A stretch of 64,000 bases of DNA, taken from NCBI GenBank assembly GCA_017795005.1, contig CP051242.1:62001-126000 (forward strand), written 5' to 3'. The notes beneath the pieces were generated by a model. The model had not been told where the DNA came from. It made no database searches and saw only the letters and a program-made list of their open reading frames with translations. This DNA is from Balneolaceae bacterium (lineage in GTDB: Bacteria; Bacteroidota; Rhodothermia; Balneolales; Balneolaceae). The position numbers were made by a program, and so were the translations under genes. Below, piece after piece: positions 1 through 64,000 of this stretch (its first letter is position 1; every line of letters starts with the position of its first letter).

Positions 1-1560
1 AGTCATATCGTTATCCAGCAGATCGTCCATTTCATTCCATGCATCTTTAGTACCTGAAACTAGTTCGGCCCAATCTTTTATTACATCGTAATCTTCTTCA
101 TCACCGCCTAAATGTCTTTGCCCAAAATCTTCCCTGATTCGTTCTGTAGGGTTATAAATCCCCCAGTATAGCCCATTAATAAATACATGCATATATCTAC
201 CAGTGCCTGCAGGGTGACCCATATCGAGTTGAGTGTCTTTAGCCCATACATCGCGAATGAGTGTTGCCTGTGGACGGTCACGAGCACGTCGGTTCAGCCA
301 GCTGTTTCCATAGGTAGCCCTCAATACAATAGAGTTGAAGTTCTCTCCTACATCTTCACCAAAAAAAGGATGCTCTAAACGGGTATTACCGTACTTCTCC
401 TTAAAAGAAATGCGAAATGAATGCTTGGGTGTTTTTTCTGCCAACCGACTTGCAAATCCATTAAGCTCTAATCCTGCATTTTCCTGAAAATCCAACCCTT
501 CTTCCGCATTGAAAACTTCAATCGAAACCGGCCTTTCCCATCCCTTTCCCGGATCGCTCCCGTAATTACCGGTATAAATATAAATTCCACCTGAATCGGG
601 ATTAGGATTATGGGAAAAAAGGTGATCTATATCCGTAACTATAGATAATGCCGGTAACGATAAAAATGCATCCTCTAATAAATTTCTGTATTCCCGATCC
701 CTTTGGATTTCCGGATCCATTTCATAATCTGCAGTCGCTACCCCATCACTTTCATAGTATTCGCCCCAGATATCAGGGTAGCCAGGAGGATCATTTGGTT
801 GACGTATGATATCATCAATAAAGAGATAGCTTGAAGTTGATACCGGACTTTGATACTCACCAATTACTGAAACAGCCCTGATTACTGTTGTAGTAGTGAC
901 AGAAACAGGATCTGTATAAGAAATACCATTTTCAGGATCAGGTACGCTCCCGTTAGTTGTATAGTATATATTGGAATTTAGATTTTCGGCTGTAATCTCG
1001 AGAAGGAAGGTTTCATCATAATACCCATGAGAAACAGAAAAGACCGGAGGCGTTAATTGATTGGTTCCGCTTATGATATTTACAGCGCCTGGAGTAGGTG
1101 TTGAAGTACGAAAGTAGTTGTCGTTCTCATAACTGTAGGAATAATCATTTTCCAGTGGAGGGAAACCTTCTAACACAGAAATTGGATTACCTTCCTCATC
1201 GTATAATCCAATAAACTCTCCTTCATTGTTAATCTTGAAATTGGTATGTAATTCGTTAGCGGGGTTGTTATGATCTTTTCCGGAGGCAATCAAAAGGAGA
1301 AATTCGCCGGGATTTAAGGTAATCTCAGGAAATATCCACTTTGATTTTTCATCAGGGTTATCGGTTAATGTCCAGCCAGCCAGATTTACAACTTCCTCAC
1401 TAAAGTTATATAGCTCAATCCAATCAGAATAATCTCCGTCTTTGTCTACCAACCCTGATGAATTAGAAGCAACGATCTCATTAATACGGATATGTTGTTG
1501 TGCCATAGCACAAACCGAGACTACAAGTATTAATAACAAGCTCGTTAAAAACTTCCGCAT
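1..1560 (-). CDS. CotH kinase/lamin-tail domain secreted protein (3' part lies outside window)
   Basis: The gene starts at the ATG complementary to 1558-1560 and stays open for 520 codons to the window edge, so the C-terminus is missing. An N-terminal signal peptide (MRKFLTSLLLILVVSVCAMA) is followed by a lamin-tail domain (about residues 22-130, with the DWIELYN motif), a chitobiase C-terminal-like beta domain with YYTTNG (about 170-230), and a CotH-type region containing GLYWGIYNPTERI. CotH-family proteins are atypical protein kinases known from spore coats and also found in many secreted bacterial proteins. The substrate here is unknown. It lies 42 bp downstream of a paralogue with the same domain order, probably in one operon driven from the divergent promoter near 4667. 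A T9SS tail is expected beyond the edge but cannot be seen. Confidence 0.85.
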   Translation of the reverse strand, partial: MRKFLTSLLLILVVSVCAMAQQHIRINEIVASNSSGLVDKDGDYSDWIELYNFSEEVVNLAGWTLTDNPDEKSKWIFPEITLNPGEFLLLIASGKDHNNPANELHTNFKINNEGEFIGLYDEEGNPISVLEGFPPLENDYSYSYENDNYFRTSTPTPGAVNIISGTNQLTPPVFSVSHGYYDETFLLEITAENLNSNIYYTTNGSVPDPENGISYTDPVSVTTTTVIRAVSVIGEYQSPVSTSSYLFIDDIIRQPNDPPGYPDIWGEYYESDGVATADYEMDPEIQRDREYRNLLEDAFLSLPALSIVTDIDHLFSHNPNPDSGGIYIYTGNYGSDPGKGWERPVSIEVFNAEEGLDFQENAGLELNGFASRLAEKTPKHSFRISFKEKYGNTRLEHPFFGEDVGENFNSIVLRATYGNSWLNRRARDRPQATLIRDVWAKDTQLDMGHPAGTGRYMHVFINGLYWGIYNPTERIREDFGQRHLGGDEEDYDVIKDWAELVSGTKDAWNEMDDLLDNDMT

Positions 1561-1602
1561 AATTAAATCTAATAACCGGAGATTAAATAGAAAGTAACCC
1601 TT

Positions 1603-4581
1603 TTATTTAATCAGGAGCATCTTTTTAACAAATAACTGTCCACCGGCCTCTAACTTATAAATATACATTCCACTAGCTTGAGCAGATGCGTCCCAGTAAA
1701 CTGAATAGGAACCTGCGGCCTTTACTTCATTTTGTAGCTCAGCAACCTGTCTTCCAAGTATATCATATACAGTTAGCCTGACATTCATTCGCTCGGGTAA
1801 TTCAAATTCAATTCGGGTCCCAGGGTTAAATGGATTAGGATAGTTTTGTTCCAGTTTAATGGCATGTGGTACATTTTTGTCTTCCTCTTCATTTGAGACA
1901 AGAGTACTATTTGAAGAACCTGGAGTTCCTCCTTCGGTAGCAGAAGCAGCCCAATTTGAAGGAACAAGATTATCAGATGCAGAGCTGGTAAGTTCAATCG
2001 AATAACCTGAACCATCTGCCCCTGCGGGCCATGGCGATTCGTCTTCGTATGCTACCACGTCAACAAGTTCACCATCAGCATTAAATAAACGAACCTGATC
2101 GGAACCTCCAGCCAAACCAAATCCTAAATCACCGAATAATGGTTCAATACCAGAATAGAATTGATTAAATGCTTCCTGATCCTGAGCTACTACCAAATAG
2201 CCCCCTGACTCAATAGAGGTTCCGCTTTCAAATTCAAAGATGTGGGAATCATCTTCATCTTTAACTACCCATCCACTCAGATCGATAGTAGAGGCAGTTG
2301 AATTGTAAAGTTCAATCCAATCTTCGGAATCAGCATCTTCAGGAGCATTATACATAATTTCGTTTATCACAATATCTGAGGTAACTCCGGTAGTAGGTTC
2401 GAAATTTGCAAAAACGGAATCCTCTGCCTGAACATAAATCACAGAATCAGTAGAAATCACATCTCCGGTCCATCCCGTAAATTTATATCCAAACTTAGGG
2501 ATTGCTGTTACCGGGATATCAATTCGGGTAAAATACTGCCCTGACCATGGATATGTTTTAGGTATAACTCGATTAACCATTACAGAACCTTGATTTTTTC
2601 CGGAAACATCAACAGTTAGTACTTCAGGTCCTCTTAATCTCCATGCTGTTCTTATATGATCGATCATATACCCCTGCCTGTTTCTTGCAAAATGTCTCAT
2701 GTCTTCTACCTGATCCAGGAATGGGCTTTGCGGTGTACAGTTCGGATCCCACCACGGACATGATAGCATTCCCCACCGCTCTTCATGGGCAGGAATTTCA
2801 GCTTCAACACCTGCCGCAATGGAATCAATTACTGAGATCATCTGCTCTTCCTGAAATACGGTATTTATCAGATCATTCATTCGAAGCGAAAACTGCTCTT
2901 TGAAGCCTTCGTTTTCAAGTAGCTTTCTAAATATAAAGGTTGCCCATGGCGAGTTTGAATAAGTTGTTCCAGTTGGTGTTGTTGTATGAGCAATCATATC
3001 CAGATTATAATCCCCGTCTCCGCTGTATAAATTAAATCCATGCTCGAGGTCATATAATAACCATCTCCATTTTCCATCTGGTGACTTTTCTTTCCAGGCC
3101 TTTACATTATTTCCTGGCCAATCTGTATTTGCATAAAAAATTTGAACCGTCATGTAATCAATGTAATTCTCGAGGTCAATTTGAGCGGTTACTGCTTCAT
3201 ACTCTTCCTGATTTGTAACATCAGTATTTTCGAGATCTTCCAAAAATTGCAGATAATCATCTACAGAACCATTAATTGCCCTTGGCTCCTCTAATACATC
3301 AATTAAATCGATGCTATCCGGATCTACTGATGGGTGATTCGAAGCAATATAGTGTTCACTGATTTTTTCACGAATATTTAAAATTCCCCAGTACTCTCCA
3401 TTTATATAAACGGATGAAGGTCTGTACGCCTGATAATCCAGACTTAATTCATTTTCAATAATGGTGGACGCCGTTGCATCTCGGATATGTGCCGCTGCGA
3501 AATCATTTCCGGCATTTCTTAAAACAAAAGACTGAAAGGTCTCTATATTTTTTTCTTCGAAAAGCTCATAATCTAATTCAGAAATTCCGTATTCCCCTCT
3601 GAAATAAATGACTAAGGATTTTTGATCCCATCTTCGGCTGTAAGCTCCATATATCCGGGTTCCTGCATGAGCTTTAAATGCGAGATCTCCATTCTCTTCG
3701 AAAAACTCAATATGCACCGGCACTTCAATATCTTCCTCGAAATGAACATAAATCCCTTCTTCCTCATCAAAAAAGTAATCGGGATCTGTAACCAATGAAA
3801 TAACCGGCAGTGTGTGATTAGTGTCGATCAGGTAGCTTTCTACTTCTATGTCACTTGAAAGCTTCCCTTCCTCAATAGTCCTTAGCTTTAGAACGGTCGT
3901 CTCAGTAAAGGTTCTTGCACTTTCCCCAAATAATGTTGAGCTCAAAGTCGGATCTGTTCCATCTGTTGTGAAATATACCTTGTCGGCCAGATCTGTATTC
4001 TCAAGAACCACTTCAACTGATCCGGTATATGTTCCACCTTTTACAGTTACCGTAGGTTTTTCCAGGCTTTCATTAAATCCTGACACGGGATTAGATGAAC
4101 CGGGAGTTGGTGTATCAAAAATAAAATAGCTGTTGAGGTCAGCAGACGATCTTCCATAGGAATGATCGGTAACCAATTCCTGAAATTTTAAACTGTCAAC
4201 TATTGCTCCCCCGGAATTCGTAAGGAATACAGTTTCGCCGCTTGCACTTAGTTTAAAGTTCACATGAACTGAACCCGTACTGTCCACAAGCTTATTTTTA
4301 TCATTGGCGAAAATCACTACAAAAGAATCCGGCTCAATAATTAATTCCGGAAGCACATATTTAAACAGTTCATCAGGATCATCGGAAATGCCGAACCCAT
4401 TTAAATTGAAGTAGTCTCCTCCAATATTGTGTAACTCGATCCAGTCCGGAAAATCACCATCTTCATCAAGAAGACCGGAACCGTTACTTGCTACAACTTC
4501 ATTTATTACAACTTGCGCAAAATTTGCGCTACTAAAAAGACAGAATAAAACTGTCAAAAAAAACTTTCTGTGTGCGATCAT
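1603..4581 (-). CDS. CotH kinase/lamin-tail T9SS-sorted surface protein
   Basis: This large exported protein is called from the ATG at 4581 because a clean signal peptide (MIAHRKFFLTVLFCLFSSANFAQ) begins there. An in-frame start 42 bp upstream would only add a polar extension. Domain order: lamin-tail domain (about 20-115), chitobiase C-terminal-like beta domain (YFTTDGTDPT), CotH kinase-like region (about 255-640, with YWGILNIREKI and LLYDLEHGFN), a second lamin-tail domain (about 735-850) and a T9SS type-A sorting domain with NYPNPFNP ending in KKMLLIK. CotH proteins are ATP-dependent kinase-like folds. Catalytic activity here is inferred from family only. It is the first gene after a predicted LacI-type operator (4667-4681) shared with the divergent GH2 gene, suggesting control by xylan availability although it is not an obvious glycan enzyme. 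Confidence 0.87.
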   Translation of the reverse strand: MIAHRKFFLTVLFCLFSSANFAQVVINEVVASNGSGLLDEDGDFPDWIELHNIGGDYFNLNGFGISDDPDELFKYVLPELIIEPDSFVVIFANDKNKLVDSTGSVHVNFKLSASGETVFLTNSGGAIVDSLKFQELVTDHSYGRSSADLNSYFIFDTPTPGSSNPVSGFNESLEKPTVTVKGGTYTGSVEVVLENTDLADKVYFTTDGTDPTLSSTLFGESARTFTETTVLKLRTIEEGKLSSDIEVESYLIDTNHTLPVISLVTDPDYFFDEEEGIYVHFEEDIEVPVHIEFFEENGDLAFKAHAGTRIYGAYSRRWDQKSLVIYFRGEYGISELDYELFEEKNIETFQSFVLRNAGNDFAAAHIRDATASTIIENELSLDYQAYRPSSVYINGEYWGILNIREKISEHYIASNHPSVDPDSIDLIDVLEEPRAINGSVDDYLQFLEDLENTDVTNQEEYEAVTAQIDLENYIDYMTVQIFYANTDWPGNNVKAWKEKSPDGKWRWLLYDLEHGFNLYSGDGDYNLDMIAHTTTPTGTTYSNSPWATFIFRKLLENEGFKEQFSLRMNDLINTVFQEEQMISVIDSIAAGVEAEIPAHEERWGMLSCPWWDPNCTPQSPFLDQVEDMRHFARNRQGYMIDHIRTAWRLRGPEVLTVDVSGKNQGSVMVNRVIPKTYPWSGQYFTRIDIPVTAIPKFGYKFTGWTGDVISTDSVIYVQAEDSVFANFEPTTGVTSDIVINEIMYNAPEDADSEDWIELYNSTASTIDLSGWVVKDEDDSHIFEFESGTSIESGGYLVVAQDQEAFNQFYSGIEPLFGDLGFGLAGGSDQVRLFNADGELVDVVAYEDESPWPAGADGSGYSIELTSSASDNLVPSNWAASATEGGTPGSSNSTLVSNEEEDKNVPHAIKLEQNYPNPFNPGTRIEFELPERMNVRLTVYDILGRQVAELQNEVKAAGSYSVYWDASAQASGMYIYKLEAGGQLFVKKMLLIK

Positions 4582-4666
4582 TACTAAAAAAGGCTGGTTA
4601 TTAGGTTTATAATAACTATGCAAACCTAATAATGAAAACCTGAATTAAATATTTATACTTTTTACT

Positions 4667-4681
4667 GGGCAAAATTTGCTC
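4667..4681. promoter_or_regulatory. Predicted LacI-family operator between CotH and GH2 genes
   Basis: GGGCAAAATTTGCTC is an odd-centred palindrome (7-1-7). It matches the motif found upstream of lacI and of the other xylan genes. It sits in the divergent intergenic region, 85 bp before the CotH start and 89 bp before the GH2 start, so it could regulate both. The sequence match is direct; the regulator assignment is inference. Confidence 0.7.
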
Positions 4682-4770
4682 AATGTGGGTTGATTATTTA
4701 GATTAAATTTATAAAATACACTATTATCTTAGATCAGTTGTTAACAGAATCTTTACCTAACCAGAAGATT

Positions 4771-7506
4771 ATGTCTTTTTTTAAATCAAGTCCTTCTCTT
4801 TGCTACTATTTAGTTTTAGCTTTTTTATTCACCGCATGTAATCAACAGCAGACAAGACAGAGAGTTTCAATTAATGAAGATTGGTCATTCATGAAGTACG
4901 AAACCATTGGAGAAGCTGATCCATTGATTTATGATGTCCGTCCCGAAGGTATTCAGTACAACGATGCCCAACAAGCTGATACAAAACCAGAAGAATCTGC
5001 AATTGTTGAAGCTACAGGCCAGGAGGTGTTAAAACCATGGATACTTCCAACCGGTAATGACTTTATAAAGGATCCCGAAAAAAGACATGTTCGCCCTGAA
5101 GGGAACCCCGGATCCGATTTCCCATTTGTTCAAGATGATTTTAATGACAGTGATTGGGAAACCGTAACACTTCCTCATGACTGGGCTATTGAAGGGCCTT
5201 TTTTTCAGGGGAATGATGTTCTGGTAACCGGTGGAATGGGTCGGCTCCCAAGTCCCGGTGTAGCATGGTATCGTAAGAATCTTGATATACAAGCATCTGA
5301 TGAAGGAAAATCTATTTTTCTGGATGTGGATGGAGCAATGTCCTATGCGATGGTTTGGTTGAATGGAAATCTGGTTGGAGGGTGGCCGTTTGGTTACGCG
5401 TCATGGAGATTGGATTTAACTCCTTATTTGAATTTTGGTGGCAATAACCAGTTAGCAATTCGACTTGATAACCCTCTTGAGTCGTCACGCTGGTACCCAG
5501 GTGGCGGCTTATACAGAAATGTATGGCTGGTTAAAACTAACCCGGTTCATATCGCTCAATGGGGTACTTTCGTAACAACTCCAGAAGTTTCGGAGTCATC
5601 TGCCTTAGTAAATCTGGATATCACTCTGGATAATGATTCGGAAGAAGACGCTACGGTATGGGTTACTTCTGTGTTTTTTGAATTGGATGCCGAAGGAAAT
5701 GAGATTCCCGGTGAAGTCGCAGATGTTGAAACTGAAAATATTTCTGTCCCAGCTAGTGAAAGCATGACTATTTCTCAGTCTGTAGTTATAGAAACCCCAA
5801 AATTATGGGGACCTCCCCCAACTCAAGTTCCAAACAGGTACATCGCCAAAACCATGGTATTTAAAGATGGTAAACTGATTGACAACTATGACACAAAGTT
5901 TGGAATAAGAACCATTGAAATGGATCCTGAGCGGGGAGTTATTGTGAACGGAGAGCATATTACTATTAAAGGAGCAAATCAGCATCATGATTTAGGCGCT
6001 CTTGGAGGAGCCTTTAATGTACGGGCAGCAGAACGCCAGCTAGAAATCTTGGCTGAAGCTGGTACTAACTCCATACGTATGGCTCATAATCCACCGGCTC
6101 CCGAGTTACTGGATCTTACAGACAGAATGGGTTTTCTGGTAATTGATGAATCTTTTGACGTATGGGAGCGCCGGAAAGCTCCACTCGATTTCCATTTAAT
6201 ATTCCCAGATTGGCATGAGCAGGATTTACGGGCATTAGTTCGAAGAGATCGAAATCATCCTTCGGTAATATTATGGAGTACCGGAAATGAAGTGGGAGAG
6301 CAATATACCGGGCAAGCGGGTGCAGATTTAGCGCAACGACTCCAGGATATCATGAATGATGAAGATCCAACCCGACTTACAACGGCGTCGATGAATTTTG
6401 CCAAACCACCGATGGAATTTCCAAATCCAATCGAAGTAATAAGTCTTAATTACCAGGGTGAAGGAATTCGGGACGAAGGGGAGTATGCACATTTAAGAAC
6501 ACGAGGAATTACCACTCCACCACTCTATCCATCTTTTAAAGAAACCTATCCTAATAAGGTAATTGTAAGTAGTGAAAATGCTGCTGCGGTAAGTAGTCGT
6601 GGCACCTATTTATTTCCTGTGGTGGATGCAATCAGTTCACCTATTAGCCCGGGTAAAGGTGGAGACCCTGAGACCGCTTATGTAAGCGCCTATGATTTAT
6701 ACACAGCTGATTTTGGTTCTTCCGCGGATAAAGTATTCAGGTCTTTGGACCAACATCCTTATGTGGCGGGTGGCTATGTGTGGAGTGGGTGGGATTATCT
6801 TGGCGAGCCGACACCTTATTACTCTTCAAGAAGTTCTTATTTTGGTTTTATTGATCTCGCCGGATTCAAAAAAGACCGGTTTTATTTATATCAGGCATAC
6901 TGGCGTCCGGATTATCCGATGGCGCACATCTTTCCACACTGGAACTGGCCTGACAGAGTAGGTGAAGTAACCCCGGTTCATGTTGCAACTTCCGGAGACG
7001 AAGCTGAACTCTTTCTCAATGGAGAATCTTTGGGAAGAAAAAAGAAAGGCGAATTTGAATATCGTCTTCGCTGGGATGATGTGGTATACGAGCCGGGCGA
7101 GTTAAAAGTAGTTGCCTATAAGAATGGCGAAGTCTGGGCAGAAGATGTGGTTGCAACAACCGGTGATGTTTCCGGTTTGCGATTGGAAGCCGATCGTTCT
7201 GAAATAACTGCTGACGGTAAAGATTTATCCTTCATCACCTTGAAAGTAGTGGATGAAAATGGAAATATCGTTCCGACAGCTATGAATGCCATACAGTTTT
7301 CTATGGAAGGTCCCGGAGAAATTGTAGCTACAGATAATGGTGCTCAAATGGACTTCACTCCATTTCCCTCTCACGAACGAAATGCCTTTAATGGATTGGC
7401 TTTAGTTATTGTGAAGGGAATAAAAGGAGAAAAAGGTACCATAACGGTAACAGCTGAATCTGATAATCTTCAAACATCAGAAATTCTAATAACCACAAAA
7501 CACTAA
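4771..7506 (+). CDS. GH2 beta-galactosidase-like lipoprotein with Ig-like C-terminal domains
   Basis: Glycoside hydrolase family 2 enzyme of about 911 residues. The ATG at 4771 is preferred over an upstream TTG because it gives a lipoprotein signal (LAFLFTAC, Cys23), implying membrane anchoring. A jelly-roll N-terminal sugar-binding domain (WYRKNL, then RWYPGGGLYRNVWL) is followed by an Ig-like domain and a TIM barrel. The likely acid/base is Glu507 in WSTGNEVGE and the nucleophile Glu602 in VSSENAAAVSSRG. The C-terminus carries DUF4982- and invasin-like beta domains. GH2 members of this architecture are mostly beta-galactosidases, and exact specificity cannot be read from sequence. In this xylan region it may remove galactose side chains. 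It lies downstream of a predicted LacI operator and its stop codon abuts the convergent GH97 gene. Confidence 0.88.
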   Translation: MSFFKSSPSLCYYLVLAFLFTACNQQQTRQRVSINEDWSFMKYETIGEADPLIYDVRPEGIQYNDAQQADTKPEESAIVEATGQEVLKPWILPTGNDFIKDPEKRHVRPEGNPGSDFPFVQDDFNDSDWETVTLPHDWAIEGPFFQGNDVLVTGGMGRLPSPGVAWYRKNLDIQASDEGKSIFLDVDGAMSYAMVWLNGNLVGGWPFGYASWRLDLTPYLNFGGNNQLAIRLDNPLESSRWYPGGGLYRNVWLVKTNPVHIAQWGTFVTTPEVSESSALVNLDITLDNDSEEDATVWVTSVFFELDAEGNEIPGEVADVETENISVPASESMTISQSVVIETPKLWGPPPTQVPNRYIAKTMVFKDGKLIDNYDTKFGIRTIEMDPERGVIVNGEHITIKGANQHHDLGALGGAFNVRAAERQLEILAEAGTNSIRMAHNPPAPELLDLTDRMGFLVIDESFDVWERRKAPLDFHLIFPDWHEQDLRALVRRDRNHPSVILWSTGNEVGEQYTGQAGADLAQRLQDIMNDEDPTRLTTASMNFAKPPMEFPNPIEVISLNYQGEGIRDEGEYAHLRTRGITTPPLYPSFKETYPNKVIVSSENAAAVSSRGTYLFPVVDAISSPISPGKGGDPETAYVSAYDLYTADFGSSADKVFRSLDQHPYVAGGYVWSGWDYLGEPTPYYSSRSSYFGFIDLAGFKKDRFYLYQAYWRPDYPMAHIFPHWNWPDRVGEVTPVHVATSGDEAELFLNGESLGRKKKGEFEYRLRWDDVVYEPGELKVVAYKNGEVWAEDVVATTGDVSGLRLEADRSEITADGKDLSFITLKVVDENGNIVPTAMNAIQFSMEGPGEIVATDNGAQMDFTPFPSHERNAFNGLALVIVKGIKGEKGTITVTAESDNLQTSEILITTKH

Positions 7507-9444
7507 TTACTCAAACAACATCACAAACCCACCGGTTGGCTTCATTGTGATTGATACTGCTTTTGAAACTGAAACTGATTCTTCAGTAAACATTGATTCA
7601 CCTTCTCCATCTGTAATCATAGTACCTTTCAGTTCATCAGGGATAAACGATAAATCCAGACTCAATGACATTGATTCCTGTTTTGCATTAATACCTGCAA
7701 CAAACCAACGATAATCCTGCCGACGTGCAAATATTACATATTCACTAGGGTATCCATCTACAAACTCCATTTCATCCCAAATCACAGGTATTTCTTTAAC
7801 AAAATCCTGTACAAAATCCGGAATCTGATCCATTCCTTCAGGAGTCTCTGCAAAATGCTGAATTCCCGAAGTAAAGATAACGGGTTGTGCAATCTGAAAA
7901 GCCGGAGTTGTTTTACGCTCAATATTCGGGATTGCTGTCGGACTCATTGGAGTGAAATCCATCGGATCAAATACATTTCTGGTAAACGGTAGCATGGCGC
8001 TGTGAACGGCTTCTCTGTCGGCGTTGGGCTGGAAGAAAGTAACAAACTCAAATCCTTTCACTGACTCCATAGTCATCAAATTTGGCCAGGTTCGGTGCCA
8101 TCCTCTTGGAATAGTAGATCCATGTGTGTTTACAAGTAATTGATGGTCGGCTGCATCCTGAAAAATGTCCAGATAGTATTGAATCATGGACTGACCATCT
8201 CCTGCAAAAAAATCTACCTTCACCCCTTTAATTCCTATTTCCTGAATTTTAGAAAATTCTGCTCTTCGTTTTTCTCGGGTTACTAATGCACTTTTAGGAG
8301 TGTATTCCGTTTCATTCCAATCACCGGAAGAGTTATACCAAAGAATTAAACCTACTCCTTTAGGCCTTGCATAATCAACCAGTTCTTTGATTCTTTCATA
8401 TCCAATATTTTGATCCCAGTTCACATCCACTAACACATACTCCCAACCCATTTCGGAGGCATAATCAATAAACTCTTTTTGAGTATCGTAGTTTACGGAC
8501 TCGTCTTTCAACTTCGCCCAGCTCCATGCTGCCCGACCAGGATTAATCCATTCTGTATTCGTTTCTACTTCCGGGTCAGCAAGATCAGTTCCAAGAGTAG
8601 ATTCAGTAATGGTTTCCAGATCACCAATAGTTATAATTCTCCACGGCGTTTTCCAAGGTAAAGTTGACTGTGGATCCAGTGCCCTTCCCGGATATTGTTC
8701 CCCCCACTGAGGGAAGTCTATTTTATAATTTCCTCCTTCAGAAAACTGTGCAAGTTTAGTACCGGGATAAGTGCCATCTAATCCTGTTTCTGTAATCAAC
8801 ACCCAGGTTCTCCCCACTTCAAATAATGCAGGGTATACCCAACCCGCTGTATCGGGAGCGGCTGTTCCTACATTAATTCCCAGCTGATAATCTTCTTCGT
8901 AGGAAGGGTTGGTTTGTGCAAATCCGGTTTTTGCATTGGCCATGTGCTGGAGCCATGCTTTTGAATTATCCGGGAAATTGAAAGAGGTAAACTCTTCATC
9001 TATATAGTGAAGTTCATTGCCTTCACCCTTGATTTCATATCTGAAACCCACACCGTCATCCGAAACCCGGAATACTACATCAAACTCAACGCCACTTCCA
9101 TGAACCAATGAGAAGCTTTTCTCATTTGCCTCATAAGTAATCATCTTTTGCTTTCCATGAAGCATTTCATAGACATCTGAATGAGATGATATAGAAGAAG
9201 ATGAAACCAGCTCAAGGTTTTTGGACAGGTCTGCCCCATCAAAAAGCATCCCGAGTTCAGAGCTATCCAATACTACTTGGTTGTTCTTCAAAATCCTGTA
9301 TCCGGGTTCTCCTTTCTCAACGTAAAAGTCAACGGTAATACTATTATCAGGACTTTTTATTTCAGAGCTATCAGGTGCACAGCTTACTATTTGAATTAGT
9401 ATGAGGAGTGTTAGAAAATATTTTAAAGCTTTCATAGGGTACAT
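7507..9444 (-). CDS. GH97 glycosidase lipoprotein, retaining (alpha-galactosidase-type) subgroup
   Basis: A 645-residue protein with the full GH97 layout: an N-terminal super-sandwich domain (SPDNSITVDFYV...), a TIM barrel and a C-terminal beta domain. A lipobox-like IQIVSC (Cys22, or Cys19 if the ATG at 9435 is used) suggests a periplasmic or surface lipoprotein. GH97 contains inverting alpha-glucosidases (SusB) and a retaining group, including alpha-galactosidases, that uses an Asp nucleophile. The barrel motif GVKVDFFAGD places Asp411 where the retaining enzymes have theirs, so alpha-galactosidase or beta-L-arabinopyranosidase activity is more likely than alpha-glucosidase. The gene is convergent with the GH2 gene with no spacer. 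Both may act on galactose- or arabinopyranose-type decorations of a heteroxylan. Confidence 0.88.
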   Translation of the reverse strand: MYPMKALKYFLTLLILIQIVSCAPDSSEIKSPDNSITVDFYVEKGEPGYRILKNNQVVLDSSELGMLFDGADLSKNLELVSSSSISSHSDVYEMLHGKQKMITYEANEKSFSLVHGSGVEFDVVFRVSDDGVGFRYEIKGEGNELHYIDEEFTSFNFPDNSKAWLQHMANAKTGFAQTNPSYEEDYQLGINVGTAAPDTAGWVYPALFEVGRTWVLITETGLDGTYPGTKLAQFSEGGNYKIDFPQWGEQYPGRALDPQSTLPWKTPWRIITIGDLETITESTLGTDLADPEVETNTEWINPGRAAWSWAKLKDESVNYDTQKEFIDYASEMGWEYVLVDVNWDQNIGYERIKELVDYARPKGVGLILWYNSSGDWNETEYTPKSALVTREKRRAEFSKIQEIGIKGVKVDFFAGDGQSMIQYYLDIFQDAADHQLLVNTHGSTIPRGWHRTWPNLMTMESVKGFEFVTFFQPNADREAVHSAMLPFTRNVFDPMDFTPMSPTAIPNIERKTTPAFQIAQPVIFTSGIQHFAETPEGMDQIPDFVQDFVKEIPVIWDEMEFVDGYPSEYVIFARRQDYRWFVAGINAKQESMSLSLDLSFIPDELKGTMITDGEGESMFTEESVSVSKAVSITMKPTGGFVMLFE

Positions 9445-9559
9445 CTAATACAAGGAAATTTAAAAAACCGCTTTTCTAATTCGTATTTACATTTTCTGTT
9501 TATATATTGGTAATGGTGTATAATTAACACTTATTAATTGCTAAACTCAACCAGTTATT

Positions 9560-11719
9560 ATGTTCGTAAAAAATCTACTATCTATACTATGCACCTCGCT
9601 ACTTAGTCTTTCGCTTTACGCGCAAGATAATGCAATCCTTCTTGAGGCAGAAAATGCGGATAGTCTTGGAACTGACTATCAAGTAGTGGAAGAGCAAACT
9701 GTCACTTATGTTACCCCTTCCACTGATTTTCTAAGTGCCTCTAATCCGGGGGCGGAATCAAAAGTCATACGCTTTACTGTCACTTTTGAAGCTCCGGGTA
9801 CTTATGATGTGTATGCGAAATTGCGAGTTGGATCGGATCAGTTTAATGATGATAGTTTCTTTTTGAGTACTTCATTTGGCGAACGCGCCGTGGATTCTGA
9901 TACCGGATGGGTTGTTGTTAATGGAATTGGGAACGGTGCAGAAAATCCGAACGACTACGTACTATCCTATGAAGAAAATAATACAGGTACTCTGATTTTT
10001 AAATGGATTAATGTTTCAAAAGCTCTGGGTCCGGCTCTCACATTTACCGTTCCTGTAGATAGTCTGACTCATACCTTCATGATTGGTGCACGAGAAAATG
10101 GGCTCGATGTTGATAAAATAGCATTCGGAAATACCAATTTGTTTTACACTGTAACCAATCTTGAAAATGAAGAAGCCGGGGTTTCAGAAATACCTGAAGA
10201 GCCGGAGGCTCTAGTCATGAGTGTGGATTTCAGTGACAGCCTTCGACCGGTTACCCATGCAGGTTCCGGTGCTTTGTATGGAGTAACCGAATCTCAACCC
10301 GGTAGTATCGAAAACCAGGTTGGCCCTTTAAGTCCCCGAATGTACGTTCAGCCTGCACAAAGTGGCTCCGGACATCAATGGGGTTTTGCTGCCGCTATCC
10401 CGGTAGCCGAACGCCTTTCGGTTGTGGAAGGAACGGAAGTAACTATACGTCTCGCGGACATCAATCCAAACTTTCCTTATAACTTTATTGGCTGGGAAAA
10501 CTGGGAAGCTGAAGTACGAAAGACCATTGAGGAGAAACTAGCAGCAGAGGTAGACAATTTTTATGGGTACGAAATCTGGAATGAACAGCATGGAACCTGG
10601 CAGGAAGACAGCGACTTCTTTTCCACATTATGGGAACCAACCTATGACTTGATCAGGGAGCTGGATCCTGAAGCACGAATTATCGGACCATCCGATTCCT
10701 ATTATAATCGTACCCGGATTGAAGAGTTTCTGGATTATTGTATCGAAAACGAGTGTTTACCGGATATCATAGCCTGGCATGAATTAGGTGGCCCAAATAA
10801 CGTTAGTGCGAATATTCTAAACTATCGAAATCTGGAACGTGAACTTAGGATAGATAATCTGCCCATCAGTATAAACGAATGGTCAGGTATTAACAGAGCT
10901 GAGGATGAGGGCGCACCCGGAATTTCCGCTTCTTTTATTGCCAAGTTTGAACGTGGCGGAGTGGAAAGCAGTGCGATTTCGTGGTGGAGTCCTCCATTAG
11001 CGGGAGTTCTTGGAAGTCTGCTAACCAATAACTTCGAGCGTGGCGGTGGATGGTATTTCTTTAAGTGGTACGGAGATATGGCAGGATATATGGCTACCGT
11101 CACTCCTCCAAGCCTGAATGGTGATGGTCTGGATGGTTTCGCCAATCTTGACGTGAATAATGAGGTTGCTTCGATAATCTTTGGAGGTAATGTTACTGGT
11201 GCAGCAAATATAGAGTTGAATGGAATACCTGCTGCTTTTGGAGACAGTGTGGAAGTGATGTATCAGTACGTTGAGTGGGAAGGCCCGAATATTTCTGTTC
11301 CCGGACCGGAACTGGTGTCTATTTCCACATATAGTAACACCGAAGGAACAATCACTATTCCGGTAAATTTGCTGGATCCTATGTATGGTTATCGGATTGT
11401 GGTCACACCCGTTGGAAAAATGGTTTCCAACGAACACGAAGAATCAGTTCGTCCTGAAGCTATTACACTAAACCAGAATTATCCCAATCCATTTAACCCC
11501 AATACCGTGATTAGTTTTAACCTTCCTGAATCCGGTGAAGTAAGCTTAAAAGTGTATGATCTGATGGGTCGTGAAGTGGCGACGTTGGTTGATGGACGAC
11601 TTAATTCCGGAGAACATACTTTCAATTTTAATGCCAATGGTCTGGCAAGTGGTGTGTATTTGTATCGAATTACTTCAGGTGACTTCACTCAGGTAAAACG
11701 AATGATGTTAATTAAATAA
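9560..11719 (+). CDS. T9SS-secreted GH39-like (clan A) glycosidase with N-terminal CBM6-like domain
   Basis: A 719-residue exported protein. Signal peptide to about residue 22 (LSLSLYAQ); a beta-sandwich region at about 25-195 beginning LLEAENAD and rich in aromatic and acidic residues, resembling CBM6/CBM35-type modules; then a (beta/alpha)8-like catalytic region at about 235-600. The likely acid/base is Glu342 in YEIWNEQHG and the likely nucleophile Glu440 in PISINEWSG, typical of clan GH-A and closest by eye to GH39. The C-terminus carries a T9SS sorting domain (NYPNPFNPNTVISFNLPESG, ending KRMMLIK). Beta-xylosidase or a related exo-activity on xylan is plausible, but the family assignment is tentative. 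It starts a tightly spaced plus-strand series, with the next gene 2 bp downstream. Confidence 0.75.
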   Translation: MFVKNLLSILCTSLLSLSLYAQDNAILLEAENADSLGTDYQVVEEQTVTYVTPSTDFLSASNPGAESKVIRFTVTFEAPGTYDVYAKLRVGSDQFNDDSFFLSTSFGERAVDSDTGWVVVNGIGNGAENPNDYVLSYEENNTGTLIFKWINVSKALGPALTFTVPVDSLTHTFMIGARENGLDVDKIAFGNTNLFYTVTNLENEEAGVSEIPEEPEALVMSVDFSDSLRPVTHAGSGALYGVTESQPGSIENQVGPLSPRMYVQPAQSGSGHQWGFAAAIPVAERLSVVEGTEVTIRLADINPNFPYNFIGWENWEAEVRKTIEEKLAAEVDNFYGYEIWNEQHGTWQEDSDFFSTLWEPTYDLIRELDPEARIIGPSDSYYNRTRIEEFLDYCIENECLPDIIAWHELGGPNNVSANILNYRNLERELRIDNLPISINEWSGINRAEDEGAPGISASFIAKFERGGVESSAISWWSPPLAGVLGSLLTNNFERGGGWYFFKWYGDMAGYMATVTPPSLNGDGLDGFANLDVNNEVASIIFGGNVTGAANIELNGIPAAFGDSVEVMYQYVEWEGPNISVPGPELVSISTYSNTEGTITIPVNLLDPMYGYRIVVTPVGKMVSNEHEESVRPEAITLNQNYPNPFNPNTVISFNLPESGEVSLKVYDLMGREVATLVDGRLNSGEHTFNFNANGLASGVYLYRITSGDFTQVKRMMLIK

Positions 11720-11721
11720 CT

Positions 11722-13311
11722 ATGAAATCAACAAGACTCAATTATTTCAAAATTAAACAAACAATCATTATTTCAGCAATCTTAGGTTTGTTCTTTACTA
11801 CCACTATTGTCGCACAGGACATCGAAATTTCTGTTGACAGTACCCATCAAACTATCAGAGGATTTGGGGGAGCGTTTATAGAATTCTGGCAACCTGATCT
11901 TACTGCAACTCATGTTCAAACTGCTTTTGGGGTTGGTGATGGTGAGATAGGTTTATCAATTCTCAGGCTTGGTATTAATCCTGATTCTACTCAATGGGAT
12001 GAGAGCCTCGAAGCTGCTCAAAAAGCTCAGGAATTAGGTGCTCTAATATTTGCATCGCCATGGAATGCCCCAGCCAACCTTTTGAAAGAGGGAGTGGAAA
12101 ATGATACTGTTGCAGTAGAACATTATGCTGATTATGCAGAGCATCTAAATAATTACTACAAATACATGAAGAGAAATGGTGTGGATTTATTCGCCATATC
12201 TGTTCAGAATGAGCCTGATTTTGCAGAAGACTGGACCGGATGGAGTACCGAAGGCATGGTGAAATTTTTACGAGAAAATGCTCCTGATATTGAAACCAGA
12301 GTTATGGCTCCGGAGTCGTTCCAATTCAGAAGAGACTATACAGATCCAATATTGAACGACTCTCTTGCGACGGCTAATACTGATATCATTGGTGGTCATA
12401 TTTATGGAGGCGGGAATTCACGGTATGAATTAGCGGAAGAAAAAGGAAAAGAAGTTTGGATGACTGAATATTTATTAAATGAACATACCGGGGCCTCTTC
12501 AGAAGATTGGACAGCATTACCGGAAGAAGAAGTATGGGACCAAACCATTCAAATGGCTTATACGGTTCATCAATCTATGAAGAATAATATGCAGGCATAC
12601 ATCTGGTGGTATCTGAAACGGTATTATTCTTTTCTTGACGACGGCACATACAGAGGTATAAACGGAGAGGTTACTAAAAGGGGTTATGCTTTTTCACATT
12701 TTTCTAAATATGTACGTCCGGGTTATAAACGCATTGAGTCTGCGGGTCCGTTTGGCAGAGGTTTCCTAAGGGTAAATATAAGCGCATACAGAGACACTTT
12801 AACCGACGAAGTTGTAATCGTAGCAATTAATCAGGAGAGCGGTCCTAAACAAGTGAATTTTGTGATTAACGGGATGAACTCAGGTACTTTCTCTCCCATA
12901 CAATCTACCATTGATGATACCATAGAACCTCTGGATGATATTGCCGTTACCGGAGATTCATTCCCTTACGAGTTACCGGGAAAAAGTATTACCACCTTTA
13001 TTTCCAGTGGAATCAGTGTAAATAATGAAATCGCTGAATCGGTACCATCGAATATCAAACTGAATCAAAACTATCCAAACCCCTTCAACCCAACTACTGA
13101 AATAAGTTTTGTTCTTCCAGAATCCAATGAAGTAAGTCTTAAAATTTATGATTTGATGGGTCGGGAAATTGCCACATTGGTAGATGGACGGTTAAATGCC
13201 GGCGAACATCAGTATAACTTTGATGCAACAGGATTAGCTAGTGGAGTGTACCTCTATCAAATTACAGCCGGTGACTTCACTCAGGTAAAACGAATGATGT
13301 TGATTAAATAA
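11722..13311 (+). CDS. T9SS-secreted GH30 (subfamily 8-like) glucuronoxylanase
   Basis: Secreted endo-acting GH30 enzyme of 529 residues. Signal peptide to about residue 32 (TTTIVAQ), GH30 barrel starting TIRGFGGAFIEFW, acid/base Glu164 in SVQNEPD, nucleophile Glu249 in VWMTEY, a short side beta-domain and a T9SS sorting domain (NYPNPFNPTTEISFVLPE, ending KRMMLIK). The Trp296-Tyr297...Arg300-x-Tyr302 cluster matches the residues that contact glucuronic acid in characterised subfamily 8 xylanases, so cleavage next to methylglucuronic acid side chains is predicted. It is 2 bp from the preceding GH39-like gene and 9 bp from the next GH43 gene, so one transcript is likely. A second GH30 lies at 22321-23922. 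Confidence 0.9.
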   Translation: MKSTRLNYFKIKQTIIISAILGLFFTTTIVAQDIEISVDSTHQTIRGFGGAFIEFWQPDLTATHVQTAFGVGDGEIGLSILRLGINPDSTQWDESLEAAQKAQELGALIFASPWNAPANLLKEGVENDTVAVEHYADYAEHLNNYYKYMKRNGVDLFAISVQNEPDFAEDWTGWSTEGMVKFLRENAPDIETRVMAPESFQFRRDYTDPILNDSLATANTDIIGGHIYGGGNSRYELAEEKGKEVWMTEYLLNEHTGASSEDWTALPEEEVWDQTIQMAYTVHQSMKNNMQAYIWWYLKRYYSFLDDGTYRGINGEVTKRGYAFSHFSKYVRPGYKRIESAGPFGRGFLRVNISAYRDTLTDEVVIVAINQESGPKQVNFVINGMNSGTFSPIQSTIDDTIEPLDDIAVTGDSFPYELPGKSITTFISSGISVNNEIAESVPSNIKLNQNYPNPFNPTTEISFVLPESNEVSLKIYDLMGREIATLVDGRLNAGEHQYNFDATGLASGVYLYQITAGDFTQVKRMMLIK

Positions 13312-13320
13312 TAAAAAACT

Positions 13321-14901
13321 ATGTCCAAATTCAGGCTGATCTTACTACTCTCGTTTTATTCTTGCTTTAGTTTACAATGTGAAACTCAGCCTGAATCCTT
13401 TGCTGAGAATCCACTTATATGGGCAGATGTCCCGGATATGTCGATGATTCGAGTGGGTAACACCTATTATATGAGTAGTACCACGATGCATATGAATCCT
13501 GGTGTTCCCATTATGAAATCCACTGATCTGGTGAACTGGGAAATTGTAAGTTATACTTACGAAACGCTCGGCGATCTTGATGCCACAACGTTGGAAAATG
13601 GCGGACAAATGTATGGACGAGGTTCCTGGGCAAGTTCCTTACGATACCATGAAGGCACATTCTACTTATCCACTTTTTCTTCCACAACCGGAAGAACCTA
13701 TATCTTTACAACTAAAGATATTGAAAATGGAGAGTGGACCGAACACAGCTTTGAGCCTTCTTTACACGATAACACCCTTGTTTTTGAAGATGACAAAATT
13801 TACATGGTTTGGGGCGGAGGTCGACTGAGAATTGTTGAAATCGAAGAAGACTTATCCGGGATTAAACCGGAAACAGAGGGAGTTTTTATTGAGAATGCAA
13901 CTGCTCCGTCCGGAGATAATATTATGCTTCCCGCAGAAGGTTCTCAAATCTTCAAAGTAAATGGCACTTATTATCTGTTTAATATCTCCTGGCCTCAGGG
14001 TGGAATGAGAACGGTAATAGTTCATAAGTCAGATAACTTTCGTGGTCCCTATGAAGGCAGGGTTATGCTTCAGGATCGAGGGATTGCACAAGGCGGACTC
14101 ATTGACACACCTGAAGGTGATTGGTATGCTTACCTATTTAGAGATTATGGATCTGTTGGAAGAATTCCATATCTCGCTCCGGTTACCTGGCAAGATGGTT
14201 GGCCCGTAATCGGAATTGATGGAGCTGTTCCGGATACATTAACTGGATTACCGACAAGTAAAGGTTTGATTCCTGGTATTGTTGCCTCCGATGATTTTGA
14301 AAGAAAAGAGGGAGATCGTGAATTGCCTTTGGTTTGGCAATGGAATCATAATCCGATGGATGAATACTGGTCATTAGATGAACGCCCCGGTTTTTTAAGA
14401 CTAACTAATGACCGATCTGGAGATGAGTTTCTGACTACCAGAAATACCCTCACCCAGCGTACTATCGGACCTAAGTCTACCGGTTATGTTATGGTAGATA
14501 TCAGTGGAATGAAAAATGGAGATGTAGCCGGACTTGGAGCTCTTCAGGCAAACTACGGATATGTTGGCGTGCAAAAGGAAGACGATTCTTATTCCATCAT
14601 AATGGCAAAAGGAAGTCCTGACCAGGAAGAAGAACAAATAATAGAACGGATTTCATTAGAGCAACAAACCATATACCTGAAAATTTATGCTGACTTCTAT
14701 GAGAGACGGGATGTAGCAACATTTCATTACAGCCTTGATGGACAAAACTGGAAGCAGATCGGCAATGAATTACAAATGTCTTATACCCTTCCCCATTTTA
14801 TGGGGTATCGTTTTGCGCTCTTTAATTACGCCACCAAAAACCCCGGCGGATATGTGGAATTTGATTACTTCGAGATTGAGGGCGGAAAAACTAATAACTG
14901 A
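13321..14901 (+). CDS. GH43 beta-xylosidase/arabinofuranosidase with C-terminal beta-sandwich
   Basis: GH43 enzyme of 526 residues. The five-bladed propeller occupies about residues 30-310, with the catalytic base region at WADVPDMSMI (Asp39), pKa-modulating Asp150 in LHDNTLV and general acid Glu206 in PAEGSQI. A concanavalin-like beta-xylosidase C-terminal domain (about 325-520, DDFER...) follows, as in GH43 subfamily 12-type enzymes. The N-terminus is a signal sequence with Cys20 (FSLQC), a weak lipobox, so either a lipoprotein or a cleaved export signal. No T9SS tail is present. Normal members have a Pro after the base Asp (DP); here it reads DMS. It follows the GH30 gene by 9 bp and precedes another GH43 by 12 bp, forming a xylan-debranching set. 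Confidence 0.87.
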   Translation: MSKFRLILLLSFYSCFSLQCETQPESFAENPLIWADVPDMSMIRVGNTYYMSSTTMHMNPGVPIMKSTDLVNWEIVSYTYETLGDLDATTLENGGQMYGRGSWASSLRYHEGTFYLSTFSSTTGRTYIFTTKDIENGEWTEHSFEPSLHDNTLVFEDDKIYMVWGGGRLRIVEIEEDLSGIKPETEGVFIENATAPSGDNIMLPAEGSQIFKVNGTYYLFNISWPQGGMRTVIVHKSDNFRGPYEGRVMLQDRGIAQGGLIDTPEGDWYAYLFRDYGSVGRIPYLAPVTWQDGWPVIGIDGAVPDTLTGLPTSKGLIPGIVASDDFERKEGDRELPLVWQWNHNPMDEYWSLDERPGFLRLTNDRSGDEFLTTRNTLTQRTIGPKSTGYVMVDISGMKNGDVAGLGALQANYGYVGVQKEDDSYSIIMAKGSPDQEEEQIIERISLEQQTIYLKIYADFYERRDVATFHYSLDGQNWKQIGNELQMSYTLPHFMGYRFALFNYATKNPGGYVEFDYFEIEGGKTNN

Positions 14902-14913
14902 GTTCTAACAACT

Positions 14914-16548
14914 ATGAAAAGACTTAATGCGATTGTATTTGTGAGCGTTTTACTTCCTCAGATTATTTCTGCTCAGGTAACAAATGAGACGCCTCGTATT
15001 CCCGGAGAAAACCCCATCATAAGAAATGTATTTACTGCAGATCCTGCTGCATTAGTATATCAGGATACCGTATTTCTTTATGTTGGCCATGATGTCGCAT
15101 CTGGGGATGAAATGTTTAATATCCCCGAATGGCTTGTTTACTCCTCTGCCGATATGTTGAATTGGGAATACCGTGGAGTAGCAATGAGAGGTGCTGATTT
15201 TAGTTGGGGTGGTGGAAATTCCTGGGCTTCACAAGTAATAGAAAAAGATGGAAAATTCTGGTTCTATACCACTACCAATCATGCCGGAAATGGTAAAGAT
15301 GCGATTGGAATTGCTTTTTCGAATACGCCAGTAGGTCCTTTTGTTGATGCAAGAGGTGCAGCTCTGGTAGTTGACTCTATGACTCCGACTCCTGGGGACC
15401 CTTATGATTGGGATGATATTGATCCTACTGCTTTTGTCGATGATGACGGAACCACCTGGGTTTCATGGGGAAATCTCCATCTTTATCTCGCCAAAATGAA
15501 ACCTAATATGACTGAAATTGATGGTGAAATTGAAGAGATATACCTTCCAAACTTCACCGAAGGTCCGTGGATTCACAAGCGAAAAGACTTATACTATTTG
15601 ACTTATGCCTGTTTTGCCCATCAGGCAATGTGGGAGAAAATCTGCTATGCTACCGCTCCTTCAGTTGAAGGTCCCTGGGAGTATCAGGGAATAATAACAG
15701 ACCGAACAGAAGGAAGCTTTACTATCCATCCAGCTATCATTGAATTTAAAAACCAATGGTATTTTTTCTACCATACTGCAAAACTAACCATAGGTGCTGA
15801 ATCCGGAGCTATTGGCAGACGTGCCGTTGCTATTGAGTATTTATATTACAATAATGACGGAACAATAAAACCTGTTACAAAGACCATGAAGGGGTTGAGT
15901 ATTCTACCTAATAAGCCCGCTACTTATAAAGCACCTGTCTTTAATCTTAATGGAAAACTGACTTCTGAACAAAGTGATTTAACAATAACTCAGAGTCACG
16001 GTATTGCAGCAAAAGAGTGGGCTTGTTCACCGATTTTTACAACCACCGATAAGCCCTATCAAAATGCCATTTATTCGGAAAGCTTTAATGGTCAGGAAAA
16101 CGGGCGACAAAATGCGGAAACTATCGGACAGTCATTTAAGGTAGATACTGATTTTACGTTGAATAAAATCTCACTTTATGCAGGTGATGGATTTGGAACA
16201 GGTAAACACAATCCTGTTGAATTAGCTTTATTTGATTTGGGTAAAGTATCCCCTGATAGTACCTATTCACCTGGAAAAAACTTATTAGGTTCTGGAGGAG
16301 CATTTAAGATTAATTATACTCCTCAGGCACTGGGACTTTTGGAAATTGAGTTACCGGACGATATCAAAATAGAACTGAAATCAGGAAATACCTATATCCT
16401 TGAACTAAAAGGGGTTAGAGAAACAGCTCCTTTTTTCTGGAGAAGATCAAGAGGGGATATTTACACTTGGGGTTCTGCTTTTAAAGACAGAAAGCTTATC
16501 ACAGATAATTTCGGAACCAGTGATTTTATATTTGGGCTATATAAATAA
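14914..16548 (+). CDS. Secreted GH43 glycosidase with C-terminal beta domain
   Basis: A 544-residue GH43 protein with a cleavable signal peptide (LLPQIISAQ, about residue 20). Catalytic residues are visible as Asp43 (FTADPAAL), Asp170 (DIDPTAF) and Glu216 (FTEGPWIHK). The propeller spans about 30-335. The C-terminal 190 residues form a separate domain that is not T9SS and resembles sugar-binding or choice-of-anchor beta sandwiches, but I do not recognise it. The TADPAALVYQDTVFLYVGHD start is characteristic of the arabinofuranosidase/xylosidase subfamily 1-like GH43 group. Its substrate is probably arabinosyl or xylosyl units of xylan oligosaccharides. It is the last gene of the plus-strand series and converges on the minus-strand gene 16551-18422 with 2 bp between stops. 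Confidence 0.87.
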   Translation: MKRLNAIVFVSVLLPQIISAQVTNETPRIPGENPIIRNVFTADPAALVYQDTVFLYVGHDVASGDEMFNIPEWLVYSSADMLNWEYRGVAMRGADFSWGGGNSWASQVIEKDGKFWFYTTTNHAGNGKDAIGIAFSNTPVGPFVDARGAALVVDSMTPTPGDPYDWDDIDPTAFVDDDGTTWVSWGNLHLYLAKMKPNMTEIDGEIEEIYLPNFTEGPWIHKRKDLYYLTYACFAHQAMWEKICYATAPSVEGPWEYQGIITDRTEGSFTIHPAIIEFKNQWYFFYHTAKLTIGAESGAIGRRAVAIEYLYYNNDGTIKPVTKTMKGLSILPNKPATYKAPVFNLNGKLTSEQSDLTITQSHGIAAKEWACSPIFTTTDKPYQNAIYSESFNGQENGRQNAETIGQSFKVDTDFTLNKISLYAGDGFGTGKHNPVELALFDLGKVSPDSTYSPGKNLLGSGGAFKINYTPQALGLLEIELPDDIKIELKSGNTYILELKGVRETAPFFWRRSRGDIYTWGSAFKDRKLITDNFGTSDFIFGLYK

Positions 16549-16550
16549 CG

Positions 16551-18422
16551 TTATTTAATTAGTAGCATTCTTTTCGTGCTGGTAAACCCGCCAGCCTTAA
16601 TTCGGTAAATATACATTCCGCTTGAAAAAGCAGAAGCATCAAAACTGATGGAGTGTTCTCCGGCATTTAATCTTCCATCAAGTAGTTCCGCAACTTCTCT
16701 ACCGAGCAGGTCATATACTTTTAAGTTTACCGCAGAAGCCTTTGGGAGATTAAAGCTAATTGTAGTAGTAGGGTTGAAAGGGTTCGGGTAGTTTTGGTTA
16801 AGTGAGAAGCGATCTGGAAGAGCTTCTGTATTTTCTTCAGTACTTACCTGTATTTCTTCCGGTAATATCCATTTCACAAATGCTTCTTCTATGATCAGTC
16901 CTGTTGTTGTCGAATTATTAATTCCGAAGTAGAAGCGATCAAATGAGACTTCCGTAGCACTTTCATCTCTTGCATAGGCTTCAAAAAGATATCCTTCTCC
17001 TTCGAGTTTAGTTTTTATTGTAATGCCTACTTCCTCATCACCATAAACTCCAAATATTAGCTCATACTCTCCAGCCAATGGAGTTCCTTCTGCCTTGCGG
17101 TTGGAAAGTGGATACGTTCCTATATGCCAAATAGAATCAGTTACTGCATTAATGGTCGTAGAAGAGTCGTTTGGTGAAATCAGGTAGCCACTTAAAATGG
17201 CAGAAACATCATTCCATACATATCCAATGGCTTTTGTTGAATCAAGGGATAAGTCTTCATCCGATTTAAAAAAACCTACTTTAAAACTTCCGGGATCTTC
17301 AAACCCACCGCCTTCAAAGATTATTTTTGCAGAAAGAAGCAGACCTTCTTCCCGTGTTATACTAGCTGGAAATCCTATATCACCTGCTATACTCGCCCAT
17401 CCATCAGCTGCTTCTCCTTCTATTAGAACGTCTCCGATTAAGGAGCCTGGTGTTAGTGTCCATGAGCTATCAGAGGCATCATGTCCTCCAAATTCTCCCG
17501 GTACAAAACCCCATTCACCCAAATAAAACTCACTTGGACAAATACATATTGGCCACTCTATTGGTTCTTCTAAACCATACCGCACATTTTTTAAACTGAT
17601 TTCCGTCACACCTGCCTCGGTTCCTGCCTGCAGTGCAAATAAAAATCCATTGAAGTCTGTCTTCTGAGCAGTTGTATCTTGATGAATCCCTCTTTGGAGA
17701 TACATTTCACCTTCTTCGTCAATAAGTACCCATCGAAATTCTGTAGTTCCGTCTCTTAAGGGTTGAGCAGATATTTCAAAAGTATAATTTCCTGCTTGCA
17801 TGATTGCCCGCCTGGGTGATAATTCCGCATCGCCAATTTGAATGGTTCCTGCACTCCAGGTAGAAATCCAGCTTCCACCGTTCACTGCCCAGGCATTCCC
17901 AACACCACCCTGACCGGAAATAGTACCATTATCTCCAACCTGATTGGTAATCAAATACCCAAAAGCACTTTCTTCATTAGAAAATATTCCAGCCGAATCG
18001 GTTCCTTCATATTGAGCATAACCCCATTGTGCAGAATCGGTGTACTGATGATTTAAGGTTCCGCTATCGGTATGATTGAATATTCCAAACCGGAGAGGAT
18101 TCCATTCTGTAAGAGCTCCATTTATTGAAAGTGTTCCCCGTACAACTAGGGTAGAATCCAATGTAGCTTTAAGTGTATCATCGAATGCTCCACGAATACT
18201 CGTCCAATATACATTTGGGCTTTCGGAACCGCCAAGATAAACTTCACCGTCTTTAGTGGTAGAATCGTTATTAATGGTCCAACCAGAATCGATTAATCTA
18301 CCACCAATATCTCCCCAGTCTTTAATTAAGGTTTGACCATAAGAAGGTGCTACTACCAACATTAAAAGTAGAATGAGAATAGCACTCCTCAATATCTTTT
18401 TTTTAAATCTTAGGTTATTCAT
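16551..18422 (-). CDS. T9SS-sorted protein with unrecognised beta-sandwich-like modules (A-B type)
   Basis: I do not recognise an enzymatic family. The 623-residue protein has a signal peptide (LLMLVVAPSYGQ), an N-terminal module A (about 32-290: DWGDIGGRLIDSGW, IRGAFDD, FGYLITNQ, GQGGVGNAWAVNGGSWISTW), a second module B (about 300-520: GEWGFVPGEFGG, IFEGGGFEDPGSF, SGYLISPND) and a T9SS sorting domain ending in KRMLLIK. The same A and B modules occur as A-A-A-B in the protein at 24053-27538. Gly, Trp and Asn richness and the absence of conserved acidic catalytic pairs suggest a binding or adhesive role rather than hydrolysis. It is the last gene after two beta-helix-like paralogues, 20 bp downstream, and is probably co-transcribed with them. 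Confidence 0.75.
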   Translation of the reverse strand: MNNLRFKKKILRSAILILLLMLVVAPSYGQTLIKDWGDIGGRLIDSGWTINNDSTTKDGEVYLGGSESPNVYWTSIRGAFDDTLKATLDSTLVVRGTLSINGALTEWNPLRFGIFNHTDSGTLNHQYTDSAQWGYAQYEGTDSAGIFSNEESAFGYLITNQVGDNGTISGQGGVGNAWAVNGGSWISTWSAGTIQIGDAELSPRRAIMQAGNYTFEISAQPLRDGTTEFRWVLIDEEGEMYLQRGIHQDTTAQKTDFNGFLFALQAGTEAGVTEISLKNVRYGLEEPIEWPICICPSEFYLGEWGFVPGEFGGHDASDSSWTLTPGSLIGDVLIEGEAADGWASIAGDIGFPASITREEGLLLSAKIIFEGGGFEDPGSFKVGFFKSDEDLSLDSTKAIGYVWNDVSAILSGYLISPNDSSTTINAVTDSIWHIGTYPLSNRKAEGTPLAGEYELIFGVYGDEEVGITIKTKLEGEGYLFEAYARDESATEVSFDRFYFGINNSTTTGLIIEEAFVKWILPEEIQVSTEENTEALPDRFSLNQNYPNPFNPTTTISFNLPKASAVNLKVYDLLGREVAELLDGRLNAGEHSISFDASAFSSGMYIYRIKAGGFTSTKRMLLIK

Positions 18423-18442
18423 AATGTCATCACCAATAGATT

Positions 18443-20284
18443 TTACTTAATGAGCACCATTCGTTTAAAACTGGAAAACCCACCTGCTTCAATCCGGTAG
18501 AGATATACTCCACTCGATAATCCTGAGGCATCAAAATTGACAGAATGCTCTCCGGCATTTAATCTTCCATTCATTAGTTCCGCTACTTCTCTTCCTAACA
18601 GATCATATACTTTTAAGTTTACAACTGATGCCTTTGGGAGACTAAAGCTAATTGTGGTAGAAGGATTGAAGGGATTTGGGTAGTTCTGGAATAATTGTAT
18701 TTCTCCAGGAACAGTTACAACATCTTCTATTGGTAATACCCCACAACTGATATTTCCCATAAAACAGTTTATTAAATACAAGTCCTGTTCTTTTTGATTG
18801 ACTTCCCAGCTTGCTAAATCTTCCGGAAACCAGTTTAAATCTCCGAGCGGATACCCTCCCCAACCGGTTTCTAAATAATCTGTATTTGTATAGGATAAAT
18901 CTTCTGGTAATGGCCATTGTTGCCTGAAACTGGATTGAGGATAATAAGACCAATCTAAATCATAAGAACCAAAGCCCCATTGCTCGAAAATAAATCCTAT
19001 CATCGTATCCTGATTGGTAGGTGGAATATTAAATCCTGCTGAATCGGAGTAGAATTCTTCTATGTTTAAATTAGGAAATACTTTTTCTCCGTTTGTATCG
19101 GAAGAATCAAAAAAGGCACGGGTCTTTTCCCCAACTGCCGGAAATGGATATCTGAGATAAAGATGGTCCTGATTACGTATTAAATTCTCAGCCCAGGTAC
19201 TCTCATAATACAAATCAAGTAAATAATCTTCATAGTAATAAGCGTTGTTTCCAATATATACCTGCCGGTCCTGATCGGTAAATCCGGGATCAAAACCCAT
19301 GGAATCTACAGGAACAATATCCTGAATCAAACCACCTCCGGGAGGATTACATAATCCATTTTCGAAATCTTCAAAGGAGGGCTCCTCCGCTAAGCAAACA
19401 TCAATTGGACGGTAGCCCATCATTTGTGTATTTACAAAAATGGAGTTTGTTATGGAAACATCTTCCCACCAGCCGGATTGTATGGCCCACTCCAAAGAGT
19501 TAATTAAGGTTACATGGTTAAGATGAAGATTAGATACAAATTGATATCCCTCCATCATTACGATGCGACTTAGATTTGAGAACGTGGTATTTTCAAATAT
19601 AAGACTGTCAATATGATTACCGGTGGTCCAGTACGGAAATGAAATGGCTCTCCCGTAATACTGAAAATGAGGATCTGTTCCGTTTCGGAAATAACTGTTT
19701 TCGAAAATGCCTACAAAATTATTGGTTTTTACCGTTATAGCTCCCCCCGCTTCAGGCCCCAATGGAAAATAGTCGAAAATAACTCCATCAAATTTTCCAT
19801 ATTCTTTTTCAGAATCTAACCCGGTTCCGATCGAATCGTCCTCAAATACAATGCCAGTCCAAAGTTGTTGTCCATTAATATCAGCATATCGAACCCAGAT
19901 ATTTTTCAACGTTAAATTCCCATATGTACTTATTATCACCTCGTATTCGTAGCGATCTTCAAATAAATCTTCATCCTGCCAGACAATCTGAGGTGGAGCT
20001 GTTTCCTGAGTTGATTCTGGCTTGGGAGCAATGACTTCCAGGTTCTGTCCTTTTTCCAGAAAAATTCCGGATGATAGTACATATTGATCGTTCGGGGTAA
20101 GCATAAACACGGTATTTGAAATAGTACCAGCTACTTTTACACTTTCAATGGCATGGTTTAAAGTTCCAATAGTAGAATCGGACTCAAAATAGCCCGGCAC
20201 ATACACCGTATCTTTTTGGGCCTGAACCAACGGACTTAATATCAACAGCACCAATAAAGAAAAACTTGTACGCTTCATATTCAT
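18443..20284 (-). CDS. T9SS-sorted beta-helix-like protein (family KDTVYVxGYFES), paralogue 1
   Basis: A secreted 613-residue protein of no named family that I can identify. After the signal peptide (LLILSPLVQAQ) comes a conserved KDTVYVPGYFESDSTIGTLN block, then repeating short strands such as YGNLTLKNIWVRYAD and IDSLIFENTTFSNLSRIVMM that look like rungs of a right-handed parallel beta-helix (about 60-330). A Trp/Pro/Gly-rich region (GGYPLGDLNWFPEDL) precedes the T9SS tail (NYPNPFNPSTTISFSLPKAS). Beta-helices are common in polysaccharide lyases and glycan-binding proteins, but no catalytic motif is evident. The ATG at 20284 directly follows the stop codon of the paralogue at 20285, so the pair is translationally linked. 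A second ATG at 20278 is equally possible. Confidence 0.78.
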   Translation of the reverse strand: MNMKRTSFSLLVLLILSPLVQAQKDTVYVPGYFESDSTIGTLNHAIESVKVAGTISNTVFMLTPNDQYVLSSGIFLEKGQNLEVIAPKPESTQETAPPQIVWQDEDLFEDRYEYEVIISTYGNLTLKNIWVRYADINGQQLWTGIVFEDDSIGTGLDSEKEYGKFDGVIFDYFPLGPEAGGAITVKTNNFVGIFENSYFRNGTDPHFQYYGRAISFPYWTTGNHIDSLIFENTTFSNLSRIVMMEGYQFVSNLHLNHVTLINSLEWAIQSGWWEDVSITNSIFVNTQMMGYRPIDVCLAEEPSFEDFENGLCNPPGGGLIQDIVPVDSMGFDPGFTDQDRQVYIGNNAYYYEDYLLDLYYESTWAENLIRNQDHLYLRYPFPAVGEKTRAFFDSSDTNGEKVFPNLNIEEFYSDSAGFNIPPTNQDTMIGFIFEQWGFGSYDLDWSYYPQSSFRQQWPLPEDLSYTNTDYLETGWGGYPLGDLNWFPEDLASWEVNQKEQDLYLINCFMGNISCGVLPIEDVVTVPGEIQLFQNYPNPFNPSTTISFSLPKASVVNLKVYDLLGREVAELMNGRLNAGEHSVNFDASGLSSGVYLYRIEAGGFSSFKRMVLIK

Positions 20285-22174
20285 TTATTTAATAAGAAGC
20301 ATTTTCTTAGTACTTATGAATTCACCGGTTTGTAAGTGGTACATATAAACGCCACTGGACAGGGCAGAAGCGTCAAATTTGTACGAATGCTGACCCGCAG
20401 GAATCCTTCCATTGACTAACGTAGCTACTTCTCTTCCAAGAAGGTCATACACTTTTAAAGAAACTAACCCAGGTTCCGGTATTGTAAAGTTGATATTGGT
20501 AGTTGGATTGAAGGGATTGGGATAGTTTTGTTCCAAACTAAACCCCACTGGTTTTTCAGTAGTTCGTTCATTGGAAACCCCTAGTGCGTTTCCTCTTTCC
20601 AGCCAGTTGTTGATGAATACCCAGTCATCTGTTCGTTGCTCTACATCCCACTGAGCCTTTAGCTCAGGAAACCAGTTCAAATCGCCCAGAGGATAACCAC
20701 CCATACCCGCTGCCAAAAGAGTATCATTAACATAAGCCATATTTTCGGGGAGTGGCCATTGCTGTCGCAAACCTGCTTCCGGTTTGTATTCCCACGGCTT
20801 AGTTGAGCAGCTACATCCCCACCCAGCATTCATTAGAAAAAAATACATGGAGTCTCTGTTTGAAGGAGCTACTATAAAATCAGGATCAACACCTTCGTAT
20901 ACCGTTAACGTATCAATATTCATTTTGGGAAATAATTTCTTCCCTTCAGGATTTTTAGAATCGATAAAAGCACGGGTATTTGAATCTATAAAAGGACGTA
21001 ACTCAAATATTCTTCTCCAATCTTCCCGATTTAAATGCTGGCCCCGATGTGGGTTGTTATTGTAGAAGTATTTAAGGGAATCAGAATATGAAAAGCTATT
21101 GTTTCCAATAAATATTTTACGGTCATTGTCCTCAAAATCGACATTAAACCCAATTGAATCCGCAGGTGTTACCTGAAAAATGCTTCCATAAGGTTCGTCA
21201 CATTCTCCGGATAAGTAATCACTGTATTGGAGGTCTTCTCTCTCATCGCAAATAACCCATAGATAAACCCCAGTCATATATGGATCTACCATAATAGTAT
21301 TTGTGATTGATAAATTCTGATACCAACCGGATTGGATAGGCCATTCCATAGAATTAATCAGCGTTACATGATTCAAATGAATGTTCGAAACATATTCATC
21401 CCCTTCCATCATAATAATCCGACTCAAATTGGCGAAGGTTGTATTTTCGAAAATCAGGGTGTCGATATGATATCCAGTAGACTGGAATGGATAGGAAACA
21501 GCCCGACCATAGTATTTGAAGGTAATATCTGTAAGATTTCTAAAATATGAGTTTTTGAAACTTCCTGTAAAGTGGTCGGTTTTTACGGTAACTGCTCCCG
21601 CAGCATCACGGTTTATAGGAAAGTATTCGAAAATAACACCATCAAAATATCCTTTTTCTTTATCTGGATTTAAGCCCGTATCCAGAGAATCATCTTCAAA
21701 TGTTATTGAAGTTCCTATTTGATTTCCTTTTGTATCTGCTGCGCGCAACCATACATTTCGAAGTGTTAAATCGCCATACGTTCGAATCATAAACTCTCTG
21801 TTTATTTCGCGATCACATTCAGACGGATATCCGGAGCAGGTGATAGTGGCCCAGATAATTTGAGGAGGTGCAGATTTCTGTATAGTTTGGGGATCAGCTT
21901 CCCCAGAATAAAAAGGTTTGGGGGCAATTATTTCGAGGTCTTCATCAGAAGTTAACACAATAGAACGATCGAGAACATAACGTTCATTAGTAGTAAGAAA
22001 AAAGACTGTATTACTTATATCTCCATCAGATCTCACACTATCAATTGCATTATTCAGTGTTCCTTCCATCTCTCCGGACTCAAAATAGCCCCGCACATAT
22101 ACGGTGTCTTTTTGAGCAAAACTGTACTCTGATGCTAAAAAAAAAAGTGGAATTAAAAGTGCATAGAATTTCAT
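20285..22174 (-). CDS. T9SS-sorted beta-helix-like protein, paralogue 2
   Basis: The ATG at 22174 is chosen because it starts a typical signal peptide (MKFYALLIPLFFLASEYSFAQ); an upstream start adds ten residues. It shares the whole architecture of its neighbours at 18443 and 27630: KDTVYVRGYFES block, strand-rich rung repeats (YGDLTLRNVWLRAAD, IDTLIFENTTFANLSRIIMM, LNHVTLINSMEW), a GGYPLGDLNWFPE segment and a T9SS tail (NYPNPFNPTTNINFTIPEPG, ending KKMLLIK). It has more cysteines than the others, including a CSCS-type cluster (WGCSCSTKPW). Function is unknown and surface glycan capture is a guess from context. It follows a terminator behind the GH30 gene, so it should have its own promoter in 22175-22275 and lead a three-gene unit with 18443 and 16551. 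Confidence 0.77.
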   Translation of the reverse strand: MKFYALLIPLFFLASEYSFAQKDTVYVRGYFESGEMEGTLNNAIDSVRSDGDISNTVFFLTTNERYVLDRSIVLTSDEDLEIIAPKPFYSGEADPQTIQKSAPPQIIWATITCSGYPSECDREINREFMIRTYGDLTLRNVWLRAADTKGNQIGTSITFEDDSLDTGLNPDKEKGYFDGVIFEYFPINRDAAGAVTVKTDHFTGSFKNSYFRNLTDITFKYYGRAVSYPFQSTGYHIDTLIFENTTFANLSRIIMMEGDEYVSNIHLNHVTLINSMEWPIQSGWYQNLSITNTIMVDPYMTGVYLWVICDEREDLQYSDYLSGECDEPYGSIFQVTPADSIGFNVDFEDNDRKIFIGNNSFSYSDSLKYFYNNNPHRGQHLNREDWRRIFELRPFIDSNTRAFIDSKNPEGKKLFPKMNIDTLTVYEGVDPDFIVAPSNRDSMYFFLMNAGWGCSCSTKPWEYKPEAGLRQQWPLPENMAYVNDTLLAAGMGGYPLGDLNWFPELKAQWDVEQRTDDWVFINNWLERGNALGVSNERTTEKPVGFSLEQNYPNPFNPTTNINFTIPEPGLVSLKVYDLLGREVATLVNGRIPAGQHSYKFDASALSSGVYMYHLQTGEFISTKKMLLIK

Positions 22175-22275
22175 TTTGAACACCTTATGAAATAAACCTA
22201 CCAATTAATAGCATAGCGTTGTAATACACTAAATAACCGTAATAAATAGCTTATTAACAAGATTTTAAACAACAT

Positions 22276-22308
22276 AAAACCTGATTTTTATGAATATAAT
22301 CAGGTTTT
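22276..22308. terminator. Rho-independent-type terminator downstream of GH30 gene
   Basis: An 11-bp perfect inverted repeat, AAAACCTGATT and AATCAGGTTTT, with an 11-nt loop. It lies 13 bp beyond the stop of the minus-strand GH30 gene. The A/T flanks give a U-run on either strand. It separates the GH30 transcript from the beta-helix genes below. Confidence 0.75.
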
Positions 22309-22320
22309 AGCAAAGTACTT

Positions 22321-23922
22321 TTACTTTATGAGCATCATTTTCTTCGTATCCGTATAACTACCAGCTTCAATTCTGTAAATATAAATTCCACTCGATAAAG
22401 TAGAAGCGTCAAAACTGGCTTTATGTTCACCAGCAGACATTAATCCATTTACTAAGGAAGCTACTTCCTGCCCTAATAGATTATACACTTTCAATGTCAC
22501 ATTACTTGTTGCCGGGAGATAATAAGAGATAGTAGTTACCGGATTAAATGGATTTGGGTAGTTTTGCTTTAATGCAAATTCTCTTGGATAATTCCTTTCT
22601 TCATGTTCATTCGATACAGCAACAAAATCTTTAGAAACAAAAGTGATTATACTTTCTTTTGGAAGCGTAGTTGAAAAAGTATTACCGGTTATATCCAGAT
22701 CTTCCATTTGCTCTACGTCATCATCTTCAGAAGTTATATATCGGGAGAATCCAGTCGTAGTTCCTCCGTTTAGTGTAACATTTATATCCTTGCTACCAGA
22801 TTCGTTATTCACGATAACCAGCACAATTTTTGAATTCAGTGTATCAGTATATGAAGTCACAAAAACATTGTTAAACCCTCTTCCAAATGGTCCTGACGCT
22901 TCTACTCTGTAATCTCCCGGTCTTACAAATCTCGAAAATTGAGACATCACCCAACCTCTTTTGGTAATGGATCCACTATTAGCACGGTCCACAAAATCCC
23001 TGCCGGGATCATCCACATCTACACCGTCATGAATTGGGCTGTAGTATCTTTTTATCTGCCACCAAATGTAGGCGTTCCAGTTTGACTTCATCACTTGAGA
23101 AATCTCTCTTCCAACTAACAGTGCATCCGGCCATATATTTGCAGACCTATCGCTGCTTGTATAGTGTTCCGTCATCCAAATTTCTTTTCCTTTTTCTTCT
23201 GCTAACGGATAGGGAGCTAACCCACCACCATATAAATGTCCTCCAATTATATCTGTTTTAGCATTTGCCAGTGAATCATTTAAAATCGGATCTGAATAAT
23301 TCCTTCTGAACTGAAAAGATTCAGGTGCAATCATTCTCGTAGTAATAGAATCTGCATGATCACGGATAAAAGTAACTATTTCATCAGGGGTCCATTCTGT
23401 CCAACCCCCGCCAATTCCGTAATCAGGTTCGTTCGTGAATGAAATTCCATATAAATTAACATCACGTTCAGCCATATATTGATTAAAATCTTCCAGATGT
23501 GCTGCGTAATCATCGTAATATTCGGGTAGCAGCCGATTATAATTTACTTCAGGATCTAGCATGTTAGAAGGGGGATTCCATGCTGCCGCCCATACGATTC
23601 CGCCCATCTCTATAACTCTTTTCGCAGTTTCAACTTGATTTCCATTTCCCCAAGCCGCGGGGTTTGGAGCTATTCTTAATCGTAAAATATTAAACCCTAG
23701 CTGACCTTCTCCTGTACCATAAGCGGTTTCGACGTCATCCATATTTAAATCATCACCATACCAGTCTACAATGTTAGCTGCACCAAATCCTCTTATCATC
23801 TGTTGGGTACTATCTAAATAGACTTGTACATCCTGGGCAAATATTGATGGAACAGAGAATAGTGCTAGACACATAAAAAGTAATGTGCTTTTTTTAAATA
23901 TTTTTTTGGCTCTTTTTTTCAT
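22321..23922 (-). CDS. T9SS-secreted GH30 (subfamily 8-like) glucuronoxylanase, second copy
   Basis: Secreted 533-residue GH30 enzyme. Signal peptide to about residue 30 (LFSVPSIFAQ), barrel beginning MIRGFGAANI, acid/base Glu165 (SFTNEPDYG), nucleophile Glu252 (IWMTEHYTS), side beta-domain, and T9SS tail (NYPNPFNPVTTISYYLPATS, ending KKMMLIK). WMTEHY is typical of subfamily 8 xylanases. Trp288, Arg292 and Tyr294 fit the glucuronic-acid recognition cluster, although the position next to the Trp is Gln289 rather than the Tyr of the other copy. The predicted reaction is endo-cleavage of glucuronoxylan positioned by the methylglucuronic acid substituent. It is flanked by terminators on both sides (22276 and 24006), so it is probably monocistronic. 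Confidence 0.91.
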   Translation of the reverse strand: MKKRAKKIFKKSTLLFMCLALFSVPSIFAQDVQVYLDSTQQMIRGFGAANIVDWYGDDLNMDDVETAYGTGEGQLGFNILRLRIAPNPAAWGNGNQVETAKRVIEMGGIVWAAAWNPPSNMLDPEVNYNRLLPEYYDDYAAHLEDFNQYMAERDVNLYGISFTNEPDYGIGGGWTEWTPDEIVTFIRDHADSITTRMIAPESFQFRRNYSDPILNDSLANAKTDIIGGHLYGGGLAPYPLAEEKGKEIWMTEHYTSSDRSANIWPDALLVGREISQVMKSNWNAYIWWQIKRYYSPIHDGVDVDDPGRDFVDRANSGSITKRGWVMSQFSRFVRPGDYRVEASGPFGRGFNNVFVTSYTDTLNSKIVLVIVNNESGSKDINVTLNGGTTTGFSRYITSEDDDVEQMEDLDITGNTFSTTLPKESIITFVSKDFVAVSNEHEERNYPREFALKQNYPNPFNPVTTISYYLPATSNVTLKVYNLLGQEVASLVNGLMSAGEHKASFDASTLSSGIYIYRIEAGSYTDTKKMMLIK

Positions 23923-24005
23923 ATCGCTCTTTTAGATATTGACTTAAATTCTCGATGTACAATTCAATAAATGTTTTATTTACACTTAAAATTCCCCTAT
24001 TAAAA

Positions 24006-24036
24006 AAAGCCTGCCCTCGAAGAGAAGGCAGGCTTT
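24006..24036 (-). terminator. Rho-independent terminator downstream of the 24053-27538 gene
   Basis: AAAGCCTGCC and GGCAGGCTTT form a 10-bp perfect stem with an 11-nt loop, followed on the minus strand by a T-run (24002-24008 on the plus strand is A-rich). It sits 17 bp past the stop of the A-A-A-B module protein. Confidence 0.88.
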
Positions 24037-24052
24037 ATAATCCTTAATAATG

Positions 24053-27000
24053 TTACTTAATTAACATCATTTTCTTAGTGCTTACGAAGCTACCTGCTTC
24101 AATACGGTATACATACATACCGCTGGCAAGACTGCTTGCATCGAATTTAACCTGGTGTGCACCAGCATTAAGTCGACCATTAACAAGCGTCATTACTTTT
24201 TGACCTAACATATTGTACACTGAAAGTGTTACTTCAGATGTTTCCGGTAGATCGAAAGCAATATTCGTAGATGGGTTGAATGGATTCGGATAGTTTTGCT
24301 TAAGAGCAAATCTTTCAGGAATACCATCACCATCTATTTCATTACTAACAGCTGGTAATTCAGAAACGAGCATCTTGTCGATATAAACCTCTTCAAGTGT
24401 TAATGAAGTAGTTGTAGCGTTATTAACTCCAAAAACCAGTGAATTAAATGAAGTCATCGAGCCACTTGCATCGGTAGCAGCAACTTCATAGAGGAAGTTA
24501 TCTCCCTCAATTACAGCAGCAACTTCCATTCCACCATTTCCATTAGGATATGCATAGAAGAATATTTCATATTCCCCTGCTGCTGCTATTCCTGAAGTAG
24601 TTACATCAGAAACAGATGATGCTGCGGTATACCATTCTCCACCATCAACTGAAGCAATAGTACCCGTAGTTGCAGATGGAGAGAATAAATATCCACTTCC
24701 TGTTTCTGCTCCGGTCCACACATACCCAACTGTTTCAGTGGAATCAAGTCCGCCAAAGTCAGCGTCAAACAATCCAAATCTGAAACTACCCGGAGTTTCG
24801 AATCCACCGCCTTCAAAGATAGCTACTGCTTCTATTGTAATGGCTTCATCTGCTGTAACTGAAACCGGAATACCAAAATCAGTTGCTACGTTTGCCCAAC
24901 CGGTCGCTGCAGCTGATCCACCAATAGTTACATCACCTACAAGTGCGCCAGGTGTTAGTGCCCATGCACTATCCGTTGCACTGGTTCCACCTAATTTTCC
25001 GCCAAGGAAGCCCCAGTCGGAAGCGTAGAATGGAGAGAATATCGGTAGTGGAATATCGATTGGTTCGCCACGATCCACTTCTACTTCATACAGATTAAAT
25101 TCGGTTACATCGGCATCATCCCCTCCCTGATGAGAGAATACGAATCCGTTGAATTCTGTTTTCTGAGCTGTTGTATCAATATGAATTCCGGAATGCAGAT
25201 AGGTTTCTTCATCTTCATGCATGATATACCATCTGAATTCTGTAGTCCCATCAACTAAAGGACGAACTGACATTTCAAATTCATATACACCTGGCTCCAT
25301 ATTTGCTCGTCTTGGAGATTGATCGGTTACACCCAACTGAATACTTCCACCACTCCAGGTAGAAATCCAGCTTCCACCATTTACAGCCCATGCATTACCT
25401 ACACCGCCTTGCCCGGAAATGGTTCCGTTTGCGCCGGTCTGGTTGGTAATCAGGTAACCAAATGCACTTGATTCGTTGGAAACAAATGCCGCTGAATCGG
25501 TACCCTCATACTGAGTATAACCCCACTGAGCAGAATCAGTATACTGATTATTAAGTGTTCCAATATCAGTATGGTTGTAAATACCAAAACGCATAGGACC
25601 CCAGTTAGCAAGGGTTCCGTTAATTTCCATCTCTCCTCGTACAATTACCGCCTCTTCCAGTGTAGCTGTAACTGGCAATGGACCAAAGCCACCGCGAATC
25701 GCACTCCAGTTAGAACTTGTTGATCCGGGACCGCTTAGATAAGCATCGCCAACAAGAGTAGTCGTATCATTATCTAACGACCAGCCTGAAGAAGCTAAAC
25801 GAGTACCAATTGCTCCCCATTCGTCGATATAGAATGATGAGAAAATCGGATCTGGTATCTCGATCGGAGCACCACGGTCCACTTCAACTTCATAGAGATT
25901 GAATTCTGTTACATCAGCATCGTCTCCGGCCTGATGTGAGAATACAAATCCATTGAATTCTGTTTTTTGAGCAGTAGTATCAATATGAATTCCTGAATGT
26001 AAATAGCTCTCACCATCTTCATGCATGAGGTACCATCTGAATTCAGTAGTTCCATCAGCTAACGGTTGAACGGACATTTCGAATTCATAAACGCCGGGAA
26101 CCATATCAGCTCTTCTAGGAGATTGGATAGTAGTTCCAAGCTGAATACTTCCGCCACTCCAGGTAGAAATCCAGCTTCCGCCATTTACAGCCCAGGCATT
26201 ACCTACGCCGCCCTGACCAGAAATGGTTCCGTTTGCCCCGGTTTGGTTGGTAATAAGGTAACCAAACGCACTTGATTCGTTGGAAACAAATGCCGCTGAA
26301 TCAGTGCCTTCATACTGAGTATAACCCCACTGTGCAGAATCGGTGAATTGATTTTGAAGCGTTCCAATATCGGTATGATTGTAAATACCAAAACGTAGTG
26401 GACCCCAGTTGGCAAGAGTTCCATTAATTTCCATTTCACCTCGTACAATTACTGCTTCTTCCAAAGTAGCGGTAACAGGAAGTTCGCCAAAGCCGCCGCG
26501 AATCGCACTCCAGTTAGAACTTGTTGATCCAGGACCGCTTAGATAGGCATCACCTACAAGAGTAGTTGTATCATTATCTAATGACCAACCTGAAGAAGCT
26601 AAACGGGTACCAATTGCTCCCCACTGATCAACATAAAAAGAAGAAAAAATTGGATCAGGAATCGTAATTGGAGAACCTTTTCCATATTCAACGCCTGAGA
26701 AACTAATTTCTGTTACATCAGAATCAGCAGGTCCTTGATGTGAAAAAATAAACCCATTGTAAGATGTCTTTACTGTAGAAGTATCGGTACCCGGATATAG
26801 AAAATTATCAGTATGTGTACCTGAGTGTAAGTAAGTTTCACCATCTTGGTGCATTACATACCATTTAATCTCGGCAGTTGTATCGTCTACGAATTCAATT
26901 GAGATTTCAAAATCATAAGTACCGGGTTCCATATTTGCACGTCTTGGAGATTGGATAGTTTGTCCAAGTTGAGTGGTTCCACCACTCCATGTAGATATCC

Positions 27001-27538
27001 AGCTACCACCATTAACAGCCCACAGGTTACCAACTCCACCTTGCCCGGAGATTGTACCATTAGCCCCTGTCTGATTACTTATCATATATCCTTCTGCGCC
27101 GGATTCGTTAGATACGAATGCCGCAGAATCAGTGCCGGCGTACTGTATATTTCCCCAAAGAGCGGAGTCTGTACCTGCATAAGCCAGTGAGTCCATTACT
27201 TCATGGTTATACACTCCAAACCGAAGTGGGTTCCACCATGTCATTGTTCCATTAATACTAAATGAACCACTTACTACAAGTGCTTCACCAACAGCAAGAT
27301 CTACCGGGCTATCAAAACCACCACGTATGGCAGACCAATTGCTACTTGTTGAACCGGGACCACTAAGGTAAGCTTCACCTGCTGCTGTAGCTCCGGTGTT
27401 GTCCAGTGTCCAACCTGAAGATGCTAATCGAGTACCAATAGCTCCCCAATCATCAATTGCGGTTTGTGCATATAATGCGCCTGAAACCAGTAACACAACT
27501 GGTAATAAAAGCGCTTTTAGCATTGTACCTTTTTTCAT
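24053..27538 (-). CDS. Large T9SS-sorted protein with three tandem A modules and one B module
   Basis: An 1161-residue secreted protein that I cannot assign to a named family. Signal peptide to about residue 25 (LLVSGALYAQ). Module A occurs three times, beginning near residues 30, 305 and 573 (each opening with WGAIGTRLASSGW and holding GQGGVGN-WAVNGGSWISTW). Copies two and three are almost identical with a 268-residue (804-bp) period. A divergent module B (about 842-1065: SDWGFLGGKLGG, FEGGGFETPGSFRFG) and a T9SS tail ending KKMMLIK follow. The beta-rich, Trp- and Asn-rich modules lack an obvious active site, so multivalent binding to polysaccharide is the most reasonable guess. It lies between the GH30 gene and a beta-helix gene and has its own terminator. 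Confidence 0.78.
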   Translation of the reverse strand: MKKGTMLKALLLPVVLLVSGALYAQTAIDDWGAIGTRLASSGWTLDNTGATAAGEAYLSGPGSTSSNWSAIRGGFDSPVDLAVGEALVVSGSFSINGTMTWWNPLRFGVYNHEVMDSLAYAGTDSALWGNIQYAGTDSAAFVSNESGAEGYMISNQTGANGTISGQGGVGNLWAVNGGSWISTWSGGTTQLGQTIQSPRRANMEPGTYDFEISIEFVDDTTAEIKWYVMHQDGETYLHSGTHTDNFLYPGTDTSTVKTSYNGFIFSHQGPADSDVTEISFSGVEYGKGSPITIPDPIFSSFYVDQWGAIGTRLASSGWSLDNDTTTLVGDAYLSGPGSTSSNWSAIRGGFGELPVTATLEEAVIVRGEMEINGTLANWGPLRFGIYNHTDIGTLQNQFTDSAQWGYTQYEGTDSAAFVSNESSAFGYLITNQTGANGTISGQGGVGNAWAVNGGSWISTWSGGSIQLGTTIQSPRRADMVPGVYEFEMSVQPLADGTTEFRWYLMHEDGESYLHSGIHIDTTAQKTEFNGFVFSHQAGDDADVTEFNLYEVEVDRGAPIEIPDPIFSSFYIDEWGAIGTRLASSGWSLDNDTTTLVGDAYLSGPGSTSSNWSAIRGGFGPLPVTATLEEAVIVRGEMEINGTLANWGPMRFGIYNHTDIGTLNNQYTDSAQWGYTQYEGTDSAAFVSNESSAFGYLITNQTGANGTISGQGGVGNAWAVNGGSWISTWSGGSIQLGVTDQSPRRANMEPGVYEFEMSVRPLVDGTTEFRWYIMHEDEETYLHSGIHIDTTAQKTEFNGFVFSHQGGDDADVTEFNLYEVEVDRGEPIDIPLPIFSPFYASDWGFLGGKLGGTSATDSAWALTPGALVGDVTIGGSAAATGWANVATDFGIPVSVTADEAITIEAVAIFEGGGFETPGSFRFGLFDADFGGLDSTETVGYVWTGAETGSGYLFSPSATTGTIASVDGGEWYTAASSVSDVTTSGIAAAGEYEIFFYAYPNGNGGMEVAAVIEGDNFLYEVAATDASGSMTSFNSLVFGVNNATTTSLTLEEVYIDKMLVSELPAVSNEIDGDGIPERFALKQNYPNPFNPSTNIAFDLPETSEVTLSVYNMLGQKVMTLVNGRLNAGAHQVKFDASSLASGMYVYRIEAGSFVSTKKMMLIK
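25016..26623 (-). repeat. Tandem 804-bp intragenic repeat (two near-identical A modules)
   Basis: Two adjacent units of about 804 bp (roughly 25016-25819 and 25820-26623) encode nearly the same 268 residues. Long stretches are identical at nucleotide level, for example around the Trp-Gly-Ala-Ile-Gly-Thr start of each unit. A third, more diverged unit lies at about 26624-27451. This indicates recent in-frame duplication or gene conversion. Confidence 0.85.
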
Positions 27539-27576
27539 GTTTTATCCTTGTTTTATTTGTGTTAGTTAAACCAATT

Positions 27577-27609
27577 CATCTTGCGGGTACATACATACCT
27601 GCAAGATGA
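27577..27609 (-). terminator. Imperfect hairpin downstream of beta-helix gene
   Basis: CATCTTGC-GGTA pairs with TACC-GCAAGATG around a short ATACA loop, with one bulge. It has no clear T-run. It is the second stem-loop after the 27630 stop and may protect or end the transcript. Confidence 0.4.
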
Positions 27610-27622
27610 GTTTGGTTTTAAA

Positions 27623-27646
27623 ACCCTGATTATTTAATCAGGGTTA
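27623..27646 (-). terminator. Terminator hairpin overlapping the stop codon of the 27630 gene
   Basis: AACCCTGATTA and TAATCAGGGTT form an 11-bp perfect stem with a 2-nt centre, followed on the minus strand by TTTTAAAAC. The stem includes the last codons and stop of the beta-helix gene, so termination is coupled closely to the end of translation. Confidence 0.7.
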
Positions 27647-29480
27647 ATTTTCTGGTTAGAGAAACTCCTGATTCTGCTTCCAATCGATAATAATAAATAC
27701 CACTTGAAAGAGTAGCGGCATCAAATGTTAACTCATGAGTACCTGCTGATTGAATTCCATCAAACAGAACAGCTACCTGCTGACCCAATGAGTTAAATAC
27801 TTTCAGTGAAATCTTACCTGTTGCCGGTACGGTATAAGAAATATTTGTGGTTGGGTTAAACGGATTTGGATAGTTCTGATCAAGCCTAAACCCTCTTGGA
27901 GTATCCGGTGATGATTCATTGCTATTTATGATACCTTCAGCATTACCTGTTGTCATCCAGTTATTAATTGTTTGCCAATCATTAGCTTGCTGGTTTGCTT
28001 TCCAGTCTGCTAATTCATCAGGATACCAGTTAAGATCCCCCAGTGGATAACCACCCCAAGCTGCTTCTAAATAAGTTGAATTGCTATATGAAAGGTCTTC
28101 CGGTAGTGGCCATTTCTGTAAGAAACCAGCGTTTGGTTGGTATGACCAGTCTATATCTGAATTATCATTCCATTTAAACATCACAAAATCTAGCATGGTA
28201 TCCTGATTGGTAGGAGGCACAGTAAATCCAGCCGGTTCATCCATAAACTCCATAACATTCAGATTTGGGAAATATTTCTTACCCTCTGCATCAGTTGAGT
28301 CATAATACTCCATAGCTCCTTCACCAATTGCCGGAGGTGGAAAACGAAGAAGGATATCGTCGCGATTTCTTATCTGGTCTTGACTCCAGGGGCTGTTTGT
28401 ATACCAATCCAGAAGATAATCTTCATGGTAGTACACATTATTACCCATAAATACCTGACGATCTTCGTCTTCGAAATCTACCTCAAATCCCAGCGAATCT
28501 ACCATTACCACATTCTGGACCAATCCACCACCGGGAGGATTACACAAACCATCTTCGAAATCATCGAACTCAGGATCTTCACCTGGACAAACATCGATAG
28601 GGCGGTATCCCATCATATTGGTATTCACAAAAATGGAATTGGAAATGGATAAGTCTTCCCACCATCCGGTTTGAATCGCCCACTCAATAGAATTAATTAG
28701 GGTTACGTGATTCATGTAAAGATGAGAAACAAATTCATTCCCCTCCATCATCACGATTCTACTCAGATTCGAAAACGTTGTATTCTCAAAGACAAGACTA
28801 TCAATATGAAAGTCTGTAGATTGGAACGGAAATGAAACCGCTCTTCCGTAATACTGGAAGTGAACATCCGTACCATTTCTGAAGTACGTATCTCTGAATA
28901 CACCAACCCAATTATCTGCTTTTATAGTTACTGCACCACCAGCTTCTGGCCCAATAGGAAAATAGTCAAATAACATCCCTTCAAAGGTTCCATATTCCTT
29001 ATCAGCAACTTCGCCTTCTCCTACTAAAGCGTCTTCAAATACAATACCAGTACTTACCTGAGCACCCAAAATATCTGCATATCGAACCCAGATATTCTTC
29101 ATGGTTAAATCACCATAAGTTTGAATAATATATGCACGATCTATTTCTTCTTCCGTCCAAACAATTTGTGGCGGAGCGGAGTTTTGAACCGTAGTTGCAT
29201 CTGCATCACCTGCTCTTAATGGCTTTGGTGCCACAATTTCCAGATTCTCTCCTTCGTCCATGAATATACTGCTACTTAGTACATACACTTCATAAGGCTT
29301 TAATTTAAATACGGTATTATTTATGTCTCCGTTAGCCTTAACATCGTCAATAGCCGCATTTAAAGTCCCATAGGTGAAACCGGATTCATAATAACCCTGC
29401 ACTTCTACGGTATCTTTCTGAGCCATCAAGCTTCCGCTTAAGAACATAATTACTGATAATAATAGTAACGAATGCCTCAT
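27630..29480 (-). CDS. T9SS-sorted beta-helix-like protein, paralogue 3, next to TonB receptor
   Basis: A 616-residue exported protein, third member of the family seen at 18443 and 20285. It has a signal peptide (LSGSLMAQ), the KDTVEVQGYYESGFTYGTLN block, rung-like segments (YGDLTMKNIWVRYAD, IDSLVFENTTFSNLSRIVMM, NHVTLINSIEW), a GGYPLGDLNWYPDEL region and a T9SS sorting domain (NYPNPFNPTTNISYTVPATG, ending KLTLIK). Its closest relative by eye is 18443, sharing the MMGYRPIDVC and FEDGLCNPPGGGL segments. It starts 37 bp after the TonB-dependent receptor stop and is probably in the same operon, the position that a SusD gene holds in classical Bacteroidota polysaccharide loci. A partner role in oligosaccharide capture is therefore plausible but unproven. 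Confidence 0.8.
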   Translation of the reverse strand: MRHSLLLLSVIMFLSGSLMAQKDTVEVQGYYESGFTYGTLNAAIDDVKANGDINNTVFKLKPYEVYVLSSSIFMDEGENLEIVAPKPLRAGDADATTVQNSAPPQIVWTEEEIDRAYIIQTYGDLTMKNIWVRYADILGAQVSTGIVFEDALVGEGEVADKEYGTFEGMLFDYFPIGPEAGGAVTIKADNWVGVFRDTYFRNGTDVHFQYYGRAVSFPFQSTDFHIDSLVFENTTFSNLSRIVMMEGNEFVSHLYMNHVTLINSIEWAIQTGWWEDLSISNSIFVNTNMMGYRPIDVCPGEDPEFDDFEDGLCNPPGGGLVQNVVMVDSLGFEVDFEDEDRQVFMGNNVYYHEDYLLDWYTNSPWSQDQIRNRDDILLRFPPPAIGEGAMEYYDSTDAEGKKYFPNLNVMEFMDEPAGFTVPPTNQDTMLDFVMFKWNDNSDIDWSYQPNAGFLQKWPLPEDLSYSNSTYLEAAWGGYPLGDLNWYPDELADWKANQQANDWQTINNWMTTGNAEGIINSNESSPDTPRGFRLDQNYPNPFNPTTNISYTVPATGKISLKVFNSLGQQVAVLFDGIQSAGTHELTFDAATLSSGIYYYRLEAESGVSLTRKLTLIK

Positions 29481-29517
29481 ATTTACTCCTTTAATTCTGA
29501 TTTGATTTAGTTAAAAT

Positions 29518-32500
29518 TTAGTATCTGACTCTAATTCCAATATTCCCGGTTAACCCATAGTTCTGAACATTTGTAAATCCCCGAATCGAACGTTGAGAAG
29601 ATTCTGTATTCGCATCATTCAGATTCTGAATATTCAGGAATAACTCAGCTCCTCCATCGAACCATGGTAGTCGCTGACGTGCTGAAAAGTCTAATCTCAG
29701 ATAGTCTCTGTTAAAACTATCATTCTCCCGAAAAACTCCTCCACTACCATTAAATACGTTACTTGTGTAGAGCACTGAAACTCGTGCTGAAAACCCTTTA
29801 TTGTCATACCCGAGATAGGTATTAAGTACGTGGTTAGGCTGACCAGCTAACCTTGAAACATATGATGAATCGAACAATGCAGGTTCCGGCATTGGACGAG
29901 GCCCATCATTATTTATTACAATAACTACATCATAATATGGGGTTTCTATTTCAGAAAATATGCGTGCGTAATTTGCACCAAATACCATATTTACGAATGG
30001 TTTTGGCATGTACCAGAAATTATGCTGGAAATCGAACTCCAATCCTCTAACCAGACCATCATTTGGGTTATTAACAGGTCTGACAATAGTAGCGGATGGT
30101 CCTGTTGGAGTTACTAAAAATGCATCATCCTGACAGCTTAAAATAGAAGGGTATCTTTCACCTAACCGATCTCTTTGATACTGGTTACATACTATTTGAT
30201 AATTACTTAACTGATCTAAACCAGCTTCTTCTGCTAAGTCAGCCCGATAAGAAGCAGTATAAACAAAATTTTCTACTGTCTTCTGAAATGCCCCTACTGA
30301 TAATAATCCCAATTTATTTGCATAGAATGAAACACTTACATCATGATTAAAAGACTTTGCAGGAACAAGATCAGGGTTACCAGTGTAGATTGTTCCAGGA
30401 TTTCCCTGGGTAATAGTAAATTTTGGAGATAGTTGTTGGTAATCCGGTCTGGCAAGTGTTTGTGTATACGCATATCTGATATCCATCCAATCAAAGGGTG
30501 AGAACTTCGTTTGCATCATTGGCAACAGAAACGAGTTATCTGCAGTCGAGGTAGTATCAAACATGATTTGATTTTGAGCATTTCGCTGATCTCTGGCATT
30601 ATACGCAAAGTATTCTGAATTCACTTCCTCGTATCTAACCCCACCTATTACCATGAGTTTGCCTATATCAAACTTGGTCATCGCATAGGTAGCTAGTTTA
30701 TCCTCTCTGTATTCATAATCGTTAGCAAGTTGTTGATAAGGACCATCATACCAACCACCCTGAGACCCGGAGCTTACTTCTTCATTAGATGCATCGAACT
30801 CAGGGTTACCAATTACAAAATTAAGGATATCAATAAGTATTCCCGGATTTGAAACGAAATAAACTTCGCCGAACCGGTTTCCTAAAAAGGAGTCGTATAA
30901 ATCGTCATTATTTGAAGTAAGAGTTGCTGCTGTTATAACTCCCTGATCATTTGGAATTAACCCAAACTCGTCTCTAATGGTAACTGCCAGATTATTAGCA
31001 ATATTATTTCCTGGATCAGCTGAATTTGCATTTCCATCAAAACCTAAATAGGGAGTTTCCTGATCGGTAGAAGTTCTTTGATTAACAATCTGCCCACCAA
31101 ACTTAAAATATCCAGTTACATTTGTACCTACATTGAATGGAAGTTTGAAATCTGCTTTATATGAAAACCTGTCTTCTTCATAGAAATTACTGAATAAGTT
31201 CCCTGAACGAAGTATTACACTTTCAGTTCCACGGAAGGTAGCCTGTCGTGCCACCAAATCTTCCGGAATAATATTTTCACGTTCAGCAATTTCTACGGCT
31301 TGAGTTTGATTGAAGGTGAGTACAGGAGAATCATCCAGAGTATTTCTGGCCCCTGTATAACTAGCAGATAAGTCAATTTCCAGCCAGCTTAAATCATAGT
31401 CTAGTTTTAATGAATGAACTCTCTGGGTAATTTCATTTTCCCCTTTAGAAAGTGTCCAATTCATTCTTCCATCATTGTAATTTATGTTCTGATTGTGGTC
31501 AGTATAATCTCTCTGGCTTGTTGAAAACATATTCACAAATTTCAATGAACCATTTGGGATTTTATAGTCCATAATAAGGTTAGCTCCTAACCTGGTACGG
31601 GTTTCTATATGCCGGTTAAAGCTCACACTGGAAACCTCAACGGGTACATATCCGGTTAATGGATCTACCTCAGCATTACCGGCCGCCAAAGCATAACCTG
31701 CATTCAAGTTATCCGCATCCCTGTCATAAGACTCAGCATTAATCAAGGCATAAATACCTAAATTTTCATCTAAAAAACGGTTACTTACGGAAGCAACTGC
31801 TCTATAATTGCCTAGTGTATTACTTTTAGCTGTGTACCCTTGCGCCACATCGCATCCCAAGCAAGGCCTGATGGAGCTTCACGAAGCTCCATGTTAACGG
31901 TACCACCAATAGAGTTTGCATCCATATCAGGGGTTAAGGATTTATATACCTCAATCATTCTTATCATGTACGGTGAAACACTGGTTAAATCCACGCTACG
32001 GTCATTACTTACGAACCCGCTTCCAACTCCCGGATTAGAAGAAAGACCAATACTTGAGCTTCCGGTTGATGCTAATTGAATACCTTCGACCTGTATTGAA
32101 TTGTACTTAGGAGCAAGACCCCTGATTACTACTTTATTATCTTCACCAGAACTTTGAGTAGTCGAAACACCCGGAAGTCTACTTAGTGCTGAAGCTGCAT
32201 TAAAATCCGGTAATTCCTGAATTTTAGTTTCAGAAACTACATTAACAATATTGTCTGATTGAATTTGTTGATTGATTGCTTCACGCTGACCCTGAGCCTG
32301 TGCTGAAACAATCACCTCTTCCCCTTGAACCGTTTCCTGACGAAGCGTTATATCCAGATCAATCGTTTCACCACCAACTACTTCCAATTCAACCTGGAAA
32401 TTAGCATATCCAAGTGATGTAGCCATTAAAATATACGTTCCTGCCGGTATTCTGGTAATTCTGTACTCACCGTCAATGTTTGTTGCAGAGCCAATACTTG

Positions 32501-32660
32501 TTCCCTGTAAACCAACATTTACTCCAATGAGCGCCTCACCGATAGTTTCATCTGTTACAATTCCTCTTATTTGACCATATCTAGAATTTTGTGCAAAAAT
32601 TGAGCTTATACTAAGGATAGAAATGCCCAACGTAAGAAACAGTACTTGTTTATTCCACAT
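29518..32660 (-). pseudogene. TonB-dependent outer-membrane receptor interrupted by a one-base frameshift
   Basis: Two overlapping frames together encode a complete receptor of about 1045 residues. The N-terminal part (32660 to 31812, ATG at 32660) has a signal peptide (ILSISSIFAQ), a carboxypeptidase-regulatory-like beta domain (about 28-110: GQIRGIVTDETIGEALIGVN) and the plug (VVIRGLAPKYNSIQVEGI, SIGGTVNMELREAPSG), then runs off frame to an early stop. The C-terminal part (31860 to 29518) supplies the remaining barrel and ends in an aromatic residue (GIRVRY), as expected for an outer-membrane protein. Continuity breaks at about 31845, where one base appears to be missing. It may be a real mutation, phase variation or a sequence error. 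The receptor is of the Caulobacter/Xanthomonas-like type rather than a SusC with SusD partner. If functional it would import xylo-oligosaccharides. Confidence 0.85.
31840..31850 (-). other. Frameshift site in TonB-dependent receptor
   Basis: On the minus strand the sequence reads GATGTGGCGCAAGGG. The upstream frame reads Met-Trp-Arg-Lys and then hits TAG about ten codons on. The downstream frame reads Ala-Gln-Gly-Tyr-Thr-Ala-Lys, the expected barrel start. Adding a single G (TGG GCG CAA GGG) restores one continuous frame. There is no long homopolymer, so a slippage-based programmed shift is not evident. Confidence 0.8.
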
Positions 32661-32690
32661 ACCCAAAAGGTTAGATGTTAATATGCATAG

Positions 32691-32717
32691 AAGCGCTTAC
32701 ACTGGTTAGAAGCGCTT
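32691..32717. promoter_or_regulatory. Paired AAGCGCTT palindromes in the TonB receptor leader
   Basis: AAGCGCTT occurs at 32691-32698 and again at 32710-32717, both in the context AGAAGCGCTT, 19 bp apart and 31-57 bp before the receptor ATG. The core resembles LacI/GalR-family operators with a central CG, and differs from the AAATTT-centred motif found elsewhere here. A second regulator is possible; none is visible in the window. Confidence 0.4.
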
Positions 32718-32777
32718 TTCAATATACTAAAGGGTATCAATAATGAAAATTAAATGAACAATTTTTCTTTTTTAATT

Positions 32778-32792
32778 GCGCAAATTTTGCTC
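32778..32792. promoter_or_regulatory. Predicted LacI-family operator upstream of TonB receptor
   Basis: GCGCAAATTTTGCTC is a 7-1-7 palindrome matching the motif before lacI (54231) in 13 of 15 positions. It lies 117 bp before the receptor start, a distance compatible with overlap of an upstream promoter. Regulator identity is inferred from the shared motif. Confidence 0.7.
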
Positions 32793-33011
32793 AAATTAAT
32801 AAGTGTTAATATTACATTTAATAATGTGCTCTATTTATATGATTATTATGCACTTAGAACACCTTTTAAAGGTCGTGTATGATAAAATTTCTCACTAATT
32901 GCCCCTTGTTTCAGCAATAATGACCAGATCTGTTTAAAAAAAATATTTTTCTGATCTTTGGTTTGGCAATTTTTTGTGCGTGGACTTTATCAAACTGTTA
33001 ACAAATAAAAA

Positions 33012-33037
33012 TGGCCCGCCTTTTCAGGGACGAGCCA
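33012..33037 (-). terminator. Rho-independent terminator after the GH10 gene
   Basis: On the minus strand TGGCTCGTCC pairs with GGCGGGCCA (one bulge) around an A-rich loop and is followed by TTTTTATTTG. It sits 27 bp past the stop of the 33064-34389 GH10 gene and ends the GH43-GH10-GH10 operon. Confidence 0.85.
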
Positions 33038-33063
33038 CTTCTGATTGTGAAAAATCAAAAAAG

Positions 33064-34389
33064 CTATTTTAAGAGCATCATTTTCTTTATTTCCCTGAAG
33101 TCTGGTGTCACCAATTCGTACAAGTACATTCCTGATGGCAAATCCTGAGCATTGAAAGAAATACTATATGTTCCGGCAGCCTGATACCTGTTAACAAGTT
33201 CCCGGATTTTTCTTCCAGTTATATCGTACACATTAAGCTGAACTTCAGACCCTGCTGCAATTTGATACTGAATTTGAGTATTAGGATTAAATGGATTTGG
33301 ATAGTTTTGACTTAACTCAAATCCTGCAGGTGTTAAGTTTTCATCAATTAGTTCATTTGATACAGCAAAAACAACATTTGCCGTATCAACATAATCTTCA
33401 AGCCAATCCATAGCATCTTTGGGACGCAGATCAAAAATGTATGCTTCCTGAGCAGAGCGCCACAAGCCGGGTCTCCAGCCCCATAAAGTTACTCCTTCAA
33501 CAGCAGGGTGCTCCCAAAAAACCGGAAATATTTGTTTATACTTTTCCAGCTGGTATGCCTCTGAACCATCATCATCTAAATTAGGGTTTCCATCTATATC
33601 CATTTCCGTGACCTGAATAGGCAAATAACTTTCGGCCAATATATTCAGTACGGTGTTGATTGTTTGAGGAGTAGTGCCTGAGCTTAATGAACTCCCATTA
33701 TTAAACGCATGAGCCTGAACCCCAATACCATCGATCAGATTTCTGTCTTTGAGCAGGTCGACAATTTCCAGATAGCGTCTGGCTTCATTTGGGTTACTTA
33801 CAATTCCATAATCGTTTATTATCAATTTTGTACTATCTGGAAAAATGTCTCTGGCCATTTGAAATGCAGTAATTATCCAATCCCATCCCGTTTCTCCTTC
33901 ACCACCTAAAGCATCCATATAGCCACCGTCTTGTTCTCCATCCGGTGGATCATGTAATGGCTCGTTTACTACTTCGAGATAATCGATATCTGGGTATCTT
34001 TCCGCAACCGCTTCGAACCATTCCTGAATCTCTTCAATTTGCTCCTCCTCACTTAATCCACTAATCCATCCCGGCTGCTGATTTCCCCAAACCAAAACAT
34101 GGAAACGAAATGGGAAACCGTTATTCTTGGCAAGGTTGTAGGCATCATCTAGTCCGCCCCAATTCATTTGATCTCTTGTTCCTTCAACAGATCCCCATTT
34201 ACCAGAATTTTCTGGGGTAACCTGGTTCCAGTATCGGGTAAAAAGTTCAACCTGATCATTTGAATGGACATTACCAAGCCATTTTGTTTTTCCTTCAGCA
34301 AACTGGGAAAAAACATCATCACTTAACAATAATGATAATGCCATGAAAAGAGTAAAAAATGCCGGATTAAGTCTTATACTATTTTTCAT
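33064..34389 (-). CDS. T9SS-secreted GH10 endo-xylanase
   Basis: Endo-beta-1,4-xylanase of 441 residues. Signal peptide to about residue 29 (LLLSDDVFSQ), GH10 barrel at about 32-335 with the acid/base Glu143 in LEVVNEPLHD and nucleophile Glu262 in QVTEMDIDGN, and a T9SS sorting domain (NYPNPFNPNTQIQYQIAAGS, ending KKMMLLK). The barrel is a close copy of the catalytic domain encoded upstream at 34421 (shared WNQVTPEN-GKWGSVEGTRDQMNWGGL region) but lacks carbohydrate-binding modules, which points to duplication with module loss or gain. It is the third gene of an operon led by a GH43 gene, 31 bp after its paralogue, and is followed by a strong terminator. Confidence 0.93.
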   Translation of the reverse strand: MKNSIRLNPAFFTLFMALSLLLSDDVFSQFAEGKTKWLGNVHSNDQVELFTRYWNQVTPENSGKWGSVEGTRDQMNWGGLDDAYNLAKNNGFPFRFHVLVWGNQQPGWISGLSEEEQIEEIQEWFEAVAERYPDIDYLEVVNEPLHDPPDGEQDGGYMDALGGEGETGWDWIITAFQMARDIFPDSTKLIINDYGIVSNPNEARRYLEIVDLLKDRNLIDGIGVQAHAFNNGSSLSSGTTPQTINTVLNILAESYLPIQVTEMDIDGNPNLDDDGSEAYQLEKYKQIFPVFWEHPAVEGVTLWGWRPGLWRSAQEAYIFDLRPKDAMDWLEDYVDTANVVFAVSNELIDENLTPAGFELSQNYPNPFNPNTQIQYQIAAGSEVQLNVYDITGRKIRELVNRYQAAGTYSISFNAQDLPSGMYLYELVTPDFREIKKMMLLK

Positions 34390-34420
34390 CGTTTATTCTT
34401 AATTATATCATTTCAATTTT

Positions 34421-36796
34421 CTATTTAACTAATAACATCTTTTTCACATCTCTGTAAGACCCCGCTCGTATCTCATATATATAAACTCCTGTTGAAAGGC
34501 CTGCAGCATTGAAGTTAATCGTGTACGTTCCGGAGCTATGTTGGCGATCTACTAATTTTTGAACGAGTCTCCCTGTAATATCATATACCGAAATTGAGAC
34601 ATTTGAATTACCTGGAACATTATAGTTAATCTGTGTATTTGGATTGAAAGGATTTGGGTAGTTCTGTGAGAGACTAAAATCTTTTGGAGAAACATCTCCC
34701 GTTGATTCAAATTCATTCGAAACCATTACATCAGAGTTTTCCACATACTCGCGGAGCCAGTCCATGGCAGGGCGGTGCTCATTATTTTCGTTTACAATAA
34801 ATGCCTGTTGGTTATCTCTCCACAACCCCGGACGCCAGCCCCAAAACGTGATCCCTTCAACTGAAGGGTGCTCCCAATAAGCAGGAACAATACCCTGATA
34901 CTTTTGAAGCTGTATCTGATCATTTTCAGAGTCCCCTCTGGCGAAGTTTCCATCAATATCCATTTCTGTTGCTTGAATTAACAAGCCGGTTTCTTCAGCA
35001 ATTAGATCTAGTACAGCTTTTTGTGTTTCCGGAGTAACGGTTGAATTAATTTGAGTACTTCCATTGTTAAAGGCATGTGCCTGTACTCCTACTCTGTCGA
35101 TTAAATCTCTGTCTTTAAGGAGTTTTATAATCTCAACATAATTTCTAGCTTCAGAAATATTGCCTACGATTCCATAATCATTGATCATTAATTTAACGCT
35201 ATCCGGAAATATTTCTTTTGCCATTTCAAAAGAAGTAATCACCCAATCCCAACCGGTTTCACCTGCTCCACCCAAGGCTTCATAATATCCTCCACTCCCA
35301 TCATCATTTGTTTGATCAGTGGGCGGATCATGCAAGGGTTCGTTCACGACTTCCAGATAGTCGATGTCCGGATAGCGATCGGCTACCGCCTGAAACCATT
35401 CTTCAATTTCTTCGAGCTGATCTTCCTGTGATAAACCTTTCATCCAACCCGGTTGTTGATTCCCCCAGATAAGAACATGAAATCTAAAAGGGAACCCGTT
35501 GTCTTTTGCTAATGCGTAAGCTGCATCTAACCCTCCCCAATTCATTTGATCTCGGGTACCTTCTACCGAACCCCATTTACCCGCATTTTCCGGTGTAACC
35601 TGATTCCAGTACTCAGTAAACCTTGTTGCCTGAGAATTGCTGTATACATTCCCCATCCATTTTGCCTTTCCCCGTGCCATAGGTTCTAACACAATTTCAG
35701 GTTCAATTGGTTTTTGAATCCTTACACTATCAATCCAGATACTCTGCCCTACATTATCGGCAAAACTAAAATGAATGGGAGCCCTTCCAACTGTATCATT
35801 TGCTCCTACCTGAAATTGAAAACTAAACTCCTGCCATTCAGTAGTTAGATTAACCTGATCACTTCCTATCCTTCCAAATTCGTTAAAGGCCGGATTCCCA
35901 ACCGTAAAATTAGCAGTTGTTCCGTTTATATTGGTTCTGGCCCACGCAGAAAAAGTGTAGTCAATGCCCGGTTCTACCGGAAATAATTCATTGATAGCCT
36001 GTATACTCCATTGATTATTCCCCTGGGTTGTTACATCAACCCTTAGTGCCCTATTGCCATCTTTAACAGTATCATCGACAATAGCGAATGTTGCTTCGCC
36101 TGTATCCTGAAGCTCAAAGGTCCATCCTTCCACTGCAAGCGTATCGGCTCTTTCAGTTACTGGTGAATTTTCAAAGCTACCATTAGAATTTTGTGACCCA
36201 TTTGGGTTCGGTCCAATAATTTCAAGATTATCAATATATATGATTCCATTTTCGTTATTAGCAAAATTCATTGGAATACCGAAACGCATCGTATTTTCTT
36301 CATCAGCTGCGGTCGCAGTATATTCCATTTCAAACTTCTGCCACTCAGTTGTAAGTGAATCATCAAATTGCCCAAACCTTGCCCATCCACCGCTTTCAGG
36401 CAATCCCAAATAAAAGCGCGCTGTTCTGGTAGTTGTATCCGCTTTTAACCAAACGGAAACCATATAAGTATCTCCTTCAGTTACCAGCAGGTTTTCATTT
36501 ACTGCTTCCACATGCCAATCATCCCCGTCATTAAACACCCCTACACTAACTTTAAGAGCTTTTCCATCTCCATCCTGGGCATCATCAACAATCTCAAATG
36601 TTGCAGCTGCACCATTTTCTGTAATATTGAATGACCATCCCAAACCATTTTCAGATACAGTATCCAATTCAAAGTCTTCAAAACTTCCATTTGTTGTAAA
36701 GTCTTTTATTGGTTGTGCGAATACGGATGAGATTCCTCCAAAGAATAAGAGAAATAATGACAGGCTCAGAATATTTTTTTTGTAGTAATTCAACAT
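34421..36796 (-). CDS. T9SS-secreted GH10 xylanase with two N-terminal CBM4/9-like modules
   Basis: Modular endo-xylanase of 791 residues. Signal peptide to about residue 28 (GISSVFAQ); two carbohydrate-binding modules of the CBM4/9 type (about 32-195 and 202-362, each opening NGSFE and closing with an IYIDNLEI or IWIDSVRI strand); a GH10 domain (about 375-700) with acid/base Glu486 in LEVVNEPLHD and nucleophile Glu611 in QATEMDIDGN; and a T9SS tail (NYPNPFNPNTQINYNVPGNS, ending KKMLLVK). CBM4/9 modules in this setting commonly bind xylan or amorphous cellulose, so it should act on insoluble substrate outside the cell. It sits 21 bp after the GH43 gene and 31 bp before the module-less GH10 copy. 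Confidence 0.94.
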   Translation of the reverse strand: MLNYYKKNILSLSLFLLFFGGISSVFAQPIKDFTTNGSFEDFELDTVSENGLGWSFNITENGAAATFEIVDDAQDGDGKALKVSVGVFNDGDDWHVEAVNENLLVTEGDTYMVSVWLKADTTTRTARFYLGLPESGGWARFGQFDDSLTTEWQKFEMEYTATAADEENTMRFGIPMNFANNENGIIYIDNLEIIGPNPNGSQNSNGSFENSPVTERADTLAVEGWTFELQDTGEATFAIVDDTVKDGNRALRVDVTTQGNNQWSIQAINELFPVEPGIDYTFSAWARTNINGTTANFTVGNPAFNEFGRIGSDQVNLTTEWQEFSFQFQVGANDTVGRAPIHFSFADNVGQSIWIDSVRIQKPIEPEIVLEPMARGKAKWMGNVYSNSQATRFTEYWNQVTPENAGKWGSVEGTRDQMNWGGLDAAYALAKDNGFPFRFHVLIWGNQQPGWMKGLSQEDQLEEIEEWFQAVADRYPDIDYLEVVNEPLHDPPTDQTNDDGSGGYYEALGGAGETGWDWVITSFEMAKEIFPDSVKLMINDYGIVGNISEARNYVEIIKLLKDRDLIDRVGVQAHAFNNGSTQINSTVTPETQKAVLDLIAEETGLLIQATEMDIDGNFARGDSENDQIQLQKYQGIVPAYWEHPSVEGITFWGWRPGLWRDNQQAFIVNENNEHRPAMDWLREYVENSDVMVSNEFESTGDVSPKDFSLSQNYPNPFNPNTQINYNVPGNSNVSISVYDITGRLVQKLVDRQHSSGTYTINFNAAGLSTGVYIYEIRAGSYRDVKKMLLVK

Positions 36797-36817
36797 AGCA
36801 AAGTGATAGATTCAAAT

Positions 36818-38566
36818 TTAGTTTTCAGAGTATGCAAACATACCCAATAAAGTACCCACAAAGCCACCAGCTCTGGATGTACTTAAAATAGTACCGTCTG
36901 CTCCCTCAAATAATTTAGTCCAGGAGTCTCCATTATCAGAGTAGAGAAAATCATATTCTCCAGCTCTTGCATTAATTTTCAGATAGTAGGTACTTCCAAA
37001 ATTTTCGGGTAACACTTCGGAGGCGATAACTTCCTGTGTTTCTCCTTCTTGCTTCTGTAAAAAGATTTCCTTTTCACCACTTTGATTTATAGTAATTCCC
37101 ATCTTATAGTTAAATAGTTCTCCCTGAAAGGCAGAAATCCCGGCTTCATCTCCTGCACTCTCTGGTTCATAAATCATTTTTGTTGAAGCTGATCCATATA
37201 CATGTTGTTGCCTTCTTCCAATAAAAGAAGGGTTCCCAAAACCACTTAGCTTTTCCGGACGCGCCTGAATGGATAAGTAATCGTTATTAATAAACTCCCA
37301 CCAGGTTGATCTGGGTGTTCTTAACATCAACCAGTTGAAAGCAAGCTTATCATTGTCAAAGTCGTCTGTATAAGTGAAGTTTCCGTTGGTAGGAGGATTC
37401 GCTTTTTCAGCATATGGTAAATTTGGCCTTTTCAGTTTAACAGGAACTTCTTCATCTCCTTTAAGAATGGTTGGCCATCCATCTTCCCAAGATACAGGAA
37501 GTAAATAGGTTTCCCGACCAATATTAAAGTTTACACCATCATATAACCGCACTCCAAGAAATATAGTCCACCATTCTCCATTTGCGGTTTCTACCATGTC
37601 AGCATGACCTACATATTCAACCGGAAAATCACGATCTACAGGTATATGACGTTGGGTTAAAATTGGATTATTTGGCCCCGGAGTAAATGGACCTAAAGGA
37701 TTATCTCCTTTCAATACGACCTGAGAATGGTTCGGACCAGTACCACCTTCGGCGGCATGCAAAAGATATTCTCCGTTTACTTTCATTAAGTGCGGACCCT
37801 CAATCCAAATTGGTTTAGTAGATATATCCACACCACCATTTATAATTACTTTGGGTTCGCTAATACTTTTATTTGTTTCCAAATCATATTCCCGAATCCA
37901 AACTGCTCTGTGTCCCTGATAAAGTGGTTCTTCTTCCGGAGCGTCGTTATTTATGATGTACACTTTTCCATCATCATCAAAAAAGATGGACGGATCAATT
38001 CCCCCAACTCTATCCAGCCAAATTGGTTCAGACCATGGTCCTGCAGGATCAGTAGCTGTCACCATAAAATTACCTCCGGCATCAACTAATGTATTCAATA
38101 CATAAAAAGTACCATCATGGTATTCAATAGTAGGGGCAAAAACTCCTCTTGAGATTCCAAGGCTATCCACAGGCATCTGAGACGGGCGATCTAACACATG
38201 GCCGATTTGAGTCCAATTCACTAAGTCTGTGCTATGAAAAATTGGTATTCCGGGGAAATGAGCAAAAGAAGAATTTACCATATAATAATCATCTTCTACT
38301 CTCACAATACTCGGATCGGGATAATATCCCGCGTTGATAGGATTTACATACTCATCTTCACCAACATCTAAATCTTTATAGTATGGATCATTCCCTTTGT
38401 ATTTAAACCAATCAAATACCGGATCAGAAGTTGGAGTTGGACTATTATCAGAAGTACAGCCAGTTGTTGTGACCGCCATAAGTACAATCACAATACCAGC
38501 TTTGATAATTTGACCCATACTTTTGTTGGGAATCGCTTCCATAAAATTCTGAAAATTAAGTGACAT
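36818..38566 (-). CDS. GH43 beta-xylosidase-type lipoprotein with C-terminal beta-sandwich
   Basis: GH43 enzyme of 582 residues. The propeller (about 70-375) has base Asp84 in GYYPDPSIVR, Asp191 in GGIDPSIFF and general acid Glu256 in IWIEGPHLMK. A concanavalin-like domain (about 395-580) completes the usual beta-xylosidase/arabinofuranosidase architecture. A lipobox (TTTGC, Cys37) marks it as a lipoprotein. The start is uncertain: the first ATG (38566) gives a long polar N-region, while an ATG at 38518 gives a more standard lipoprotein signal (MGQIIKAGIVIVLMAVTTTGC). It leads the operon with two GH10 genes and is preceded by a perfect operator palindrome (38587-38601), and diverges from the esterase gene. 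Confidence 0.9.
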   Translation of the reverse strand: MSLNFQNFMEAIPNKSMGQIIKAGIVIVLMAVTTTGCTSDNSPTPTSDPVFDWFKYKGNDPYYKDLDVGEDEYVNPINAGYYPDPSIVRVEDDYYMVNSSFAHFPGIPIFHSTDLVNWTQIGHVLDRPSQMPVDSLGISRGVFAPTIEYHDGTFYVLNTLVDAGGNFMVTATDPAGPWSEPIWLDRVGGIDPSIFFDDDGKVYIINNDAPEEEPLYQGHRAVWIREYDLETNKSISEPKVIINGGVDISTKPIWIEGPHLMKVNGEYLLHAAEGGTGPNHSQVVLKGDNPLGPFTPGPNNPILTQRHIPVDRDFPVEYVGHADMVETANGEWWTIFLGVRLYDGVNFNIGRETYLLPVSWEDGWPTILKGDEEVPVKLKRPNLPYAEKANPPTNGNFTYTDDFDNDKLAFNWLMLRTPRSTWWEFINNDYLSIQARPEKLSGFGNPSFIGRRQQHVYGSASTKMIYEPESAGDEAGISAFQGELFNYKMGITINQSGEKEIFLQKQEGETQEVIASEVLPENFGSTYYLKINARAGEYDFLYSDNGDSWTKLFEGADGTILSTSRAGGFVGTLLGMFAYSEN

Positions 38567-38586
38567 CGGTTAAATATTTTTAATTT

Positions 38587-38601
38587 GCGCAATAATTGCG
38601 C
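38587..38601. promoter_or_regulatory. Predicted LacI-family operator upstream of GH43-GH10-GH10 operon
   Basis: GCGCAATAATTGCGC is a perfect odd-centred palindrome, a variant of the shared motif with AAT/ATT in place of AAA/TTT. It is 20 bp upstream of the first GH43 start codon, the same distance as the operator before lacI. Confidence 0.65.
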
Positions 38602-38720
38602 ATGAAGTGGACAAAGAAAGTAGCTTAAAATTTATTTTAAAAAAACTGAAAAAGCCGTATATCCTTATAAAATCTCTTCAATGATGTATTAATGCGGTTT
38701 TCATTGTTTTGATACTCAAT

Positions 38721-38735
38721 AAGCAAATTTTGCCC
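38721..38735. promoter_or_regulatory. Predicted LacI-family operator upstream of esterase gene
   Basis: AAGCAAATTTTGCCC is a 7-1-7 near-palindrome lying 15 bp before the chosen ATG (38751) of the SGNH esterase. Its position just ahead of the ATG supports that start over an upstream in-frame TTG at 38709, which would put the operator inside the coding sequence. Confidence 0.65.
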
Positions 38736-38750
38736 AAAATTAGTTCAGTC

Positions 38751-39968
38751 ATGTTAAACAGAATATTCTTTCTTACGCTATCATTCGTGTTAATACTTTT
38801 TCTTCTAATAAATTGCACCCCACCTAAAACCAGTGATAAATGGGTCGGAACCTGGAGTACTTCACAACAGCTTACTGAGCCAAGGAATATGCCTCCGGAA
38901 CCAGGTTTATCAGGAAATACAATTCGGCAGGTTGTACGTGTGTCTATTGGAGGTGATGATCTAAGGCTTAGGGTATCAAATGAGTTTGGTACTGAACCTG
39001 TAAGTATTAATTACGTTCAAATAGCCTCTTCCCTGGGTGGAAGCACCATTGATGTAGCAACTAATGCTTCGGTAATTTTTAACGGCTCTTCTTCTCTAAC
39101 CATACAGCCAGGAGAAGCAGCCCTATCCGATCCATTCGACTTCACTCTTGAAGCATTATCTAATGTAGCTATAACGATGTATATCGAATCTGTTGGAGAC
39201 GAATTAACTGGGCATCCCGGTTCCAGAACAACCTCATATATTTTGGAAGGTGACCATGTTTCTGATGCAGAATTTGAGAACTCAGTGAATACTGATCACT
39301 GGTACCTTATTGATGCCATTGATGTAAAAGCACCAGAGCACTTTGCTGCTGTGGCTACTCTTGGAAATTCAATTACAGATGGGCGCGGTTCAGGAACGAA
39401 CAAACAAAACCGCTGGCCGGATGAACTTTCTAAGCGATTACGTGCTAATCCCGAAACAGAACATATTGCTGTATTAAATCAGGGGATAGGCGGTAATTGT
39501 GTTCTAAGAGCATGCCTTGGACCTGCGGCAATAGAACGATTTGAGCGTGATGTACTTAATCAGCCAGGTATTAAGTGGCTCATTATTATGGAAGGCATTA
39601 ACGATATTGGCGGAGTTCGAACAGAAGAACAAGCCGAAGAAATTGCTACTGCTTTGACTGCTGCTTATGAAGACATGATTGCTCAGGCTCATGAAGCAGG
39701 AATCAAAGTTTATGGAGCTACATTACTTCCTTTTGGAGGTTCATTTTATGATCGTCCGGCAAGTGAACAAGCCCGTTCTGCTGTAAATGAATGGATTAGA
39801 ACAAGCGGGAAGTTTGATGGTGTTATTGATTTAGAGAAGGCACTTGAAGATCCTGATAATCCCGGGAAGTTACTTCTTGTAGCTGATGACGGAGACGGAC
39901 TTCATCCGAGCGAAGTCGGACACAGAATGATGGCTGAGGCTGTGGATTTATCTTTGTTTATTGATTAA
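38751..39968 (+). CDS. SGNH/GDSL-hydrolase lipoprotein, probable xylan deacetylating esterase
   Basis: Esterase of 405 residues with a lipobox (LLINC, Cys22). An N-terminal beta-rich domain (about 30-195, WVGTWSTSQQLTEP) precedes the SGNH core: Ser207 in block I (TLGNSITDGRG), Gly in block II (NQGIGGN), Asn in block III (EGINDIGG) and the Asp382-x-x-His385 pair in block V (DGLHPSEVGH). The complete set of catalytic residues supports activity. The substrate is inferred from location: acetyl groups on xylan or xylo-oligosaccharides. It is divergently transcribed from the GH43-GH10-GH10 operon, with one predicted operator near each start. It converges on the GH10 lipoprotein gene with a 16-bp spacer. 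Confidence 0.88.
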   Translation: MLNRIFFLTLSFVLILFLLINCTPPKTSDKWVGTWSTSQQLTEPRNMPPEPGLSGNTIRQVVRVSIGGDDLRLRVSNEFGTEPVSINYVQIASSLGGSTIDVATNASVIFNGSSSLTIQPGEAALSDPFDFTLEALSNVAITMYIESVGDELTGHPGSRTTSYILEGDHVSDAEFENSVNTDHWYLIDAIDVKAPEHFAAVATLGNSITDGRGSGTNKQNRWPDELSKRLRANPETEHIAVLNQGIGGNCVLRACLGPAAIERFERDVLNQPGIKWLIIMEGINDIGGVRTEEQAEEIATALTAAYEDMIAQAHEAGIKVYGATLLPFGGSFYDRPASEQARSAVNEWIRTSGKFDGVIDLEKALEDPDNPGKLLLVADDGDGLHPSEVGHRMMAEAVDLSLFID

Positions 39969-39984
39969 AAGGATTCTCTAACAC

Positions 39985-41166
39985 TTACTGATTTTGAACT
40001 AACTCGATCAAAGCATCAAAAACAGGCTTTGGTTCATTGTCATAATCAAATAAAAGCGGATGATTTACCAATCCAGCCGGGAAATAATTCAACCATGACC
40101 CGGCATCAGAAACTCCCCATAAGGTTACTCTTTTTATCGTATCCTTGTGATCCAGATACACAGAAAATAAATCAACATAGGCTTTAGTAAGTTGTTCCTG
40201 AGCCTCTTCAGTCAGTCCATCAGGATAAATATTTCTGTTTTCGTTGATCGATCCGTCTGCATTTCTATATCCCGGAAGCATATTGATATCAAGTTCGGTG
40301 ATCATCACGTCTATTCCCAGTTCAGCTAAATCTGAAATCATTGCGTCGGTTTCTTCGGGGGTGGGAAGGCTACTTATTCTCAAATGACTTTGGGAACCTA
40401 TTCCGGTAATTGGAACGCCAGCATCCATCATTTTCTTAACTTCCCGGATAATTCCTGCTCTCTTCGCAGGATTTTCCATACTGTAATCGTTATAGTATAA
40501 CTCTACGTCCGGGTCAGCTTCACGAGCGAATTCAAACGCCTTGGCAAGAAAATCATCCCCAATGATATTGTACCACTTTGATTCCCTGAAGGTACCATCC
40601 TGATTAAATGCCTCATTGATTACATCCCAACCATCAATACGTCCTTTGTATCTGCCTACTATGGTATGAATATGATCTCTCATTCGTTCCAATAATGCTT
40701 CTCTGGTTAACGGCTCGTTGTTTTCATCCACAAACACCCAATCCGGAGTTTGACTGTGCCAGATTAACGTATGAGCAGATATGAATTTGTTATTCTGTTC
40801 AGCAAAATCAACAAACTTGTCTGCGGCTTCGAAATCATACACTCCGGGAAGCGGGTGGATTTCTTCCCACTTCATTACATTTTCAGGTGTAATTGCTTTA
40901 AAGTGTTTTTTTGTTAGTTCGAGCCCTGTTTTATCTCCAATAATTCTTCGTTCAACAAAATAACCTCGTAAATCTTGCCGGACCGTATCTACTAATAACT
41001 CTGGATAATCAGACAATATTTGAGCCTTGTTTAACGCAGTTCCAATCATGAACGCATCTTCATAAGCCTCATATAAAGATGGGGCAGTATTGCTTTCTGT
41101 ATTCGATGAGTTTTGGCATCCCAAAAAACTCATGATTACCAATGCGAATATTAATCCGACCTTCAT
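39985..41166 (-). CDS. GH10 xylanase lipoprotein
   Basis: GH10 enzyme called from the ATG at 41166, which gives a compact lipoprotein signal (MKVGLIFALVIMSFLGC, Cys17). In-frame ATGs at 41196 and 41238 exist, but the longest form would overlap the upstream transporter gene. Catalytic residues are acid/base Glu185 in DVINEAFNQ and nucleophile Glu291 in MITELDIN, with the substrate-binding WHSQTPDW segment present. There is no T9SS tail, so it should be anchored in the outer or inner membrane and act on oligosaccharides rather than distant polymer. It is the last gene of the long minus-strand catabolic series, 61 bp after the symporter stop. It resembles the GH10 lipoprotein at 45041 more than the two T9SS GH10 enzymes. 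Confidence 0.92.
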   Translation of the reverse strand: MKVGLIFALVIMSFLGCQNSSNTESNTAPSLYEAYEDAFMIGTALNKAQILSDYPELLVDTVRQDLRGYFVERRIIGDKTGLELTKKHFKAITPENVMKWEEIHPLPGVYDFEAADKFVDFAEQNNKFISAHTLIWHSQTPDWVFVDENNEPLTREALLERMRDHIHTIVGRYKGRIDGWDVINEAFNQDGTFRESKWYNIIGDDFLAKAFEFAREADPDVELYYNDYSMENPAKRAGIIREVKKMMDAGVPITGIGSQSHLRISSLPTPEETDAMISDLAELGIDVMITELDINMLPGYRNADGSINENRNIYPDGLTEEAQEQLTKAYVDLFSVYLDHKDTIKRVTLWGVSDAGSWLNYFPAGLVNHPLLFDYDNEPKPVFDALIELVQNQ

Positions 41167-41227
41167 GGGATGATTTTTGAAATTTAATTCCATCATTTCC
41201 TCTGCCTTAGGTTTCAAACGAAACATG

Positions 41228-42628
41228 TTATTCTTCAACTGCTGTTTCTCTGCTTCTTAAATCCTCTTCTATTTCTACCATTTTTTCATCGGATAACGGA
41301 TAGAAAAACATCATTGCCCCACCAATAATCCCAAATACTGCGGGAAAAACACTCATTAGTAGTTTAATTCCAAGTAGCGCTTCTTCTGTTTGAACAGCAT
41401 TAGCTACATATCCATAGTACTCTAGTACCCAAGCTGAAGCTGAACCTCCAATCATAAGTCCTACTTTCAGGGAAAATAAAGATGCTGCCATGATTAATGC
41501 CGTTGAACGGCGCCCGAACTTCCACTCCCCATAATCAGCCGTATCCGTATAAATTGCCCATTGCGTTACTGAAACAGAACCAAAAAAGAAGGAAATAAGT
41601 GCATTTAAAACATACATCAAAAGTACATTCTCCGGAGCCAGAAAAAAGAAGAAGAGAGAACATAACGCGCTTCCTGACAGAAACCATGAATATATATTTT
41701 TCTTGGAAATGAATCTTGTGAAAAACTTAGTCAACAGAGCGCCAACAAAAGTAGCTATTGTACCAACCGTTAAAAACGAGGAAGTAAAGAGCGCAAATCC
41801 CATATCAACCTGCATTCCCAAAAAATTGAGCGTTTGTTCACCTACAAAATATTCGATATAAAACGCAGTAGAAGAGCCCCTCATAACGATGAACGACAAC
41901 TGGAAAAAGGTAGCTACTCCAATTAGAACCCAAGGTTTGTTTTTTACCAAGTTCTTGAGATCGTCTGTAACATTATTGCTTTTTTCTTTTGTTGGAACTA
42001 CTCGTTCTTTAGTAAGAAAAAATGTACCAAATAGTAATACAGCGGCTAACACTCCATATACAACCATCACCATTTTCCAGCCAAAAACTTCGTCTCCTTC
42101 TCCAAAATATTGAATCAAACCAAGGGTCACTGCACCCACAACAAATTGACCAATAAAAGCCGCCGCAAACCTATACTGAGAAACAGTAGTTCTTTCCTCC
42201 GAACTGGGTGTTATTACACCCATCAAAGCTGCGTAAGGGACATTAACTGCAGTATACAGCATCATTAAAATAATGTACGTTACATAAGCGTAGACCAGTT
42301 TACCTGTTGGACTTAAATCCGGAACCGAAAACGCAAAGAAGCCCGCAACTCCAATAGGTATGGCGAATGCAAAGATGTAGGGTCGGAATTTACCCCATCG
42401 TGTTTGGGTTCGATCTGCAACCATCCCCATTACAGGATCGTTAATAGCATCCCAAAGCCGGGAAACTAGCATCATGGTTCCCACTGCTCCGGCAGATAGC
42501 CCAAAAACATCTGTGTAAAATATGGGCATAAAAACCACGAAGGTCTGGAAGTACAGGTTAGAGGCTGCATCACCAAGGCTGTATCCTACTTTTTCTTTTA
42601 TACTGAGTCGGAGTTGTTGAACTGACAT
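41228..42628 (-). CDS. GPH-family sugar:cation symporter (MFS), probable xyloside transporter
   Basis: Integral membrane protein of 466 residues with about twelve hydrophobic segments. The N-terminus (KEKVGYSLGDAASNLYFQTF) and the loop WDAINDPVMGMVADRTQTRWGKFRPY are diagnostic of the glycoside-pentoside-hexuronide symporter family (MelB, XynB and XylP type). These carry sugars or short glycosides with Na+ or H+ across the inner membrane. Its place between GH3/GH10 genes and upstream xylA/xylB genes points to xylobiose, small xylo-oligosaccharides or xylose as substrate; a hexuronide cannot be excluded because a GH67 alpha-glucuronidase is in the same series. It starts 34 bp after the GH3 gene. 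Confidence 0.92.
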   Translation of the reverse strand: MSVQQLRLSIKEKVGYSLGDAASNLYFQTFVVFMPIFYTDVFGLSAGAVGTMMLVSRLWDAINDPVMGMVADRTQTRWGKFRPYIFAFAIPIGVAGFFAFSVPDLSPTGKLVYAYVTYIILMMLYTAVNVPYAALMGVITPSSEERTTVSQYRFAAAFIGQFVVGAVTLGLIQYFGEGDEVFGWKMVMVVYGVLAAVLLFGTFFLTKERVVPTKEKSNNVTDDLKNLVKNKPWVLIGVATFFQLSFIVMRGSSTAFYIEYFVGEQTLNFLGMQVDMGFALFTSSFLTVGTIATFVGALLTKFFTRFISKKNIYSWFLSGSALCSLFFFFLAPENVLLMYVLNALISFFFGSVSVTQWAIYTDTADYGEWKFGRRSTALIMAASLFSLKVGLMIGGSASAWVLEYYGYVANAVQTEEALLGIKLLMSVFPAVFGIIGGAMMFFYPLSDEKMVEIEEDLRSRETAVEE

Positions 42629-42662
42629 GCGGGTATTGTTAGACTGTTACTGTTTAATGCTG

Positions 42663-45026
42663 TTATTCTACTGTTAAAATCACTTTACTAAGATCTTCAT
42701 CTCTGGAAGAGTTACCAACCATTATCTCAAATTCACCCGGCTCCACAACATATTCCATTCTGATATTGTAAAAAGCCAGTGACTTACTGGAAACAGGAAT
42801 GGTAACCGTTTTGGTTTCCCCGGGTTTTAACCACACTTTTTGAAAGCCTTTTAATTCTTTTATGGGACGGGTTACCGTGCTATACAAATCCCTGATATAC
42901 ATCTGAACGACTTCTGCTCCTTCTCTTTTTCCGGTGTTAGTTACATCAACCGAAACGGAAGTTAAACCATCTGTAGGTATTGTATTTTCCTCTAACCGAA
43001 GACTGGATAGCTCAAAAGTGGTGTAACTCAAGCCATATCCAAAAGAGAATAGTGGTTGTGCATCATCAAAAAGAAAACCTCTTCGAGCAGATGGTTTAAA
43101 ATTATAGTAAACCGGAAGTTGTCCAACTGATTTGGGGATCGAAATTGGAAGTTTCGCACTCGGATTAATTTCACCAAAAAGTACGTCAGCGACCGCATTT
43201 CCACCTTCCTGACCTAAGTACCAGCATTCAAAAATTCCGGGCACCTTTTCAACTACATTATTAATACTTAAAGGTCTTCCGTTTACAACAAAGGCAATTA
43301 CAGGTTTTCCGGTTGCTACCATGGCATCTACCAATTCATCCTGTTGGCCGAACAAGTTCAAATCCGTACGATCACCCATATGCTTCAGAGACCATGCTTC
43401 TCTTGAAGTTTGATCGTTACCTCCGATTGCCAATACGATTACATCTGCCTCTTTTACATCTTCTACTGCGAGCGCAATTGCCTTTCTGTTTTCTTCAGGA
43501 GTTGGAATTACTACCGCATCTTCTTCCCATCTTCCACCAACGGTAATTTTACAGCCTTCGCTATATAAAACTTCAATATTATGATCTTCTGCTTTCTTTT
43601 TAATTCCTTCCAGAATAGTGATATTTGTTTTAGGTGATCCACTATATCCCCCCAACAAACTTCGGGTAGCATTGGGACCTACAACTGCGATTGTTTTAGT
43701 TTCAGATGGATTTAGTGGAAGTACATCTCCTTCATTTTTAAGTAAAGTGATTGTTTCTTGTGCCGCCTGAAGAGCCAGTTTTTTATTCCTTTCTGATCCC
43801 GAAATTTCTTCCGCGATAGTGGGGTCCATATATGGGTCCTCAAATAATCCCATTTTAAATTTCCAATAGAGCATCGGCCCTACCATTTCATCTAAATCAC
43901 CTTCCGTTAGTCTGCCTTCTTCTACTAATTCTTTCACATTCAAATAACAATCGGGCTCCGGGAGTTCAATATTAACTCCGGCTTTCACTGCTAATTCAGC
44001 AGCTTCTTTTCTGTCTTTAGCAATATGATGACCGTGAGTATCTGCTCTGTCAAAAAGCTCCCAGATCGCATAGTAGTCTGATACTACAAATCCTTTAAAT
44101 CCCCATTCTTTTCTTAAGACATCCTTCAGCAACCATTCATTGGCATGAGAAGGAACCCCATCAATCTCATTATAAGAAGCCATTATACTTACTACGTTCG
44201 CTTCTTCGACTGCTTCTTTAAAAGGCATCAAAAAGGTTTCCCGAAGTACGCGTTCTGAAATATTTACCGGACCGCAATTCATTCCCGATTCGGGCTGACC
44301 ATGCGCAGCAAAATGCTTAAGCGTAGCCATCACATGTTTTTTGTTATTGAATTGTGCGTCTCCCTGAAAGCCTTTTACAGCTGCAACACCCATTTTAGCT
44401 ACCAGATAAGGATCTTCCCCGAAAGTCTCTTCAACCCGACCCCATCTCGGATCACGGGCAACATCTACAACGGGAGTAAGCGCCTGATGACCACCACGAA
44501 CTCTGGTCTCTTCGGCAGTCATTGCGTACAATCGTTCGACTAATTTAGTATTGAAGGTGCCTGCCAAACCAATTGGTTGAGGAAAACTTGTAGCCCATTT
44601 GGATGCTAAGCCATGGAGGCATTCTTCATGAAATACAACCGGAATCCCAAGTCGGCTATTTTCTATAAAGAACTTTTGAATATCATTTGTAAGCTCTACC
44701 GTTTGTCGGGCATCAAAACCGTCTTCATGACTGGCTTCTTCGTCTTTTCCAGCATCACTGGGACGACCAACTTGTCCTATGCCATTTCCGTGAGCATATG
44801 CTTTATTCGCTTTCCCGAAATCAAAATTTCCTTTTTCATCGATAAGAGTCTCTTTCTTTTCATTCCAAACTCCCATCATTTGGGCAACTTTTTCATCAAT
44901 CGTCATTCTGGAAAGTAAATCCGAAACACGATCTTCTATTGGAGAATCAGGATTCTTATAAACGGCATTTTTTAGATCAATTTTGTCCGTTTGTTTTGTT
45001 GATATGTTCCCCGAAAATGTTTCCAA
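42663..45026 (-). CDS. Cytoplasmic GH3 beta-xylosidase/beta-glucosidase
   Basis: GH3 enzyme of 787 residues with no signal peptide, so probably cytoplasmic. The N-terminal TIM barrel (about 30-385, starting RVSDLLSRMTIDEKVAQM) contains KHFAAHG and the nucleophile Asp317 in GFVVSDYYAIWEL. The alpha/beta sandwich (about 430-640) and a fibronectin type III-like C-terminal domain (about 690-780) are complete. Family members with this layout are beta-glucosidases or beta-xylosidases, and the setting beside xylA, xylB and a symporter favours exo-hydrolysis of imported xylo-oligosaccharides. It lies 14 bp after the GH10 lipoprotein gene (45041) and 34 bp before the symporter. Confidence 0.9.
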   Translation of the reverse strand: METFSGNISTKQTDKIDLKNAVYKNPDSPIEDRVSDLLSRMTIDEKVAQMMGVWNEKKETLIDEKGNFDFGKANKAYAHGNGIGQVGRPSDAGKDEEASHEDGFDARQTVELTNDIQKFFIENSRLGIPVVFHEECLHGLASKWATSFPQPIGLAGTFNTKLVERLYAMTAEETRVRGGHQALTPVVDVARDPRWGRVEETFGEDPYLVAKMGVAAVKGFQGDAQFNNKKHVMATLKHFAAHGQPESGMNCGPVNISERVLRETFLMPFKEAVEEANVVSIMASYNEIDGVPSHANEWLLKDVLRKEWGFKGFVVSDYYAIWELFDRADTHGHHIAKDRKEAAELAVKAGVNIELPEPDCYLNVKELVEEGRLTEGDLDEMVGPMLYWKFKMGLFEDPYMDPTIAEEISGSERNKKLALQAAQETITLLKNEGDVLPLNPSETKTIAVVGPNATRSLLGGYSGSPKTNITILEGIKKKAEDHNIEVLYSEGCKITVGGRWEEDAVVIPTPEENRKAIALAVEDVKEADVIVLAIGGNDQTSREAWSLKHMGDRTDLNLFGQQDELVDAMVATGKPVIAFVVNGRPLSINNVVEKVPGIFECWYLGQEGGNAVADVLFGEINPSAKLPISIPKSVGQLPVYYNFKPSARRGFLFDDAQPLFSFGYGLSYTTFELSSLRLEENTIPTDGLTSVSVDVTNTGKREGAEVVQMYIRDLYSTVTRPIKELKGFQKVWLKPGETKTVTIPVSSKSLAFYNIRMEYVVEPGEFEIMVGNSSRDEDLSKVILTVE

Positions 45027-45040
45027 TCCTTACATATGTC

Positions 45041-46156
45041 TTATTCTGATTTAACCAGTTCTATAATTTCGTTAACAAATGGTTTTGGTTGTCCTTCCCG
45101 ATCGAATGCCAAAGGGTAATTCGTTCTGCCCGGAACCGGCCATCCGTTTTTCCAGGAATCACCATCTGTGACTCCCCAAAAAGTAACACGGTTTATTGAT
45201 TCGGAGTGATCCAGCATTACTTCGAAGAGCATTTTATACTGCTCAGTTAGTTTGGTTTGAACTGAATCTGGTAATCCATTTACATATGGATTCATTCTAT
45301 CCCCGCCTTCAGCTCTCATATTTACATCTGCACCCTGATTAGCCCATGGCGATGGAAGTACATCGATATCAAGTTCCGTTATCGCAACAATTCCGAGTTT
45401 TTCAAATTTCCTAATACTAGCTTCGAAATCTTCTCTGCTTGGATAATCTAAACCGTAATGTGCCTGCATCCCAATTCCTGTTACCGGAATTCCCTGCTCC
45501 TGAATAGATGTAATTAATTCAACTACGGCGTCTGCTTTTTGAGGCTGATGAAGATTATAATCATTGTAGTAAAGCTCAGCATCCGGATCGGCAGCATGAG
45601 CAAACTCAAATGCTTTAGCTACAAAATCCTCCCCGATAATATTATACCAGGGTGACTCCCTCCAGGAGCCATCATCATTTACAACTTCATTTGTAACGTC
45701 CCATCCATCAACTCTTCCTTTATATCTTGTCACAATAGTTGTGATATGATCTTCCATGCGGGTTAGAAGTTCTTCTCTTGTTAGAGGAGTACCATCTTCA
45801 TGTTCAAAAACCCAACGAGGAGTCTGACTATGCCAAACTAGTGTATGCCCGACAATAAACATATCGTTCTTTTCACCGAATTCGACAAATTTATCGGCAT
45901 CATCAAAATAAAATGAATCGGGGCGAGGGTGGATATACATCCATTTCATATCATTTTCTGCAGTAATAGAACTAATATGATTCTTAATAATTGGAAGAGC
46001 CCGCTGATCCTGCTCCATATATTGTGAGGTATTCAGAGCTGCACCAATAAAGAACTTTTCGCTAAAGGCGTTCTTAAGGGTTGCTGGTTCTGGCTCACTT
46101 TGTTGGCAAGCTGCAACAAATATCACTAATGCAGCAAATAAAAAGACCTTTTTCAT
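45041..46156 (-). CDS. GH10 xylanase lipoprotein
   Basis: GH10 enzyme of 371 residues. The N-terminus is a standard lipoprotein signal (MKKVFLFAALVIFVAACQQ, Cys17). The acid/base is Glu157 in DVTNEVVND and the nucleophile Glu261 in AITELDID; WHSQTPRW and NDYNLHQP segments match the family. There is no binding module or T9SS tail, so it is likely membrane-anchored and acts on shorter xylan fragments. It is 2 bp from the upstream GH43 stop and 14 bp from the downstream GH3 gene, within the long catabolic operon. It is a paralogue of the GH10 lipoprotein at 39985; the pair may differ in chain-length preference, which cannot be judged here. Confidence 0.94.
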   Translation of the reverse strand: MKKVFLFAALVIFVAACQQSEPEPATLKNAFSEKFFIGAALNTSQYMEQDQRALPIIKNHISSITAENDMKWMYIHPRPDSFYFDDADKFVEFGEKNDMFIVGHTLVWHSQTPRWVFEHEDGTPLTREELLTRMEDHITTIVTRYKGRVDGWDVTNEVVNDDGSWRESPWYNIIGEDFVAKAFEFAHAADPDAELYYNDYNLHQPQKADAVVELITSIQEQGIPVTGIGMQAHYGLDYPSREDFEASIRKFEKLGIVAITELDIDVLPSPWANQGADVNMRAEGGDRMNPYVNGLPDSVQTKLTEQYKMLFEVMLDHSESINRVTFWGVTDGDSWKNGWPVPGRTNYPLAFDREGQPKPFVNEIIELVKSE

Positions 46157-46158
46157 AA

Positions 46159-47154
46159 TTATTCTCCTTCTACCAAAGCGTGATCAAGCTCACGCGTACC
46201 TATTATTGTTTTTATACTTCCATCTCCATCGTATTCAAGCTCAATTACTTTCATACTTCGAAGCCATGTTTTACCGCCTGAAGGAACTGAGTCGTGGTGA
46301 AATAAATACCATTTACCTTTGAACTCTACAATACTATGATGAGTAGTCCATCCAATGACCGGAGTTAGAATTACCCCTTGATATACAAAAGGTCCGTAAG
46401 GGTTATCACCAATTGCATAACAAACGCGATGAGTATCTCCCGTAGAATACGAGAAGTAATATTTCCCATTAAATTTATGCATCCATGAAGCTTCAAAAAA
46501 TCTTCTATCTGTATCACCCTGAAGAAGTGGGTTTCCATTCTGATCAACAATCACCAGATCTTTGGGTTCTTCAGCAAAATCAAGCATGTCATCCGTCATC
46601 TTAACAACTTTAGCGCATATTGCTGGTTCACTATCTGATGGAAAACTTTCCTTCCCCAAGTATTTATTGTCTCGGTAGCATTGAAGTTGTCCTCCCCAAA
46701 TTCCTCCAAAGTACATATAGTGTCCCCCATCATCTTCAAATAAACAAGGGTCGATACTATAACTTCCCTTAATTGGTTGAAGTTCTGCTTTAAAAGGACC
46801 GTATGGCTTATCACTTATGGCTACACCAAGACGAAACACATCATCTTTATCTTTTAAAGGAAAGTACATGTAGTATTTCCCATTTTTAAATGCCACGTCG
46901 GAATCCCACAATTGTCGCCCGCCCCATGGTATATCTTTTACTTCAAGTACTTTCCCGTGATCGGTTACCTCTCCGTGTATATCCTCCATTGAAAACACAT
47001 GGTAATCTTTCATATCAAAGTGATCACCATTATCGTTTTCAGGAACCCCACTTTCCCAATCATGGGATGGATAGATATATAACTTTCCTTCAAAAACATG
47101 TGCAGAAGGGTCTGCCATGTAATCATTAGGAACTAAATATCTTGGTTCTTTCAT
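46159..47154 (-). CDS. Cytoplasmic GH43 xylosidase/arabinofuranosidase
   Basis: Single-domain GH43 protein of 331 residues without signal peptide, so probably cytoplasmic. The catalytic set is Asp15 (YMADPSAHV), Asp135 (SIDPCLFE) and Glu221 (FFEASWMHKF). The sequence style (ADPSAHVFEGKLYIYPSHDWE, then WHHS-type histidines replaced by TTHHSIVEFKGKWY) matches the subfamily 1-like GH43 enzymes that release xylose or arabinose from oligosaccharides. Together with the leaderless GH3 it makes an intracellular pair for finishing imported oligosaccharides. It precedes the GH10 lipoprotein by 2 bp and follows the GH67 gene by 45 bp. Confidence 0.92.
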   Translation of the reverse strand: MKEPRYLVPNDYMADPSAHVFEGKLYIYPSHDWESGVPENDNGDHFDMKDYHVFSMEDIHGEVTDHGKVLEVKDIPWGGRQLWDSDVAFKNGKYYMYFPLKDKDDVFRLGVAISDKPYGPFKAELQPIKGSYSIDPCLFEDDGGHYMYFGGIWGGQLQCYRDNKYLGKESFPSDSEPAICAKVVKMTDDMLDFAEEPKDLVIVDQNGNPLLQGDTDRRFFEASWMHKFNGKYYFSYSTGDTHRVCYAIGDNPYGPFVYQGVILTPVIGWTTHHSIVEFKGKWYLFHHDSVPSGGKTWLRSMKVIELEYDGDGSIKTIIGTRELDHALVEGE

Positions 47155-47199
47155 ATGTTACCTCTTTAACTTAATTCTATTCATAAGTAGTAATTGCTA

Positions 47200-49407
47200 T
47201 CAATCATTATATCTTGGCGCTGGTACATACACCGTTCTTTCCAGCGACTTATAGTATTCAAGATCACGTACCGGCTTATCCAGTCCATCCGGGATTGGTA
47301 ATCCAGAAAGGCTTTGGAAATACAAAACACAGGAGTTTCTCCACCTAACAGCATCTTTTTCCTGAATTTTGAGAAGCGCCTTCACCTGCTCAAATCTTTG
47401 CTCATCAATAAATGGCTTAACAGATTCCCACTTTTTTTGCATCCAACGAACCTGTTCTACACCTTCGTAATATTTATGAATCAGTTCTTCCCAAAGTGTT
47501 TTACCAGATTTCATTTCGTGAGTCCAAGGCACATGATGAAACCAAAGCAGATAATCTTCCGGAGTTGTATTTACATTTCGGAACATAGCTTCCACTTCAT
47601 CATGATACTGTTCAACAGCATTCGACCCGGATTCAGTACGATCAAAACCAATGCCATTTTCATCCGCTTTATGATAATACACAGCAGTCCAATCTGGTCG
47701 GGGCAGATTTGCTGTCCAGGGCGCCGGTCCATAGTGATGACCTTGTGCATAGAGATGTGTTAACCCTAATGGCATTCTGTAATTAACACCCGCTTCCCGG
47801 GATTGCATCATCACTTCGCCAATTGGGTCAAGAAATCTTTCATTATTTGTGAAGGTCATTCTCATCCATTCATCTGCAATTTCATCTGCGGTAAGAGTAT
47901 AGTCCCATGCTAACCGACCAAAAGCATACCAGCTCGATTGAACAAATGGATGACCAGTCCAGTTTTGAGTATTCCCCAAATTCACTACACCAGCCATTCC
48001 GGTGTATTCGTAGTCAAATACGTTACCGGAAACTACATCCCCAACTGTAGATCCTTTTCCTTTGGCATAGGTGTCTGAATCAATTGCTTCTTCAAATAGT
48101 GTTCCCTGATATGCCAGGTGTTTATCAAATCCGAAATACTCCTGAGTAATCTGAAGCTCCAGCATGGTATTGGTATTAGGCAGTGCGCCAAAAAGAGGGG
48201 AAAATGGTTCTCTGGGCTGGAAATCAATCGGACCATTTTTCACCTGAAGAATCACATTGTCATTGAACTTTCCGTCCAAAGGAACAAATTCATCATAGGC
48301 TTCACGGAACCGATCTTCCTGTTCAGGGCTGTATACAAAGGCTCTCCAAATCACCACTCCGCCATGTGGCTCAACTGCTTCAGCTAAGACATTGGCACCA
48401 ACGGCATGGTCACGATCATAAGCAAAAGGTCCGGGTTGACCTTCAGAGTCTGCCTTTACTAAGAATCCCCCAAAATCAGGAATCATTTCATAAATCTGAT
48501 CAGCTTTATCTTTCCACCATTGGCGAACATCCGGATCTAGTGGATCTGCCGTATCAAGCCCGCCAACTCTCATCGGCGACTGATAGTTAATAGACACAAA
48601 TAACTTTATCCCATAAGGACGGAATGCGTCTGCAAGAGTTACCAATTTTTCCAGAAACTGTTCCGTAAGAATTTTTGGATCTGCATTCACATTATTTACA
48701 GCGGTTGCATTAATACCAATGGATGCATTCAATCGCGCATAGTCGGTATATCTAGGATTGTTGTATTCCGGAAGAGATCCCCATTCCCATAACGAAAGTC
48801 CCGCATAACCACGCTCCACCAATCTGCTTAAATTATCCCAATGATTAAGCATCCGGTACTGAACTTTTGGAGAAGATTGAATCGAAAGGCTTGAAATATC
48901 TGCATTCGTTTGAAGTTCCCTAAGGAAAGCAAATGTTCCATAGAGTAATCCAAGATCTGTATTAGCCGCTATGATAATGTTTTCAACTCCTTCTATAGTA
49001 GCACTTTTAATAATGTATCCTTCATCTCCAATCTGGCTTAATTCATCACTCATTCCCAGGGCATTAATTCTTGCAGAAGTACCAGACGTTCCTATAATAA
49101 GGTTACCGGAATCAGTGAATGAGTTATCAAACAGCAGTTGTTTACTTAAAAGCTGCGGTAGCGCTTCCGAGAGTTCATCAGAAATAGCCTGTATTGTAGG
49201 AGAATCCCCAGCGACAATTACAGAGTTAATCATAGAACGATATTGCTGAAGCATCTCAGCATCCTCAACTAACTGATATCGCAACCAGGCCTCATAGCCA
49301 TCTTCATTTGGTTTATCAGATTGGTAGGTTTGAACTAATGCTGCTTTACAGTTTATAACTGTAAAAAGACTAAGGGCAAACAGATATATAAATTTTCTTT
49401 TAATCAT
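47200..49407 (-). CDS. GH67 alpha-glucuronidase
   Basis: Removes 4-O-methyl-D-glucuronic acid from the non-reducing end of xylo-oligosaccharides. The 735-residue protein has an N-terminal export signal ([19 protein letters not shown]), the GH67 N-terminal domain, the catalytic barrel (from about 180, [11 protein letters not shown]) and the C-terminal helical domain. Active-site residues align by spacing with characterised enzymes: general acid Glu322 in [10 protein letters not shown], and Asp395 (NGPIDFQP) and Glu423 (TQEYFGF) as the base pair. Cys20 is a poor lipobox (VINC), so a soluble periplasmic enzyme is more likely. Its ATG overlaps the stop of the SDR gene by one base (TAATG), implying translational coupling. 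It is the debranching partner of the two GH30 glucuronoxylanases. Confidence 0.95.
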
Positions 49408-50168
49408 TAGAAACCGATTGAGTTACCGCCATCAACAGGAAGGTTAACGCCTGTTACAAATTTTGCCGCATCTGATGCCAGATATACGGCTGCAGCTCCA
49501 ATATCTTCTGCGTCTCCTAACGAACCCATTGGAGTTCTGGATAACACTTTTCTTTCCCGTTCAGGATCTGAATCAAAAGCTTTACGAAGCATCGGGGAAT
49601 CAATAAACCCCGGAGCTATGGCATTCACACGAATTCCTTTTGGGGACAGATCAACAGCAAGCGAGCGTGTCATCCCCAAAACGGCCGTTTTTGATGAAGT
49701 ATATGCCGTAACATTTGAGATACCATACATAGCCGCCATCGACGTAATGTTGATGATGCTTCCCGATTCACGAGGGATCATCTTTTTGGCTACTTCGCGA
49801 GTGAGTGAGAAAAGCCCATTTACATTAGTCTGGATTATGCGCTGGAATTCCTCATCAGAAACTTCGGTAAGAAATTTCTTCATATTAATTCCTGCATTAT
49901 TCACCAGAATATCGATGGGGCCATGTTTGGATTCTATTTCTTCTACAAAAGCTGGAAGAGTGGCTGTATCTGAAACATCGTTCGAAACATAAAATGCTCC
50001 CTCTCCAAGTTCTTCCACTGCTTCTTTTAAAACCTCTTCCCGTCTTCCTGAAATTACTATTCTGGCACCGGCAGCCAGGAATGCTCTTGATATACCAAAC
50101 CCTAATCCCGTTCCACCTCCGGTAATGACAGCCAATTTTCCGTTAAGACTAAATGGGGATTCATTCAT
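49407..50168 (-). CDS. SDR-family sugar/sugar-acid dehydrogenase
   Basis: NAD(P)-dependent short-chain dehydrogenase of 253 residues from the ATG at 50168, one base after the xylA stop; an in-frame TTG at 50177 would overlap xylA. The Rossmann motif [10 protein letters not shown], the NNAG motif and the catalytic Ser...YTSSK set are all present, and the C-terminus ends in the usual PVDGG. Similar proteins include gluconate 5-dehydrogenase-like and glucose 1-dehydrogenase-like enzymes. It sits between xylA and the alpha-glucuronidase with overlapping stop and start codons, so oxidation or reduction of glucuronic acid or a derived keto-acid is attractive but not shown. No uxaC-like isomerase is in the window to support a complete hexuronate pathway. 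Confidence 0.85.
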
Positions 50169-50169
50169 C

Positions 50170-51498
50170 TTATACAAATTGGTTTAAGATGTTTTCGTAA
50201 AGCTCTTGCTTTCCACTGATTTGTTTTGGCTCTCCATTTTCAACAGCGTAGTTGTATAAATCTTCGAATGATAACTTTCCGGCTTCGAATTCGGCGCCTT
50301 TACCAGAGTCGAAAGAACTGTATCGCTCTTTTCTCATTGTTTTGTAAGGGGATTTTGTGAGAATGGCATCTGCTGCAATCAATGATTTTGCGAACACATC
50401 CATCCCTCCGATATGAGCATGGAAAAGATCAATCAGATCAGTAGAATTACGACGGGTTTTTGCATCAAAATTTATTCCCCCACCTTGAAGTCCGCCTGCC
50501 TGAAGAATAACCAGCATTGCCTGTGTAATTTCCAATACATCTACCGGGAACTGATCCGTATCCCATCCATTTTGATAGTCTCCGCGGTTAGCATCAATAC
50601 TTCCAAGAAGTCCATTATCTGCAGCTACTTGTAGTTCATGCTCGAATGTATGTTGAGCCAGTGTAGCATGGTTAACTTCAATATTTAGTTTGAAGTCGTC
50701 CATCAGATCGTACTTTGTCAGAAAACCGAGTACCGTAGCAGAATCGAAATCATACTGATGCTTTGACGGCTCCATAGGCTTAGGCTCAATGAAGAATGTT
50801 CCTTTGAATCCCTGAGCTCTGGCATAATCTTTTGCCATATGAAGGAATTTAGCCATATGATCCAGTTCTCTTCCCATCTGAGTATTCAGCAATGACATAT
50901 ATCCTTCACGACCACCCCAGAACACATAATTTTCACCACCTAATTTAATAGTGGCATCCAGAGCATTTTTGATTTGAGCACCTGCAAATGCCACTACATC
51001 AAAATCCGGATTGGTAGAAGCACCATTCATATAACGAGGGTTGCTAAAACAATTAGCTGTTCCCCAAAGTAATTTAACTCCGGAAGCATCCTGCTTTTCC
51101 TTGGCGTAATCGGTGATATAATCCAATCGCTTTTCAGATTCAGCAATCGTATCACCTTCTCCAATTAAATCGAAATCATGGAAACAGTAATAAGGCACTC
51201 CAAGTTTAGTGATAAACTCAAAAGCAGCGTCCATTTTATCTTTCGCATTCTGATAAGGATCAGTACTCACCGCCCATGGAAATTCTTTAGTTCCGGGACC
51301 AAATGGATCTCCACCGGTTCCTGTTAATGTGTGCCAGTAGGCAACGGCAAACTTGAAGTGTTCCTTCATTGTTTTTCCGGCAACTACTTTATTTTCATCG
51401 TAATATTTGAACGCTAAAGGATTGTCTGATTCTTTTCCTTCGAATTCAATTTTTCCAATTCCTTTAAAATATTCCTTATCTCCAATAAGTGGTTTCAT
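50170..51498 (-). CDS. xylA: Xylose isomerase
   Basis: Converts D-xylose to D-xylulose in the cytoplasm. The 442-residue sequence is full length for the class II enzyme and shows the active-site region [14 protein letters not shown] (catalytic His and Asp), the metal-binding [13 protein letters not shown] segment, [14 protein letters not shown] and [16 protein letters not shown]. It follows xylulokinase by 38 bp and is followed after one base by the SDR gene, so all three are likely co-transcribed. Confidence 0.97.
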
Positions 51499-51536
51499 AA
51501 GCGTATTAATTTCCTCTGATCCTTATTCTTTAGTAT

Positions 51537-53027
51537 TTAAAATCCGTGTTTCTCAATTTCTTCTTTCCAGCCCTGGTAAAGTCCTTTGTATTTCTCTACT
51601 AATTCAGGAGAAGGTTCAATAGTAGCTATTTTCTCCAAACTTGAAAATGCTTCCTCAGCACTTTCAAAAAAGCCTGCACCTAATGCTGCACCTCGAGCAG
51701 CACCAGCAGCTCCATCGGTGTTGTATAATTCCAATGGAATTCCTGTTACATTCACAAAAATCTCTCTAAAAGTCTGGCTTAGAAATAAATTTGCATGACC
51801 TGCTCTTATTCTTTTCTGTGGTATTCCCAAGTCTTTCAACATCTCAAAACCAAGATTGAGAGCGTATACAATACCTTCAACAGAAGCACGAAGAACGTGT
51901 GCCGTTTGGTGTCTGTTGAAATCCATATTCAGAAGGTGTGAGCCAACTATACGATTTTCAAAAATTCGCTCCGCTCCATTTCCAAACGGTAGACAAATCA
52001 AGCCTTCTGACCCGGGAGAAACTGAATCCACCATTTCATTCATGTGGATATAATCAATATTTCCATTTCCAGTATTTAAAATTCTTCGAAGCCAGTTATA
52101 AAGTATCCCGGTACCATTGATACAAATTAAAATTCCATTCCGTGGAGCTTCTTTAGAATCATTAACATGAAGAAAGGTGTTTATACGGGACTTTTGGTCG
52201 TAAGCATTTTTTTCAGTTACAGCATAAATAACCCCCGAAGTTCCGGCAGTAGAAGCTGTTTCACCGGGATTCAATACATTCAAGGAAAAAGCATTGTTAG
52301 GCTGATCTCCTCCGCGATACGTAATAGCCACGCCGTCAGAAAGCCCAAGATTTTTTGCAATACTTTCCTGCACTTTTACAGCCGATCCTATTGCAGGTAC
52401 GATTTCAGGAATAAGATCTTCTGATATCCCATACTCATTCAAGAGTTCTTTACTTACTTCCCGCTTTTCAAAATCCCAAAAAATACCTTCTGATAATCCT
52501 GTTTCCGTTGTGGTAGGTTTTCCGGATAAACGCATAGCAATGTAATCTCCCGGAAGCATGAATTTATATCCCTTCTCATATACTTCGGGTTCATTTTGTT
52601 TAACCCATGCAAGTTTCGATGCCGTAAAATTACCCGGAGAATTTAAGAGGTGAGGTAAGCAGTAATCTGAACCTAAGGAATGAAAAGCTTTATTTCCAAC
52701 TTCCACGGCCCGACTGTCACACCAGATTATCGAAGCTCTGAGCACTTGATGATTTTCATCAACTAGTACCAAACCATGCATCTGATAAGAAATTCCTATC
52801 GCCTGAATCTTCTTTGTGTCAACGTTATTCTCTTTAATAAGAATAGAATAGGCTTCCAGAAAATTATTCCACCACATTTCCGGATCCTGTTCCGCCCAGC
52901 CTTGTTGTGGTGCATCAATAGCTAATTCTTCTTTGGGATAAGATATAGAAGCAAAGACTTTACCCTCATTTGCATCAAACAAAGACAGTTTTATAGAGGA
53001 ACTTCCTAAATCAATACCTAGAAACAT
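51537..53027 (-). CDS. xylB: Xylulokinase
   Basis: Phosphorylates D-xylulose to D-xylulose 5-phosphate, feeding the pentose phosphate pathway. The 496-residue protein has the FGGY-kinase layout: an N-terminal phosphate loop (GIDLGSSSIKLSLFD), the substrate-recognition segment YQMHGLVLVD with a downstream WCDSRA, and the C-terminal ATP-binding part (AGHANLFLSQTFREIF, TDGAAGAARGAALGAG). It is the first gene of the catabolic series, 184 bp downstream of the lacI stop. An 11-bp inverted repeat carrying operator half-sites (53163-53198) lies in this gap and may control the whole series down to 39985. Confidence 0.96.
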   Translation of the reverse strand: MFLGIDLGSSSIKLSLFDANEGKVFASISYPKEELAIDAPQQGWAEQDPEMWWNNFLEAYSILIKENNVDTKKIQAIGISYQMHGLVLVDENHQVLRASIIWCDSRAVEVGNKAFHSLGSDYCLPHLLNSPGNFTASKLAWVKQNEPEVYEKGYKFMLPGDYIAMRLSGKPTTTETGLSEGIFWDFEKREVSKELLNEYGISEDLIPEIVPAIGSAVKVQESIAKNLGLSDGVAITYRGGDQPNNAFSLNVLNPGETASTAGTSGVIYAVTEKNAYDQKSRINTFLHVNDSKEAPRNGILICINGTGILYNWLRRILNTGNGNIDYIHMNEMVDSVSPGSEGLICLPFGNGAERIFENRIVGSHLLNMDFNRHQTAHVLRASVEGIVYALNLGFEMLKDLGIPQKRIRAGHANLFLSQTFREIFVNVTGIPLELYNTDGAAGAARGAALGAGFFESAEEAFSSLEKIATIEPSPELVEKYKGLYQGWKEEIEKHGF

Positions 53028-53162
53028 AACTATTTATATGACCCACAGTTTTATTGTAAAATATCGCTATGATTTAACTCCAACAGTAGAATGCAAAGCA
53101 ACATTATTTTAACAGGATAGTGTTATATAATATTTAAATGAGGGCAAAAAAGAAACAGTAAT

Positions 53163-53198
53163 GAGCAAAATTTTCCGGGTTTATGGTAAATTTTGCTC
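53163..53198. promoter_or_regulatory. Split operator-like inverted repeat between lacI and xylB
   Basis: GAGCAAAATTT (53163-53173) and AAATTTTGCTC (53188-53198) are perfect inverted copies separated by 14 nt. Each arm carries one half of the motif seen at the other operators, but the inner halves are degenerate (TTTTCC and GGTAAA). It lies 136 bp upstream of xylB and 14 bp past the lacI stop. It could be two half-operators, a looped binding site or a lacI terminator hairpin. Confidence 0.55.
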
Positions 53199-53211
53199 AG
53201 CTTTGCCGAGC

Positions 53212-54210
53212 TTAGCTTGACTCCCGGATAACCAGCGATACGGGAACCATACTTACAATTCCTTGGTGCTCATCGGATTTCTCTAATCGGGACATCAAAT
53301 TATCGATCGTGTTTTCTGCTAGACGTGTATAGTCGGTATCTACAGAAGTAATTTTAGGATAATGGTTTTCACAGATAGGTAGATTATCATAACCAGCTAT
53401 AGCAACGTCTTGAGGAAATTTATACCCAAATTCACTAGCTGCCTCCATAAAACCAACGGTCATCGCGTCATTAGTAGCAAAAATAGCTTCAGGTTTTTCA
53501 TCTAATTTATGAAATGCTTCAAATGCTTTTGTGCCCGACTCCAAGGTATAATCACCTCTGTAACTCCAGATGAGCTCCTCATCAGCAACATGCACGATAT
53601 AATCGATAAAGCCATTTGACCTGAATCTTGACTCCGGCATTTCAGTCGGCCCTTCGATAATTCCCAGTTTTTTATACCCTCTGGAGTGAAAATGACGAGC
53701 AATTAACGTAGCTCCCTGGTAGGCATCAAAAGTGACCGTATCTAATACAGAGTTATCAATATTAGAGCAGGAAATGATCGGAAAATCACTTGGCGTTGAA
53801 TGTAAAATATGCTTGTAATCCTCTTCTTTAAGCTCGGGAGCGAATAAAACTGCCGCCGTAAAACCAATTGCCCTGAGTTGTTCAATAAGGGTAGGAACTG
53901 ATTTAAGGTCCTGATCAACCCCAAAAACACTCATAGTAACTTTCTTTTTGTATGCTGCTTTAATGAACCCAATTGCAAATGAGGAATAAAACTCTCCTTC
54001 TCTAAACTGAGTAATCAACGCAATATAAGGGGGTTGATTTTCAGGAATTGCTCGTCCATTAGTTGGAAGCGGGTATCCCAGTTCATGGGCGCTTGCCAAA
54101 ATTTTCTTCCTGTTTTCATCCGAAATCCGACCCTCTCCCCTAACTGCTCTGGAAATTGTTGATACCGAAAAACCGGTTGCTTCGGAAATATCCTTAAGCG
54201 TAATCTTCAT
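53212..54210 (-). CDS. LacI-family transcriptional regulator, probable xylan/xylose repressor
   Basis: DNA-binding regulator of 332 residues. The N-terminal LacI helix-turn-helix (MKITLKDISEATGFSVSTISRAVRG) and hinge-proximal region (ENRKKILASAHELGYP) are followed by a periplasmic-binding-protein-like effector domain (about 65-330, with FATNDAMTVGFMEAA and IAGYDNLPICE). The effector is probably xylose or a xylo-oligosaccharide, inferred from the adjacent xylB-xylA series. A palindrome (54231-54245) 20 bp upstream of its start suggests autoregulation, and the same motif before other clusters defines its likely regulon. It is transcribed in the direction of the catabolic genes and diverges from the ATP-grasp cassette. 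Confidence 0.93.
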   Translation of the reverse strand: MKITLKDISEATGFSVSTISRAVRGEGRISDENRKKILASAHELGYPLPTNGRAIPENQPPYIALITQFREGEFYSSFAIGFIKAAYKKKVTMSVFGVDQDLKSVPTLIEQLRAIGFTAAVLFAPELKEEDYKHILHSTPSDFPIISCSNIDNSVLDTVTFDAYQGATLIARHFHSRGYKKLGIIEGPTEMPESRFRSNGFIDYIVHVADEELIWSYRGDYTLESGTKAFEAFHKLDEKPEAIFATNDAMTVGFMEAASEFGYKFPQDVAIAGYDNLPICENHYPKITSVDTDYTRLAENTIDNLMSRLEKSDEHQGIVSMVPVSLVIRESS

Positions 54211-54230
54211 TTATATCTTGATTTAAATTT

Positions 54231-54245
54231 GAGCAAATTTTGCAC
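54231..54245. promoter_or_regulatory. Predicted autoregulatory operator of the LacI-family gene
   Basis: GAGCAAATTTTGCAC is a 7-1-7 near-palindrome, 20 bp before the lacI ATG. It is the reference copy of the motif that also occurs at 4667, 32778, 38587 and 38721. It also lies 157 bp before the divergent ATP-grasp gene, which may or may not be affected. Confidence 0.7.
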
Positions 54246-54402
54246 AAAAGATAGGAAATCCCACTCTTAGAGAAAACAAAGAGTTTTTTCACACTTAACT
54301 AATTCCTAAAAATAATACCTCATTTGTCATATAAACTTTTGCAGAACTGTTATTATGTTTTAATTTATTAGGCAAACAAATTTGAAAGCCTAAAATAATA
54401 TA

Positions 54403-55836
54403 TTGATTCACCTCCGGAACACACACTCTCCTAACGGTTTTTATGATGAGATGATTGACCATGAGAGCCATTGCCGGGCTCATTATTCCCATTTCAATGA
54501 AATGCTTGAAAGTATTACTCCTGAAAAACTGATGGAACTACAAGGAGCTACAGACCGGGCTCAGGTAGCGATGGGTATGACATTCAATGTATATCACGAG
54601 AATAAAGGCGTAGAAAAAATTCTACCTCTGGATATTATCCCTAGAATTATCTCCGGTAAAGAATGGTCGATTGTTGAACGGGGATTAAAGCAACGTATCA
54701 GGGCACTCAATCTTTTTATAGATGATATCTATAACAATCAGAAGATTCTGAAAGACAAAATTGTGCCTGAGGATATGGTCTACTCCAGCGGGAATTTTCT
54801 TAAGCCTCTAGTTGGCATGACTCCTCCAAAAGGGGTTTGGTGCCATATTTCGGGATCGGATTTAGTCAGAGATGAGAAGGGTGATTTTTATGTCCTGGAA
54901 GATAATCTGCGAGTTCCATCCGGGGTCTCATACCTTCTTGAAAACAGGGAAATTTTAAAACGGGTATTCCCAACTACATTCAGAGGAATGAATGTGAGAC
55001 ATGTCTCTGATTACCCAAATATGCTTTTTAGAATGCTTCAACAATTATCCGGAAAAGAAAACCCTGTTGTTGGCTTATTAACTCCGGGAATTTATAATTC
55101 TGCTTACTTCGAACATTCTTACCTGGCCTTACTTATGGGTATTGAGTTAGTAGTTGGCCAGGATTTGGTAGTCAATAATGACAAAGTATATATGAAAACC
55201 ACGAAGGGGCTTCATCAGGTTGATGTAATCTACCGTCGTATTGATGACACCTTCCTGGATCCTGAAGTATTTAACCCTAATTCAATGCTTGGCGCAAAAG
55301 GACTATTTCAGGCTTATAAAAAAGGAAACTTAGCCCTTGCCAACGCTCCTGGTACCGGTGTGGCAGACGATAAAGCTATCTATGCTTACGTACCAAGAAT
55401 CATAAAATATTATCTGAATGAAGAACCGATCATCCATAATGTGAAAACCCATATTTGCGCTGAAAAAGAAGGTTTAAACTATGTTCTACAGCATATTGAA
55501 GATTTAGTAGTGAAAGAAACCAATGCTGCAGGCGGTTATGGAATGATGATTGGACCAAAATCTACCAAAGAAGAACATGAAAAATTCAGAGCGCTGGTAA
55601 AAGCCAATCCCAGAAATTATATTGCACAACCCACTCTAGCCCTTTCTACTGTACCAACTCTGGTAAATGACTTAATTGAACCCCGGCACGTAGACCTGCG
55701 TCCATTTATTTTGTATGGCGAAGATATTGAAGTACTTCCGGGAGCACTTACCAGAGTAGCTCTTAAAAAAGGGTCGCTTGTGGTAAATTCTTCTCAGGGC
55801 GGCGGAAGTAAAGATACATGGGTACTGTATGAATAA
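54403..55836 (+). CDS. Circularly permuted ATP-grasp protein (predicted amide ligase)
   Basis: A 477-residue protein of the circularly permuted ATP-grasp family (old DUF404/DUF407 group). The start is probably the TTG at 54403: the next in-frame ATG (residue 17) would remove the family-typical N-terminal FYDEM segment. Conserved blocks include YVLEDNLRVPSGVSYLLENR, GIYNSAYFEHSYLALLMG, DVIYRRIDDTFLDPE and VVKETNAAGGYGMMIGP. Such proteins are predicted to form amide or peptide bonds using ATP; no substrate is established here. It is the first gene of a cassette with alpha-E, proteasome-like and transglutaminase-like genes, a combination repeatedly noted as a predicted peptide-synthesis and processing system. 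Alpha-E follows after 12 bp. Confidence 0.9.
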   Translation: MIHLRNTHSPNGFYDEMIDHESHCRAHYSHFNEMLESITPEKLMELQGATDRAQVAMGMTFNVYHENKGVEKILPLDIIPRIISGKEWSIVERGLKQRIRALNLFIDDIYNNQKILKDKIVPEDMVYSSGNFLKPLVGMTPPKGVWCHISGSDLVRDEKGDFYVLEDNLRVPSGVSYLLENREILKRVFPTTFRGMNVRHVSDYPNMLFRMLQQLSGKENPVVGLLTPGIYNSAYFEHSYLALLMGIELVVGQDLVVNNDKVYMKTTKGLHQVDVIYRRIDDTFLDPEVFNPNSMLGAKGLFQAYKKGNLALANAPGTGVADDKAIYAYVPRIIKYYLNEEPIIHNVKTHICAEKEGLNYVLQHIEDLVVKETNAAGGYGMMIGPKSTKEEHEKFRALVKANPRNYIAQPTLALSTVPTLVNDLIEPRHVDLRPFILYGEDIEVLPGALTRVALKKGSLVVNSSQGGGSKDTWVLYE

Positions 55837-55848
55837 TGGAGAATTGAA

Positions 55849-56826
55849 ATGTTGAGTAGAGTTGCAGAATCAATTTATTGGTTGGGCAGATATGTAGAGC
55901 GGGCTGAAAATTATGCCCGTTTTATAGATGTGAATTTTAACCTGATGCTGGATCTTCCTCCCGGACTCAAAGAACAATGGGAACCGTTGATTGCGGCTAC
56001 CGGGGATCTTGACTCTTATAAAGGTAGATTTGAAAACTTTGACAGATTGGAAACTATTTATTTTCTCGCGTTCGATTTAAAAAACCCTAATTCTATGTTT
56101 TCCTGTATCTCTAAAGCTCGGGAAAACGCACGAACAGTTCGTGAGAAAATCACAAAAGAAAGCTGGGAAAAACTGAATGAAGTTTATCTCTTCATGAAAG
56201 AAGGGGTAGGTAATGAAATCTGGAAACAGGAAGACCCACGGGAGTTTATTAATTCTGTGAAATATAAAATCCAGCTTTTGTATGGTATCGGTGATAACAG
56301 CGTAGCCAGAACAGAAGGATGGTATTTTGTTCGGCTTGGCCAGTTTCTGGAACGAGCAGATAAAACCTCACGTATATTAGATGTGAAGTATCATATCCTA
56401 CTTCCATCACCAAAAGAAGTTGGTACCACCCTTGATATCCTTCACTGGATGGCTTTGCTCAAATCCGTTTCTGGATTTAATATTTATCGTCAGGTTTATG
56501 GAAATATAGAACCAGCCAAAATTGTGGAGTTTCTTGTTCTTAATAAATACTTCCCCCGATCTATCTATTATTGTTTAGCTGAAGCAGAAGACTGTCTTCA
56601 AAAGATTTACGGATCGGCGAGTAAAGGGTATAGAAACAGTGCTGAGAAAAGACTGGGCTCACTTTGTTCACAATTGGAATACTCTGATGTGAACGATGTA
56701 ATTAGTTTGGGTTTGCACGAATTTCTTGATGATTTACAGCTGAAAATAAACCATATTTCAGATGCCATTCACAACAACTTTTTTAGAATCGGCGACTCCC
56801 TTTCCAAAAAACAACAGACTCAATAA
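55849..56826 (+). CDS. Alpha-E domain protein (DUF403)
   Basis: A 325-residue, mostly helical protein of the alpha-E family, recognised by its N-terminus MLSRVAESIYWLGRYVERAENYARF and by FVRLGQFLERADKTSRILDVKYH. Its biochemical role is unknown; it is almost always encoded beside the circularly permuted ATP-grasp protein and is presumed to act with it. An in-frame A/G-rich stretch (ATGGAGAATTG) precedes the ATG. Its stop codon overlaps the next gene start by one base (TAATG), so the two are translationally coupled. Confidence 0.92.
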   Translation: MLSRVAESIYWLGRYVERAENYARFIDVNFNLMLDLPPGLKEQWEPLIAATGDLDSYKGRFENFDRLETIYFLAFDLKNPNSMFSCISKARENARTVREKITKESWEKLNEVYLFMKEGVGNEIWKQEDPREFINSVKYKIQLLYGIGDNSVARTEGWYFVRLGQFLERADKTSRILDVKYHILLPSPKEVGTTLDILHWMALLKSVSGFNIYRQVYGNIEPAKIVEFLVLNKYFPRSIYYCLAEAEDCLQKIYGSASKGYRNSAEKRLGSLCSQLEYSDVNDVISLGLHEFLDDLQLKINHISDAIHNNFFRIGDSLSKKQQTQ

Positions 56827-57581
56827 TGACATACTGCCTGGGTATTAAAACACAACACGGATTAGTTGGTTTATCTGATACAAGAATAACTTCCGGAACT
56901 GAAACCACTTCCTCGAAAAAAGTATTTACTGTAAACAAGAATAAGCATTGCTTTTTTATTATGACCTCCGGTCTCCGTTCTGTTCGCGATAAAACCATCA
57001 CCTATTTTACAGAGATGATGGAGGAAGAAGGGGATGAATACAAAAAGCTCTACAAAACAGTAAGTCGCTTTGGAGATTTAGTAAAACAGGTAGCCCGAGA
57101 AGACAAAGCTTCGTTAGAGGAAAACGGATTCGCTTTTAATTTACATGCAATTATTGGCGGTCAACTTGAAGGTGATGATTCTCCCAAGCTCTTTCTCCTC
57201 TACCCCGAAGGAAACTGGATCGAAATCGGGCAAAGTACCCCTTTTGTAATTATTGGAAATAAAGGTTCCGGCCACCCTATTCTTAAGCGTTCTGTTACTT
57301 ATGAAGAAAGCCTGGAATATGCCATGAAGTGCGCTTTTCTTTCTTTTGATGCAACTCGTATTTCCGCCAATGATGTAGGTTATCCAATTGATACTGTACT
57401 CCTTAGAAACGACTCTTATTTTATTCGGGAAAACAGATTTGACGAAGCAGATCTTCGAAATATGTCTGAGCTTTGGAACAGCATGCTACGGAAAACCATT
57501 GATGAATTACCCGCCAAAAGTCTGGATACTATTTTCGATGCTAAACAACCTGCTCCGATAAATCGAATTACCCCGGGATAA
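56826..57581 (+). CDS. Proteasome-type Ntn-hydrolase (predicted protease)
   Basis: A 251-residue protein of the proteasome-like group found with alpha-E proteins. The sequence begins Met-Thr-Tyr-Cys-Leu-Gly-Ile, so removal of Met would expose Thr2 as an N-terminal nucleophile, as in proteasome beta subunits. Further proteasome-like features are GLSDTRIT, the SSKKVFTVNKN strand (with the Lys position expected of Ntn hydrolases) and FFIMTSGLRSVRDKT. Peptidase activity is predicted from fold only. It starts in the stop codon of the alpha-E gene and is followed after 5 bp by the transglutaminase-like gene. It is likely cytoplasmic because no signal is present. Confidence 0.88.
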   Translation: MTYCLGIKTQHGLVGLSDTRITSGTETTSSKKVFTVNKNKHCFFIMTSGLRSVRDKTITYFTEMMEEEGDEYKKLYKTVSRFGDLVKQVAREDKASLEENGFAFNLHAIIGGQLEGDDSPKLFLLYPEGNWIEIGQSTPFVIIGNKGSGHPILKRSVTYEESLEYAMKCAFLSFDATRISANDVGYPIDTVLLRNDSYFIRENRFDEADLRNMSELWNSMLRKTIDELPAKSLDTIFDAKQPAPINRITPG

Positions 57582-57586
57582 TCCCA

Positions 57587-58441
57587 TTGCAGCTTACTAT
57601 TGTACATAATACCCGTTACAATTATACCAAGCCGGTAAGCTTGTCTCCTCATTATATCAGATTGAAACCGCAAAGCAGGCCTTATTTATCTTTGCTGAAT
57701 TTTGATCTTAAAATCACTCCGGAACCCTTAAGTATTTCCGAACGCCTTGATGCGGAAGACAACCCTTTTTTCCAGGCTTGGATGGAACCAGTCCCTATAA
57801 AAGAATTTCAGATTAAGGCTAACATTTCCATAAAGCTCTACCCCTTCGATCCTTTTCATTTTATCATTGATCCGCCCGTTCGTTTTTTCCAAAATCAATT
57901 CCATTATCCAGAGCATTTGAAACAGTTTCTGGAACCTTTTTTGCCATCGGATCCGGTCTCAAAAACGTTTACGTCATTTCTTAATGAACGAATAAAAGGC
58001 AGTGACAGAAGCAGCATACTTTTCATTACCGATTTACTCCGATATATCGCCAATAATTTTGAGTATGAACGAAAAGACAAGAATGTAGTCCTCGATTCTG
58101 AAAAAACTTTTGAAGAACATACCGGATCCTGTAAAGAACTTTCATGGATGTTAATTGAAATGCTTAGAAGCACCGGACTAGCTGCACGATTTGTAAGTGG
58201 CTATGCGTATAACACTGCGTTATTGGGCGAAGGACACGAATTACACGCCTGGGTAGAAGTACTGCTCCCGGGCGCCGGCTGGATTGGTCTTGATCCAAGT
58301 TCCGGGTTACTTACCGACGAACATTATATTCCTGTGGCTACAAGTTTTGACCCTGACCAAACAATGCCGGTTACCGGAATCTATTCAGGAGAAGCTTCCT
58401 CTAAACTCCGTGCTTCTGTTTCTATTGTAGAAACGCCCTGA
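57587..58441 (+). CDS. Transglutaminase-like cysteine protease family protein
   Basis: A 284-residue protein with an N-terminal beta domain (TTG start at 57587, immediately giving the family-typical LTIVHNTRYNYTKPVSLSPHYIRLKP) and a transglutaminase-like catalytic core. The triad is Cys182 in HTGSCKELSWM, His220 in HELHAWVEV and Asp236 in WIGLDPSSG. Proteins of this type are predicted peptidases or amidases, or cross-linkers. The TTG start is supported by the motif position and by lying 5 bp after the preceding stop. It closes the four-gene cassette and converges on the GH5 gene with 1 bp between stop codons. Confidence 0.9.
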   Translation: MQLTIVHNTRYNYTKPVSLSPHYIRLKPQSRPYLSLLNFDLKITPEPLSISERLDAEDNPFFQAWMEPVPIKEFQIKANISIKLYPFDPFHFIIDPPVRFFQNQFHYPEHLKQFLEPFLPSDPVSKTFTSFLNERIKGSDRSSILFITDLLRYIANNFEYERKDKNVVLDSEKTFEEHTGSCKELSWMLIEMLRSTGLAARFVSGYAYNTALLGEGHELHAWVEVLLPGAGWIGLDPSSGLLTDEHYIPVATSFDPDQTMPVTGIYSGEASSKLRASVSIVETP

Positions 58442-58442
58442 T

Positions 58443-59456
58443 TTACTTATTCAACTCCATCATTTTCTTTTTGAAAAACCGCCCCTGCATTGTTGGTTCA
58501 AAGTTTTCAAAATTAGTAAACATCTGTGGCGACCATTGAGGATCGAAAACCCACGCCACCCATGAAATTTCTTTGTTTTCAAAATACTCGATAATAGCCT
58601 CACCGTACGTTTCATCCCCAATTACAGGAATGTGAGCGCCGGGACCATCTTCACTCATAAAACCGAGTTCTGTAGCAATCATTGGATAGGTATCGGCAAC
58701 AAAACCCCAATCAGCTTCCCACTTTTCTTCCCATGGCTGTTCTCTTTTTTGGGGATAGGGATGAGTTACATAGCCAATACCATCCGCATTAATTGGATTT
58801 TCGCGTACATTTGTCAAATCATAGGCCCAGTTAAAACCTCCTACCAAAGGAATCACGTTTCTGTCATGGGCATAAATCACATAAATAATTTCTTCCACAA
58901 TCTCCTTGTATTCATCCCAACTCATTCTGCCTAATGTGCCATTGTATCGAGTCGGTTCATTAAATACCTCGTAGAAAGCGGCAACCGGATTATTCCTGTA
59001 GCGCGTTGAAATAGTTTGCCAGAAACGAAGTGTTTCCGTCTTTGAAGTATTATACATCGGATGCTGAAAGAGTTCTGTTTTTAAGTTTCCGATGCTGTGC
59101 CAGTCAATGATCACGTACATCTCCAACTCGTTCGCCCACTCCAGAGTTTGATCAATTAACTCAAGGTATCCTTCTTCCCCGCGTTCTCTCCATGCTCTCG
59201 GATGTACAGGAATCCGGACCACATTCGCTCCCCAGTTTTTTACTTCTTGCAAATAGTCTTTATTCCATTGCCCCTGCTTTTCCAGTTTATCAGGATCGGA
59301 AGTGGAAACCCCGCGCAACATGACCTGATTGCCTTCTTCATCCACAAACTTATTCCCATCCACTTTCAGAAAAGGAAGATTATACTCCTGTGTTTGAGCT
59401 AAAGCAGATGTAGCTATTAAGACTAATGTGATAAGAGTTAGGATAGAACGTTTCAT
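58443..59456 (-). CDS. Secreted GH5 endo-glycanase (cellulase/mannanase group)
   Basis: GH5 enzyme of 337 residues with a cleavable signal peptide (LVLIATSALAQ, about residue 20). The barrel opens with MLRGVSTSDP; acid/base Glu167 is in YEVFNEPTRY and the nucleophile Glu263 in IATELGFMSED, with conserved IDWHSI and HPYP segments. It has no binding module or T9SS tail, so it would be periplasmic or released by another route. The closest look is to endo-beta-1,4-glucanases of subfamily 2-like type, but mannan or other beta-glucans cannot be excluded. It is separated from the xylan region by the ATP-grasp cassette and has no operator match upstream. Confidence 0.88.
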   Translation of the reverse strand: MKRSILTLITLVLIATSALAQTQEYNLPFLKVDGNKFVDEEGNQVMLRGVSTSDPDKLEKQGQWNKDYLQEVKNWGANVVRIPVHPRAWRERGEEGYLELIDQTLEWANELEMYVIIDWHSIGNLKTELFQHPMYNTSKTETLRFWQTISTRYRNNPVAAFYEVFNEPTRYNGTLGRMSWDEYKEIVEEIIYVIYAHDRNVIPLVGGFNWAYDLTNVRENPINADGIGYVTHPYPQKREQPWEEKWEADWGFVADTYPMIATELGFMSEDGPGAHIPVIGDETYGEAIIEYFENKEISWVAWVFDPQWSPQMFTNFENFEPTMQGRFFKKKMMELNK

Positions 59457-59515
59457 GGCAGCTTTTTGAGTTTTAAGTTGGCTGCCAAAGTATAATCAAT
59501 TCATTTGATTAAATC

Positions 59516-60715
59516 CTATCTGCCTGCTACGCTTTTCCTTAGGGTCATTTCCGTTTCATACTCTTTCCCGTCGCGATGTAACTGAATCACCATTGAATCA
59601 CCTTCTTCGTATTCTCTCATTAATGCCCATGCATGCATTTCGCTGGCAACCCGCTCTTCCCCGATTCTGATAATAATATCACCCGGCATAATGCCACACT
59701 CATATGCAGGGCCGTCTTTATTCACACTGGTTACCAATAATCCAGCCAACCTCGGCAACCCATATTGATATACTAACTGAGTTGTCATGGGCGTGAACTC
59801 CATTCCCGGATCAAATGCTAATGAAACAGAACCGGATTCTTTAAGCTGGTTAATGATTTTCTGAACCCGATCGCTTGGAATCGCAAAACCAAGCCCAACA
59901 AAACCATTACTTGTTCCACCTGTGAAAATGAAGGTGTTTACTCCGATCACTTCTCCATCACTATTAACCAATGGTCCACCTGAATTCCCTCTGTTGATTG
60001 ATGCATCGGTTTGAATCATGTCCATGTAAATTCGCGGCTCATTAGGATCGGGTCTAAAATCGCGCTTGGTCGCACTTACAACTCCAACCGTTACCGAAGG
60101 CTGACCGTCAGCAAAAAGTCCGAACGGGTTTCCCATTGCAATCGCCCATTCACCCACCATTATTTCATCGGAATCTGCAAATTCGATATATGGAAAATCA
60201 TTTCTGTCTCCTTTGATTTTCAGAAGAGCCAAATCGGCTAGTTCATCGGAACCCAAGAGTTCGGCATCATGCACTTCTCCGTTTGCCATTGAAATTTTGA
60301 TGGTTTTGGCTGATTCACTGGCTACGTGTTCGTTGGTAACAATATGCCCATCCGAACTGATGATAAAACCTGAGCCCATACTTTGAACTTCACGTTGTAC
60401 CGGACGAGAAAAGAAAAAAGAGAAAAACGGATCCTGACTTCTGGAATACCCTGTCTGAAGTTCAGTTACTGTAATACTTACAATCGCCGGACTTGCCGTT
60501 TCTACAGCATTGGTAATGGCATTAGATCGACTTTTACTGATGGATGTAGTTCGGTCTTCATCCTGAACTTTCGGGTTCTCTTTTAAAAACTCTTTCGTTG
60601 ATTCAGGTTCTGCACTCAAAGAAGTGGAAATAGCCTCACTCACTGCCGGTTCCGGTTTAGTGCAGCTTATTGAAATCAGTAAAAAACTTAAAAATACAGT
60701 AGCGGTTCGCTTCAT
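59516..60715 (-). CDS. HtrA/DegP-type serine protease lipoprotein with PDZ domain
   Basis: Trypsin-like S1C protease of 399 residues. The lipoprotein signal has Cys18 (LLISISC). After a low-complexity Ser/Glu-rich linker (about 20-65), the protease domain shows the triad His130 (IVTNEHVAS), Asp161 (DLALLKI) and Ser245 (RGNSGGPL). A single PDZ domain follows (about 300-390, LAGLLVTSVNKDGPAYECGIMPGDIIIRIG). It probably handles misfolded proteins in the periplasm or at the outer membrane, where heavy secretion of T9SS proteins would create need. DegP itself has two PDZ domains, so this single-PDZ form is closer to DegS or HhoB types. It lies 16 bp after the DHH phosphoesterase gene. Confidence 0.93.
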   Translation of the reverse strand: MKRTATVFLSFLLISISCTKPEPAVSEAISTSLSAEPESTKEFLKENPKVQDEDRTTSISKSRSNAITNAVETASPAIVSITVTELQTGYSRSQDPFFSFFFSRPVQREVQSMGSGFIISSDGHIVTNEHVASESAKTIKISMANGEVHDAELLGSDELADLALLKIKGDRNDFPYIEFADSDEIMVGEWAIAMGNPFGLFADGQPSVTVGVVSATKRDFRPDPNEPRIYMDMIQTDASINRGNSGGPLVNSDGEVIGVNTFIFTGGTSNGFVGLGFAIPSDRVQKIINQLKESGSVSLAFDPGMEFTPMTTQLVYQYGLPRLAGLLVTSVNKDGPAYECGIMPGDIIIRIGEERVASEMHAWALMREYEEGDSMVIQLHRDGKEYETEMTLRKSVAGR

Positions 60716-60731
60716 ATAGTTTAATTTGGTT

Positions 60732-61694
60732 CTACAGCTGTCCTTCCCCCAGCTTAATTACATTTTCAATCGCTTCTTCAAGAGGTCCGTTGTGCCAGCC
60801 GGCTGCTGCCTTTTTATGACCACCGCCATCCAGTTTTCTGGCCCAGACATTAACATCCACATGACTCCTTGAACGAAGACTTAATTTAATCCGGTCTCCA
60901 TCTTCCCGAAACAAAACACAGGCTTTCACTCCGGATATACTCAACGGATAACTCACAAATCCTTCCGTATCCTCTTTTGACGTTCCGGTTTCCTCAAACA
61001 TTGAATTGGTAACGCAAATAATGGCGATTTGTTGGTCGGCATACAGCGTTATTGTTTCCAGTGCTTTGCTTAACAGATGAAGTTGATTGATCGTTTTAGT
61101 TGAGTATATCCTTTCAACGACTTCATTCGGTTTAAAATTTCCTCTCTTTAACAGAGTTGCCGCTGCATTTAGTGTGTTGGGAGTAACACTATCAAACTGA
61201 AAAGATCCGGTGTCGGTAACAATTCCGGTGTACATGGCTTTCGCGGATTGCTCATCAATCTGATCGGGATTATGCTCAGCATATAGTTCATAGATTAATT
61301 CACAGGTAGACGAATAGTCCACTCTGGATACAAATTCCTCATAAATATCATCCGGTTGGGGATGGTGATCAATCATATAAATGGGCTTACCTAAATCGGC
61401 AATACCTTCTGCCACTTTCCCAAAACGATGCAGTGCATTTCCATCAACCATTACAAAGGCATCAAAAGCGGATAAGTCCTGATCCTCCGGCGAACTTACC
61501 GGAAAGAAATCGAGTAACCAGCGAAGGTTATCACCCGGTTCATCTTCATTAAAAGCGGTAGCATCCACGCCGTTTTTCTGAAGCCACAGGCATAATGCAA
61601 TCTGAGAACCAAGGCAATCGCCATCCGGACGGATATGCGAGAACACCGCCACCTTCTTATGAGTCGTTATTTTTGATATGAATTCCTTAAACAT
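60732..61694 (-). CDS. DHH/DHHA1 phosphoesterase, NrnA-type
   Basis: Predicted bifunctional oligoribonuclease (nanoRNase) and 3'-phosphoadenosine 5'-phosphate phosphatase of 320 residues. Metal-binding motifs are visible as SHIRPDGDCLGSQIAL (motif I), the DHHPQPDD segment that names the family and, in the DHHA1 domain, LDGGGHKKAAAGW. It is cytoplasmic and of normal length. It is unrelated to the xylan genes and probably co-transcribed with the HtrA gene downstream. Confidence 0.93.
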   Translation of the reverse strand: MFKEFISKITTHKKVAVFSHIRPDGDCLGSQIALCLWLQKNGVDATAFNEDEPGDNLRWLLDFFPVSSPEDQDLSAFDAFVMVDGNALHRFGKVAEGIADLGKPIYMIDHHPQPDDIYEEFVSRVDYSSTCELIYELYAEHNPDQIDEQSAKAMYTGIVTDTGSFQFDSVTPNTLNAAATLLKRGNFKPNEVVERIYSTKTINQLHLLSKALETITLYADQQIAIICVTNSMFEETGTSKEDTEGFVSYPLSISGVKACVLFREDGDRIKLSLRSRSHVDVNVWARKLDGGGHKKAAAGWHNGPLEEAIENVIKLGEGQL

Positions 61695-61787
61695 AAATCT
61701 CCTTGCCCAAAAATAGCCTTATCGCAAAGCAATTCCATTTCTTTTCTGGAATTCAGCACAAAACTTTGTACAAATAATTTAAATAGT

Positions 61788-61806
61788 CCCGCCTTTTAAG
61801 GCGTGG
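61788..61806. repeat. Short stem-loop CGCCTT-TT-AAGGCG
   Basis: CCCGCCTTTTAAGGCGTGG can fold into a 6-bp stem (CGCCTT/AAGGCG) with flanking GC-rich bases, in an AT-rich gap. It may be a REP-like element or a transcript-end structure. Confidence 0.4.
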
Positions 61807-61974
61807 AAACAGAAATAGAAAGAACAAACCTGAGCCCGAATTTTAGTTATCTGTACGAAAGTTATCGAAGGTTGGAATTTATCCTTGTAATTAATTCAGC
61901 TCACACCCTGCGATTTAATTCTGACTTTTAATTCAAATATATACTTGGGTGTTTTTATACATTTATTTCTGTTA

Positions 61975-61994
61975 CCCCGTGATAAATCACGGGG
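61975..61994. repeat. GC-rich palindrome (REP-like)
   Basis: CCCCGTGATAAATCACGGGG has perfect 9-bp arms (CCCCGTGAT and ATCACGGGG) around a 2-nt centre. It is far more GC-rich than its surroundings and resembles intergenic REP-type palindromes. It is 46 bp upstream of the thiN start. Confidence 0.55.
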
Positions 61995-62040
61995 CTATTA
62001 AAATTTTAATGCTTTCAGCATATATGGGTATCTTTCAAGC

Positions 62041-62676
62041 ATGAACGTTTTAATAGTAGCCGGAGGAACACCTCCCACCAAAAAATTACTGGAACGGGAA
62101 ATCGAAGCCGCTGAAATCGTGATAGGAGCAGACAGTGGTGGACATGCATTATTGGGCTATGGCTTCACACCCGATATTGTTATCGGCGACATGGATAGTT
62201 TCAAATACACTAATCACGATGGAATCAATATCCTGGAAGATCCGGATCAGGAAACCAATGATTTGGAAAAAGCCTTGCATTATGCGCTTAAACAGGGCGC
62301 CACACATGCTGTAGTTCTTGGTGCGTTAGGAAAACGTATCGATCACCTGATGAAAAATATGTCAGTACTGCAGCAATTCTGGTCTAAATTTGAGAACATT
62401 CTTTTCCGGGATGATTACGGAGACACCTTTCTGGTTCAATCCCCTTATAAACCTGAATTACCTGTTGGCTCGATCATTTCTTTTTTCCCGGTTCGCAATC
62501 CTGTGGAAGAATTCACGTCTACCGGAGTCTTGTATCCTTTAACAAATAGCACTCTCGAAATGGGTGGTCAGGATGGGACTTCCAATGAAATCACCGATCA
62601 AGATTCCACCATCACGTTTAAAGAAGGCTTTCTAGGCGTGTTTGTCGGGAATGGCGATAAGATGAGTAGAGGGTAG
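62041..62676 (+). CDS. thiN: Thiamine pyrophosphokinase
   Basis: Transfers pyrophosphate from ATP to thiamine to give thiamine diphosphate, the cofactor also needed by transketolase in pentose metabolism. The 211-residue protein shows the family blocks: MNVLIVAGGTPP, VIGADSGGHALLGYGFTPDIVIGDMDSF, the acidic DPDQETNDLEKAL motif, LGALGKRIDHLMKNM and a beta-rich C-terminal thiamine-binding domain. No export signal. It is followed 1 bp later by the histidine-phosphatase-like gene, so the two are probably co-transcribed. Confidence 0.93.
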   Translation: MNVLIVAGGTPPTKKLLEREIEAAEIVIGADSGGHALLGYGFTPDIVIGDMDSFKYTNHDGINILEDPDQETNDLEKALHYALKQGATHAVVLGALGKRIDHLMKNMSVLQQFWSKFENILFRDDYGDTFLVQSPYKPELPVGSIISFFPVRNPVEEFTSTGVLYPLTNSTLEMGGQDGTSNEITDQDSTITFKEGFLGVFVGNGDKMSRG

Positions 62677-62677
62677 T

Positions 62678-63286
62678 TTGGGAAAGCGGATTTGCCTGAT
62701 AACTCATACCGAAGCCACTCATTCCGTTGAAGGAAAAGTAGGTGGGTGGTATGATTCGGAATTAACTCAAGAAGGAAGCGATCAGGCCGCTTCTTTGATG
62801 GATCGAATTACTAATCTGGGATTTGATATTAGCAAATCCATCATTTACAGTTCCGATTTAAAAAGAGCCTCACAAACGGCTGCTATTATTTCCGAACCTT
62901 TCGAAAACCGACCTATTCTGGATCAGCGCCTAAGAGAAATGTCATTCGGAAAACATGAAGGCATAGATCAAACTGAGCACAATAAGATAATGGTTGCGGT
63001 GCCTGAATCCGGAAACAGAATGGATCACCAGATTTGTGAGGGAGCTGAATCCCGAAGAGAGGTAGCGACAAGAATCACTTCGTTTGTTAATGAAATCATG
63101 AGTGATGAACAGGAAGCAGTCGTTATAACTCATGGTTTTGCAGCTACCTTCTTCATCGCCGCTTTTCAAAAGGTTGATATAGAGCAAATGGGCTATCTGA
63201 ATTATAAGCTTTATCCGGGAAGCATCGCTTTGCTCGAAGAAGACGACCTTTTTCAAAACCGATCTGTTACGTTTTTAAATGGGTGA
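62678..63286 (+). CDS. Divergent histidine-phosphatase-superfamily protein
   Basis: A 202-residue protein with the phosphoglycerate-mutase-like fold, judged from its N-terminal strand and nucleophile loop (RICLITHTEATHSVEGKVGGWYDSELTQEG), the middle SDLKRASQTAAII and REMSFGKHEG segments, and the C-terminal VVITHGFAATFF. The normal nucleophile motif is Arg-His-Gly; here it is Thr-His-Thr, so the His is kept but the phosphate-binding Arg and the Gly are lost. Later conserved positions (Arg in LKRA, Glu in MSFGKHEG, second His) remain. It may be a phosphatase of altered specificity or inactive. The TTG at 62678 is the likely start, 1 bp after the thiN stop. Confidence 0.8.
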   Translation: MGKRICLITHTEATHSVEGKVGGWYDSELTQEGSDQAASLMDRITNLGFDISKSIIYSSDLKRASQTAAIISEPFENRPILDQRLREMSFGKHEGIDQTEHNKIMVAVPESGNRMDHQICEGAESRREVATRITSFVNEIMSDEQEAVVITHGFAATFFIAAFQKVDIEQMGYLNYKLYPGSIALLEEDDLFQNRSVTFLNG

Positions 63287-63362
63287 TTTTTACTATCACT
63301 CCTCGATATTACATTTCTATTTCCCTATTCTTAATTGATAATTGAACAATTCTTAATTCATT

Positions 63363-64000
63363 ATGCATCACCTACACCGCGAAAAGCTTTTTTCTTTATT
63401 TGATGACGACCAGAATGGCGTTGTGTTTATCCAGGGCGCTGAAACCATGTATCGGTATAAAACCGATTATGAGTTTCCTTTCCGGCAGGAATCCAATTTC
63501 TGGTATCTGACCGGAGCTAATGAAGCCGATTGTGCTTTAGTGCTGGATTTAAAGAAAGAAGAATATCATTTATTCGTCCCTAAACGTGATGCCCAATACG
63601 CGGTCTGGCATGGCTATGTAAAAACCAAAAAGCAATATCTGGAAGAGTATAAGCCGGATCACCTGCATTACCAGAATGAAATACTGAGTGTTCTGAATGC
63701 GCTTAAACCGGAAGTAGTCTACTGCCTGAATGATGAACAAGCGGAATTTATTGAAGATTTAGATCGTGGATTTACCGTAGAAACAGAAGCTCTTGAAGAC
63801 GCGCTCACTTACTGCCGTGTACTGAAAACCGAATGGGAACTGGATCAGATGAGAGAAGCCTCACGGGTAAATGATCTGGCCTATGAAGCAGTAATGAAAG
63901 CCATTAAACCCGGCATGTACGAATATGAACTGAAAGCAATCTTCAACAAAGTGCAAATTGAAAACGGCTTGTTGCAGGATGCCTACAATGGAATTTTTGC
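63363..64000 (+). CDS. pepP: Xaa-Pro aminopeptidase (aminopeptidase P), N-terminal part
   Basis: The gene starts at the ATG at 63363 and remains open to the window edge (212 codons). The visible part is the aminopeptidase P N-terminal domain (MHHLHREKLFSLF, FPFRQESNFWYLTGANEADCALVL, then LFVPKRDAQYAVWHGY) followed by the start of the M24 catalytic domain (RVLKTEWELDQMREASRVNDLAYEAVMKAIKPGMYEYEL). Metal ligands lie beyond the window, so activity cannot be checked. The protein would release N-terminal residues preceding proline in the cytoplasm. It begins 76 bp after the phosphatase-like gene, in an AT-rich gap without a clear terminator. Confidence 0.92.
   Translation, partial: MHHLHREKLFSLFDDDQNGVVFIQGAETMYRYKTDYEFPFRQESNFWYLTGANEADCALVLDLKKEEYHLFVPKRDAQYAVWHGYVKTKKQYLEEYKPDHLHYQNEILSVLNALKPEVVYCLNDEQAEFIEDLDRGFTVETEALEDALTYCRVLKTEWELDQMREASRVNDLAYEAVMKAIKPGMYEYELKAIFNKVQIENGLLQDAYNGIF

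Follow-up and report, generated by a model that had tools for sequence, protein, structure and literature searches.

TonB-dependent receptors with a lid at the cell surface are known from the SusC/SusD pairs of Bacteroidota (PMC7782687) and from BtuB/BtuG (PMC10404256). In the former, a receptor gene is followed by the gene of a surface protein within a glycan locus (PMC7782687), and the latter shows that a surface lid other than SusD is possible on a TonB-dependent transporter, BtuG being a lipoprotein for vitamin B12 (PMC10404256). In the xylan locus of Rhodothermus marinus (Rmar_1067-1081), the TonB-dependent receptor Rmar_1070 stands beside Rmar_1071, a hypothetical protein marked as extracellular and cell-attached and placed in the same predicted transcript (PMC6987092, Table 1); the description given there makes no claim that the two are a pair, and it is possible, going by the table description, that they are an example already in print of the arrangement reported here. 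For Melioribacter roseus, the text on starch and xylan enzymes mentions a SusC/SusD/SusE operon and no pair of a receptor with a T9SS-sorted protein (PMC3534657). Among the literature matches listed, going by titles and the starts of abstracts, none treats such a receptor and T9SS protein as a pair.

The window analyzed here, a stretch of 64,000 nucleotides from a Balneolaceae bacterium (contig CP051242.1 of assembly GCA_017795005.1), carries a xylan locus in which a split receptor gene (29518-32660, minus strand) is accompanied by the following genes:

33064-36796, minus strand: GH10 proteins with T9SS sorting, two in number (33064-34389 and 34421-36796), both lying upstream of the receptor, from Pfam
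36818-53027, strand not given: rest of the xylan core, with GH43, GDSL esterase, GH10, MFS_2, GH3, GH10, GH43, GH67, SDR, isomerase-like protein and FGGY kinase, from Pfam
41228-42628, strand not given: MFS_2 sugar transporter, from Pfam
53212-54210, minus strand: LacI-type regulator, right-hand end of the locus, from the gene list

GH10, GH43, GH67, GH3 and a LacI regulator are shared with the R. marinus locus, which unlike this one also holds a SusC/SusD pair (PMC6987092). To the left, the locus continues for about 5.3 kb past the window edge, where a further GH10, a further GH43 and part of another CotH-type protein are encoded; the window has no tRNA. Beside the locus, at 54403-58441, genes for circularly permuted ATP-grasp, alpha-E, proteasome-like and transglutaminase-like proteins stand in a row, which we take to be a known kind of cluster.

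The receptor gene is divided between two open reading frames that are one base out of frame and overlap, in different frames, by some 50-65 bases:

31812-32666, minus strand: 5' receptor half, CarboxypepD_reg-like domain and plug, from the ORF list, Pfam, TIGR01782 and the orthologue alignment
31843-31844, minus strand: frame break, two bases where intact relatives carry a codon, from the orthologue alignment
29518-31860, minus strand: 3' receptor half, TonB-dependent beta-barrel, from the ORF list, Pfam, TIGR01782 and the orthologue alignment

The 5' half, which probably starts at the ATG at 32660 and, judged by eye, likely has a signal peptide, matches CarbopepD_reg_2 and Plug in Pfam, and the 3' half matches the barrel family PF00593. 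As in TIGR01782 (TonB-Xanth-Caul) receptors, the halves match consecutive parts of that model (positions 2-136 for the plug half, 162-866 for the barrel half); the receptor differs from them by the added N-terminal CarboxypepD_reg extension. Taken apart, the halves score 134.5 and 199.5 bits, neither passing the whole-protein cut-off of 310, and the three intact orthologues scanned all exceed it (321.8, 320.6 and 316.5 bits). Plug and barrel follow each other in one chain in 9/9 orthologues and lie in two frames in the window. By these profile matches, the gene descends from a TIGR01782 member, and the two pieces as written are no longer one member.

This is not a SusC/SusD pair: the receptor scores much too low for SusC/RagA, and no SusD lies close by. 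Against TIGR04056 (SusC/RagA, cut-off 368.25 bits), the plug half scores 66 bits and the three orthologues 62-77 bits, in the N-terminal part only, with no match for the barrel half, whereas the orthologues match TIGR01782 over its whole length. The neighboring protein encoded at 27630-29480 has no SusD match in Pfam, and the two SusD families searched genome-wide give one PF07980 match (25.9 bits, cut-off 23.1) and one PF14322 match below cut-off, both far away. PF07980 was found in 14 of the 15 related genomes searched; the remaining one, G014, has none, yet it supplies four of the receptor pairs counted below.

Nine intact orthologues, L010 (genome G023), L159 (G073) and L039-L045 (seven named metagenome-derived genomes), each form one open frame across the site, 1030-1078 codons from stop to stop, with barrels 68% (G023), 70% (G073) and 54-58% (the other seven) identical to that of the window, and on this alignment the ancestral receptor gene was intact. 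Around the site the nine read W (Y in two), two residues (mostly QQ) and GYTAKS. The window has the W in the frame of the first ORF (TGG, 31847-31845) and QGYTAKSN in that of the second (from 31842), with the relatives' codon falling between, and the break is therefore placed at 31843-31844. The first-pass annotation, which had called for comparison with relatives, attributed the separation of plug and barrel of a normal receptor to loss of one base near 31845; the two ORFs and the single open frames of all nine orthologues bear out both the frameshift and, within a base or two, its position, but they do not single out the lost base, which the annotation had given as G. It was also right that the receptor is dead as written: the plug ORF terminates after about 12 off-frame residues and the barrel ORF, whose listed start (TTG 31860) is mechanical, has by eye no signal peptide of its own, so that an early-ending plug fragment and a barrel with no export signal would leave a receptor null. 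The annotation had also called it the only such receptor of the locus, and PF00593 (E up to 0.001) indeed finds no second one in the window or within 20 kb on its left side. Across the genome PF00593 gives 22 rows, or 21 places when the duplicated contig ends are counted once. The genome was searched for a further copy of this receptor and gave none; the nearest match is 29% identical and belongs to a GH130 locus. Solved structures related in sequence to the barrel ORF numbered none at E up to 0.001. The description of the xylan locus as otherwise intact stands at the level of list inspection, in which no other split gene was noticed among the 38 listed ORFs.

Within the order, the receptor is present in three of 128 genomes (the window genome G000, G023 and G073; E up to 1e-100), and the two genus-mates have distant matches only; according to record titles, orthologues occur in this order, Ignavibacteria, KSB1 and other lineages. 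In a congener, G001, the same flanking genes enclose a compact xylan locus (G001:C1:1197822-1209214). The LacI regulator, FGGY kinase, isomerase-like protein, GH10, GH3 and MFS_2 transporter all have matches there, as does a further GH10; about 3.4 kb of it has no match, and for the receptor, GH67 and the partner proteins nothing exceeds 150 bits. From this gene content, xylan-derived sugars are likely used in the genus without this receptor at this place.

Several features of the gene suggest that the base loss is either recent or an assembly error, since the barrel is not accelerated, no second frameshift or stop is present, and the site is neither slippery nor a long homopolymer. Relative to the intact L010, with seven outgroups, the barrel shows no acceleration (chi2 0.03-1.72), and 12 of 242 columns invariant in the other sequences are changed, within the 4-18 obtained by leaving out intact sequences in turn, which argues for a recent lesion. 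Consequently an old decay, in which the receptor has long been a pseudogene and the species no longer imports xylan oligosaccharides through it, appears exceedingly unlikely with the barrel evolving at the rate of an intact orthologue and the ORF list showing neither a stop codon nor another frameshift over 3.1 kb. The congener's locus does indicate that life without the receptor is possible, and the plug half would also suit decay, with more private changes than L010 against 6/7 outgroups (chi2 up to 4.12) and 5 of 101 otherwise invariant columns changed (1-7 for intact sequences); this plug-half excess does not fit the simplest picture of a recent loss.

It is very unlikely that the break is tolerated by the cell, whether through programmed frameshifting, on/off switching by slippage or a functional two-piece receptor. 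The overlap of the frames, the position of the break between plug and barrel, and an in-frame ATG at 31572 inside the barrel ORF, with AGGAG 11 bases upstream, are compatible with such a reading, but the overlap has no slippery heptamer X XXY YYZ of the kind expected for a programmed -1 ribosomal frameshift, and the longest homopolymer within 15 bases of the break is 3, which leaves no run for phase variation by slippage. Any shift would moreover be confined to two bases if the conserved residues on both sides were kept, all orthologues are read in one frame, a product from 31572 would be short of about the first 100 barrel residues, and none of the barrel-ORF starts examined precedes an export signal by eye. 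A search for a functional reading (slippery site, homopolymer, or restart with its own export signal) yielded nothing convincing.

Like the first-pass annotation, we see two explanations to be taken seriously, an assembly error or a real mutation, between which reads decide. We lean somewhat towards a real, recent mutation; the break stands in the written sequence, and we infer, at a little better than even chance, that the base was lost in the living cell. An assembly or consensus error, in which case the living gene would be intact and the receptor would work, is a substantial possibility that falls short of even, and it would equally account for nine intact orthologues and for a gene with no further lesion and no decay of its barrel. 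To compare rates of such lesions, about 1.08 Mb of the window genome and about 1.04 Mb of the congener G001 were surveyed for frameshift candidates in orthologues (identity 45% or more, coverage 60%). With G001 proteins placed on the window genome, 325 and 294 genes (372,429 and 304,359 aligned bases) gave 2 and 1 candidates, a total of three other than the receptor in 619 orthologous genes and 676,788 aligned bases; the reverse survey gave 2 and 2 candidates in 326 and 294 genes (365,604 and 305,826 bases), or 4/620 in 671,430 aligned bases, one of the four being a weak 46% match that is probably not a gene. The candidates in the window genome, with names and sizes judged by eye, are:

G000:C1 about 366815, strand not given: M24-like peptidase, net -8
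G000:C1 about 2471720, strand not given: M14-like peptidase, net -1
G000:C1 about 2713442, strand not given: GFO/IDH-like oxidoreductase, net -11

Frameshift candidates are no commoner here than in the congener, making up about 0.5% of surveyed genes in both, so the assembly is not visibly error-prone. At 3/619, 0.18 lesions are expected in 38 ORFs and the probability of at least one is 0.17; one such lesion among 38 ORFs is not rare. We judge the net losses of 11 and 8 bases to be less typical of consensus error and to look biological. The one-base loss in the M14-like peptidase, also away from any long homopolymer, makes a low rate of random one-base consensus errors possible. The untrimmed ends of the genome's single contig, with a direct overlap of 24,387 bases (L046-L049) in which genes are counted twice, suggest a long-read assembly with little finishing and to that extent favor an error. 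Against an error, the two copies of this overlap, which may not be independent, are identical throughout, and the break has only short runs, where the errors that persist in long reads most often concern homopolymer length (PMC8812927). Internal stops flagged in the same surveys (3 and 4 in the window genome, 1 and 2 in the congener) were not counted, most looking by eye like spurious frames, and a laxer internal-stop count was dropped because it captured mostly sequence near the N-terminus. One flagged internal stop in the window genome, in the gene for a 185-aa protein, looks real.

The first-pass annotation had found a dead receptor surprising in such a locus. With frameshift candidates at this frequency in both genomes, and with a congener whose compact xylan locus at the corresponding position lacks a match to the receptor, that surprise is weaker.

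More interesting than an ordinary frameshift lesion is the unit that the receptor forms with a T9SS-sorted protein. By gene order and sequence comparison the receptor gene is one member of a conserved pair of genes, a point that the first-pass annotation missed. The partner and the genes related to it in the window are:

27630-29480, minus strand: partner, 616-aa protein with an N-terminal part modelled as parallel beta-helix and a C-terminal T9SS sorting domain, from profiles, model and synteny
24053-27538, minus strand: 1161-aa protein with lectin-like (ConA-type jelly roll) repeats and a T9SS sorting domain, from profiles and a moderate-confidence model
20285-22204, minus strand: partner paralogue, 51% identical, from sequence comparison
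18443-20284, minus strand: partner paralogue, 64% identical, from sequence comparison
16551-18422, minus strand: protein paralogous to the lectin-repeat protein at 24053-27538, likewise with a T9SS sorting domain, from sequence comparison

The stretch at 16551-29480 thus comprises beta-helix-type and lectin-repeat T9SS proteins, one other T9SS protein, and then paralogues of both, a set that, by sequence, seems to have been duplicated behind the receptor.

A relative of the window partner is encoded in every orthologous locus examined: it lies directly after the receptor in all nine, as the next same-strand gene in the seven named loci (L039-L045), in G023 and in G073. In the order, strong partner matches (E below 1e-200) occur in exactly the three genomes that have the receptor; in one more, G054, a weaker match (32% identity) stands beside a distant receptor. 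The pairing extends to more distant receptors. As in 7/7 named loci, a T9SS-tailed protein is encoded by the next same-strand gene, at a gap of -23 to 192 bases, in 19/19 sampled relatives, which comprise 18 receptor genes from the top of the receptor search, three down to the lowest taken being left out (G021:C5, G021:C4 and G056:C162, the last near a contig end), plus G073, itself an orthologue. As a control, only 1/19 other receptors of the window genome has a T9SS-tailed next gene, the control coming from one genome and the test set from others. Next genes of two control receptors fall at or just above the 1e-4 cut (L128 at 1e-4, L129 at 1e-3), and two more have a sorting domain close by, a strong one on the opposite strand (L130) and one on the second gene (L140).

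These partners are related to one another. All 20 (the 19 and that of the GH130 locus) match a profile of the window partner from which the sorting domain was removed, at full-sequence E of 5e-9 or better in a search of 20 sequences with filters off, and all 20 fall in one group by linked BLAST matches. Against a background of 1788 proteins (window genome and G001), five proteins match the profile at E up to 1e-3, namely the window partner with both of its paralogues, the one that accompanies the genome's second receptor, and the protein directly after G001:C3:329440-330705, which is a receptor. The second TIGR01782 receptor of the genome lies within L078:5971-14916, together with a T9SS-tailed 877-aa partner, an SSF symporter and GH130, in what may be a mannan locus organized around the same kind of pair.

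The sorting domain of the partner scores above cut-off in two families (PF18962, 38.4 bits against 27; TIGR04183, 41.4 bits against 23), and by this criterion the partner is predicted to be a T9SS-exported surface protein. Its AlphaFold2 model, built from ten sequences, averages a pLDDT of 55; over residues about 20-260, which form short repeated strands, values are mostly 60-92 and drop in places to 43-50, and the model from about 260-530, up to the sorting domain, is not trustworthy. The best VIA-align match is the PL6 structure 7dmk (Z 20.8, rmsd 3.6, 258 residues aligned, model range 18-462), followed below the PL6 alginate lyases by many parallel beta-helix proteins, with PL3 at Z about 15; the top PL6 matches cover residues 424-745 of those chains. 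Foldseek matches are weak (E 3.5e-4 at best), no solved structure is related in sequence to the partner alignment at E up to 0.1, and Pfam finds Beta_helix below threshold in 4 of the ten partners and CBM_35 above cut-off in two larger ones. As modelled, the N-terminal part is probably a parallel beta-helix fold like those of PL6 and PL3. For the lectin-repeat protein (24053-27538; model mean pLDDT 69), Foldseek is led by legume lectins and Emp46/47; the best E there is about 2e-5, and TM-scores lie around 0.3-0.5. The modelled folds of both proteins would fit glycan capture at the cell surface.

The partner accordingly differs from the surface component of SusC/SusD pairs in being T9SS-sorted and probably beta-helical, not a SusD lipoprotein, and from BtuG in its T9SS sorting and its place in a glycan locus; the T9SS-sorted partner may fill a SusD-like role. 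We tentatively propose, as an idea that could well prove wrong, that each carbohydrate receptor of this branch has a fixed partner, a beta-helix protein exported by the T9SS, which captures glycan and either passes it on to the barrel or caps the barrel, a SusD-like job done by an unrelated protein using another export route, and that the broken gene encodes the receptor of one such pair. In its intact form the receptor would take in xylan oligosaccharides after their capture at the surface by the neighboring T9SS-sorted proteins, beta-helical and lectin-like, and these sugars would be hydrolysed by the GH67, GH43, GH3 and GH10 enzymes, with uptake through the MFS_2 transporter.

If real, the lesion would mean that this carbohydrate-type (TIGR01782-like) receptor lost one base recently in the lineage or strain. 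Translation would then yield a signal peptide, the N-terminal extension, the plug, about 12 out-of-frame residues and a stop, and no barrel could reach the outer membrane. With 2.3 kb going untranslated, polarity may also reduce the expression of the downstream T9SS-sorted partner genes.

For this organism, the frameshift matters for annotation and for growth on xylan, as the locus as written has no importer. If the receptors do pair with T9SS-sorted proteins, a capture partner becomes recognisable where no SusD adjoins the receptor. This would apply to glycan loci of this order, Ignavibacteria, KSB1 and other orthologue-holding lineages, and rules for locus prediction that require a SusC/SusD pair could miss such loci.
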